From assembly GCA_017395425.1 (NCBI GenBank), contig JAFPUM010000033.1:1-39520 (forward strand): DNA of 39,520 bases. The letters run 5' to 3'. A program made the translations under genes and the position numbers. Positions 1-39,520 of the stretch are shown piece after piece. The notes under the pieces are model-generated. The model was not told where the DNA came from and did no database searches. It saw only the letters and a program-made list of their open reading frames with translations. The stretch is from Clostridia bacterium. GTDB taxonomy: Bacteria > Bacillota > Clostridia > Oscillospirales > Acutalibacteraceae. The first letter of the stretch is position 1; every line of letters begins with the position of its first letter.

Positions 1-28
1 TGAATAGTGAATAGTGAATAGTGAATAG
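1..28. repeat. Heptamer tandem repeat, four perfect TGAATAG units
   Basis: Four perfect TGAATAG units run to the left edge of the window and may continue beyond it. The last unit joins the Shine-Dalgarno site of the VanZ-family gene. The same or related heptamers recur at 6547-6581, 6985-7084 and 18856-18904. Confidence 0.9.
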
Positions 29-41
29 GAGAGGAAAAACC

Positions 42-521
42 TTGCATTTTTCATTTTCCCGCCGGACGGCGGCGTGGCTGTGTCTGACCGGTTTGTGGAT
101 GGTCGTGATCTTTCTGTTTTCGGCGCAGAACGCCGACGATTCTTCCGACACCAGCGGGCGGGTGCTGAGCTTTCTGTGCGGGCTGTTTGGCTATGTGCCG
201 ACGGAGGATTTGAAAGAAACGCTGTCGTTTCTGGTGCGCAAGGCGGCGCATATGACCGAATTCGGCATACTGGGCGTGCTGTGGCTGCGGACGCTGCGGG
301 AGAGCTTCGGGGATTTTTACTGGCGGTATCCCGCGGCATTTATACTGGCGTCGGTCTACGCCGCGACGGACGAATACCACCAGCTCTTTGTGGAAGGACG
401 CGCCGGGCAGGTGACGGACTGGCTGATTGACAGCGCCGGCATATGGCTGTGGCTGACTGCCGCGTGGATTCTCATGAAAATTACCCATCGCGATAATATC
501 AGTGAAGACAACGGATTGTAA
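42..521 (+). CDS. VanZ-family membrane protein
   Basis: Small integral membrane protein of about 159 residues with the VanZ-family signature: an RKAAHMTEFGILG segment in the middle and a later DEYHQLFVEGRAGQVTDW segment ending in a conserved D-x-x-G. There are membrane helices near the N-terminus (WLCLTGLWMVVIFLFS), in the middle and at the C-terminus. VanZ relatives are linked to low-level teicoplanin resistance, but most single-gene homologues have no known role. I prefer the TTG start at 42, seven bases after AGGAGAGG (27-34). A GTG at 21 is in frame but lies inside the heptamer repeat ahead of that site. galE follows after 86 bases, perhaps in the same transcript. Confidence 0.8.
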   Translation: MHFSFSRRTAAWLCLTGLWMVVIFLFSAQNADDSSDTSGRVLSFLCGLFGYVPTEDLKETLSFLVRKAAHMTEFGILGVLWLRTLRESFGDFYWRYPAAFILASVYAATDEYHQLFVEGRAGQVTDWLIDSAGIWLWLTAAWILMKITHRDNISEDNGL

Positions 522-607
522 TTTTTAATGGTGGGAGAATGTCAATTTTCTTCACCGTTATGAAATATAAACATTATAAAAATCAAAACAAAAAGGATGA
601 TGACACA

Positions 608-1618
608 ATGGCAATTCTCGTCACAGGCGGCGCGGGCTTTATCGGTTCGCATACCTGCGTGGTGCTTCAGGAAGCGGGCTACGATATCGTAATCGTGGAC
701 AATTTCTCCAATTCCAAGCCCGAGGCGCTCAACCGCATTAAAAAGATTACCGGCAAGGATTTTCAATTTTACGAGGCGGACATTCTCGACGCGGACGCGA
801 TGAACCGTATTTTCGAGGAAAACGACATTGAAGCGGTGATTCACTTCGCGGGTCTCAAGGCGGTGGGCGAATCGGTCGCCAAGCCCATCGAGTACTACCA
901 CAACAACATCACGGGCAGTCTTGTCCTCTTTGACGCCATGCGCAACCACGGCTGCAAGACCATCGTCTTCTCTTCCTCCGCGACGGTCTACGGCATGAAC
1001 AACGAGCCGCCGTTTGTGGAGACCATGCCGCTTTCCACCACCAATCCCTACGGCTCCACCAAGCTCTTTATTGAAGATATCCTGCGTGACATCTGTGTGT
1101 CCGACCCCGACTGGAGCGTCATGCTGCTGCGCTACTTCAATCCCATCGGTGCCCATCCTTCCGGGCTCATTGGCGAAAGCCCCAACGACATCCCCAACAA
1201 TCTCTTCCCTTATATTGCAAGCGTCGCGGTGGGCAGACTGGAAAAACTCGGCGTGTTCGGCAACGATTATCCGACCGTGGACGGTACCGGCGTGCGGGAC
1301 TACATTCACGTCATGGATCTGGCGGAAGGTCACGAGCGCGCGCTGAAATACGCGCTGTCGCATAAGGGCGCGGAAGCGGTCAATCTCGGCACCGGCAAGG
1401 GCACCAGCGTGCTCGAAGCCGTGGCAGCCTTTGAGAAGGGGAGCGGTATGCCGGTTCCCTATGTCATCAAGCCCCGCCGTCCCGGCGACATCGCGGAATG
1501 CTATGCCGACTGCACGAAAGCGCGGGAGCTGCTCGGCTGGGAAGCCAAGCGCGACATGGAAGAAATGTGCCGCGACGGTTGGAATTTCATCAAGAACAAC
1601 CCGAACGGTCTGGAATAA
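608..1618 (+). CDS. galE: UDP-glucose 4-epimerase GalE
   Basis: NAD-dependent epimerase interconverting UDP-glucose and UDP-galactose (in some members also the N-acetyl forms), cytoplasmic. The 336-residue length is typical. Visible motifs are the Rossmann loop GGAGFIGSH near residue 7, HFAGLKAVGES, the SSSATVYG strand, the catalytic YGSTK (Tyr/Lys), RYFNPIGAHPSG, and GVRDYIHVMDLA. The ATG at 608 is chosen because AAGGATG lies just upstream and the Rossmann strand begins directly after it; an in-frame ATG at 539 would add 23 lysine-rich residues unlike the family. It could supply sugar nucleotides for the exopolysaccharide locus 18 kb away, but that is inference. Confidence 0.96.
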   Translation: MAILVTGGAGFIGSHTCVVLQEAGYDIVIVDNFSNSKPEALNRIKKITGKDFQFYEADILDADAMNRIFEENDIEAVIHFAGLKAVGESVAKPIEYYHNNITGSLVLFDAMRNHGCKTIVFSSSATVYGMNNEPPFVETMPLSTTNPYGSTKLFIEDILRDICVSDPDWSVMLLRYFNPIGAHPSGLIGESPNDIPNNLFPYIASVAVGRLEKLGVFGNDYPTVDGTGVRDYIHVMDLAEGHERALKYALSHKGAEAVNLGTGKGTSVLEAVAAFEKGSGMPVPYVIKPRRPGDIAECYADCTKARELLGWEAKRDMEEMCRDGWNFIKNNPNGLE

Positions 1619-1725
1619 CGCGAAAATACGAAATTTCATTGATAAAAAATTCATAGTTTATCCATGCCTTATTCAAATAGAATTGTAATGCTTTTGTGAT
1701 TTTTACAAAAAAACGAAAAAAATAC

Positions 1726-1754
1726 TTGAAATTCTATCGAGGCTGTGATATCAT
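1726..1754 (+). promoter_or_regulatory. Sigma-A-type promoter for sugar ABC transporter
   Basis: TTGAAA (1726-1731), 17 bases, TATCAT (1749-1754). It lies about 150 bases before the binding-protein gene in an AT-rich stretch. The leader from about 1761 to 1905 shows only a weak TGCCAA/TTGGCA stem and no riboswitch I recognise. Confidence 0.7.
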
Positions 1755-1905
1755 TTAGGCGTGGTTCGGACGGGTAGAAAATTTATGTTTTTTTTACATT
1801 CTTTTCATACTTCGTCGGAATCGTGCAACATTTTATAAACGGTGATTTGCCAAATAATTAAAAGAGGGATTGGCAGGTCCCCGAATTTGTCTGGAGGTAA
1901 TTACC

Positions 1906-3195
1906 ATGAAAAAAAGATTAGCGCTCATTCTTGCTTCTGCAATGCTGGTTTCTTCCGCGCTTTGCAGCCTGACTGCCTGCTCCGGCGGCGGCAGCAACGC
2001 GAAGGGTCATGTCTACTACCTGAACTTCAAGCCCGAACAGGATCAGGCATGGCAGGATCTGGCAGCGGCATACACCGAGGAGACCGGTGTACAGGTTGAC
2101 GTTCTGACCGCCGCGCAGGGCACCTATGAGACGACACTCGCTTCCGAAATCGCCAAGACGGACGCTCCCACCCTGTTCCAGATCAACGGTCCTGTCGGCT
2201 TTGCCAACTGGAAGGATTACTGCTATGACATGACCGATGCGGCAGTGACCAAGGAACTCACCAGTGATGCTTTCACCGTCAAAGACGGCGGCAAGATCTA
2301 CGGCGTTGCGTATGTGGTAGAGACCTACGGTATCATCTGCAACACCAAGCTGCTCCAGCAGGCCGGCCACAGCCTCGACGAGATCACCAACTTCGAGACC
2401 TTCAAGGCCGTTGTTGAAGACATCCAGGCCAACAAGGCAAAGAACGGCTTTGCTGCTTTCACCTCCGCCGGTATGGACAGCTCCTCCAACTGGAGATTCC
2501 AGACCCACCTTGCCAACCTGCCCATCTACTATGAATACAAGGCAGACGGCATCGGCAAGACCGACGCTATCAAGGGCACCTATCTTGACAACTACAGAGC
2601 CATTTGGGATCTCTATATCAACAACGCTACCTGCGATCCCGGCGTTCTCTCCACCAAGACCAATGACGACGCTGTCGCAGAGTTCGTCAACGAGCAGGCT
2701 GTCTTCTATCAGAACGGCACTTGGGCATATGGCGATGTTTCCGCTGTCGGCGATGAGAACCTCCAGATGATCCCGATCTACATCGGCGCTGAAGGCGAAG
2801 AAAATCAGGGTCTCTGCACCGGTACCGAGAACTTCTGGTGCGTCAACAGCCAGGCTGCTGAGGAAGACATTCAGGCTACGCTCGACTTCCTCGAGTGGGT
2901 TGCCACTTCCGACAAGGGCACCGACGCGCTCGCTAACGCTATGAACTTCGTCAGCCCCTTCAAGAAGGCGAAGGAAGCTTCCAACCTGTTCGTCAAGCAG
3001 GATGCCGCTTACACCGCAGCGGGCAAGACCCCTGTTGACTGGTGCTTCGCGACCATGCCTTCCGAGGCTTGGAAAGATGACGTCGGATCCGCTCTGACCG
3101 CTTATGCCGCCAAGCAGAACGATACTTCTTGGGAAGCTGTCAAGACCGCATTCGTTGACGGCTGGGCAAAGGAAGTTGCCAAATCCAAGGCGTAA
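1906..3195 (+). CDS. Sugar ABC transporter substrate-binding lipoprotein
   Basis: Extracellular solute-binding protein (family 1, CUT1-type importers), 429 residues. The signal peptide ends in the lipobox LTAC with Cys25 as the lipidated residue, followed by a Gly/Ser linker. The body has the fold-typical spacing, including the early TLFQINGPVGF segment, an AVFYQNGTWAYGDV segment and a late EWVATSDKGTDALA segment. It should be anchored outside the membrane and deliver an oligosaccharide to the two permeases downstream. The ATG at 1906 follows GGAGG (1893-1897). The substrate cannot be told: no glycosidase or regulator adjoins. The ATPase is missing from the window; many CUT1 systems share one encoded elsewhere (MsmX type). 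Confidence 0.9.
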   Translation: MKKRLALILASAMLVSSALCSLTACSGGGSNAKGHVYYLNFKPEQDQAWQDLAAAYTEETGVQVDVLTAAQGTYETTLASEIAKTDAPTLFQINGPVGFANWKDYCYDMTDAAVTKELTSDAFTVKDGGKIYGVAYVVETYGIICNTKLLQQAGHSLDEITNFETFKAVVEDIQANKAKNGFAAFTSAGMDSSSNWRFQTHLANLPIYYEYKADGIGKTDAIKGTYLDNYRAIWDLYINNATCDPGVLSTKTNDDAVAEFVNEQAVFYQNGTWAYGDVSAVGDENLQMIPIYIGAEGEENQGLCTGTENFWCVNSQAAEEDIQATLDFLEWVATSDKGTDALANAMNFVSPFKKAKEASNLFVKQDAAYTAAGKTPVDWCFATMPSEAWKDDVGSALTAYAAKQNDTSWEAVKTAFVDGWAKEVAKSKA

Positions 3196-3262
3196 TCGCG
3201 TCTGACGGTCTGCCTCCTCTGAGGTGCATCGCATAGCTGCAAATTTCATCTGACAAAATAGG

Positions 3263-3303
3263 GAAGGGTGAACGGCATTGGGTTGCCCGTTCGCCCTTCT
3301 TTT
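3263..3303 (+). terminator. Intercistronic hairpin between binding protein and permeases
   Basis: Arms 3263-3275 and 3287-3299 pair over 12 of 13 positions (GAAGGG-T-GAACGG with CCGTTC-G-CCCTTC), followed by TTTT. In importers of this type such a hairpin often ends part of the transcripts or protects the 3' end, giving more binding protein than permease. No promoter is visible between it and the first permease. Confidence 0.7.
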
Positions 3304-3362
3304 AGTTCCATTTTACAGCTGTTTCAGCGGGATCATTCTCCATAAAAAGAAAGGGGCTCTTT

Positions 3363-4214
3363 ATGGAAAAAATCATGAAAAAAAATCCCTTGTATTTCTG
3401 CCTGTTCCTGCTTCCCACGCTGCTGGCGTTCATGATCGGCTTTGTTGTGCCGTTCGGCATGGGCATTTACCTGTCCTTCTGTAAGTTCAACACCATGAAC
3501 GACGCCAAATGGGTGGGCATCAACAACTACCTGCAGATTTTCCAAGGGGACGAAACCTTTACACACGCCTTCTGGTTCACGGCGCTGTTCGCGGTGATTT
3601 CTACCGTGGCGATCAACGTCATCGCGTTTCTCGTGGCTGTGGCGCTGACCAGAAATTTCGGCGGAACCAACCTGTTCCGCACCATCTTCTTCATGCCCAA
3701 CCTGCTCGGCGGCGTTCTGCTGGGTACCATCTGGAAGATTCTCATCAACGGTCTGCTGCTCTCCATGAAGCAGACCCTCACCACCAACGGCACTTACGGC
3801 TTTATCGGCTTGCTCATCGTTATGATCTGGCAGCAGGTCGGTTATATGATGATCATTTATGTCGCGGGCTTGCAGGGCGTTCCGGATGACCTGAAGGAAG
3901 CCGCCCGCATCGACGGCGCCAACGACAAGGAGATTCTGTTCCAGATCACCATTCCGCTGGTCATGCCGTCCATCAGCATGTGTACGTTCCTCACGCTGAC
4001 CAACGGCTTCAAGCTCTTCGACCAGAACCTGACGCTGACCGGCGGCGAACCGATGCACCAGTCGGAAATGCTGGCGCTCAACATTTACAGCACGTTCTAT
4101 GACCGTGTCGGCTGGAAGGGCGTCGGTCAGGCGAAGGCGGTTCTCTTCTTCCTGCTGGTGGGACTGATCGCCATTATCCAGCTCAAGATTACCCAAAGCA
4201 AGGAGGCGGATTAA
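3363..4214 (+). CDS. Sugar ABC transporter permease (MalF/UgpA type)
   Basis: Inner permease subunit of a CUT1 carbohydrate importer, 283 residues, with six predicted membrane helices. The cytoplasmic EAA loop that docks on the ATPase is clear (EAARIDGANDKEILFQITIP, about residues 178-197). It begins with a short Lys-rich N-terminus and the first helix FCLFLLPTLLAFMIGFVVPFG. The ATG at 3363 is preceded by AAAGGGG; an ATG four codons later is an alternative. The second permease starts three bases after the stop codon, so they are surely co-transcribed. Confidence 0.93.
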   Translation: MEKIMKKNPLYFCLFLLPTLLAFMIGFVVPFGMGIYLSFCKFNTMNDAKWVGINNYLQIFQGDETFTHAFWFTALFAVISTVAINVIAFLVAVALTRNFGGTNLFRTIFFMPNLLGGVLLGTIWKILINGLLLSMKQTLTTNGTYGFIGLLIVMIWQQVGYMMIIYVAGLQGVPDDLKEAARIDGANDKEILFQITIPLVMPSISMCTFLTLTNGFKLFDQNLTLTGGEPMHQSEMLALNIYSTFYDRVGWKGVGQAKAVLFFLLVGLIAIIQLKITQSKEAD

Positions 4215-4217
4215 TTC

Positions 4218-5096
4218 ATGGAATCGACCAAGAAATTCAAATCGGCTGACGAAATCAAGATCAAGCGCCATGTCAGCGATTATATTTTTACCATTGTCTT
4301 TACCATCATCTGCGCCTTCTGGGTATATCCGCTCATCATGGTGCTCATCAACTCCTTCAAGGATAAGACCCACATCACCACCAATCCTTTCAATCTGCCC
4401 AACGCCGAAAGCTCGGTGCAGTGGCAGAACTACGATCAGGCGGTCAACACCAAGATGGACTTCATGTCCGCGCTGTGGAACAGCCTGACCATCACGGTGC
4501 TGTCGGTGGCGCTGATTCTGCTTTGCACCTCGATGGCGGCGTACTTTGTGGTGCGTGTCAAGGCATGGTACACGACTGTGTTCTATTATCTGTGCCTGTT
4601 CTCCATGATTGTCCCGTTCCAGATGATCATGTTCCCGCTCTCCAAGGTGACGGATACGCTCCAGCTCAACACCCCCACGGTAATTCCGTTTGTCTATCTC
4701 GGTTTCGGCGCGGGTACGGCGATGTTCATGTTCAGCAACTTCCTGAAATCGCTCCCGCTGGAAATTGAGGAAGCTGCCATGATCGACGGCTGCGGTCCGA
4801 TCAAGACCTTCTTCTCCATCGTACTGCCCATCATGAAGCCCACGGTCATTTCGGTGGGCATTCTGGAGACCATGTGGATCTGGAACGACTACCTCCTGCC
4901 CTATCTGGTACTGCGCATCCGGTACTTCAAGACGGTGCCGATCGTCATCCAGTACTTCCAGGGCAGCTACGGCCGCGTGGAATGGGGCGCGATCATGGCG
5001 AGCATGGTCATCACCATCACGCCTATCGTCATTCTCTATCTCTTCCTCCAGCGCTACATCATCAAGGGCGTGCTCTCCGGCGCTGTCAAGGGATAA
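4218..5096 (+). CDS. Sugar ABC transporter permease (MalG/UgpE type)
   Basis: Second permease subunit, 292 residues, about six membrane helices. The EAA loop reads EEAAMIDGCGPIKTFFSIVLP (about residues 184-204), and the C-terminus ends in the FLQRYIIKGVLSGAVKG tail typical of this subunit. Its Shine-Dalgarno GGAGG lies inside the end of the preceding gene. With the binding protein and first permease it forms a CUT1 importer. No ATPase gene follows; a terminator comes next. Confidence 0.93.
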   Translation: MESTKKFKSADEIKIKRHVSDYIFTIVFTIICAFWVYPLIMVLINSFKDKTHITTNPFNLPNAESSVQWQNYDQAVNTKMDFMSALWNSLTITVLSVALILLCTSMAAYFVVRVKAWYTTVFYYLCLFSMIVPFQMIMFPLSKVTDTLQLNTPTVIPFVYLGFGAGTAMFMFSNFLKSLPLEIEEAAMIDGCGPIKTFFSIVLPIMKPTVISVGILETMWIWNDYLLPYLVLRIRYFKTVPIVIQYFQGSYGRVEWGAIMASMVITITPIVILYLFLQRYIIKGVLSGAVKG

Positions 5097-5106
5097 GTTT
5101 TTCTAA

Positions 5107-5134
5107 TTCGGAATGCGGAATTCGTAATGCGGAA
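5107..5134. repeat. Heptamer-period repeat, TTCGGAA/TGCGGAA type
   Basis: Four seven-base units in a row: TTCGGAA, TGCGGAA, TTCGTAA, TGCGGAA. Equally, a 14-base unit repeated with one mismatch. It has the period, but not the sequence, of the AGTGNNN heptamers elsewhere in the window. Confidence 0.65.
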
Positions 5135-5141
5135 TGATATC

Positions 5142-5190
5142 AAAACGCACTGCTTCGGGCGAAGAAAGCCTGCGGCGGTGCGTTTTTTTT
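5142..5190 (+). terminator. Rho-independent terminator of sugar ABC operon
   Basis: AAAACGCAC (5142-5150) pairs with GTGCGTTTT (5178-5186), with a further T run to 5190. Confidence 0.8.
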
Positions 5191-5221
5191 ACCGTGCGGA
5201 AAAGAAAGAGAAAAAAATGCC

Positions 5222-5250
5222 TTGTATTTTTGATGGGGGTATGTTACAAT
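5222..5250 (+). promoter_or_regulatory. Sigma-A-type promoter
   Basis: TTGTAT (5222-5227), 17 bases, TACAAT (5245-5250), placed about 50 bases before the lipoprotein start at 5299. Confidence 0.6.
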
Positions 5251-5298
5251 AATAGGCAATACCTGTGTATCAACCAATGAATGAGGAGTTTTGAGAGC

Positions 5299-6129
5299 AT
5301 GAAGAACATGAAACGAAATACCGTGAAAAGAATGATCGCGCTCTGCGCAGCGGCATTGACCGTCTGCGTGGTCATGACCTCGTGCAGCGGCAACCGTCGG
5401 GAGGAAACCGGCGTGGCGAATGAAAAGAATATGTCCATCACCAAAGCCGCCGATCTGGAAGGCAAGGCGGTAGGGGTGCAGCTGCGTTCGGCGGTGGACG
5501 AATATGTGACCGGCAACAGCCTGACCGCGTTCCCCAAGCGCTATGAAAATCTCGAAAACGCGGCGCAGGATTTGGCGGACAAGAAGCTCGCGGCGATTGT
5601 GACCGATGCCAATTATGCCAAAAAGCTGGTCGCGGATGTGGAAGGACTGAAGGTGGTCAAGGGCAGCATCGGCAGCATTGACTATCGGTTCATCACCAAT
5701 AAATCCGACGAAGGCTTTGCGGAAAAACTCAGCGGGAAGTTTTATACCAGCGAAGAGGAATCCTACGCGGATTTTATCCAGCAGACGCTGACGGAATGTC
5801 AGGATTACACGGCTGCCAAGGGAAATGAGAAATTCGACGAAACCTATACCTTCGTGGCGGAGCCGTATTTCAAGCCCTTTGCCTATGAATCGGACGGCAA
5901 GCTGACGGGATTTTTTAAATCGGAAGCGGACATAGTGGCATATCGCAACAAAGCGAAGCTCGATATAAAGACCGTGGCGGAAAACGCGGTACTGTCCACC
6001 GTGCAGGAGATGCCCTATGCCTTCGGCGTGGTGCATGAAGAGTACGACGACGAGAATTTCATCACAACTGACGTCTTTTACACCTCCGAACTGGTGATGG
6101 TGGTGCGTGCCGACGAGAAGAAAAAATAA
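5299..6129 (+). CDS. Binding-protein-like lipoprotein (SBP_bac_3-like)
   Basis: 276-residue lipoprotein. The signal peptide ends at VMTSC with Cys29 lipidated. The body resembles the family 3 (amino-acid type) solute-binding fold: a DLEGKAVGVQLRSAVDEYV segment is the classic start of a lobe, followed by NLENAAQDLADKKLAAIVTDANYA, where the protein is read as a per-gene marker for ligand-dependent folding. A second lobe-like segment (AYESDGKLTGFFKSEADIVAYRN) follows a linker. No permease or ATPase lies beside it, it has its own promoter and terminator, and so it is an orphan: a spare receptor, a sensor, or a domain used for something else. The ATG at 5299 is chosen for GAGGAG at 5283-5288; an ATG at 5281 would overlap that site. 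Confidence 0.65.
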   Translation: MKNMKRNTVKRMIALCAAALTVCVVMTSCSGNRREETGVANEKNMSITKAADLEGKAVGVQLRSAVDEYVTGNSLTAFPKRYENLENAAQDLADKKLAAIVTDANYAKKLVADVEGLKVVKGSIGSIDYRFITNKSDEGFAEKLSGKFYTSEEESYADFIQQTLTECQDYTAAKGNEKFDETYTFVAEPYFKPFAYESDGKLTGFFKSEADIVAYRNKAKLDIKTVAENAVLSTVQEMPYAFGVVHEEYDDENFITTDVFYTSELVMVVRADEKKK

Positions 6130-6151
6130 TCTATCCTAAGACAAAGTAACG

Positions 6152-6214
6152 CTGCCGATACGGTGAAAATTGGTGGTAAATCACAGGAATCGCGCCGTAT
6201 CGGCAGAAATTTTT
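6152..6214 (+). terminator. Rho-independent terminator
   Basis: Perfect 12-bp stem: CTGCCGATACGG (6152-6163) with CCGTATCGGCAG (6195-6206), then AAATTTTT. It ends the lipoprotein gene ahead of the tRNA promoter. Confidence 0.65.
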
Positions 6215-6263
6215 GCCGTGTTGAGAGAAAGGTCTTAAAAAAACCTGAATTTGAAAAAAGAAC

Positions 6264-6292
6264 TTGACAAAGCCACCGCGAACGTGTATAAT
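6264..6292 (+). promoter_or_regulatory. Consensus promoter of the tRNA cluster
   Basis: TTGACA (6264-6269), exactly 17 bases, TATAAT (6287-6292): a perfect match to the sigma-A consensus, 30 bases before the first tRNA. Confidence 0.92.
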
Positions 6293-6322
6293 GTTAAACA
6301 CTCCGATTGTGCGGGGGGAAAT

Positions 6323-6396
6323 GCGGGTGTAGTTCAATGGCAGAACCCCAGCCTTCCAAGCTGGTCGTGTGGGTTCGATTCCCATCACCCGCTCCA
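6323..6396 (+). tRNA. tRNA-Gly (TCC)
   Basis: Acceptor arms GCGGGTG/CACCCGC, anticodon stem CCAGC/GCTGG around loop CTTCCAA (anticodon TCC), T-loop TTCGATT, encoded CCA at 6394-6396. Confidence 0.97.
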
Positions 6397-6404
6397 TTCG
6401 ATAT

Positions 6405-6474
<70 letters not shown>

Positions 6475-6481
<7 letters not shown>

Positions 6482-6497
6482 ACAGTCCGTTGGCGCG
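6475..6497 (+). other. Hairpin overlapping the 3' end of tRNA-Arg
   Basis: CGCGCCAAC (6475-6483) pairs perfectly with GTTGGCGCG (6489-6497) across a five-base loop. The 5' arm is the tRNA 3' end including CCA, so in the precursor this fold competes with the acceptor stem. No T run follows. Confidence 0.55.
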
Positions 6498-6546
6498 GCT
6501 GAAAGAATAGAGAATCATGGATAGTGTGGTTGTATATCGTTCATTT

Positions 6547-6581
6547 TTCACTATTCACTATTCATTCTTCACTATTCATTA
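6547..6581. repeat. Heptamer repeat, five units of TTCACTA type
   Basis: TTCACTA, TTCACTA, TTCATTC, TTCACTA, TTCATTA in sequence, six bases before tRNA-His. This is the reverse complement of the TGAATAG type at position 1. Confidence 0.85.
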
Positions 6582-6586
6582 TTTAT

Positions 6587-6664
6587 GGTGGTATTAGCGC
6601 AGTTGGTTAGCGTGCCAGATTGTGGCTCTGGAGGTCATCGGTTCGACTCCGATATACCACCCCA
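6587..6664 (+). tRNA. tRNA-His (GTG)
   Basis: Acceptor GTGGTAT/ATACCAC with the histidine-specific extra G at -1 (6587) facing C73 (6661). Anticodon stem CCAGA/TCTGG around TTGTGGC (anticodon GTG). Encoded CCA at 6662-6664. Confidence 0.97.
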
Positions 6665-6666
6665 CA

Positions 6667-6719
6667 GACGTCGGCGTGAATGTGCTTCGCGTTCGTTCAC
6701 GCCGAGTCGTCTTTCTTTT
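6667..6719 (+). terminator. Terminator-like hairpin after tRNA-His
   Basis: TCGGCGTGAA (6671-6680) pairs with TTCACGCCGA (6696-6705), possibly extended by GACG/CGTC, then TTTCTTTT. It may end part of the tRNA transcripts or guide processing; two more tRNAs follow with no clear promoter of their own. Confidence 0.55.
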
Positions 6720-6747
6720 CCTGTCAGGCGATATCAATTTATAACAT

Positions 6748-6823
6748 TGGGGTGTCGCCAAGCGGTAAGGCAACGGATTTTGATTCCGTCATGTCGCTGG
6801 TTCGAATCCAGCCATCCCAGCCA
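6748..6823 (+). tRNA. tRNA-Gln (TTG)
   Basis: Acceptor TGGGGTG/CATCCCA (one G-T pair), anticodon stem ACGGA/TCCGT around TTTTGAT (anticodon TTG), encoded CCA at 6821-6823. Confidence 0.97.
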
Positions 6824-6885
6824 GCGGATTTGCCGCGTGTGGGACGTGTTTCGCAGCATCTTGTACCCGGCAAATCCTCTCATAT

Positions 6886-6961
6886 GATCCATTAGCTCAG
6901 TCGGTAGAGCACTTGACTTTTAATCAAGGTGTCCGGAGTTCGAATCTCCGATGGGTCACCA
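6886..6961 (+). tRNA. tRNA-Lys (TTT)
   Basis: Acceptor GATCCAT/ATGGGTC, anticodon stem CTTGA/TCAAG around CTTTTAA (anticodon TTT), encoded CCA at 6959-6961. A short stem GCCGCT/AGCGGC (6967-6980) follows without a T run. Confidence 0.97.
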
Positions 6962-6984
6962 ACGGCGCCGCTAAAGCGGCTAAA

Positions 6985-7084
6985 TGAATAGTGAATGGTG
7001 AAGAGTGAATAGTGAAGAGTGTTCATCGGAATGGTTGAGCGCCGTTGTACTATTCACTCTTCACTATTATTTATTCACTATTCA
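6985..7084. repeat. Inverted pair of heptamer repeat blocks
   Basis: Five TGAATAG/TGAATGG/TGAAGAG units (6985-7019) face five reverse-complement units of CTATTCA type (7050-7084) across 30 bases. The blocks can pair into a long imperfect hairpin between the tRNA cluster and the next gene. Confidence 0.85.
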
Positions 7085-7126
7085 CTTTCTCGCTAAGGAG
7101 AACCAGAATCGGAAGGAGTGATTGGA

Positions 7127-7486
7127 TTGACGGCAAGCCCTATTCTGGATAAATCGATTGATTTTGCCGCGAGAATCGTTAAACTGTACCGCTATCTGAT
7201 CAAGGAACAGCATGAAACCATCATATCCAAGCAGATCATCCGCAGTGCTACCTCCATAGGGGCAAATGCGCACGAGGCAAGTTACGGTGTATCGAAAGCG
7301 GATTTTATTGCCAAAATGCATATTGCGCTCAAAGAAACAGCGGAAACCGAATATTGGCTCAGACTATTGGTAAAGTCGGGGTATATAACGCAGCGGGAAG
7401 GTGATTCTTTGATTCATGATTGCTTGGAAATCAAGCGTATGCTGATAGCTACATTAAATACAGCAAAGCAAAACTCTCCTTCCTGA
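7127..7486 (+). CDS. Four-helix-bundle protein (S23/IVS family)
   Basis: About 119 residues, all helical, with the family hallmarks SIDFAARIVKLYRYL, QIIRSATSIGANAHEA and FIAKMHIALKETAETEYWLRLL. The family was first seen as an ORF inside intervening sequences of 23S rRNA genes; free-standing copies are widespread and assemble as small helical oligomers of unknown function. I choose the TTG at 7127, eight bases after GGAAGGAG (7111-7118); the in-frame GTG at 7118 overlaps that site. A terminator follows directly, so it is a single-gene unit downstream of the heptamer hairpin. Confidence 0.88.
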   Translation: MTASPILDKSIDFAARIVKLYRYLIKEQHETIISKQIIRSATSIGANAHEASYGVSKADFIAKMHIALKETAETEYWLRLLVKSGYITQREGDSLIHDCLEIKRMLIATLNTAKQNSPS

Positions 7487-7492
7487 AACCAT

Positions 7493-7530
7493 CAGACCGC
7501 GTCTCGCACAGAGACGGTCTGTTTTTTTTT
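7493..7530 (+). terminator. Rho-independent terminator
   Basis: CAGACCG/CGGTCTG and TCTC/GAGA form a stem with a two-base bulge (7493-7521), then nine T (7522-7530). Confidence 0.85.
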
Positions 7531-7548
7531 GGAAAAATCCAAAAGTGG

Positions 7549-7576
7549 GGTGCTTTTTTGGAAAAAAATCCGTCTG
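7549..7576 (+). promoter_or_regulatory. Possible ECF-type promoter of the sigma gene
   Basis: CGTCTG at 7571-7576, 26 bases before the sigma start, resembles the CGTC -10 element of ECF sigma factors. A weak GGTGCT lies 16 bases before it. That would fit self-activation, but the -35 lacks the usual AAC. Confidence 0.35.
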
Positions 7577-7601
7577 TAAAGATGAAAGGAGGGGGTTGTC
7601 G

Positions 7602-8162
7602 ATGGAGGACAACGCCATTATTCAATTGTACTGGGCGCGGGATGAGGGCGCCATTGCCGCAAGCGAGAAAAAATACGGCGGCTACTGCGGCGCGATTGCG
7701 CGGAACATCGTGGGGGACCGTCAGACCGCGGAGGAATGTGTGAATGACACATGGCTCCGGGCGTGGGATACCATGCCGCCTCAGAAGCCCTCGAAGCTGG
7801 CAGCGTTTCTGGGACGGATTACGCGGAATCTGTCCTTTGACCGCTACCGGCAGTCCCATGCGGACAGGCGGGGAAACGGCGTGTTTGGCGAGGTGCTGGA
7901 CGAACTGGCGGAGTGCGTTTCGGGGGATGAGGGTCCCGAAACGGAATGGGAGCGCCGGGAACTGGCGGAAGCCATCGACGGTTTTCTGCGGCAACTGCCG
8001 AAGGACAGGCGCCGGCTGTTTGTGCGGCGCTACTGGTACGGCGAACGGGTGAGCGATATCGCGGCGGAATGCGGCATGACGTCCAGCGCGGTTTCCACGG
8101 CACTGGGCAGAATGCGGGACAGTCTGCGGCGATACCTGTCGGAAAGGGGATTTGCGTTGTGA
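7602..8162 (+). CDS. ECF-type RNA polymerase sigma-70 factor
   Basis: 186 residues with the two-domain ECF layout. Region 2 (about residues 10-75) contains ECVNDTWLRAWDTMP and the promoter-melting segment FLGRITRNLSFDRYRQ. Region 4 (about 125-180) contains LPKDRRRLFVRRYWYGERVSDIAAECGMTSSAVSTALGRMRDSLR, a helix-turn-helix reading the -35 box (shown here only to locate it). It directs RNA polymerase to a small regulon when freed from its anti-sigma. The ATG at 7602 follows AGGAGG (7588-7593). Its stop overlaps the next start by four bases, so the pair is translationally coupled. Confidence 0.93.
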   Translation: MEDNAIIQLYWARDEGAIAASEKKYGGYCGAIARNIVGDRQTAEECVNDTWLRAWDTMPPQKPSKLAAFLGRITRNLSFDRYRQSHADRRGNGVFGEVLDELAECVSGDEGPETEWERRELAEAIDGFLRQLPKDRRRLFVRRYWYGERVSDIAAECGMTSSAVSTALGRMRDSLRRYLSERGFAL

Positions 8163-9058
8163 CAAGGGAAGAATTGTTTGATGTTCTGGGCGACATGGAT
8201 GATACATTTATCATGGAAGCGCGGAAAGGAACGGTTTATCACGCGCCGATGAGGAACATGCTGCGCGGTGTGGCTGCTGCGTGCGCGCTGGTGCTGGTGA
8301 GCGTAGGCGCGGTATGGGGCATACGGACGTGGAGCGGAACAGGCTCGGACGCGGTGGGAACCGACACGCTGCCCCTGTTATCGTGGAAGGGCAACACGGG
8401 AGAATTTGTCACGCGACCGGTCGTGACGTATGGCGGCGCGTATTATGAGATTCTCAATATGGGCGATAAAGCGTCGCCGAACCGGTACGGCCTGCCCGAC
8501 AAACTCACATCAGATATGGTGGGCGAACAGATCGCGGAGGTGCGTGCCGACAGCGGCGACGTCTTCACGCTCTATCAATATACGGCATACGCGGACGTGA
8601 ATCAGATGGCGGTGTATATAGCCTCCCGCGACGGAGCAGGAGAGAAAGGGAAAAAGACCTATTCCTTTGCGCTGTTCTGCAATTATCTCCGGGAGAACAC
8701 GGCTTTATACGATACCGCGCAAAAGATGTTCGGCATCATCGGCGTGTACGGCGCGGACGACATCACCCGCGTGGAAATCGGGGACAGCGTGCTGGATTCA
8801 CGGGAGGACATCGCGCGCTTCTATGACCTGCTCTGTACGTCCGACGCGATGGGGGAGGACGGCTATCAGGACAACGTCTTTTTCAAGATGTCCGAGAAGC
8901 AGCAGCAGGCATTGAGCATCGAACTCGCGGATACCGCTATGGAGGTGTGCATTACGACGAAACACGGCTTCCGTGCCTGCGGTCTGACCTATGAGCCGAA
9001 GATTCAGTATGTGGGCTGGGCGTGCAATCATTACCGGCTGTCGGAACCGCTGGTGTAA
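8159..9058 (+). CDS. Probable membrane anti-sigma factor
   Basis: 299 residues read from a GTG at 8159 that overlaps the sigma stop (GTGA), with AAAGGGG just upstream. A short acidic N-terminal part (about 1-38, TREELFDVLGDMDDTFIMEA) would face the cytoplasm and could hold the sigma factor. One membrane helix follows (MLRGVAAACALVLVSVGAVWGI, about 39-60), then an outer domain of about 240 residues I do not recognise. No zinc-binding HxxxCxxC motif is present, so it is not a ZAS-type anti-sigma. The assignment rests on position and topology. The outer domain presumably senses an envelope signal. Confidence 0.7.
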   Translation: MTREELFDVLGDMDDTFIMEARKGTVYHAPMRNMLRGVAAACALVLVSVGAVWGIRTWSGTGSDAVGTDTLPLLSWKGNTGEFVTRPVVTYGGAYYEILNMGDKASPNRYGLPDKLTSDMVGEQIAEVRADSGDVFTLYQYTAYADVNQMAVYIASRDGAGEKGKKTYSFALFCNYLRENTALYDTAQKMFGIIGVYGADDITRVEIGDSVLDSREDIARFYDLLCTSDAMGEDGYQDNVFFKMSEKQQQALSIELADTAMEVCITTKHGFRACGLTYEPKIQYVGWACNHYRLSEPLV

Positions 9059-9106
9059 GTTTTTTGCGTGGGCGTTTTTTTATATGTGATAAAAATTCGT
9101 ATTCGG

Positions 9107-9135
9107 TTGACTTTGCGGCAAACAGGTGATATAAT
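9107..9135 (+). promoter_or_regulatory. Sigma-A-type promoter for the LRR-Ig protein
   Basis: TTGACT (9107-9112), 17 bases, TATAAT (9130-9135). It leaves a leader of about 170 bases before the start at 9312. Confidence 0.85.
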
Positions 9136-9220
9136 CAAACCATAGTATAAAGGCGGGGGTACGAAGATACGACCTTGTGTCAGGAAGGAAGGTGAGATAT
9201 TCGGCGGCGTTGCCGTACAA

Positions 9221-9258
9221 CAGTATACCGCATGTTGTTGTTATTGCGGGATATACTG
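9221..9258 (+). other. Hairpin in the leader of the LRR-Ig gene
   Basis: CAGTATA and CCGCA (9221-9232) pair with TGCGG (9245-9249) and TATACTG (9252-9258) with only a two-base bulge. No T run follows, so it is more likely an mRNA stabiliser or regulator than a terminator. Confidence 0.6.
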
Positions 9259-9311
9259 CAATCGTCCTAAAGTATCCAAACATACTATGAAAAGAGGCTG
9301 ATGGAATCCCT

Positions 9312-12300
9312 ATGAAGAAGAAACTGTTATCGGCATTGCTCATCGCGGCGCTGACGGTGTTCACGGCACAGTTCGTGCCGGCGGAATTCCCGGCGGTCAG
9401 CGCGGCAACCACCACCACCGAGGACGGTTTTGTGCTGGAGGATCAGTACACGCTGGTGGGTTACAACGGCAGTGCCACGGAAATCACGGTTCCGGACGGC
9501 GTGACCGCCATCGGCAGATATGCCTTCAACAACAAAAGCAATCTTGCGAAAATTACCGTTCCCGATAGTGTGGTAAGTATCGGCGAAGGCGCGTTCCAGA
9601 ACTGCACCTCGCTTTCGGAAATTTCGCTGCCCGAATCGCTGACCAGCATCGGCAGCTACGCCTTCCGCAACTGCCAGAACCTCAAAACCCTGACGCTGCC
9701 CGATTCGCTGGTATCGTCGGGCGTGCAGGTATTTGACCAGTGCCACCATCTGACGGATCTCACCTTCGGCAGCTCCTACCGTACCACGCTGACCTATGAG
9801 ATGTTCAGCAACTGCGAACGGCTCATGAACGTCAACGTCAGCGAAAACAACCCCGCCTATTCCAGTATCGAGGGCGTACTGTTCAACAAGCAGGCAACCC
9901 GTCTGATTTTCTACCCCCGCGGCAGGACGGAATATGCCTACACGCTGCCCCAGACGGTCAAGAGCGTGCGTACCTATGCCTTTGCCGACGCGACCAGTCT
10001 CGCGGTGGTCAATTTCGACAGCGCGCTGGAAACCATTGATGTCGGCGCGTTCAGCGGCTGTACCGAACTGACCGAGATTGTCATTCCGGATTCCGTCGTG
10101 ACCATCGGCAACCGTGCCTTCTACGGCTGTAAAAAAGCCGAAGACCTGACGCTGGGACAGTCGGTGGAAGTCATCGGCGAACGGGCGTTCTATGAATGCT
10201 CGCTGCTCACCAGCCTGAACTTCCCGGATTCGGTCATCACCATCGGCGAACGTGCCTTTGACGGCTGCGCCAATGTGTCGCGGCTGAATTTCGGACAGTC
10301 GGTGGAGACCATCGGCGCCCGCGCCTTCCAGAATATGAAGTCGCTCAAGAAGCTGAACCTTTCTCCCTCGCTGGTGACACTGGGCGAAGGCGTGTTTGCG
10401 GGCTGCTCCGGTCTGACCAGTGTGACGCTGCCCGATACGCTTGTCACCATCGGCAACTCCGCGTTTGAAAGCTGCGAGAACCTGCCCGCCATCACCATTC
10501 CGGGCAGCGTGGTATCCATCGGCGAATATGCTTTCTATAAGAATTACAAGCTCAAGAGCATCGAACTCCCCGCTTCCGTGACGACGCTGGGCAAGCAGGC
10601 ATTTTACAATTGCTCCGCGCTGGAGACCGCCGTACTGCCGACGCGTCTCAAGGTGCTTCAGAATAGTACATTTGAGTACTGCGGCAGTCTGACCACGGTG
10701 ACAATGCCCGAAACACTCGTGGAAATCCAGTCCTATGCCTTCCACGAATGCCGCCTGCTCAATCATGTCACCCTTCCCGGCACATTGACCTCCATCGGCG
10801 AAAGTGCCTTCAACGGCTGCCGTGCGCTGGAGAGCATCACGATTCCCGAAGGCGTGACATCCATTGGCTACGGCGCGTTCAGCACCTGCGAAGCGCTGGC
10901 GGAGGTAGAATTCCCCGAAGAATCGCTGACCTCCATCGGCGGCTACGCATTCGATTACTGCAAGAGCCTGACATCCGTGGCGATTCCCGACAGCGTGACG
11001 GAACTGGGCAGCGGCGTGCTGCGCAACTGTACCGCACTGCGCGAAGCGGTTCTGCCGTCCCAGATTACGAGCATTCCGAACGAGATGTTCTGGAATGACG
11101 AAGCCCTTACCGGCATCGAGATTCCCGAGACGGTTGTCACCATTGGCAGCTCTGCCTTCCGCGCCTGCAAGACGATGACCGAAGTGACGGTTCCCGCGGC
11201 GGTGGAAAGCATCGGCAGCAACGCATTCTACGAATGCGTCAAGATGACCGCGGTGTCCCTGCCGGATTCGCTGATTGCCATCAACAGTGAGGCGTTTGCG
11301 TACTGCTCGCTGCTCGACAATGTGACCATTCCCGAGAGCGTCACCACGCTTGGCAGCAGTGCCTTCCGCGGTTGTGCCGCACTGAAAGCGATCCGCGTTC
11401 CCGCCGCGATTACGAAACTCAATGACAGAATGTTCCAAGATTGCTCCCATCTGAAGGACGTGACCCTGCCCGATACCATGACCGCCATCGGCGATTATGC
11501 CTTTACGAGCTGCGTCGCGCTGGCGCATCTGGACATTCCCGAATCAGTGCAGCGCATCGGCGACGGACTGTTCTGGAACTGCCCCGCCATGATCGAGCAG
11601 GAGATTCCCGATACCGTCGTGGAACTGGGCGGCAATACCTTCCGCGACTGCGTGTCGCTCCAGAGTGCCTCGCTTCCGGCGAAGCTCCTCTTCGTACCGT
11701 ATGAAACCTTCCGTGGCTGTACCGCGCTGACCGACGTGGTTCTGCCCGAGGAACCGGACTATATCGGCGACCGTGCGTTCCTGGAATGCCGTTCGCTGCC
11801 GGGCATCACCATTCCCGCGTCGGTCAAGAGCATCCGGGACGGCGCCTTCCAGACCTGCGATATGATGACCGGCGTGATCATTCCCCACGGTGTGGAAAGC
11901 ATTGGCAGCAATGCCTTCAGCGGCTGTCTGCGTCTGACGGGAATTGTCATTCCCAACACCGTCACCTCCACCGGCTGGAGCATCTTCTACTACTGCGCCG
12001 ACACCTGCGACGTGTTCTTTGAAGGCACCGAGGAAGAATGGAACAATTTCGCGGCGAACCGGGCGCCCTTCAATACCAACGTAACCCTGTACTTCAACGC
12101 GACCATGCCCACGATGGCGATTACCGCACAGCCGGAAAACGCCAAGGGCGAGGACGGCGATAAGGTGCGCTTCACCGTCACGGCGGAAGGCGTGGAACTC
12201 AGCTACCGCTGGCAGCTTTCGGACGACGGCGGCATGACATGGCGCAACAGTTCCGGCAGAGAAGCAGCCTATACCACCACCCTCAGCGCAAAGAATGACG

Positions 12301-14045
12301 GCAGATATGTCCGCTGCGTCGTGACGGACAAATACGGTCATAAGCAGATCAGCGAGACCGCTTATATGCGTCTGGCAGCTTCCGTGGTTGCCATCACCGG
12401 GCAGCCTGTGGACTGCGCGGTCAAGATCGGACAGCCCGTGAGCTTCACCGTCACGGCGGAAGGCAAGGGACTGACCTACCTCTGGCAGCTTTCGGACGAC
12501 AAGGGCGAAGAGTGGCGCGACAGCTCCGGCAAGACTGCGACCTATGCCACGACCCTGACTGAGAAGAATAACGGCAGATATGTGCGCTGTGTTGTCACCG
12601 ACAGCTACGGCGACGAAGTGATTTCCGACCCCGCCGTCATGACGGAACTCGCAGCCTGTGTGACGAAACAGCCCGTGAGCGTCATCGTGGGCAGCGGAGA
12701 GAAGGCGGAATTCAGCGTCGAAGCACGCGGCGAAGAACTGACCTATCAGTGGCAGCTTTCCGACGATATGGGCGAGACGTGGCGCAACAGCTCCACCAGG
12801 ATCGCGACCTACTCCGCGACCGTTACCGAAGCCAACAACGGACGCTATGTCCGCTGTGTCGTGACCGACAAGAAGGGCAACACGGACATTTCGGACGAAG
12901 CCTCCATGACCCTCTCGATGCTGAAGATTCTGGCGAATCCCGCCAATGTCACCGCCGAAAAGGGCAAGATTGCCAGCTTTACGGTCGTAGCGGCAGGCGA
13001 GGGCTTGAAGTATCAGTGGCAGCTCTCCGACGATGAGGGACAGAACTGGCGCAACAGCAAGACGAAGGAAATGTTCTACCGCGCACTGCTGACCGAGACC
13101 AATGACGGACGCTGGGTGCGCTGCGTTGTCACCAATAAGGACGGCGTCAGCCAGATTACGTCGCCCGCCAGCATGAAGCTCGCGGAAGGACAGTCGCCTG
13201 TGGTGAATGAAGGACCCTCCATCACAAAGCAGCCTGCCGACCAGACCGGTGACATCGGCACGCTGGTGAAGTTCAATGTGACCGCGACCGGCGACGGTCT
13301 GACCTATCAGTGGCAGCTTTCGGACGACGAAGGCGTGTCATGGCGCAACAGCTCCAATAAGACTGCCGAGTATGCCACCACCCTGAGCAATGCCAACAAC
13401 GGCAGATATGTCCGCTGCGTTGTCACCGACAAGAACGGCAAGTCGGTCAATTCCGCAGCCGCTTCCATGAAGGTAGGGGCGAGCCAGGTTCAGTCGCCTG
13501 TCATTACCCAGCAGCCCACCGACCAGACCGGTGAAATCGGCGAACTGGTGAAGTTCAACGTCACGGCAACCGGTGACAGTGTGACCTATCAGTGGCAGCT
13601 TTCGGACGATCAGGGCAAGAACTGGCGCAACAGCTCCAATAAGACCGCCGAGTACGCCACCACCCTGAGCGACGCCAATAACGGACGCTATGTCCGCTGC
13701 GTTGTCACCGACAAGAACGGACAGTCAGTCAATTCCGCCCCGGCTTCCATGAAGGTGGTTTCTCCGCAGGGCAGCCAGCTTGCCATCACGAAGCAGCCCG
13801 CCAACCAGACCGGCGCGATCGGCACACTGGTGAAGTTCAGCGTGACCGCGACGGGTGAAGGACTGACCTATCAGTGGCAGCTCTCCGACGATCAGGGACA
13901 GAACTGGCGCAACAGCTCCAACCAGACCGCCGAATATTCGACCACCCTCAGCGACAAGAACAACGGCAGATATGTCCGCTGCATTGTCACCGACAAGAAC
14001 GGACAGTCGGTCAATTCCGCCCCCGCTTCCATGAAGGTGCAGTAA
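9312..14045 (+). CDS. Secreted BspA-like LRR protein with seven Ig-like repeats
   Basis: 1577 residues. A signal peptide (about 1-32, cleavage near VSAA) is followed by about 37 leucine-rich repeats of 23 residues (BspA/LRR_5 type, unit resembling LPDSVTSIGDYAFxxCxxL), about residues 45-915. Residues 932-1577 hold seven Ig-like repeats of about 92 residues, each with a WQLSDD core and a GRYVRCVVTD strand. Ig repeats 5 to 7 are nearly identical, a sign of recent duplication or gene conversion. There is no LPXTG, dockerin, SLH or C-terminal membrane helix, so the protein is either released or held by unknown contacts. BspA relatives bind host or bacterial surfaces. The ATG at 9312 has only a weak site (AAGAGG) 13 bases upstream; a four-codon ORF (9301-9315) overlaps it. 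Confidence 0.9.
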   Translation: MKKKLLSALLIAALTVFTAQFVPAEFPAVSAATTTTEDGFVLEDQYTLVGYNGSATEITVPDGVTAIGRYAFNNKSNLAKITVPDSVVSIGEGAFQNCTSLSEISLPESLTSIGSYAFRNCQNLKTLTLPDSLVSSGVQVFDQCHHLTDLTFGSSYRTTLTYEMFSNCERLMNVNVSENNPAYSSIEGVLFNKQATRLIFYPRGRTEYAYTLPQTVKSVRTYAFADATSLAVVNFDSALETIDVGAFSGCTELTEIVIPDSVVTIGNRAFYGCKKAEDLTLGQSVEVIGERAFYECSLLTSLNFPDSVITIGERAFDGCANVSRLNFGQSVETIGARAFQNMKSLKKLNLSPSLVTLGEGVFAGCSGLTSVTLPDTLVTIGNSAFESCENLPAITIPGSVVSIGEYAFYKNYKLKSIELPASVTTLGKQAFYNCSALETAVLPTRLKVLQNSTFEYCGSLTTVTMPETLVEIQSYAFHECRLLNHVTLPGTLTSIGESAFNGCRALESITIPEGVTSIGYGAFSTCEALAEVEFPEESLTSIGGYAFDYCKSLTSVAIPDSVTELGSGVLRNCTALREAVLPSQITSIPNEMFWNDEALTGIEIPETVVTIGSSAFRACKTMTEVTVPAAVESIGSNAFYECVKMTAVSLPDSLIAINSEAFAYCSLLDNVTIPESVTTLGSSAFRGCAALKAIRVPAAITKLNDRMFQDCSHLKDVTLPDTMTAIGDYAFTSCVALAHLDIPESVQRIGDGLFWNCPAMIEQEIPDTVVELGGNTFRDCVSLQSASLPAKLLFVPYETFRGCTALTDVVLPEEPDYIGDRAFLECRSLPGITIPASVKSIRDGAFQTCDMMTGVIIPHGVESIGSNAFSGCLRLTGIVIPNTVTSTGWSIFYYCADTCDVFFEGTEEEWNNFAANRAPFNTNVTLYFNATMPTMAITAQPENAKGEDGDKVRFTVTAEGVELSYRWQLSDDGGMTWRNSSGREAAYTTTLSAKNDGRYVRCVVTDKYGHKQISETAYMRLAASVVAITGQPVDCAVKIGQPVSFTVTAEGKGLTYLWQLSDDKGEEWRDSSGKTATYATTLTEKNNGRYVRCVVTDSYGDEVISDPAVMTELAACVTKQPVSVIVGSGEKAEFSVEARGEELTYQWQLSDDMGETWRNSSTRIATYSATVTEANNGRYVRCVVTDKKGNTDISDEASMTLSMLKILANPANVTAEKGKIASFTVVAAGEGLKYQWQLSDDEGQNWRNSKTKEMFYRALLTETNDGRWVRCVVTNKDGVSQITSPASMKLAEGQSPVVNEGPSITKQPADQTGDIGTLVKFNVTATGDGLTYQWQLSDDEGVSWRNSSNKTAEYATTLSNANNGRYVRCVVTDKNGKSVNSAAASMKVGASQVQSPVITQQPTDQTGEIGELVKFNVTATGDSVTYQWQLSDDQGKNWRNSSNKTAEYATTLSDANNGRYVRCVVTDKNGQSVNSAPASMKVVSPQGSQLAITKQPANQTGAIGTLVKFSVTATGEGLTYQWQLSDDQGQNWRNSSNQTAEYSTTLSDKNNGRYVRCIVTDKNGQSVNSAPASMKVQ

Positions 14046-14096
14046 GTGGTAAGCCATAAGCCGTTCCCCCGGGAATGGCAGGATACGTGATTGAGT

Positions 14097-14157
14097 AAAA
14101 TCCCCCGCGGTGCGCAGGTGTTTTATGAAAAAATCTGCAAGCCGCGGGGGATTTTTG
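14097..14157 (+). terminator. Rho-independent terminator of the LRR-Ig gene
   Basis: AAAATCCCCCGCGG (14097-14110) pairs with CCGCGGGGGATTTT (14142-14155), ending in T. A second hairpin, GCCGTTCCC/GGGAATGGC (14060-14079), precedes it. Confidence 0.85.
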
Positions 14158-14468
14158 TATCTTTGCGGCGAAAAAATTGTGTCCGCGCGGCGAAGCACGC
14201 GCAAATCAAGAGGCAGTGGGACAACCATGGCAGAACCCAACGGGTGAAGTGCGCGGGCGGCGGAAGCCGTATTCGCCCCGGACGCGGGCAACAAGGCAAA
14301 AGCCCGGACGCGAGGGATATCCTTTCCCTATCCGATTGCCCCGGAACGTCCCATACAGCCAGCCTTATCCAGCCGCGCCCCCGCGCCGGATTTGGTTGAT
14401 CGGATACCCGGCAGACAAGCGATAGAGGGTGCCTTCTCTGTATGCGCCTGTCCTTTCAAAAAAAAAAC
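14158..14468. other. GC-rich intergenic stretch with no supported gene
   Basis: About 310 bases of GC-rich sequence. Short open frames exist on the plus strand (for example 14177-14425), but they lack a ribosome site, consist of Arg/Pro-rich low-complexity text and match no family I know. It may be decayed coding DNA. Confidence 0.5.
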
Positions 14469-14531
14469 TTGACAAACGCAAAATCATGTGGCATTATATT
14501 TAGCAACTAAACTTAGCTGCTAAATATAATG
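14469..14531 (+). promoter_or_regulatory. Promoter with MarR palindromic operator
   Basis: TTGACA (14469-14474), 17 bases, CATTAT (14492-14497). Perfect 14-base inverted arms CATTATATTTAGCA (14492-14505) and TGCTAAATATAATG (14518-14531) cover the -10 and the start of transcription. Inside are two MarR-like boxes, TTAGCAACTAA and TTAGCTGCTAA. A bound MarR dimer would block its own promoter. Confidence 0.85.
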
Positions 14532-14547
14532 TGATGGAGGTGATTTC

Positions 14548-14988
14548 ATGGAATCCTGCGAGTTGCTTACCAAAGTATATCGACTCATCAATCTTTATAA
14601 CGCCAAGGCGAAAAAGCCCCATACATATACGGGCGGATTGGTACTTTATCCCGCACAGTCCCACATGGTCGAGATTATCGGCGATAACGAAAGCATTACC
14701 GTCACCCGCATTGCCGAGGAGTACATGATTACTAAAGGCGCTGTCTCTCAGATTCTCAGCTTTCTCGACGAAAAGGGTCTGATTGTCAGGAAGCCTTCCG
14801 AAAAAGGCGGTCGTACCACCGAACTGTACCTGAGCGAAAAAGGCAAACGCATTCTCGCCGAACATCGCGAAATGCACCGCCCGATGACCGAGCAGGTCAC
14901 AGCGCTTACCTCACAGCTTTCTCCCGATAGCTTAGCCGTTCTGGAACAGATGGCAGATATCATCGAAGAAAATATACGCACGCTTTAG
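14548..14988 (+). CDS. MarR-family transcriptional regulator
   Basis: 146 residues with a winged helix in the middle: ITVTRIAEEYMITKGAVSQI as helix-turn-helix, then LDEKGLIVRK and the wing PSEKGGRTTELYLSEKG. Helices at both ends form the dimer. It probably represses its own operon through the palindrome at 14492-14531, releasing on binding a small ligand or on oxidation. The ATG at 14548 follows GGAGGTGAT. The hydrolase gene starts 15 bases after the stop, making it the likely regulated partner. Confidence 0.93.
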   Translation: MESCELLTKVYRLINLYNAKAKKPHTYTGGLVLYPAQSHMVEIIGDNESITVTRIAEEYMITKGAVSQILSFLDEKGLIVRKPSEKGGRTTELYLSEKGKRILAEHREMHRPMTEQVTALTSQLSPDSLAVLEQMADIIEENIRTL

Positions 14989-15003
14989 AAAGGACTTGAT
15001 TAC

Positions 15004-15798
15004 ATGACGTTTGAAACATTAGGCAATCCATCCAATCCCGCTGTTCTGCTGATTCACGGAATGCTCAGCAGTGGGCATGACTGTGAGCCGTTCGGCAAAT
15101 ACCTTGCCGACGAGTATTACGTCATCATGCCGACACTTGACGGTCACGGTCATGACGGCACCGACCTTTTGACGGTGGAAGAGGAAGCCAGAAAACTCAC
15201 TGCCTATCTGAAAGAAAACGGTATCCAATCCCTCGCGCTGGTTCAGGGCAGTTCGATGGGCGCGGAAGTTGCGCTGGCAGTCACCAAACAGTGTGAGACC
15301 GACGGCATTCCCGTCACGTGCAGTTTCTTTGACGGCGGACCCTTCTTCCACTTCAATCCCTTCTTCCGTCACATAATGTACAAGAAATTCAGCAGTCTGG
15401 TGAAGGTGTTCGATACCGATGATCCCGATGAGGCATACCGGAATATCATGAACAATCCTTTTGTGAAATTCGTCGCGAAGGACAAAATCAGCCAATACGA
15501 AGGGATTATCAAGTCAATAGCGCGGGAACGCCGCACTTTCTCCAAAAAGACCGTCAGGAATATGGTTACAATCTGCTATAAATGTGACCCGCCTTCCTTT
15601 CCGGTGGAAGCGCAGAAGCGCTTTGTCTTCTTTTTCTCGGACGAGGAACCTGCCCGTGATTCCCGTCCCCGCCTGATGAAGTGCTACCCTCACGCCGCCT
15701 TTGAGGACATTCACGGCTATGGTCATTGCAGCTATCAGGCCACCCTCCCCGAAGCATATGTACAGAAGCTCAAAAAAGCCATTCGGGAAAGAATGTGA
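15004..15798 (+). CDS. Alpha/beta hydrolase
   Basis: 264 residues of the alpha/beta-hydrolase fold. LLIHGMLSSG (about 16-25) carries the oxyanion HG motif, the nucleophile elbow reads GSSMG with Ser84, and the catalytic His is probably His241 in GYGHCSY. The acid residue is not certain. A cap region lies between the elbow and the histidine (about 110-190, with many Lys/Phe). It is an esterase, lipase or similar cytoplasmic hydrolase; the substrate cannot be told. It is the second gene of the MarR operon, which suggests it acts on the compound, or the class of compound, that the regulator senses. AAAGGA precedes the ATG. Confidence 0.85.
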   Translation: MTFETLGNPSNPAVLLIHGMLSSGHDCEPFGKYLADEYYVIMPTLDGHGHDGTDLLTVEEEARKLTAYLKENGIQSLALVQGSSMGAEVALAVTKQCETDGIPVTCSFFDGGPFFHFNPFFRHIMYKKFSSLVKVFDTDDPDEAYRNIMNNPFVKFVAKDKISQYEGIIKSIARERRTFSKKTVRNMVTICYKCDPPSFPVEAQKRFVFFFSDEEPARDSRPRLMKCYPHAAFEDIHGYGHCSYQATLPEAYVQKLKKAIRERM

Positions 15799-15859
15799 TC
15801 GTTTCATCCATTAATCCGGCTGCGGCTGATTGACGTACCCCCATTTTGATATTTCCCTC

Positions 15860-15888
15860 TTGCTAAAACGGCGAAAAACATGTATAAT
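15860..15888 (+). promoter_or_regulatory. Sigma-A-type promoter for trkA-trkH
   Basis: TTGCTA (15860-15865), 17 bases, TATAAT (15883-15888). The transcript would begin near 15895 and carry the palindromic element at 15908-16008 in its leader. Confidence 0.75.
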
Positions 15889-15907
15889 GATCATCAGCGT
15901 ATGTTTT

Positions 15908-16008
15908 AGGAACTATGCAGAAATAATTGATACATTTCACTTGCCGAAACACGCAAGCATACTGTAATTTCAGGCAGAAAATGACTGATTAAATTCTGCA
16001 TAGTTCCT
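15908..16008. repeat. Palindromic repeat element, long copy
   Basis: Perfect 15-base inverted ends, AGGAACTATGCAGAA (15908-15922) and TTCTGCATAGTTCCT (15994-16008), enclose 71 bases. The right part (from GCAGAAAATGAC at 15974) matches the shorter copy at 29528-29579 with a few substitutions. It lies in the trkA leader. Confidence 0.8.
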
Positions 16009-16035
16009 TACCAACCATAAAGGAAGGAAACCGTT

Positions 16036-17391
16036 ATGAACATTATTATTGTCGGCAACGGCAAGGTGGGACGTTCCCTGACCAGACAACTGGCGGGGGA
16101 AGGTCACAATGTCGTTGTTATCGACCGGAATCCGCAGGTCGTGGAGGACGTCATCAATGATTTTGACGTCATGGGCATCTGCGGCAACGGCGCGAGCTGT
16201 GAGATTCAGCGGCAGGGCGGCGTGGCAAAGGCGGATCTGCTGATTTCCGTCACCCAGACCGACGAACTGAATATGCTCTGCTGTCTGCTCGCCAAGCAGC
16301 TGGGCTGCCGTCATTCCATTGCCCGCGTGCGCACGCCGGAATATACCAAACAGCTGGAATTTATGCAGAAGCATTTCGGTATCAGTATGCTGGTCAATCC
16401 CGAATGGGAAGCCGCCGACGAAATCTCGCGCATTCTGCGCTTCCCCTCGGCGATCAAACTGGAACCCTTTGCCGAAGGGCATGTGGAACTGGCGGAAATT
16501 GCTATCGGCGGCGACAATGAGCTTATCGGCAAGCCGGTTCATATGCTTCACGAAAAATACCGCGTGCGGGTACTGGTCTGTGCCGTGAAGCGGGACGACG
16601 AAGCCATTATTCCCAACGGGGATTTTGTCATCAAGAAGGGCGACCGCATCTATGTCACCGCCTCCCGACCGGAGCTGGTCAATTTCATGCGGGCGCTGGG
16701 ACTGTATCGCAGCCGCACGCGCCGGGTGATGATTGCGGGCGGCGGCAAAGTGGCGTATTATCTCGCCAAGCAGATGCAGGAAATCGGCGGCTGCAAGGTC
16801 AAGATCATCGAAAAGAGCGAAGACCGCGCGGTTGAACTCAGTGAGGCGCTGCCCAAGGCGGAGGTCATCTGCGGCGACGCGACAGCCAGTGAACTGCTGG
16901 ACGAACAGGGACTGGGCGTACAGGATGCGTTTGTGGCACTCATGGGACGCGACGAGGAAAACGCGATTCTCTCGATGTACGCGACGACCAAGAAGGTGGG
17001 CAAGATCATCACGAAATCCAGCCGTATGTCCACTAATGTCCTCAACGGCATCGGTCTGGAGAGCGTGATTTCCGCCAAGGAACTCGCGACCGACCGCATT
17101 CTGCGTTATGTCCGTGCGCTGCACAATTCCGAGGGAACCGCCGTGCGCACGCTGTACCGCATTGTGGACGGCAAAGCGGAGGCGCTGGAATTCAGCGTGC
17201 CCAACGAATTTCCGCATACCGGTGTGACCTTCCGCGAGATGAAGCTCAAGGACAATGTGATCATCGCCTGTATTATCCGGAAGAACAAGGTCATCTTCCC
17301 CGGCGGCGACGATTGCATGGAAGCGGGCGACACGGTGATTGTGGTTTCCTCCATCCAACGTCTGCGCACGCTTCAGGATATCATTGAGTGA
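16036..17391 (+). CDS. trkA: Trk potassium uptake system regulator TrkA
   Basis: 451 residues, cytoplasmic, NAD(H)-binding gating ring of a Trk/Ktr potassium transporter. It has two tandem RCK units: the first starts with the Rossmann motif IIIVGNGKVGRSL, the second at about residue 230 with VMIAGGGKVAYYLAKQ and the acidic CGDATASELLDEQG. Each is followed by a TrkA-C domain (about 140-220 and 370-450). It controls the channel subunit encoded 14 bases downstream. GGAAGGAAA precedes the ATG at 16036. Such systems are often under c-di-AMP control through the TrkA-C domain, but nothing in the sequence proves it here. Confidence 0.95.
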   Translation: MNIIIVGNGKVGRSLTRQLAGEGHNVVVIDRNPQVVEDVINDFDVMGICGNGASCEIQRQGGVAKADLLISVTQTDELNMLCCLLAKQLGCRHSIARVRTPEYTKQLEFMQKHFGISMLVNPEWEAADEISRILRFPSAIKLEPFAEGHVELAEIAIGGDNELIGKPVHMLHEKYRVRVLVCAVKRDDEAIIPNGDFVIKKGDRIYVTASRPELVNFMRALGLYRSRTRRVMIAGGGKVAYYLAKQMQEIGGCKVKIIEKSEDRAVELSEALPKAEVICGDATASELLDEQGLGVQDAFVALMGRDEENAILSMYATTKKVGKIITKSSRMSTNVLNGIGLESVISAKELATDRILRYVRALHNSEGTAVRTLYRIVDGKAEALEFSVPNEFPHTGVTFREMKLKDNVIIACIIRKNKVIFPGGDDCMEAGDTVIVVSSIQRLRTLQDIIE

Positions 17392-17405
17392 GGCGGTGAA
17401 GCGGA

Positions 17406-18851
17406 ATGAATTATCAGATGCTGCGATATGTCATGGGTCAGATTTTCAAGCTGACGGCGGCGCTCATGGGGGTGCCGCTCATGACGGCGCTCTACTACCG
17501 GGACGACGGCGCGGTGCCGATACTGGTGGTACTGCTGCCGCTGCTGTTTGCGGGTTATGTCATGACCGCGCGCAAGCCGGTCAATCAGACCATCTACGCG
17601 CGGGAAGGTTTTGTGATTGTCGCCTTCGCGTGGATACTGATGTCGGTGTTCGGCGCGCTGCCTTTTGTGATCAGCGGCGATATACCCAACTTTATCGACG
17701 CGCTGTTTGAAACGGTATCGGGCTTTACCACCACGGGTTCCACGCTGCTGCCGGATGTGGAAAGTATGCCCATGAGCCTGATCATGTGGCGCAGCTTTAC
17801 CCACTGGATCGGCGGTATGGGCGTGCTGGTATTCGCGCTGGCGCTGCTGCCGAGCGGGAGCGCGCAGTCGATGTATATCATGCGCGCCGAAGTGCCGGGA
17901 CCGTCGGTGGGCAAACTGGTGGCAAAGACCCAGCTCACCGCCCGGATTCTTTATGGCATCTATATTTTTTTCACCGTGCTGGAAGCGGTACTGCTGCGGC
18001 TGACCGGTATGCGCTGGTTTGACTGCATTGCCAACGCGTTTGCCACGGCGGGAACCGGCGGCTTCTCGGTGCTCAACAGCGGCATCGGCGGTTATGGCAA
18101 TGTCTGGGTGGAAATCGTGATCACGGTTTTCATGCTGATTTTCAGCATCAATTTCAACCTGTTCTATATGCTGCTCATCAGGCAGTTTTCCGAAGTGCTG
18201 CGCAACGTGGAGATCAAGGTGTTTTTCGGCATCTATCTCACCACCACGCTGCTCATCACGCCGAATATCATGCCGCTTTACGGCGGCTCCTTCTGGCGGG
18301 CGCTGCGTTACGCGGGCTTTACCACCGCGTCGCTGTGCAGCTCGACCGGCTTCGGCACCGCGGACTTTACGCTGTGGCCCGCGTTCTCCCAGACCATCCT
18401 GATTCTGCTGATGTTTTGCGGCGCGTGCGCGGGCTCCACCGGCGGTGGTCTGAAGGTGGCGCGTGTGATGATTCTGGTCAAATCGGGCGTGAGCGAAATC
18501 CGGCGGCAGCTCAATCCCCGGCTGATTTCGACTGTCAAGCTGGAGGGGCAGGTGGTGGAGAACGAGCAGATCCGCACGCAGGGCGCGTTTTTCATCTTAT
18601 ATATGGTTATCCTGCTGGTATCCACGCTGCTGCTTTCCATGGATCGCTACAGTTTCGACGTATCGTTTTCCGCGGCGCTGACCGCACTCAACAATATGGG
18701 ACCGGGTCTGGGCGCGATCGGTCCCTACGGCAATTTTGCGGATTTCACACCGTTCTCCAAGCTGGTGATTATTTTTGATATGCTGGTAGGACGTCTGGAG
18801 ATCTTCCCCATCCTGATTGCGTTCATGCCGAGGACATGGAAAAAGGCATAA
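17406..18851 (+). CDS. trkH: Trk/Ktr potassium uptake protein TrkH family
   Basis: 481 residues, polytopic membrane protein forming the potassium path. The four pore-loop filter segments are visible: SGFTTTGSTLL, ATAGTGGFSVL, CSSTGFGTADF and GACAGSTGGGLK. It works with TrkA as the import system. The start at 17406 follows GAGGCGG. No further gene of the operon follows; heptamer repeats begin five bases after the stop codon. Confidence 0.95.
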   Translation: MNYQMLRYVMGQIFKLTAALMGVPLMTALYYRDDGAVPILVVLLPLLFAGYVMTARKPVNQTIYAREGFVIVAFAWILMSVFGALPFVISGDIPNFIDALFETVSGFTTTGSTLLPDVESMPMSLIMWRSFTHWIGGMGVLVFALALLPSGSAQSMYIMRAEVPGPSVGKLVAKTQLTARILYGIYIFFTVLEAVLLRLTGMRWFDCIANAFATAGTGGFSVLNSGIGGYGNVWVEIVITVFMLIFSINFNLFYMLLIRQFSEVLRNVEIKVFFGIYLTTTLLITPNIMPLYGGSFWRALRYAGFTTASLCSSTGFGTADFTLWPAFSQTILILLMFCGACAGSTGGGLKVARVMILVKSGVSEIRRQLNPRLISTVKLEGQVVENEQIRTQGAFFILYMVILLVSTLLLSMDRYSFDVSFSAALTALNNMGPGLGAIGPYGNFADFTPFSKLVIIFDMLVGRLEIFPILIAFMPRTWKKA

Positions 18852-18855
18852 GGTT

Positions 18856-18904
18856 AGTGATGAGTGGTCAGTGGTCAGTGGTCAGTGGTCAGTGGTGAGT
18901 GACC
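18856..18904. repeat. Heptamer tandem repeat, seven AGTGGTC-type units
   Basis: AGTGATG, four perfect AGTGGTC, AGTGGTG, AGTGACC. The units share the AGTGNNN frame with the AGTGAAT rotation of the TGAATAG repeats. Confidence 0.88.
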
Positions 18905-19213
18905 GATCGACGGGATGACGAAATTTCGCCGGAATAAATGTGCAAAACTGACAATGATGTAATTTTGATGGATTTTTTAACAATTTTTAATCCCCTTTTG
19001 GCGAATCTTTGTACACGGAGAATTTCGGCGATATTCCTAAAATTGTATGATTGTAATTATAACAAACTTACAATAAAATACCAAAAAATTGGCATTATTT
19101 ACAAAAAGCAACCGGCTCTTTTTGGGCAGGTTGCTTTTGCTGTTCTTCATTCATTCAAACCTTTTTCATAGATAGGTCGTTTTTGCTTATACACAATCTA
19201 TATAAATTAATAG
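18905..19213. other. AT-rich intergenic stretch before the Pel-type locus
   Basis: About 310 bases, markedly richer in A and T than the flanking genes. Apart from the hairpin at 19104-19138 I see no gene; one open frame (18938-19171) has no ribosome site and no recognisable protein. Confidence 0.6.
19104..19138 (+). terminator. Terminator-like hairpin
   Basis: AAAAGCAACC (19104-19113) pairs perfectly with GGTTGCTTTT (19129-19138). With A and T runs on both sides it could act in either direction. It may end the trk transcript or a small RNA from the AT-rich stretch. Confidence 0.6.
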
Positions 19214-19241
19214 TTGACGGAGAATTTTTTAGTGCTATAAT
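19214..19241 (+). promoter_or_regulatory. Promoter of the Pel-type operon
   Basis: TTGACG (19214-19219), 16 bases, TATAAT (19236-19241). It is the only clear promoter before the exopolysaccharide genes. Confidence 0.75.
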
Positions 19242-19247
19242 ATTAAC

Positions 19248-19365
19248 GATAGCTGAATTGCGTCCGAACGGCAGAGGTGTGTCCAATCGACAGACCGATG
19301 CGCTCGGCATTTTCCCCGGATGTACTCGATGTACGCAAATTTTACCAAAGATAGGAGACCTGTCT
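19248..19365 (+). promoter_or_regulatory. Structured 5' leader of the Pel-type operon
   Basis: About 118 bases with several possible stems: TTGCGT/ACGCAA closing the region, GGTGTGTC/GACAGACC (one mismatch), CCGA/TCGG and GTAC/GTAC. It does not show the conserved parts of the c-di-GMP-I (GEMM) riboswitch that I would recognise. A cis-regulatory role is only inferred. Confidence 0.4.
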
Positions 19366-21150
19366 ATGTTAAAACGAAGTGAATACATGGTTATGTCGAT
19401 GTCATTTTTGTTTATGCTCGCCATATTCCTTGTCATCTCGATCAACTACATCACCGATTCCTCCGCGAGCAACAACGATTTTACCGACAAATTCGACGCG
19501 ACTGCCCATGTCGCCGACATGACCAAGCTCGAGACGGAGTACATCGTCATCACCGGCGACGATCAGACCATTTATCCCAACGTGGTCAACGCGCTGAACT
19601 ATGCCAAAAAGGGCAATCAGGTGTTTTACAATGTGGAAGAAGTGCCGACCGATCTGCTCAAGGAATCCAAGGCAGCCATTGTCACCACCTCCAACCTCTC
19701 GAGCATCAGCGATATGGATTCGCTCATGCGCTATGTCAACCGCGGTCTGAATGTCTTTTTCGCGGCGCTGCCGCAGGAAGGTTCGGTGCAGTACGATACC
19801 TACCGCGAGGCGCTGGGCATCGTATCCCGCACGGGCGACGCGCAGCTGGAAGGCTTCCAGGCGTTTGAGGGCATGTATGCGCAGGGCAAGGTCGTGTGCA
19901 ACGAATATCCGCTGGAAGTGGAAAATATCCGTGTCGACGCCACCTGCCGCAAATACATCTTCCAGTATTCGTCCGACCCGGGCGCCGATCAGGCGGAGAT
20001 GGTGCCGCTGCTGTGGCGCACCGTTTACGGCGACGGTCAGATTTACATTCTGAATGCCGACTTCATGGAACAGAGTTACAGCACGGGTCTTTGCATCGGC
20101 GTACTGAGCTGTATGGAGCCGGAATATGCCTATCCCATCGTGGACGCCAAGGTCAACTATATCGACAGCTTCCCCTTCCTCAGCTATGAGAACGGCGACA
20201 GCATGATGAAGTTTTACAGCAGAGACTCCCAGTCGTTTATCCGCGATCAGGTGTGGCCCAGCCTTGTCACCATGATGAAGGATACCGACATCAAGTTTAC
20301 GGGTCTGTATTATGCCTATATCACCGACGCGGCGAGAAAGGCACAGTACAGCACCGATACGCTGTCTTATTTCAAGAAGCAGTTCAGCAAGTACGAATGT
20401 GAATTCGGTTTCGGCGGCTATCATCCCGACGTACTCAGCGGCAAGGAATTTGAAGAGGACGCCATGAACGAGAGCTATGACCAGTTCAAATGGAACATGG
20501 CGAACTACAATCTTGTCACCTACAAGTACTCCAATCAGATAACCCAGTCGGTGCAGGCGGATATGCTCCAGAAGCTCCGCAACATCAGGGTGTATGTCTG
20601 CAAGCTGGAAAGTGAGGACAAGGACGAATATCAGTCCAACCTCGGTTTTGCGGAAGGCAGCATTGTCAATATCCCGATCATCTGCGAAGAGATCAAGCCG
20701 AGCTTCCCCGATTACTGGAAAGCCTGCAACATGGCGTCCGGCATGGGACTTTCGACCCACTACTTCGACCTCTATGACGTCATCACCAATAATGCCAACG
20801 TCAACTATGAGTGGATGACCTATTCGCAGGATCTCTCCAAGCAGCTCAATCTGCTCAACAGAGGCACCTCGTGGCTGACCGAGAGAACCTCGGCGCAGGC
20901 GGGCTACCATGCCAAGCGTTATCTCTGCCTGATGCCGGAGATCACCTTTACCAGCAATTCACTGACCATCCGCTGCGAGAACTTTGACGACACGGCGAGC
21001 TTTATCGTCAAGACCGAAAGACGTCTCAAGCCCGATGACGCCAACTATACGGCGGAAGAAATCAGCGATAATTTCTATCTTGTCAAGATCCTCAAGCCCG
21101 AAGTGACGATCGACCTGATCGGCACGGCCGGTCAGAGCTACTTGTACTGA
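19366..21150 (+). CDS. PelA-deacetylase-like exported protein (DUF2194-type)
   Basis: 594 residues with one N-terminal membrane anchor (about 9-28, SMSFLFMLAIFLVISINYI) and a large outer domain. Its place before pelF and pelG, and its general shape, match the deacetylase-type PelA of Gram-positive pel loci, which removes acetyl groups from the Pel chain. A normal CE4 TFDD motif is missing. Candidate metal or catalytic residues are Asp267 in NYIDSFP, His353 in GGYHPDV and His465 in STHYFDLYD; this is a guess from spacing. An N-terminal part (about 55-240) resembles the Rossmann-like domain seen before such deacetylases. The ATG at 19366 follows AGGAG; an upstream frame to 19183 runs through the promoter and is not coding. 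Confidence 0.7.
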   Translation: MLKRSEYMVMSMSFLFMLAIFLVISINYITDSSASNNDFTDKFDATAHVADMTKLETEYIVITGDDQTIYPNVVNALNYAKKGNQVFYNVEEVPTDLLKESKAAIVTTSNLSSISDMDSLMRYVNRGLNVFFAALPQEGSVQYDTYREALGIVSRTGDAQLEGFQAFEGMYAQGKVVCNEYPLEVENIRVDATCRKYIFQYSSDPGADQAEMVPLLWRTVYGDGQIYILNADFMEQSYSTGLCIGVLSCMEPEYAYPIVDAKVNYIDSFPFLSYENGDSMMKFYSRDSQSFIRDQVWPSLVTMMKDTDIKFTGLYYAYITDAARKAQYSTDTLSYFKKQFSKYECEFGFGGYHPDVLSGKEFEEDAMNESYDQFKWNMANYNLVTYKYSNQITQSVQADMLQKLRNIRVYVCKLESEDKDEYQSNLGFAEGSIVNIPIICEEIKPSFPDYWKACNMASGMGLSTHYFDLYDVITNNANVNYEWMTYSQDLSKQLNLLNRGTSWLTERTSAQAGYHAKRYLCLMPEITFTSNSLTIRCENFDDTASFIVKTERRLKPDDANYTAEEISDNFYLVKILKPEVTIDLIGTAGQSYLY

Positions 21151-21177
21151 TATCAGAATAAAGGAGGAAATTACTCA

Positions 21178-22629
21178 ATGAAGGTTTGCTTGATTGCAGA
21201 AGGCAGCTATCCTTATACCTTCGGCGGCGTTTCCGCTTGGGTTCAGATGCTCATTAAGGGCGTGCCAAAAGTCGATTTTGCGATTCAGACCATTGTCGCC
21301 AACCGCTCGGACGCGAAGGAATGTAAGTTTGTGATCCCCGCCAATGTGGTTTCCATGCACGACACCTTCCTGACCGACGACGACGTGGTGCACAAGGTGC
21401 GCAACAAGACCACCATGAACCGCCGTGAAAAGGATGCCTTCCGCTCGCTGCTCTACGGCAGAAGCGTGGACTGGGTGACGATTTTCAATTACTTCGAGCA
21501 TAAGGATGTGTCGATCAACGGTCTGCTCATGGGCAAGGATTTCTATGATATTGTATCGGAATTCTACCATGACAAATATTCCCAGACGGTTTTCGTGGAC
21601 TTCCTCTGGAACACCCGTTCGCTCTACCTGCTGCTCTTCAAGGTGCTCAAGACCCCGATGGAAGTGGCGGATATCTATCACTGTGTGGCAACCGGTTATT
21701 CCGGCATTCTCGCCGCCAAGGGCAAGGTGCTCAACAACAAGCCCATGATTCTGAGCGAACACGGTATCTACACCCGTGAACGCGAAGAGGAAATCATCAA
21801 GACCAGCTGGACGCAGGGCGTTTACAAGGACATCTGGATTAACTATTTCTACTGTCTTTCCGACTGTGCCTACTATTACGCCGACAAGATCACCTCGCTG
21901 TTCAACGCGGCGCGGAATATCCAGCTGGAATTGGGCTGCGACGAGTCCCGCACGATGGTCATCCCCAACGGCGTAAACATTGCGGACTATGAGAGTTTCC
22001 CCCGCAAGGATCCGAGCGATCCCTTCATCAATATCGGCGCGCTGCTGCGTGTCACCCCGATCAAGGACGTCAAGACGCTGCTGAGCGCTTACAGCTTCGC
22101 CAAGGAAGAAGTTCCGGAGCTGAAGCTCTGGATTATGGGTCCGACCGACGAAGACCCCGACTATTACAACGACTGCGTGGAAATGGTGGAGGTCAACGAG
22201 CTGCAGGATGTGGTCTTTACCGGACGAATCAAGCCGAAAGACTATCTGGGCAAGATGGATATGCTGATTCTGACCAGTATCTCGGAAGGTCAGCCCATCG
22301 TTATGCTGGAAGCCATGGCGTGCGGTATTCCCTGTATTGCCACGCAGGTCGGCGACTGCGCGGGTCTGATTCACGGCGACCACGACGATATGGGCGACTG
22401 CGGCATTGTGACGCCCACCATGAACGTGGCGCGTATCGCCAACGCGCTGGTAACACTTGCCAACAATCCCCAGCTCCGCAAGAAAATGGGAGAGATCGGC
22501 ATGAAGCGCGTCGCGGATCATTACACCAAGGACGGCTGGATCAAGACCTATACCGAGATGTATCAGGAGCTTGAGGGCAAGCAGGTCAAGGTAGACAATT
22601 CCAAGGTGGAATCGTACAAAAATAAATAA
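21178..22629 (+). CDS. pelF: Pel polysaccharide glycosyltransferase PelF (GT4)
   Basis: 483 residues, cytoplasmic GT-B enzyme of family GT4. The start KVCLIAEGSYPYTFGGVSAW is the PelF hallmark. The nucleotide-sugar site has the E-x7-E pair Glu370 and Glu378 in EGQPIVMLE. In Pseudomonas PelF polymerises the Pel chain from UDP-sugars (UDP-GalNAc/GlcNAc). AAAGGAGG precedes the ATG at 21178. pelG begins 21 bases after the stop. Confidence 0.93.
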   Translation: MKVCLIAEGSYPYTFGGVSAWVQMLIKGVPKVDFAIQTIVANRSDAKECKFVIPANVVSMHDTFLTDDDVVHKVRNKTTMNRREKDAFRSLLYGRSVDWVTIFNYFEHKDVSINGLLMGKDFYDIVSEFYHDKYSQTVFVDFLWNTRSLYLLLFKVLKTPMEVADIYHCVATGYSGILAAKGKVLNNKPMILSEHGIYTREREEEIIKTSWTQGVYKDIWINYFYCLSDCAYYYADKITSLFNAARNIQLELGCDESRTMVIPNGVNIADYESFPRKDPSDPFINIGALLRVTPIKDVKTLLSAYSFAKEEVPELKLWIMGPTDEDPDYYNDCVEMVEVNELQDVVFTGRIKPKDYLGKMDMLILTSISEGQPIVMLEAMACGIPCIATQVGDCAGLIHGDHDDMGDCGIVTPTMNVARIANALVTLANNPQLRKKMGEIGMKRVADHYTKDGWIKTYTEMYQELEGKQVKVDNSKVESYKNK

Positions 22630-22650
22630 TCGGAAGGAAAGAGGCGCTTT

Positions 22651-24228
22651 ATGGCTGGTATAGGTTTTGAATTAAAAAAGCTGATGGGCAAGGGCAACAT
22701 TGTCAACATGATCGCCGGCACCACTTACGCGGTCATGGTGACAATCGGTCCTACCATTCTGCTCGCCAGCACACTGATGCTCATGTACATTGTGCTGCCG
22801 TACTCCACGGAGGCCTTCGCCGACAGAGAATTCCTCTCGTCCACGATCCTCTATGTATTCATTTTCTCCATGATCATCACGTCCCCGCTCAACTCGGTGC
22901 TTTCGAGATATGTGGCGGATAAGATTTATCAGGATAAGATCGTCGATATCATGCCCGCCATCAACGTCGGACTGGCGCTGAACATGGTGCTGGCGTTCCT
23001 GACCTCGCTCTACATCGTGTTCCGCGAGATCGAAGTGGGTATCGATCCCTTCTTCACATTCCTGTCCTACTGGTTCTTCATGGTCATCAATATGTCGCTG
23101 TATCTGATGACCTATGTATCGGCGCTGAAAGACTACGGCAAGATCGGTATGGCGTACTTCATCGGCATTCTGGCGGCGATTGTCTTCGCGATTGTGAGCG
23201 TGTATGTGTTCCGCAACGCGGTTTCGTACTCCATTCTCGGTTCGATGGTGCTTTGCTTCTCGATCATTGCCTCCATGCTGTATGCCAACCTGAAAACGTA
23301 TTTCAAGGTTTCCAGTAAGAATTACTCGGAGGCGCTGAAATACTTCCTGCGGTTCAAGCCGCTGTTTATCACCAACTTCTTCTACACCTTCGGACTGTAC
23401 GTCCATAACTTCGTCTACTGGACCACCGATTACGGCGCCTACATCGGCAACGTCTTCTGGACGTCGCCCGCCTACGACATGGCAACCTGTCTGGCGCTCT
23501 TCACCAATATCTCGACGCTGGTTATCTTCGTTGTCAAGGCGGAGACTTCGTTCTTCGGCTCGTATCAGGCATACCTCGAGACGGTCAACGGCGGCGGCGG
23601 CGAGGACATCGAACTGGCGAAGAAGAACATGTTCCGCACGCTCAAGAGCGAGCTGTTCTACATCATCCGCTTCCAGTTCATCATTACGATCATTCTCTTC
23701 ATTCTCGCGATGATCTTCCTGCCCGACTTCGGCTTTGAAGGTCTGATTCTGGCGATTTATCCCGCACTGGCGGCTGCCTACTTCGTCACCTTCATCATGT
23801 ACTGCGAGATCATCTTCCTCTTCTATTTCGACGACGGCGTGGGTACCTCGATGGTAGCCATCGGCTTCTTCCTCGGCACGCTCATTGGCGCGATCATCAC
23901 CACCTACTTCAACATCGTGTTCTCGGGTCTGGGACTGTTCCTCGGCGCGTTTATCGGCTGGACCATCGGTTATATCCGCCTGCGCCGCGTCATCAGCAAG
24001 ATCGACGAGCAGATTTTCTGCCGCGGCAACATCGTCAACACCACCTCCGCCGGCAAGATGACCAAGAAGCGCATGGAAGAGGCGGACGATCAGCTTGCCT
24101 ACTTCAAGATGTCCAAGGAAGAAAAGATGCAGCATGACGTCGAGAAGCAGAAGCAGGAGATGTTTGCCCAGCAGAAAGCGGAACGCGAGGCGGCACTCAA
24201 GAGCGTGTCGCAGAGCGCCAAGAAATAA
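22651..24228 (+). CDS. pelG: Pel polysaccharide membrane transporter PelG
   Basis: 525 residues with about 12 membrane helices, related to the MOP flippase superfamily. The N-terminus MAGIGFELKKLM is characteristic of PelG. It should carry the chain made by PelF across the membrane. The last 65 or so residues form a charged, Lys/Glu/Gln-rich cytoplasmic tail (from about residue 460, KMTKKRMEEADDQLAYF onwards) likely to be a coiled coil and longer than I expect for the family. GGAAGGAAAGAGG precedes the ATG. Confidence 0.92.
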   Translation: MAGIGFELKKLMGKGNIVNMIAGTTYAVMVTIGPTILLASTLMLMYIVLPYSTEAFADREFLSSTILYVFIFSMIITSPLNSVLSRYVADKIYQDKIVDIMPAINVGLALNMVLAFLTSLYIVFREIEVGIDPFFTFLSYWFFMVINMSLYLMTYVSALKDYGKIGMAYFIGILAAIVFAIVSVYVFRNAVSYSILGSMVLCFSIIASMLYANLKTYFKVSSKNYSEALKYFLRFKPLFITNFFYTFGLYVHNFVYWTTDYGAYIGNVFWTSPAYDMATCLALFTNISTLVIFVVKAETSFFGSYQAYLETVNGGGGEDIELAKKNMFRTLKSELFYIIRFQFIITIILFILAMIFLPDFGFEGLILAIYPALAAAYFVTFIMYCEIIFLFYFDDGVGTSMVAIGFFLGTLIGAIITTYFNIVFSGLGLFLGAFIGWTIGYIRLRRVISKIDEQIFCRGNIVNTTSAGKMTKKRMEEADDQLAYFKMSKEEKMQHDVEKQKQEMFAQQKAEREAALKSVSQSAKK

Positions 24229-24272
24229 TCCGGCGTCTGACCGGTTACGCATAACGGAAGGGGGCAGCGCCG

Positions 24273-25193
24273 TTGAACAATCTGAACGTTGTGATTACGG
24301 TGGACGACAATTATATCCGTCCCGCGCTGATCATGCTGGAATCGCTGTTTGAACACAATCCGGCGCCGGTGCATGTATGGCTGCTCCACTCCAACGTGTG
24401 CGATGACAACCTCTGTCGGCTGACGTCGCACGTCGAAGCACGCGGCGGGCAGTTTACCGACATACGGGTGGCGGGCGGACTCTTTGAGGGAGCGCCGGTC
24501 AACAAGTATTTTACAAAAGAGATGTACTACCGCCTGCTCATTCCCCGGCTGCTGCCGGAGGAAGAGGAACGGGCACTCTATCTCGACCCCGATATCATCA
24601 TCCGCGGAGATCTCCGGCGGCTGTACGACATGGATTTTCAAGGAAAAATGATGGCGGCGATACCCGATTATCTGGGCGATTCCTATTACCCCGAACGCAA
24701 GAAGAATCTGGGGCTGGGCGAAGAATACCGCTACATCAATTCCGGCGTGATTCTGTTCAACAATCCCCTCATGCGGGCGGAATTCGATCTGGACGATATG
24801 TTCGGATTCCTTGCGCGGGAGGGCGGAGCGTATGAATTCCCCGATCAGGATCTGATCAACGTCTACTTCAAGGACCGGATTCTCTATGCGCCGCGGGAAT
24901 TCAACTTTACGACGGAATATGTCAGTGTGGGAGATTTCCTGCGCTATGTGTTCAGTCCCCGGTACCGTCGGAGCGAGCAGGTGACGGTTGCCCACTATAT
25001 GGGCAAGTGCAAACCGTGGAAACCCTCCTACTACTACAAATACTACGGTCTGTACCAATCCTATCTCAAGCCCTATCTGACGCCGGAGGAAAAGCGGCAG
25101 TTCCGGTTGCGCCCGTGGCTGGTGCTGAAAGCCGTGACGACGGCGGTATGGCGGGTGCTTTTCGGCGGAAGCAGACAGGCAAAGGAGGCATGA
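24273..25193 (+). CDS. GT8-family glycosyltransferase (first copy)
   Basis: 306 residues, GT-A fold of family GT8 (LgtC/glycogenin-like, retaining). Visible are NVVITVDDNYIRPALIML at the start, FTKEMYYRLL, the metal-binding DPD (Asp105-Asp107 in LYLDPDIIIRG), INSGVILFN, PDQDLINVYF and the late HYMGKCKPW. It transfers a hexose from a UDP donor. Translation starts at a TTG eight bases after GGAAGGGGG. The next gene is a paralogue. Neither is part of the known core pel set, so they may add side sugars or act on a linked glycan. Confidence 0.9.
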   Translation: MNNLNVVITVDDNYIRPALIMLESLFEHNPAPVHVWLLHSNVCDDNLCRLTSHVEARGGQFTDIRVAGGLFEGAPVNKYFTKEMYYRLLIPRLLPEEEERALYLDPDIIIRGDLRRLYDMDFQGKMMAAIPDYLGDSYYPERKKNLGLGEEYRYINSGVILFNNPLMRAEFDLDDMFGFLAREGGAYEFPDQDLINVYFKDRILYAPREFNFTTEYVSVGDFLRYVFSPRYRRSEQVTVAHYMGKCKPWKPSYYYKYYGLYQSYLKPYLTPEEKRQFRLRPWLVLKAVTTAVWRVLFGGSRQAKEA

Positions 25194-25197
25194 GCGC

Positions 25198-26118
25198 GTG
25201 AATGTATTGGTAACGGTATCGCAGAATTACGTGCCGTATATGCTGACCATGCTTAAATCCCTCTTTCAGCACAACAAATGCCAAATCACGGTGTATCTCT
25301 TTCACTCGCGCATCGACGAAGCGACGCTGACCAAAGCGCGCGATTATATCGAATCGCAGGGGCAGACCTTCTCGCCCATCCGGGTGGGGAGCGACGTGTT
25401 TGACGACGCGCCGGTGAATATGCACTTCACCAAAGAGATGTATTACCGGCTGCTGGCGAGCAAGTTGCTGCCGGAGAGTGAGGAGCGGGTGCTGTATCTC
25501 GATCCCGACATTCTCATACGGGGCTCGGTGGAAGAATTCTACTGTCTGCCCTTCGACGGCAATATGCTCATCGCGATGGCGGATCCCCCGCAGGGCAATG
25601 ATCCCCGGTGTCCCGATAACCGTCCGCATTGGCAGCGGCTGGGACTTCCGGAAGGCAGTTCCTACATCAACAGCGGGGTGCTGCTGATGAATCTGAAGCT
25701 CATGCGGGAGCAGGGGTTCGACGTCAACCGCATTTTCGGGATCATCGAGGAAAAGCGTTCCGACCTGATCTATCCCGATCAGGACGCCATCAACATCTAC
25801 TTCCGCGATTCCATGAAGCTCTGGAAAAACCTCTACAATTACAATCCCGGTCTGCTGGCGGATGAGGTTGTCAAGTGGGGACTGAGCAAGAAATACCGGC
25901 GGCGGGAGAACCCCATCATCGTGCATTTCATGGGACCGGTCAAGCCGTGGAGCATTCATTACCGCAACAAATACTGCTATGAGTATCAGGCGGTCTACAA
26001 GGAATTTGCCCCGCTGGGGTATCGGCTGCAATGTCCGTTCCGTCCGCTGGTGGCGCTGTGCGGGTATGTGCTGACGGTGTTCTGCATGGTGTTCCATATA
26101 CAGCGTCCGGGCAAATAG
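25198..26118 (+). CDS. GT8-family glycosyltransferase (second copy)
   Basis: 306 residues, same family and length as the preceding gene and clearly its paralogue (shared FTKEMYYRLL, LYLDPDI, DQD and HFMGPVKPW blocks). The DPD is at Asp102-Asp104. Between the DPD and the INSGVLLMN block it differs (MADPPQGNDPRCPDNRPHW), pointing to another acceptor. It starts at GTG four bases after the previous stop, preceded by AAAGGAGG. Both copies keep the metal and acceptor motifs, so both look active. Confidence 0.9.
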   Translation: MNVLVTVSQNYVPYMLTMLKSLFQHNKCQITVYLFHSRIDEATLTKARDYIESQGQTFSPIRVGSDVFDDAPVNMHFTKEMYYRLLASKLLPESEERVLYLDPDILIRGSVEEFYCLPFDGNMLIAMADPPQGNDPRCPDNRPHWQRLGLPEGSSYINSGVLLMNLKLMREQGFDVNRIFGIIEEKRSDLIYPDQDAINIYFRDSMKLWKNLYNYNPGLLADEVVKWGLSKKYRRRENPIIVHFMGPVKPWSIHYRNKYCYEYQAVYKEFAPLGYRLQCPFRPLVALCGYVLTVFCMVFHIQRPGK

Positions 26119-26131
26119 GTCTTCTTTCAGA

Positions 26132-26165
26132 AATAATTCCGCCGATCCTGCGGTCGCGGATTATT
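26132..26165 (+). other. Hairpin between GT8 and pelD
   Basis: AATAATTCCGC (26132-26142) pairs with GCGGATTATT (26156-26165) with one bulged base. There is no T run, so transcription probably continues into pelD. Confidence 0.5.
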
Positions 26166-26218
26166 GATACAATTGCCATCCAACAAATCCAACAGGTCAA
26201 AATATAACAAGGAAGGTT

Positions 26219-28435
26219 GTGGGTACTATTAAAGTTTTGGTTGTAGGTTCATATGGATTCTTTACCAATGCTTTGGTGCAGCGTCTTGCGAAGGAAGGCT
26301 GCGAAATCTATATGATAACGGGAAAAAACTCAAAGTTAAAGGGCAGAGGTCTGCCGAGACACATCAATTACGATTTTGCCCTTGACGATCCGCTGATCCA
26401 GAATATTATCGACAGTATCAGCCCCGACGCCATGGTGTTCATGGGGGCGCAGGATACGTCCTTCGTATGGAACAGCAACGCAGACGCTGCCGTGTACAAC
26501 GCCACGGTGTCCAACATTCTGACCTGCGCCAGCAATGCCGGCGTCAAGCACATGGTGTATCTGTCCTCGACCGATGTCTACGGCACGGACTACGATATGC
26601 CCATTACCGAGAAGACCAAGCCTGCGCCCACCAGCATCAAAGGTCTCACCCTGCTCAACGGCGAAGGTCAGTGCAAGATTTACAACGACAACACCGGTCT
26701 GAAATCGGTCATTCTGCGTCTCCCCACGGTCTACGGTCCGCAGGCGGACGTCGATGAACCGGCGACCTTCATCACCAACTGCTTCCTCTATGCCAAGATG
26801 GGCGAACCGCTTGAATGCGACCTGGACATGGAATACAAGACCATCTTCCTCGGCGACGCCGTGGACGCGGTTTACAGAGCCATTGCCAATACGTCCATTC
26901 CGCGCGGCACCTATAACGTGGAAGGCAACAGCTATGTGTCCAACCGCGAAATCGTGGAAATGGTGGAGAAGATCAGCGGCAGCAAGCTCAACATCACCGA
27001 CAAGAAGTCGGCGGGCAAGGGCTGCACCTGTAACCCCGTCGGCACACTCTATCAGAAGGCGACCGAGTACAACCCGATTGTCTCGGTGGAAAAGGGTCTG
27101 GAACGCACCTACAAGTGGGTCAACAGCAACTACAATGCCCTGAGTGAAAACTACATGGCGCAGAAGAAGCGCAACGAAGGCGCGGCGTGGTCCGAGAGCA
27201 AGGCGCGTATGAAGAGCATTGCCAAGGGTCTGCTCGCCTATCTCGAAAGCATTGCGCTGTGCGCGATTGCCTGTCTGGGCACCTATTTTGCCAGTGAGTA
27301 CACGATGCTCAAGGGCATGGATTTCTTCATCATCTATATCATCATCATGTCCGTTGTGTACAGCATCACCCATTCCTACATTTCCATCTTCCTGTCGTCC
27401 ATCATGTATGTGGTCATGAAGATGGTATCCGGCATGGAATTTGCCGACGTGGTACTGGACTATACGACGCTCATCAAGATTCTGTTCTTCTTCCTGGTCG
27501 GTATTCTGGTCGGTTACAGCAAGGATCGTCTGAAACTCCGCAACACCGAGTTGACCGAAGAAAAAGCGGCGCTTCAGGAAGAGTTGGCGCGTATCTATGA
27601 CATTTCCGAGCGTCACATCCAGATCAAGAAGATGTTTGAGGAACGCCTCATCAACTACGACAACTCCATCGCGAAGGTGTACTCCATCGTTTCCCAGCTC
27701 GACCTGCTCGACTCCGAAAAGATCGTCGGTTCGGCTCTGGACGTGGTCACGCAGATTATGGGCGTGGGCGACGTTGCCATTTACGTCAAGAGCAACGAAG
27801 GTCTCTACCGTCTGTCGGGCGCTTCTTCGAGACGCGCGCAGAAGATGAAGAACATCATCAACCTCGAAGATTACGAACAGCTCGAAGGCGTGCTGCTCGA
27901 AGAGAGAATCTTTGTCAACCGCAAGCTCGAAGCTGATCTGCCGTCCATGGTTGCGCCGGTCTTTTCCGAGCAGAACATGATCTACATGATTATGCTCTTT
28001 AACATGGATTTCGACAAGATGACGCTCTATCAGGAAAATCTGTTCTCGGTTCTTTCCAAGATTATTGCCTCCAGCTTCGAGAAGGCATACCGCTATCAGA
28101 GCGATACGAAGGATACCCGTTATGTACCCGGCAGCAATATCCTGCTGGCGAGCGCTTTCAGAGAAATCGTGCAGACCAAGCTGGAATCCGGCAACGTCAC
28201 CGACTTTGCCGTTCTCAAGGCGCCGGTCAGCAAGGCGGATCTCATGGAGAAGGGCGCCGCGGTTGCCGGCGTGCTGCGTGACAACGACTACGTCGGTCTG
28301 AGCGATACGGATCCCAACGCGCTGCTGCTGCTGCTCAACAACACAGGCGAAAAGGATCTGCCGTTCGTGTACAAAAAGCTCCAGCGCATTGACTTACAGG
28401 CAGAGGTGGTGTCTTTAGATGATTACAGGAGTTAA
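26219..28435 (+). CDS. pelD: SDR-PelD fusion, c-di-GMP receptor
   Basis: 738 residues in four parts. Residues 1-300 are an extended SDR (epimerase-like) domain: Rossmann strand with G10-x-x-G13, LSSTDVYG (115-122) and RLPTVYGP. The catalytic Tyr-x3-Lys expected near 141-150 is not there (sequence KGLTLLNGEGQCK), and the third Gly of the nucleotide loop is Thr16. About 338-434 hold four membrane helices, 435-480 a coiled coil, 480-630 a GAF-like domain. 640-738 is a degenerate GGDEF domain: the active motif is lost (DTDPNA) but the inhibitory-site motif RDND (687-690) remains, the site by which PelD binds c-di-GMP. PelD is needed to activate PelF/PelG. The start is GTG at 26219 after AAGGA. 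It overlaps pelE by 17 bases. Confidence 0.85.
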   Translation: MGTIKVLVVGSYGFFTNALVQRLAKEGCEIYMITGKNSKLKGRGLPRHINYDFALDDPLIQNIIDSISPDAMVFMGAQDTSFVWNSNADAAVYNATVSNILTCASNAGVKHMVYLSSTDVYGTDYDMPITEKTKPAPTSIKGLTLLNGEGQCKIYNDNTGLKSVILRLPTVYGPQADVDEPATFITNCFLYAKMGEPLECDLDMEYKTIFLGDAVDAVYRAIANTSIPRGTYNVEGNSYVSNREIVEMVEKISGSKLNITDKKSAGKGCTCNPVGTLYQKATEYNPIVSVEKGLERTYKWVNSNYNALSENYMAQKKRNEGAAWSESKARMKSIAKGLLAYLESIALCAIACLGTYFASEYTMLKGMDFFIIYIIIMSVVYSITHSYISIFLSSIMYVVMKMVSGMEFADVVLDYTTLIKILFFFLVGILVGYSKDRLKLRNTELTEEKAALQEELARIYDISERHIQIKKMFEERLINYDNSIAKVYSIVSQLDLLDSEKIVGSALDVVTQIMGVGDVAIYVKSNEGLYRLSGASSRRAQKMKNIINLEDYEQLEGVLLEERIFVNRKLEADLPSMVAPVFSEQNMIYMIMLFNMDFDKMTLYQENLFSVLSKIIASSFEKAYRYQSDTKDTRYVPGSNILLASAFREIVQTKLESGNVTDFAVLKAPVSKADLMEKGAAVAGVLRDNDYVGLSDTDPNALLLLLNNTGEKDLPFVYKKLQRIDLQAEVVSLDDYRS

Positions 28436-29381
28436 TCTTTCGCAGATTGCGCAAGGCTTCCGTTTTACGCTCAATGCCCGTGACCCCAACTTCGTCTATC
28501 AGATCGTTCTGATCAACACCATTATTTCGCTGGTCTTTCTGGTGTTTTTCACGCTGCTGGGCAAGTTCAAGCCGGCGCTGTGCAAAACGATTGTCATGCT
28601 GCTCACCCCGCCGTTCGGTGTGATCTGCTTCTTTGTGAATTTCATCATTTCGCTGTTTGACCGCAAGTCCGACATCGACTACCTCGAACTGACATTCAGC
28701 CGCGAAAAGAGAGAATTTGCCCAGCAGACCGACTACGAAACCGAAAAGGAATTCGTGCCGCTGGAAGAAGCGCTCATCATTTCGGATGTGCAGGATAAGC
28801 GCCGCGCACTGCTCAACGTGCTGAAGGCGGACGTTTCCAACAACATGAAGTCGCTGGTCAAGGCGCTGGACAACGAAGACTCCGAGACGGCGCACTATGC
28901 GGCTTCGGCACTGATGGACGTGCTGCAAAAGTATTCCAAGAAGCTGTCGGGACTTTCGGTCAAGTTCAAGGAAGACCCCGAGAATGCCGACGTCAACAAG
29001 GATTATGCCGATACGACCTATGAATATATCAGCAGCGGCGTACTCGGCGAGATCGAGGTCAAGAAGTACGCGCATCTGTATGTGGATCTGATCGACAATC
29101 TCAACAAGTACCATCCGGATATGCTGGATACCGAGCATTATCACAATGTCGTGGAATGTCTGCTCAAGATCGGTCGGTATGACGACGCCGATAAATGGGC
29201 GGAACTTTCGATCGAACGCCAGCCCAACATGGAGCAGTCTTATCTGAACGCGCTCAACGTCAAGTATAAGACGGAAAAATGGGACGAATTCAAAAGCGTG
29301 CTGGATCGTATGCTGAAATCCGGCGCCCAGCTTTCGGAAAAGGGCATTGGCATCGTTCGTTTCTGGAAAAGCAAGAATTAA
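28419..29381 (+). CDS. pelE: PelE-like membrane protein
   Basis: 320 residues. Two close membrane helices (about 24-46 and 53-82) are followed by a cytoplasmic helical domain with repeat-like character, including KALDNEDSETAHYAASALMDVL and a C-terminal TPR-like part (CLLKIGRYDDADKWAELSIERQP and the following unit). PelE in known pel loci has the same membrane-plus-TPR layout and partners PelD. The start overlaps the end of pelD by 17 bases, so the two are translationally coupled, which supports the pairing. Sequence likeness alone would not suffice to name it. Confidence 0.7.
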   Translation: MITGVNLSQIAQGFRFTLNARDPNFVYQIVLINTIISLVFLVFFTLLGKFKPALCKTIVMLLTPPFGVICFFVNFIISLFDRKSDIDYLELTFSREKREFAQQTDYETEKEFVPLEEALIISDVQDKRRALLNVLKADVSNNMKSLVKALDNEDSETAHYAASALMDVLQKYSKKLSGLSVKFKEDPENADVNKDYADTTYEYISSGVLGEIEVKKYAHLYVDLIDNLNKYHPDMLDTEHYHNVVECLLKIGRYDDADKWAELSIERQPNMEQSYLNALNVKYKTEKWDEFKSVLDRMLKSGAQLSEKGIGIVRFWKSKN

Positions 29382-29643
29382 GAGGCTGAGACCGGCAGAG
29401 TTCCGGTTGACGGACGAACGGCAATCCACCGGCGGAGTGGAAAAGATTCCGCTCCCCGGCGGGTTGTTTCTGCCGTCATAGAAGACTGCCCGGAGCCGTC
29501 AGCTCTTATCAAACGTATGGAAGCCGTTCTAAGGAACGATGCAGAAAATGACGGATTACATTCTGTATCGTTCCTAAGACCCTTTTGCTTTTGAGAAAAG
29601 GGAAGGGGTGGATTCCGAATGCTAGGAGGGAGCAAAAAAACAG
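29382..29643. other. Structured intergenic region before the GT-C-like gene
   Basis: Holds a small ACCGG/CCGGT stem (about 29392-29408), a long stem-loop (ACGGCAATCC...GGAG, 29418-29436, with CTCC...GGGTTG...TGCCGT, 29452-29476), the palindromic repeat at 29528-29579, and CCCTTTT/AAAAGGG (29580-29602). No promoter is evident. Confidence 0.6.
29528..29579. repeat. Palindromic repeat element, short copy
   Basis: Arms 29528-29546 and 29561-29579 match over 17 of 19 positions with a 14-base loop. The right part matches 15974-16008 in the trkA leader. Confidence 0.8.
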
Positions 29644-32040
29644 ATGTTATCATTTAACGATGCTCTTGCCAACTTATCAAATGTTCCGTTTATCAGCAAT
29701 ATTTTGTCCAAAGATTTCTGGACGCCTACGGTGATGCAGAACGTATGGTCGTTTATCTGGTTTTTCGTCGCCTATGTGCTGGTGTTTGTTGTCATACCGG
29801 CGCGGATTCTGCGGCTGAATCTCTGTGACGGCAATTTGTTCGACAACGCGCTCAAAAGCCTGGTTATCAGCCAGACATGTGTGTCATTAGTGGTCTATGT
29901 GCTTTCTTTTATGAGAATTTACAATACGGTCACACTGGTGCTGGCATTGATTGTGGGCGTGATGTTCTATCAGAAATTCAAGGAGAAAATCCGCTACCGT
30001 GAACGTGTCAACCATTTGATCTACGATTTTTCCGATATCATCACCGGACAGCGGAAGCTGTCGCTGATTCTCATTCCCGCGTGGCGTCGGTTTTTTGACA
30101 GCATTGCCAACGGACTCAAGTATTTTATTAAATTTTTCTTCAACAAAAATGTTGTCTATCATCTGATCTGCACCTTCACGATTGGCATTCTGGTGCTGCG
30201 GCGCATGTATTTTGCGCTGGAAAGTCAGAGCTATCCGACGTCCGACGTCTTTGTCCACACGTCGTGGGTCAATTTCCTGGACGCGGGATATATCTACTGC
30301 GACGGTATTTATCCGTTTTCCATGCACAATATTGTGTCGGCGTTTTCGCGTCTGACCTTTATTGACGTGGTGACGGTGATGCGTTTTATCGGTCCGCTCA
30401 ACGGCATTCTGTGCGGTGTGATGCTGATGATGTTCATCTCGCGGTTCTTCAAGAGCCCGGCGGCTGCCACCATTACAGGATTGGTGTACTGCCTGAGCAA
30501 CTTCGGCAGCGGTGCGCTGGTGGATCGTATGTTCTTCTCGCTTCCGCAGGAATTCGGTATGTTTTTCATTTTCCCGACAGCGTATTTCATGATCCGTTTC
30601 ATCGAGGATATGGATAACATGGACGGTGTGACCTTTGCGATGGCGGCGTCCATGACGGTGTCAGTACACTTTTACAACGCGATTTTCGCGGTGCCGCTGT
30701 GTATCTGCATGGCGATTCCCTTCCTTTTTGATATTATCCGCAAAAAGGATCTGCTGTGGAAGATGATTCTTGCGGTCATTCTGGCGGCGGCGATTGCGCT
30801 CGCGCCCTTTGCGGTAGGACGTATTCTGGGCTACCGCTGGCAGGGATCGCTGGATTGGGCCGTGAGCATGATGAGCAAATCGGATGACAAATCCGCTGAT
30901 CAGCAGAGCCAGGAGGTCAAGCAGCAATCGTCTGACCAGAACAACGAGGAAGCGGCGGAAAAAGGATCTTCTTTCGTGGAGAAATCCATTAATTCCTTTG
31001 GCTGGATGGCGAAGGCATTCACCGCCTACTGGGGTTATATGGTGCTGGGCTTCACGGTGCTGGGTCTGCTGCTGGGATTAGTGGCGCTGCTGACCGAACA
31101 GAAAACCGGCGGAAAGGTTGCCATAGGGCTATGTCTGAATATGGTGATGTTCAACTACCTGCTGATGTACCCGGACTATTTCGGACTGCCTTCGCTGGTG
31201 GCAAACGACCGTGCGCAGGGCTATCTCGCCTATATCGCTGCCATCATGATCGGCGTGCCGTTCGGCGTGTTCTGGCTGTTCTTTGAAAAGAAGCTGCGCC
31301 CCATTCGCTGGATCAGCTCGATCGCGGTGGTGACGGCGATGGCGAGCCTGATTTTCCTGACCGGTGCGACCTATGTCACCAGTGCGTATTTCCGCCTGAC
31401 CTATTCCTCCGTGACGGAGAATTACTACAAAATCAAGAATACCCATCGCAAGAATACATGGACGATTGTTTCGACCGTTGATGAACTGGCGCTGACACGA
31501 AACAAGGGCTGGCATTACGAACTGTGGGAGTTCATTTTCTCCATGGAGCAGTATGAACCCACCCGCGTGGTGCAGATTCCGACGGAGTATGTTTACTTCA
31601 TCATCGAGAAGCGCCCGCTCAAATATGCTGATACAACCTTCCTCGCACAGCCGCTGGAACTGTACGGCAGAGTGAATGCGCAGTATGCCGAAGAACTCAT
31701 GACCGAACAGACCCTGCGTACCAACCGCCGGAGCGCGTACTATACCCATTACGATAACCGGCGCGCGCTGATGTCGAAGGCGTATTACTGGGCGCAGAAG
31801 TATATGCAGTACTTCCCCGACCAGATGCGGGAGTATTATGAAGATCAGAATATCGTGATTTACGAGATCAAGCAGAATATGTTTGCGCTCAACAATTTCG
31901 CGATTGACTACGGCTACAATACCAAGACCATCGACCAGTGGCTGGAGGAGCATCCCGAAGCCATCGGCAAGGATACCCAGACGGTGTCCGACAGCGATCT
32001 GGTGGTATCCGGCACCGATCTCACGCCCACGACGGCGTAA
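29644..32040 (+). CDS. Large polytopic membrane protein, GT-C-like
   Basis: 798 residues with about a dozen membrane helices over the first 590 and a soluble C-terminal domain of about 200 residues, probably outside. The layout is that of GT-C glycosyltransferases, which use polyprenyl-phosphate sugars on the outer face. The loop SYPTSDVFVHTSWVNFL (about 196-212), with Asp201 and His205, is a candidate catalytic first outer loop. A hydrophilic Ser/Gln/Glu-rich insert (about 415-445) separates two helix groups. I cannot place it in a named family. A polyprenyl-phosphate GT2 encoded at 34533 could supply its donor. AGGAGGG lies 13 bases before the ATG, rather far. Confidence 0.6.
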   Translation: MLSFNDALANLSNVPFISNILSKDFWTPTVMQNVWSFIWFFVAYVLVFVVIPARILRLNLCDGNLFDNALKSLVISQTCVSLVVYVLSFMRIYNTVTLVLALIVGVMFYQKFKEKIRYRERVNHLIYDFSDIITGQRKLSLILIPAWRRFFDSIANGLKYFIKFFFNKNVVYHLICTFTIGILVLRRMYFALESQSYPTSDVFVHTSWVNFLDAGYIYCDGIYPFSMHNIVSAFSRLTFIDVVTVMRFIGPLNGILCGVMLMMFISRFFKSPAAATITGLVYCLSNFGSGALVDRMFFSLPQEFGMFFIFPTAYFMIRFIEDMDNMDGVTFAMAASMTVSVHFYNAIFAVPLCICMAIPFLFDIIRKKDLLWKMILAVILAAAIALAPFAVGRILGYRWQGSLDWAVSMMSKSDDKSADQQSQEVKQQSSDQNNEEAAEKGSSFVEKSINSFGWMAKAFTAYWGYMVLGFTVLGLLLGLVALLTEQKTGGKVAIGLCLNMVMFNYLLMYPDYFGLPSLVANDRAQGYLAYIAAIMIGVPFGVFWLFFEKKLRPIRWISSIAVVTAMASLIFLTGATYVTSAYFRLTYSSVTENYYKIKNTHRKNTWTIVSTVDELALTRNKGWHYELWEFIFSMEQYEPTRVVQIPTEYVYFIIEKRPLKYADTTFLAQPLELYGRVNAQYAEELMTEQTLRTNRRSAYYTHYDNRRALMSKAYYWAQKYMQYFPDQMREYYEDQNIVIYEIKQNMFALNNFAIDYGYNTKTIDQWLEEHPEAIGKDTQTVSDSDLVVSGTDLTPTTA

Positions 32041-32069
32041 TCGGCAGGATGCTTCACGAAGGGAACGGG

Positions 32070-33065
32070 ATGAGCATGGAGCGGATCAGTATTATCGTTC
32101 CGGTGTACAACTGCGGCGCCTTTCTGCCGCGGTGTGTGGATTCGCTGCGAAAGCAGACCTATCCGGAACTGGAAATTCTTCTGGTGGACGACGGTTCCAC
32201 CGACGGCACCGCCGCCTTATGTGACAGTCTGGCGGCGGCTGACAGCCGTATCGTGGTGCTTCACCGTGCCAACGGCGGCGTTTCTTCCGCCCGCAACGCG
32301 GGTCTGGAAGCGGCGCGCGGAGCCTATATTGCTTTTGCCGACGCGGATGACTATGTGGAACCCGATCATCTTCTCCGTTTATATCAAGCCATGCAGACCC
32401 ATCACAGCGACGTTTCCATCTGCAGCTATCTCACCGAGCAAGAGGACAAATGTACGCCTCCCCGTGAGGGAAATGAAGGCAGCGTCCATCCTTACCGTGA
32501 AGTATGTTATGACCATGACAGCGCTGTCTGCGAACTGCTCGCGGGCGGCGCTGTCGGCGGTTATGTGTGGAACAAGCTCTATCGGCGGGAATTGCTGGAA
32601 GGGTGCGGGTTTGAAAGCGGGGTAAAGATTCTGGAGGATCTGCTCTTCAATTACGGCGTGTTTGAAAAGGTGAAGACGGCGGTTTTCATCGACACGAAGT
32701 CCTACCATTATATCCAGCGCGGACAGAGCGCCATGCACCGTGGGTTCGGCGAGGAACACAAGGCGATGGTGGAAACTGCGCGTCGGATTGCGGATAGGAC
32801 AGCGTCGTGCGGGGGAGAAGTGGCTGCCGCGGGACAGGGATTGCTGGCGACGACGATTCTGTGGGTGGTAGACGTGATGGCGGAGCATGGACCGTATGAC
32901 GCGGCGCTGGTCAGGGAATACCGTGCAGCCTTCCGTCCGCTGCGCGCCGGCTATCTCCGGTTGAAGCGGGTGCCGTTTTCCTACCGGGCGAGCGCGATCT
33001 TTTTCAGCATGGGTTACGGTGTTTACCGTGTGTCGGTAAAGCTGGCAAGAAAGATCATGGGGTGA
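32070..33065 (+). CDS. GT2-family glycosyltransferase
   Basis: 331 residues with the GT-A fold of family GT2. The start ISIIVPVYNCGAFLPRCVDSL, the VDDGSTDGT loop, the NGGVSSARNAGLEAARG segment and the metal site FADADDYV (Asp91-Asp93) are all present. The later VWNKLYRRELL segment is usual for capsule and EPS glycosyltransferases. It is probably inverting, with a UDP-sugar donor, in the cytoplasm. I choose the ATG at 32070, five bases after GAAGGGA; the ATG at 32076 is an alternative. It follows the GT-C-like gene by 29 bases. Confidence 0.92.
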   Translation: MSMERISIIVPVYNCGAFLPRCVDSLRKQTYPELEILLVDDGSTDGTAALCDSLAAADSRIVVLHRANGGVSSARNAGLEAARGAYIAFADADDYVEPDHLLRLYQAMQTHHSDVSICSYLTEQEDKCTPPREGNEGSVHPYREVCYDHDSAVCELLAGGAVGGYVWNKLYRRELLEGCGFESGVKILEDLLFNYGVFEKVKTAVFIDTKSYHYIQRGQSAMHRGFGEEHKAMVETARRIADRTASCGGEVAAAGQGLLATTILWVVDVMAEHGPYDAALVREYRAAFRPLRAGYLRLKRVPFSYRASAIFFSMGYGVYRVSVKLARKIMG

Positions 33066-33073
33066 ATGCTTTT

Positions 33074-34303
33074 ATGAAAGACAACACCAATCAGGACGGC
33101 AGAAAAAAAGTTCTGTTTGTCACCAATACGATGGGACGTGCCGGCGCCGAAAAATGTCTTCAGGCACTGCTGGAGCTGCTCGACCCGAAAGAGTACGACC
33201 TGTCGGTCTATTCCATCATTAACCGCGGCGAGTTGTATGACGATATGCCGGACTATGTACACATTCTCAACCGCAAGCCCTGTACCAAGTCGGTGCTGGA
33301 CAATGCGGGACTGTTTGCGATTGCGCGCCTGATTTTCTGGGATTTGCTCAAACGCTTCCGGTTCATCACCTATCTGCCGTATTTTTTCCGGGTGCTGGCG
33401 CACCAGATCAAGGTGAAGCATCTGGATTTCAGCAAGCTCTTCTGGATGCTGCTGGCACGCGGCGCCAAGCGCTTTGACGAAGAGTACGACCTTGCCGTGG
33501 CGTTCATCGAGGGTGCCGCGACGTATTATGTCGCGGATTTTGTCAAAGCCAAAAAGAAAGCGACGTATGTGCATATCGACTATCTCGCGGCGGGCTATTC
33601 GCCCAAACTTGACAGGAAATATTACGACAAATTCGACCGCGTGTTCTGTGTATCGGACACCGTGCGCAAGGTCTTTTTGCAAGCCTATCCCGAATATGCC
33701 GACAAAACCTTTTTCTTTCACAACATGGTGCCGCGGGAGCGCATTCTGCGGCTTGCCAAAGAGGGGAAAGGGTTTGACGACGGATTCGACGGACTGCGCA
33801 TTCTCACGGTGGGACGGCTGCACTATCAGAAAGCCTACGATCTGGCGATTCCGGCGCTTGCGGAACTGCGCCGCCGGGGACACAATGTCCGGTGGTACGT
33901 CATCGGCGAGGGTGCCGAAGAAGATAATCTCCGTGCGCTGATCAAACAGAACGGCGTGGAGGACAGCTTTATCCTCATGGGCGGCTTCCCCAATCCTTAC
34001 CCGTACATCGCGGGATGCGATATTTACTCGCAGGCGTCGCGGTTTGAGGGCTGGTGCATCGCGCTGGCGGAATCGCTGGTGCTGGCGCGTCCGGTGCTGG
34101 CGTCGCGCTGTGCGGGGAACGAGGAGCAGGTCACGGACGGCGAAACCGGCGTGCTGATTGATCTCAGCACCGAAAATATTGTGGCAGGCATGGAAAAACT
34201 GATCACCGATCCGGCGCTGCGGGCGAAGTTCACCGAGAATCTCAGCGGCGTGGCGCTGGATTTCCGGAAGGATCTGGAAATGCTTCACGCGCTGACCAAT
34301 TAG
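33074..34303 (+). CDS. GT4-family glycosyltransferase
   Basis: 409 residues, GT-B fold of family GT4. The N-terminus reads KVLFVTNTMGRAGAEKCL, the middle has LTVGRLHYQKAYDLAI, and the donor site is EGWCIALAE with Glu325 and Glu333 (E-x7-E). It is a retaining cytoplasmic transferase typical of polysaccharide clusters. The ATG at 33074 is preferred because GGGGTGA sits nine bases upstream; a GTG at 33062 that overlaps the preceding stop is possible. It ends the tight run of genes begun at 19366. Confidence 0.9.
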   Translation: MKDNTNQDGRKKVLFVTNTMGRAGAEKCLQALLELLDPKEYDLSVYSIINRGELYDDMPDYVHILNRKPCTKSVLDNAGLFAIARLIFWDLLKRFRFITYLPYFFRVLAHQIKVKHLDFSKLFWMLLARGAKRFDEEYDLAVAFIEGAATYYVADFVKAKKKATYVHIDYLAAGYSPKLDRKYYDKFDRVFCVSDTVRKVFLQAYPEYADKTFFFHNMVPRERILRLAKEGKGFDDGFDGLRILTVGRLHYQKAYDLAIPALAELRRRGHNVRWYVIGEGAEEDNLRALIKQNGVEDSFILMGGFPNPYPYIAGCDIYSQASRFEGWCIALAESLVLARPVLASRCAGNEEQVTDGETGVLIDLSTENIVAGMEKLITDPALRAKFTENLSGVALDFRKDLEMLHALTN

Positions 34304-34410
34304 CCGCGCAGCGGCGGGGATTCCAAAGGGACGAGTCCCTTTGGCAGGTCAAGGGCAGCGCCCTTGCAGGGAGTGGGACGGCGTCCCACGAGGCAGCACA
34401 ACGTGCTGCC
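34304..34410. repeat. Array of five small perfect hairpins
   Basis: In order: CCGC-gca-GCGG (34304-34314), CCAAAGGGAC-ga-GTCCCTTTGG (34323-34344), CAAGGGC-agc-GCCCTTG (34350-34366), GTGGGAC-ggc-GTCCCAC (34373-34389), GGCAGCAC-aac-GTGCTGCC (34392-34410). Loops are two or three bases. No T run follows any of them. The remaining bases to 34515 hold nothing I recognise. Confidence 0.9.
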
Positions 34411-34532
34411 GAGCAAGACGAGCCAAGACCAACAACGGGGAAGGGCGAATACAGAAGCCGTTCCCCATCCGAATGCCCCATCCCGAAATCACAAACCATT
34501 GATCTCCTTCACATAGGAGGTGAGGAAATATC

Positions 34533-35315
34533 ATGATATCCATAGACAAAAAAACACTGATTCTGATACCCGCCTTCAATGAGGAGGAGAGTATTGTCAG
34601 CGTGATCGGGAATATCCGCCGGGAATGCGGGAATGTGGATGTACTGGTCATCAACGACGGTTCCCGCGACAAGACCGCCGAACGCGCCGCGGAAGCGGGT
34701 GCGACGGTGGTATCGCATATTTATAACATGGGCTACGGCGTATCGCTGCAGACCGGCTATAAATACGCCGTCGATCACTGCTATGAATATATCATCCAGA
34801 TGGACGCGGACGGACAGCACGATGTATGCAATATCCGCGCGATTTATCAGGAACTGACACAGGGCAAGCGCCATTATGACATTGTCATCGGCTCGCGGTT
34901 TCTGGGCAAGGACAGTAAGATGAAAGTGGGCATTGCCAAGAAGGTTGCCATTGAATTTTTCAATATGGCAATCAAGCTGGTGACGCGCAAGAGCTTTACC
35001 GACCCCACGTCGGGCTTGCAGGGACTCAGTCGGCGGGCGTTTACTGCCTATTCGCTGTACGATAACTTCGACACGAATTATCCCGACGCGAATATCATCA
35101 CGAAGATGCTGCTCAATGGCTACCGGCTCAAGGAAGTGCCGGCGGTCATGCACGAGCGGGAGAGCGGCGTGAGTATGCACAGCGGGCTGATGAAGAATAT
35201 TGCGTATATGTTCACCGTTACGCTCAATATTGTGGTGGTGGTGATGCAGTTCCATCTCATCAAGAAGGGACGGAAGGACGTCATCGAAGAGCTGGAAATC
35301 ATCACGGCGGAGTAA
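34533..35315 (+). CDS. GT2 polyprenyl-phosphate glycosyltransferase-like
   Basis: 260 residues, GT2 of the DPM1/polyprenyl-phosphate type. Visible are LILIPAFNEEESIVSVI, VINDGSRDKTAERA, the NMGYGVSLQTGYKYA segment, the metal site QMDADGQHD (Asp91-Asp93), GSRFLG and the DPTSGLQG loop. A hydrophobic C-terminal stretch (about 225-245, MFTVTLNIVVVVMQF) may bind the membrane. Such enzymes load a sugar on a lipid phosphate that GT-C enzymes then use, which would link it to the 29644 product. It has the strongest ribosome site of the region (AGGAGGTGA, 34516-34524) and stands apart after the hairpin array, ending at a bidirectional terminator. Confidence 0.9.
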   Translation: MISIDKKTLILIPAFNEEESIVSVIGNIRRECGNVDVLVINDGSRDKTAERAAEAGATVVSHIYNMGYGVSLQTGYKYAVDHCYEYIIQMDADGQHDVCNIRAIYQELTQGKRHYDIVIGSRFLGKDSKMKVGIAKKVAIEFFNMAIKLVTRKSFTDPTSGLQGLSRRAFTAYSLYDNFDTNYPDANIITKMLLNGYRLKEVPAVMHERESGVSMHSGLMKNIAYMFTVTLNIVVVVMQFHLIKKGRKDVIEELEIITAE

Positions 35316-35344
35316 ACCCTTCCCGACCGAACCGTTCTGAAACC

Positions 35345-35389
35345 AAAAAGGAGACACGCACAGATCATCCTGTGTATGTCTCCTTTTTT
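35345..35389. terminator. Bidirectional terminator
   Basis: AAAAAGGAGACA (35345-35356) pairs with TGTCTCCTTTTT (35377-35388). A and T runs on the two sides let it serve both the GT2 gene and the convergent lipoprotein gene. Confidence 0.88.
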
Positions 35390-35429
35390 GTGTCTCCCTT
35401 CTCACCAAGAGAAAATGGCAATGGGAAAA

Positions 35430-36173
35430 TTATTTCTCATCGGAAAGCTGTTCCATCTGAATGAGCGTCCAGTAATCCTTGCCGTCGATGGTTCGGCGTT
35501 CCGCTTCGGCACGGTAAGAGGCGTGGTATTCGCTGATGTCCCCATTGTAGAAATCGGAACGGTATTCCACCGAAAAGACCGTGCCGTCGGATTGGGCGGC
35601 GGTAAAGGTGTACTCGGTGAGTGGATCGCCCACACCGCCGATCGGCACATAGTACTTGCCGTCATCGAAATAGAACCACTGCTTTTCCTCTCCCTGTTGG
35701 CGCATGGATGCAATGTCCTTTTCGGCGGCATTGAAGATGTGGGTGGTAATCCAGTCCGCGCCCTCGCCGTCAAACATCATATAGCTGCCGCCGAACTGTT
35801 CCGCCCAGTTTCTGGGGTCGGGCTTCTTCTGATCATAGACCTCCTGCGGCTGGTCGAAGGGGTAGAGACTCCAGTCCACGCACGGACCGTTGGCAATCAC
35901 CCAGCGAAGGACGTTGGTCTGACCGTCCCACGCCTTCCGGCTGTCGTAGAAGACTTTGTCGGAATCCTCCACGTTGTACCAGTCGGTAAAGCGGGTCAGG
36001 AAATCGGTGAGACTCGTGTCGAGTTCCTCGACGGAAATTTCCTTGAGGCTGGATTCCTTGTCGGTATTGCCGGAGCCGCAGGACGCGGCGGACAGCATCA
36101 GGACGGCGGCGGTCAGGAATGCCGCCACTCTGACCCACAGGAAAGGTCTGTTTTTCCGTGCATGATGTTTCAT
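35430..36173 (-). CDS. Lipoprotein of unknown function
   Basis: 247 residues. A basic N-terminus, a hydrophobic helix and AASC give a lipoprotein signal with Cys32 lipidated. The mature part is acidic and rich in Trp and Tyr (for example FTDWYNVEDSDKVFYDSR, WFYFDDGKYYVPIGGVG); I recognise no family. The motif YYVPIGGVGDPL sits in the middle of what is probably a beta-rich domain. AGGGAG precedes the ATG, and the gene starts 50 bases after the alaS stop, so it probably rides on the alaS transcript. No functional link to alaS is expected. Confidence 0.75.
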   Translation of the reverse strand: MKHHARKNRPFLWVRVAAFLTAAVLMLSAASCGSGNTDKESSLKEISVEELDTSLTDFLTRFTDWYNVEDSDKVFYDSRKAWDGQTNVLRWVIANGPCVDWSLYPFDQPQEVYDQKKPDPRNWAEQFGGSYMMFDGEGADWITTHIFNAAEKDIASMRQQGEEKQWFYFDDGKYYVPIGGVGDPLTEYTFTAAQSDGTVFSVEYRSDFYNGDISEYHASYRAEAERRTIDGKDYWTLIQMEQLSDEK

Positions 36174-36223
36174 CGTATGATGCTCCCTTCATGGAAATGA
36201 TAGAATGATATCTGGCAAAAGAA

Positions 36224-38860
36224 TTATGCGTTGATACATCCGGCGACGATATCCGCAGCCTGCGCGAGTGCCTCGTCGAGCTTGGACAGATCTTTGGCGC
36301 CTGCCATTGCGTTGTCAGGCTTGCCGCCGCCGTTGCCGCCGGTAATCTGCGCGACTGCCTTGACAATCTTGCCGGCATTGGCTCCTTTGGCGAGCGCGTC
36401 CTTGCCGACCGCGACGAAGATGGTCCCCTTTTCGCCGTTGACCGACGCGAAAACCGCCACGCTGTCGGCACACTTGTCGCGCACCTTGTCGCCCATCGTG
36501 CGGAGTTCATCCGGCTTCACGCCGTCCATGCGGCTGACCACCAGCTTGGTTTCGCCGACGGTCTGAGCGCTGTCCACCAGAGATGCGACTTCAATCGCGG
36601 CGAGCTTGGAGGAAAGCTGTTCGATCTGGCGGTCTTTTTCCTTGAGTTCCGCAGACATCGAGGCGCATTTGCGCACCAGCTCGGCGGGATTGTTGAGTTT
36701 CATGGCTGCCGCGGCTTCACTGATGGTATTGAGTGCCTCGTTGAGCATGGTCAGCACGTTGGCGCCGGTGACGGCTTCGATACGTCTTACGCCTGCCGCA
36801 ACGGAGGATTCGGATTTGATCTTGAAAAGACCGATGCGGGCGGTGTTGTCCACATGGGTGCCGCCGCAGAATTCGATGGAGAAGTCGTCGGTGGTGCGGA
36901 CCACGCGTACCAGATCGCCGTACTTTTCGCCGAAGAGCGCCATTGCGCCGAGTTTTTTGGCAACCTCGATGGGCATTTCCACATTGATCACGTCGATACC
37001 GGCGAGGATTTCGGCGTTGACCAGCATTTCGACCTGCGTGATTTCGTCGGGCGTGAGGGCGGAGAAGTGGGTGAAGTCAAAGCGCACGGCGTGACTGTCC
37101 ACGAGTTGTCCTGCCTGTTCCACATGGGTTCCCAGCACCTTGCGCAATGCCGCCTGCAAGAGATGCGCGGCGGTGTGGTTGCGGCGGGTAGCCATTCTGG
37201 TTTCCAGATCGTAAGCGGTTGTCACGGTATCGCCCACGCTGATCTGTCCCTCCTGGACGGTGCAGGTGTGCAGGAAGACGCCGGTGGGATTCTTGGTGGT
37301 GTCGGTGACAGTGAGCTTCCCGTTTTCACCGGTGACGGTGCCGATATCGCCCACCTGACCGCCGCTCTCGGCATAGCATACCGTGCGGTCGAGCACCAGC
37401 ACGATCTCGTCGCCTTCGGACGCGCTGTCCGCCAGTTCGCCGCCCAGCACAATTGCCAGCACTTTGCCTTCGGCTTCCTTCTCGCCGTAGCCGAGAAATT
37501 CGGTGGGCGCCATATCCTTGAGCAGATCACCGTCGCCCTTCCACGCTTCGGTGGTGGCATGAACGCCTGCCATCTTGGTCTTGACGCGGTATTCGTCATA
37601 AATCCTGCGGAAGCCGTCCACATCGACTTTCATGCTCTTGTCGGCAAGGATTTCCACGGTCAGGTCGATGGGGAAGCCGTAAGTATCCTGGAGCTTGAAG
37701 GCAGCCTCGCCGCTGAGAGTGTCGCCGTCGTGTTCCGCCACGAAGTCTTCGAGAATTTTCATGCCCTGATCAATGGTCTTGGCAAAATTGGCTTCCTCGG
37801 TGGCGATGACGTTATGGATAAAGTCGCGCTTCTCCTTGAGTTCGGGATAGGCGGTTTCATTCTCGTGAATCACGGTGTCGCAGACCTCCGTGAGGAACAT
37901 TCTGTCGATGCCGAGCAATCTGCCGTGGCGTGCGGCACGGCGGAGCAGACGGCGCAGCACATAGCCGCGTCCGGTATTCGAGGGCATGACGCCGTCGCCG
38001 ATCATGAAGGTGGTGGAGCGGATATGGTCAGTGATCACGCGGAGAGAAATGTCCGTCTTGGGATTGTCGCCGTACTTCACGCCCGCGATTTCGCTGATGT
38101 GTTTCATGATATTCTGCACCGTGTCCACGAGGAAGAGGTTGTCCACGCCCTGTACCACACAGGCGAGACGTTCCAGACCCATGCCGGTGTCAATATTGGG
38201 GTGATCAAGGGGGGTGTAAGTACCCTTTCCGTCGGAATCGAACTGGGTAAAGACGTTGTTCCAGATTTCGACATAGCGGTCGCAGTCGCAGCCGACAGCG
38301 CAGTCAGGTTTGCCGCAGCCGTATTCCTCGCCGCGGTCGAAGTAGATTTCGGAGCAGGGACCGCAGGGACCTTCGCCGTGCTCCCAGAAGTTGTCCTCCT
38401 TGCCGAGACGGACAATGCGTTCCGGCGCCACGCCGACTTCCTTGGTCCAGATGTCAAACGCTTCGTCGTCGTTTTCGTAAATGGAAACCCACAGGCGGTC
38501 GATGTCCATTTCGAGCGTTTTAGTGAGAAATTCCCATGCCCACGAGGTGGCTTCGTGTTTGAAATAATCGCCGAAGGAGAAATTGCCCAGCATTTCAAAG
38601 AAGGTACCGTGGCGGGCAGTGATGCCGACGCGTTCGATGTCGGGGGTGCGGATGCACTTCTGACAGGTAGTCACGCGTTTGCGGGGAGGCGTGACCTCGC
38701 CGGTGAAGTATTTTTTCATCGGTGCCATGCCGGAGTTAATGAGCAGCAGGCTGTTGTCGTTGTGGGGGATGAGTGAGAAGCTGGGCAGACGCAGATGTCC
38801 CTTGCTCTCAAAGAAGGAGAGATATTTCTCCCGCAGATCATTCAGACCCGTCCATTCCAT
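36224..38860 (-). CDS. alaS: Alanyl-tRNA synthetase
   Basis: 878 residues, full length. It charges tRNA-Ala. The catalytic core begins MEWTGLNDLREKYLSFFESKGH, with RVTTCQKCIRTPDIERVG and later GMGLERL. The editing domain has HTAAH (about 562-566) and CGGTH (about 665-669), whose Cys and His bind zinc. The DHHA1-type C-terminal domain carries the glycine-rich GGNGGGKPDNAMAG end. The ATG at position 38860 (reverse strand) is chosen because the family starts there; a TTG four codons earlier lies too close to AAAGGA. It is controlled by the T-box leader upstream. Confidence 0.98.
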   Translation of the reverse strand: MEWTGLNDLREKYLSFFESKGHLRLPSFSLIPHNDNSLLLINSGMAPMKKYFTGEVTPPRKRVTTCQKCIRTPDIERVGITARHGTFFEMLGNFSFGDYFKHEATSWAWEFLTKTLEMDIDRLWVSIYENDDEAFDIWTKEVGVAPERIVRLGKEDNFWEHGEGPCGPCSEIYFDRGEEYGCGKPDCAVGCDCDRYVEIWNNVFTQFDSDGKGTYTPLDHPNIDTGMGLERLACVVQGVDNLFLVDTVQNIMKHISEIAGVKYGDNPKTDISLRVITDHIRSTTFMIGDGVMPSNTGRGYVLRRLLRRAARHGRLLGIDRMFLTEVCDTVIHENETAYPELKEKRDFIHNVIATEEANFAKTIDQGMKILEDFVAEHDGDTLSGEAAFKLQDTYGFPIDLTVEILADKSMKVDVDGFRRIYDEYRVKTKMAGVHATTEAWKGDGDLLKDMAPTEFLGYGEKEAEGKVLAIVLGGELADSASEGDEIVLVLDRTVCYAESGGQVGDIGTVTGENGKLTVTDTTKNPTGVFLHTCTVQEGQISVGDTVTTAYDLETRMATRRNHTAAHLLQAALRKVLGTHVEQAGQLVDSHAVRFDFTHFSALTPDEITQVEMLVNAEILAGIDVINVEMPIEVAKKLGAMALFGEKYGDLVRVVRTTDDFSIEFCGGTHVDNTARIGLFKIKSESSVAAGVRRIEAVTGANVLTMLNEALNTISEAAAAMKLNNPAELVRKCASMSAELKEKDRQIEQLSSKLAAIEVASLVDSAQTVGETKLVVSRMDGVKPDELRTMGDKVRDKCADSVAVFASVNGEKGTIFVAVGKDALAKGANAGKIVKAVAQITGGNGGGKPDNAMAGAKDLSKLDEALAQAADIVAGCINA

Positions 38861-38905
38861 AATGTAAACCAATTCCTTTCTTTATAGCTGTGATGTGCTG
38901 AAGTA

Positions 38906-39189
38906 TCAAAAGGCTCTGTCATCCTGCTTACACAAGGGACGACAGAGCCGTGGTACCACCCGAATTGCATAGGAACCCGAAGGCTGCCCATACCGCTTTT
39001 GTGTCAATTAACGCTTGACCCACGTCCGGTTCCTCACCGGAAGCGCTGTGTAACCAATGCAAGAGAAACACCCGTCGGGCGGCCATGCCGACTGTCCAAT
39101 CCGCGGGATTTTTCAGCCGAGAATTCCGCTCTCTGTGGTGACAGTGCCCGCATTCTTCCCGAACGCGCCGATTAACCGATTGAATGATT
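38906..39189 (-). promoter_or_regulatory. T-box riboswitch leader of alaS
   Basis: On the reverse strand the leader shows the T-box core GGGTGGTACCACGG (38961-38948), an AGAGAG bulge motif and GCTGAAAA in stem I, and a terminator GGCTCTGTC/GACAGAGCC (38949-38941 with 38920-38912) followed by TTTT. Uncharged tRNA-Ala would stabilise the antiterminator and switch on alaS. A likely specifier codon is GCC (39083-39081), in the bulge between the TCGGG/CCCGA and ATGC/GCAT stems and followed by a purine; that position is inferred by hand folding. Confidence 0.93.
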
Positions 39190-39195
39190 TTTTTC

Positions 39196-39224
39196 ATTAT
39201 ACCCCGAAACCAGCGGCTTGTCAA
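39196..39224 (-). promoter_or_regulatory. Consensus promoter of alaS
   Basis: Reverse strand: TTGACA (39224-39219), exactly 17 bases, TATAAT (39201-39196). A perfect sigma-A match. Confidence 0.92.
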
Positions 39225-39273
39225 GGGAATCCACCAAAAAAAACAGGATGATTTTATAGATTTTTACAAATAT

Positions 39274-39520
39274 TCACACGCCCTGTGCCGCCAGTTCATT
39301 GATTTTCTCGATGGGAAGTCCCGTTGCCAGGGCAATGTTTTCTTTTGTAAAAATTCCGGCACGAAGCATATTGGCGGCGGTTGCGAGAATGCCTTCGGCA
39401 CGTCCTTCGGCACGTCCTTCGGCACGTCCTTCGGCACGTCCTTCGGCACGTCCTTCGGCACGTCCTTCGGCACGTCCTTCGGCACGTCCTTCGGCACGTC
39501 CTTCGGCACGTCCTTCGGCA
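39274..39520 (-). CDS. C-terminal part of Rpn/PD-(D/E)XK transposase-like protein (partial)
   Basis: The gene enters from the right edge and ends with a TGA at 39276-39274. The reading frame consists of repeated Arg-Ala-Glu-Gly, then GILATAANMLRAGIFTKENI and ATGLPIEKINELAAQGV. An (AEGx)n stretch followed by a small helix-turn-helix-like end (ALATGL plus a short helix) is the usual tail of Rpn-family recombination-promoting nuclease / PD-(D/E)XK transposase-like proteins. The catalytic domain lies outside the window, so the family rests on the tail alone. There is no start codon within the repeat. Another open frame on this strand gives a PKDV repeat, but it continues into text unlike a protein end. 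Confidence 0.6.
   Translation of the reverse strand, partial: AEGRAEGRAEGRAEGRAEGRAEGRAEGRAEGRAEGRAEGRAEGILATAANMLRAGIFTKENIALATGLPIEKINELAAQGV
39392..39520 (-). repeat. Perfect 12-bp tandem repeat inside a gene (AEGR)n
   Basis: Ten full identical copies of CCTTCGGCACGT (plus-strand reading) and nine bases of an eleventh run to the window edge. As 12 bases are four codons, copy-number change would alter length but not frame. Confidence 0.95.

Follow-up and report, generated by a model that had tools for sequence, protein, structure and literature searches.

What kind of polymer is made when the genes for Pel synthesis stand among additional glycosyltransferases is the question raised by a locus in a 39,520-nucleotide stretch of Clostridia DNA (hereafter the window, to which all coordinates refer). 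The locus comprises 11 genes, all in one direction on the forward strand (19366-35315), flanked by trkA-trkH and a convergent alaS. Its genes overlap or are separated by no more than 44 bp, apart from three gaps, upstream of pelD (100 bp), of the gene for a large membrane protein, MP (262 bp), and of the last glycosyltransferase gene, GT2b (229 bp). The first reading frame starts at ATG 19366, preceded by AGGAGA. A promoter-like site ahead of it (19214-19241, forward strand; TTGACG-N16-TATAAT with TG ahead of the second hexamer) matches the consensus at 11 of 12 positions; this is no proof of function, and the site counts as weak evidence because 22 such sites occur in the region against 14.6 (SD 3.9) in shuffled sequences. 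The initial annotation had read the region as a Gram-positive Pel-type locus of unusual order with extra glycosyltransferases kept beside it, and this description is supported: every gene claimed is present at its position, and the gene calls bear out the order A-F-G-GT8-GT8-D-E, with PelA to PelE spanning 10.0 kb, in place of the D-E-A-F-G order of the B. cereus locus.

Three of the core genes were identified by family models: the pelA-like gene (19366-21150; 594 aa) encodes a DUF2194 protein (PF09960, 136 bits, cut-off 30.4), pelF (21178-22629) a GT4 synthase (NCBIfam PelF model NF038011, 336 bits, cut-off 100; the next model reaches 88) and pelG (22651-24228) a MOP-type exporter (PF16933, 390 bits, cut-off 29) that is the sole match in the source genome. 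A refuting test had been set beforehand, namely that the PelF and PelG models would score below unrelated GT4 and MOP families; when it was run, the PelF and PelG models won by a wide margin. Both glutamates of the PelF EX7E motif are present in 112/112 aligned rows. Curated PelD and PelE models matched none of the window proteins. The pelD-like gene (26219-28435), recognised by position and by homology to PelD-position genes (a profile of 103 rows), encodes a degenerate SDR domain, a membrane region and a C-terminal part, which we assume from published PelD to consist of GAF and degenerate GGDEF domains, although it matched no such model. The protein matches SDR models and, weakly, DUF4118 (E 0.034); its RxxD motif, a putative c-di-GMP I-site, reads LRDND and is found in all aligned rows listed except L075, L081 and L206. 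The SDR motifs are degenerate in the window protein, as in most of 14 rows inspected; L100 (Paenibacillus), L102 (Psychrobacillus) and L221 have intact ones. PMC7112168 describes SDR-PelD proteins with altered residues in streptococci, clostridia and actinobacteria, together with one from Brevibacillus whose SDR domain may still work. The pelE-like gene (28419-29381) is homologous to the gene after pelD in the loci called class I below, a homologue following pelD in most loci; its product reaches the cut-off of no Pfam family.

The remaining genes encode predicted glycosyltransferases. Between pelG and pelD lie GT8 a (24273-25193; 118 bits) and GT8 b (25198-26118; 120 bits), both above the PF01501 cut-off of 24.3 and with their DPD motif in 15/15 and 14/14 aligned rows, respectively. 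Downstream of pelE follow the gene for MP, an integral membrane protein of 798 aa (29644-32040), a GT2 gene (about 32049-33065; PF00535, 139 bits) whose start codon was picked by eye downstream of GTG 31938, a GT4 gene (33062-34303; PF00534, 100 bits) and GT2b (34533-35315), a polyprenyl-phosphate-type GT2.

This arrangement is not peculiar to one assembly. The source genome is one of 18 in the genus set, and a true pel locus was found in 16 of these, collinear as far as the contigs reach (16 stretches, L048-L063, from 15 genomes); the claim that the extra glycosyltransferases are conserved beside pel in relatives thus holds across the genus, in the order GT8-GT8-...-GT2-GT4-GT2. In the two other genomes, G006 and G007, both fragmented assemblies, PelG scores only marginally (32 and 29 bits), no pel genes adjoin it and DUF2194 is absent from the whole genome. 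PelG exceeded the cut-off in 7 of 200 genomes of the family, three of the seven belonging to this genus. A rumen origin of the genus members is likely, since the named relatives are MAGs, several of the RUG series and one from goat omasum.

Set against described systems, the locus is familiar in its core and different in its additions. With the pelDEADAFG loci of the B. cereus ATCC 10987 type, as given in PMC7112168 and PMC13254593, it shares PelF, PelG, an RxxD-containing PelD, a PelE-like protein and an adjoining DUF2194 PelA, but it departs from them in its metal-less PelA (see below), its gene order and its added GT-C protein and GT2b. As in such Gram-positive loci, among which SDR-fused PelD is known from streptococci, clostridia, actinobacteria and Brevibacillus, no PelB or PelC was seen among the window proteins in a general family scan. 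The S. intermedius cluster likewise has an SDR-PelD and a protein of the PelADA family, whereas its extra genes encode CotH, polyP-polymerase, MgtC/ACT-type and DUF4832 proteins rather than GT-C and GT2b; PMC12345266 reports that all five of its pel genes are individually needed and that the DUF4832 protein SIR_1591 disrupts Pel aggregates, and its authors regard the polymer as predominantly GalNAc and perhaps neutral. In the Roseburia clusters of PMC7112168 the pel genes lie, as here, within a larger glycan cluster, whose function those authors left open; section 6 and the opening of the discussion in that paper make no mention of PelA residue loss or of a GT-C protein.

The comparison drew on 119 annotated stretches surrounding PelG, sampled at the level of genus, family, class and phylum and from a second family, f28, five of them being named loci; the sample is weighted to Clostridia and, within these, to f28. 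Matches to PelG that fell short of the family cut-off were excluded, as were small fragments, apart from G006 and G007; the regions of G833, whose PelG is in pieces, and of G847 (32 bits, with neighbours) were likewise left out although both counted as over the cut-off. A tree of PelF+PelG, built by a quick method with SH-aLRT support only, comprised 108 rows, made up of the window and 107 loci; 12 of the 119 loci were absent as PelF or PelG was missing or short. It separated 49 rows without MP (class I) from a group of 59 with support of 100 (class II); being rooted at its midpoint, it does not show which class is older. The class II group holds all loci with MP, the genus, L157 and L198, whose MP lies elsewhere in the genome, and two basal loci without MP, L069 and L218, in which PelA is dead and the CotH module is still present. 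Tree position, gene content and PelA residues all place L097, from an uncultured Agathobacter sp., in class II. Closest to the genus (support 99) stands L205, from a genome of family f28 (G1104) that has a second Pel locus; L205 has the order A-F-G-D-E-GT4-GT8-GT2b-MP-GT4, and the A-F-G-D-E order and GT8 are therefore common to at least one other lineage. A search confined to the PMC literature turned up no description of the class II clade.

The two classes differed clearly in gene content. Class I loci (n = 49) carried CotH (36), VTC (34), DUF4956 (34) and DUF4832 (23), and none had MP, GT2b, GT4 or GT8. Of the class II loci outside the genus (n = 44), which form part of a single clade and so are not independent events, 42 had MP, 39 GT2b, 35 GT4, 37 DUF4832, 31 a DUF2304-type protein and one CotH. 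At the locus, CotH, DUF4832 and DUF2304 were absent from all 12 genus rows, and the window locus likewise lacks the CotH, VTC and DUF4956 of class I. The GT8 pair, taken initially as the sign of a decorated or mixed polymer, proved to be nearly specific to the genus, and the weight placed on it was misplaced because GT8 was found in only 1 of the 44 loci outside, using profiles built from these loci. The marker of the clade is instead the GT-C-like MP, with GT2b and GT4. Full-length MP was limited to class II genomes and one decayed class II locus, L236 (G463), in which pelD, pelE, the GT-C gene and a dead pelA are left, pelF is reduced to a 144-aa piece and pelG is absent. Distant GT-C relatives were also seen in loci of another kind: L237, L238, L240 and L241 combine a PelF-like DUF3492 GT4 with such relatives, large membrane proteins and a GT2b-like gene, and neither PelD nor PelE nor PelA was seen there; L237, L238 and L241 each have two of the relatives and a DUF2304 match, and at L239 a relative adjoins CotH instead.

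A second difference between the classes concerns PelA. The window protein has an N-terminal transmembrane helix and CBM-like and CE-like folds, as in the Agd3 and PelADA deacetylases (CE18, CE26); the best Foldseek match of its model (pLDDT 78) was Agd3, and its only PDB sequence match at E up to 1 was 9ZAU (E 1.1e-8), the B. cereus PelADA structure (PMC13254593). Catalytic competence was judged at the alignment positions of D262, D263, H350, H354, R458 and H488 of PelADA. The equivalents of D262 and H488 were retained in the window and genus proteins and those of D263, H350, H354 and R458 were substituted, and by this alignment PelA appears to have lost its metal site (one Asp and both His) and its catalytic Arg. 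The label 'PelA-deacetylase' is accordingly right as to family and fold and unsupported as written as to activity, because the catalytic metal site is gone. The loss extends, again by alignment, to the class: the metal triad was kept in 0 of 57 class II PelA proteins compared with 45 of 49 in class I, fragments of up to 450 aa being left out of the residue table and L098 and L160, the same locus in two collections, both being counted (here and among the 44 loci). Two PelA proteins, neither of which has the triad, were left unclassified: that of L216 seems to be a second tandem copy, and that of L219 comes from a locus carrying MP. Some class I loci (L193, L195, L200 and apparently L216) have a tandem PelA pair, one with and one without the metal site; in the latter DG replaces DD and GYNQ replaces GYNH, and these copies look, from their residues, to be a second kind of non-catalytic PelA beside an intact one.

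It is thus well supported that Pel-type synthesis and export are kept and deacetylation lost. What might replace it is suggested by the clade marker. MP, for which there is no Pfam family, has a predicted GT-C fold and is probably a membrane enzyme that adds sugars. Among the PDB matches of GT2b are ArnC, at E 1.5e-8, and dolichol-phosphate mannose synthase, at E 7e-7, and the protein has the motif DADGQHD; its best NCBIfam model, PpgS, gave 104 bits, under the cut-off of 370, and no equivalog cut-off was passed. A polyprenyl-phosphate-type GT2 with a GT-C-fold protein is also the pairing of the three-component glycosylation systems SccN/SccM (S. mutans) and ArnC/ArnT, from which the present case would differ in that the acceptor is a PelF/PelG-exported polymer, MP lacks a Pfam model and no flippase for a lipid-linked sugar was recognised in the window; the DUF2304-type protein of 31 of the 44 other class II loci was noted in this connection. 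Our main reading, to which we give a probability of about 0.5, is that class II loci keep Pel-type synthesis and export with a non-catalytic PelA, and that the ArnC/ArnT-like pair of GT2b and GT-C protein decorates the exported polymer. PelD, PelE, PelF and PelG would together produce a polymer of PelF type, most likely one resembling alpha-1,4-GalNAc, and pass it across the membrane under c-di-GMP control; PelA would most likely act as a non-catalytic guide holding the polymer as it leaves PelG; GT2b would put a sugar on polyprenyl phosphate, and MP would move it, outside the cell, onto the emerging chain, so that the exported polymer is modified by decoration instead of deacetylation. Further sugars may be added or built by the GT8 pair, GT2 and GT4, more in this genus than elsewhere. 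We infer the backbone sugar, c-di-GMP binding, donor sugar, direction of transfer and role of PelA; the decorated or mixed polymer suggested initially is still something that we infer, now with a more specific mechanism. A wider version, in which this Clostridia clade switched chemistry by first losing deacetylation (a stage that the basal loci L069 and L218, with their dead PelA and CotH module, would represent) and then gaining GT-C and GT2b, with PelA as a guide and a neutral branched Pel as product, we advance only tentatively.

Other roles for the added genes were considered. MP could be a ligase or anchoring enzyme, like an O-antigen ligase or oligosaccharyltransferase, that attaches either a lipid-linked glycan or the Pel-type polymer itself to an acceptor on the surface, so that a cell-bound capsule forms rather than a free matrix. 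We think this unlikely, as MP mostly occurs with a polyprenyl-monophosphate-type GT2 (the 39 of 44 loci above), which fits single-sugar transfer, and export by PelFG is not known to involve a lipid-linked polymer. Alternatively, the specificity of PelF may have changed, the glycosyltransferases building a heteropolysaccharide repeat that PelG exports in place of a Pel-like GalNAc polymer. In keeping with such a product, which Whitfield et al. (PMC7112168) left open for Roseburia, are the six genes of glycosyltransferase type that the window has in addition to pelF, counting MP, and the four loci where distant MP relatives adjoin a DUF3492 GT4 with no PelD, PelE or PelA seen. It is nevertheless doubtful given that PelF still scores 336 bits on its equivalog model and that DUF4832 (cf. 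SIR_1591) is carried by 37 of the 44 class II loci beyond the genus; 17 of the 18 genus genomes also have a weak DUF4832 match (28-52 bits) away from the locus. That deacetylation is kept, by an unrelated deacetylase in trans or a metal-independent activity of PelA, the extra glycosyltransferases being ordinary accessories, is very improbable, for although the genus PelA retains the Asp262 and His488 equivalents, these occur in just 18 and 19 of the 57 class II proteins, mostly from the genus, and no second DUF2194 was found in genus genomes.

Recent work reports that B. cereus needs PelADA catalysis for Pel production. Class II, which conserves PelA without its metal site, is a natural experiment that argues against extending this rule to all Pel; here any structural part played by PelA would be uncoupled from catalysis, and the polymer is predicted to be neutral. 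In addition, a membrane-protein family with no Pfam model acquires a predicted fold and a partner system, and predictions follow for the matrix of rumen and related bacteria. The findings suggest that a familiar biofilm polymer exists in a decorated form in some bacteria; neutral branched Pel, if it exists, would be a polymer type so far undescribed, from a rumen genus and probably many other Clostridia.

Several features outside the locus were also recorded. The window encodes a BspA-type leucine-rich-repeat protein of 1577 aa with PKD/Ig-like repeats (9312-14045), probably a large surface protein, and a 23S rRNA intervening-sequence family protein (7118-7486) directly downstream of a five-tRNA cluster. 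Heptanucleotide tandem repeats, mostly intergenic (TGAATAG, AATGCGG, TTCACTA, ACTATTC and GGTCAGT), occur at 1-28, 5105-5136, 6547-6583, 6985-7021, 7049-7086 and 18852-18901; perfect runs of at least three units numbered three in 295 kb of the window and 16 genus loci (two in the window, one in L063) and none in 1.68 Mb of 95 other loci. The contig ends (39392-39520) in 10.8 copies of a perfect 12-base tandem repeat, CCTTCGGCACGT.
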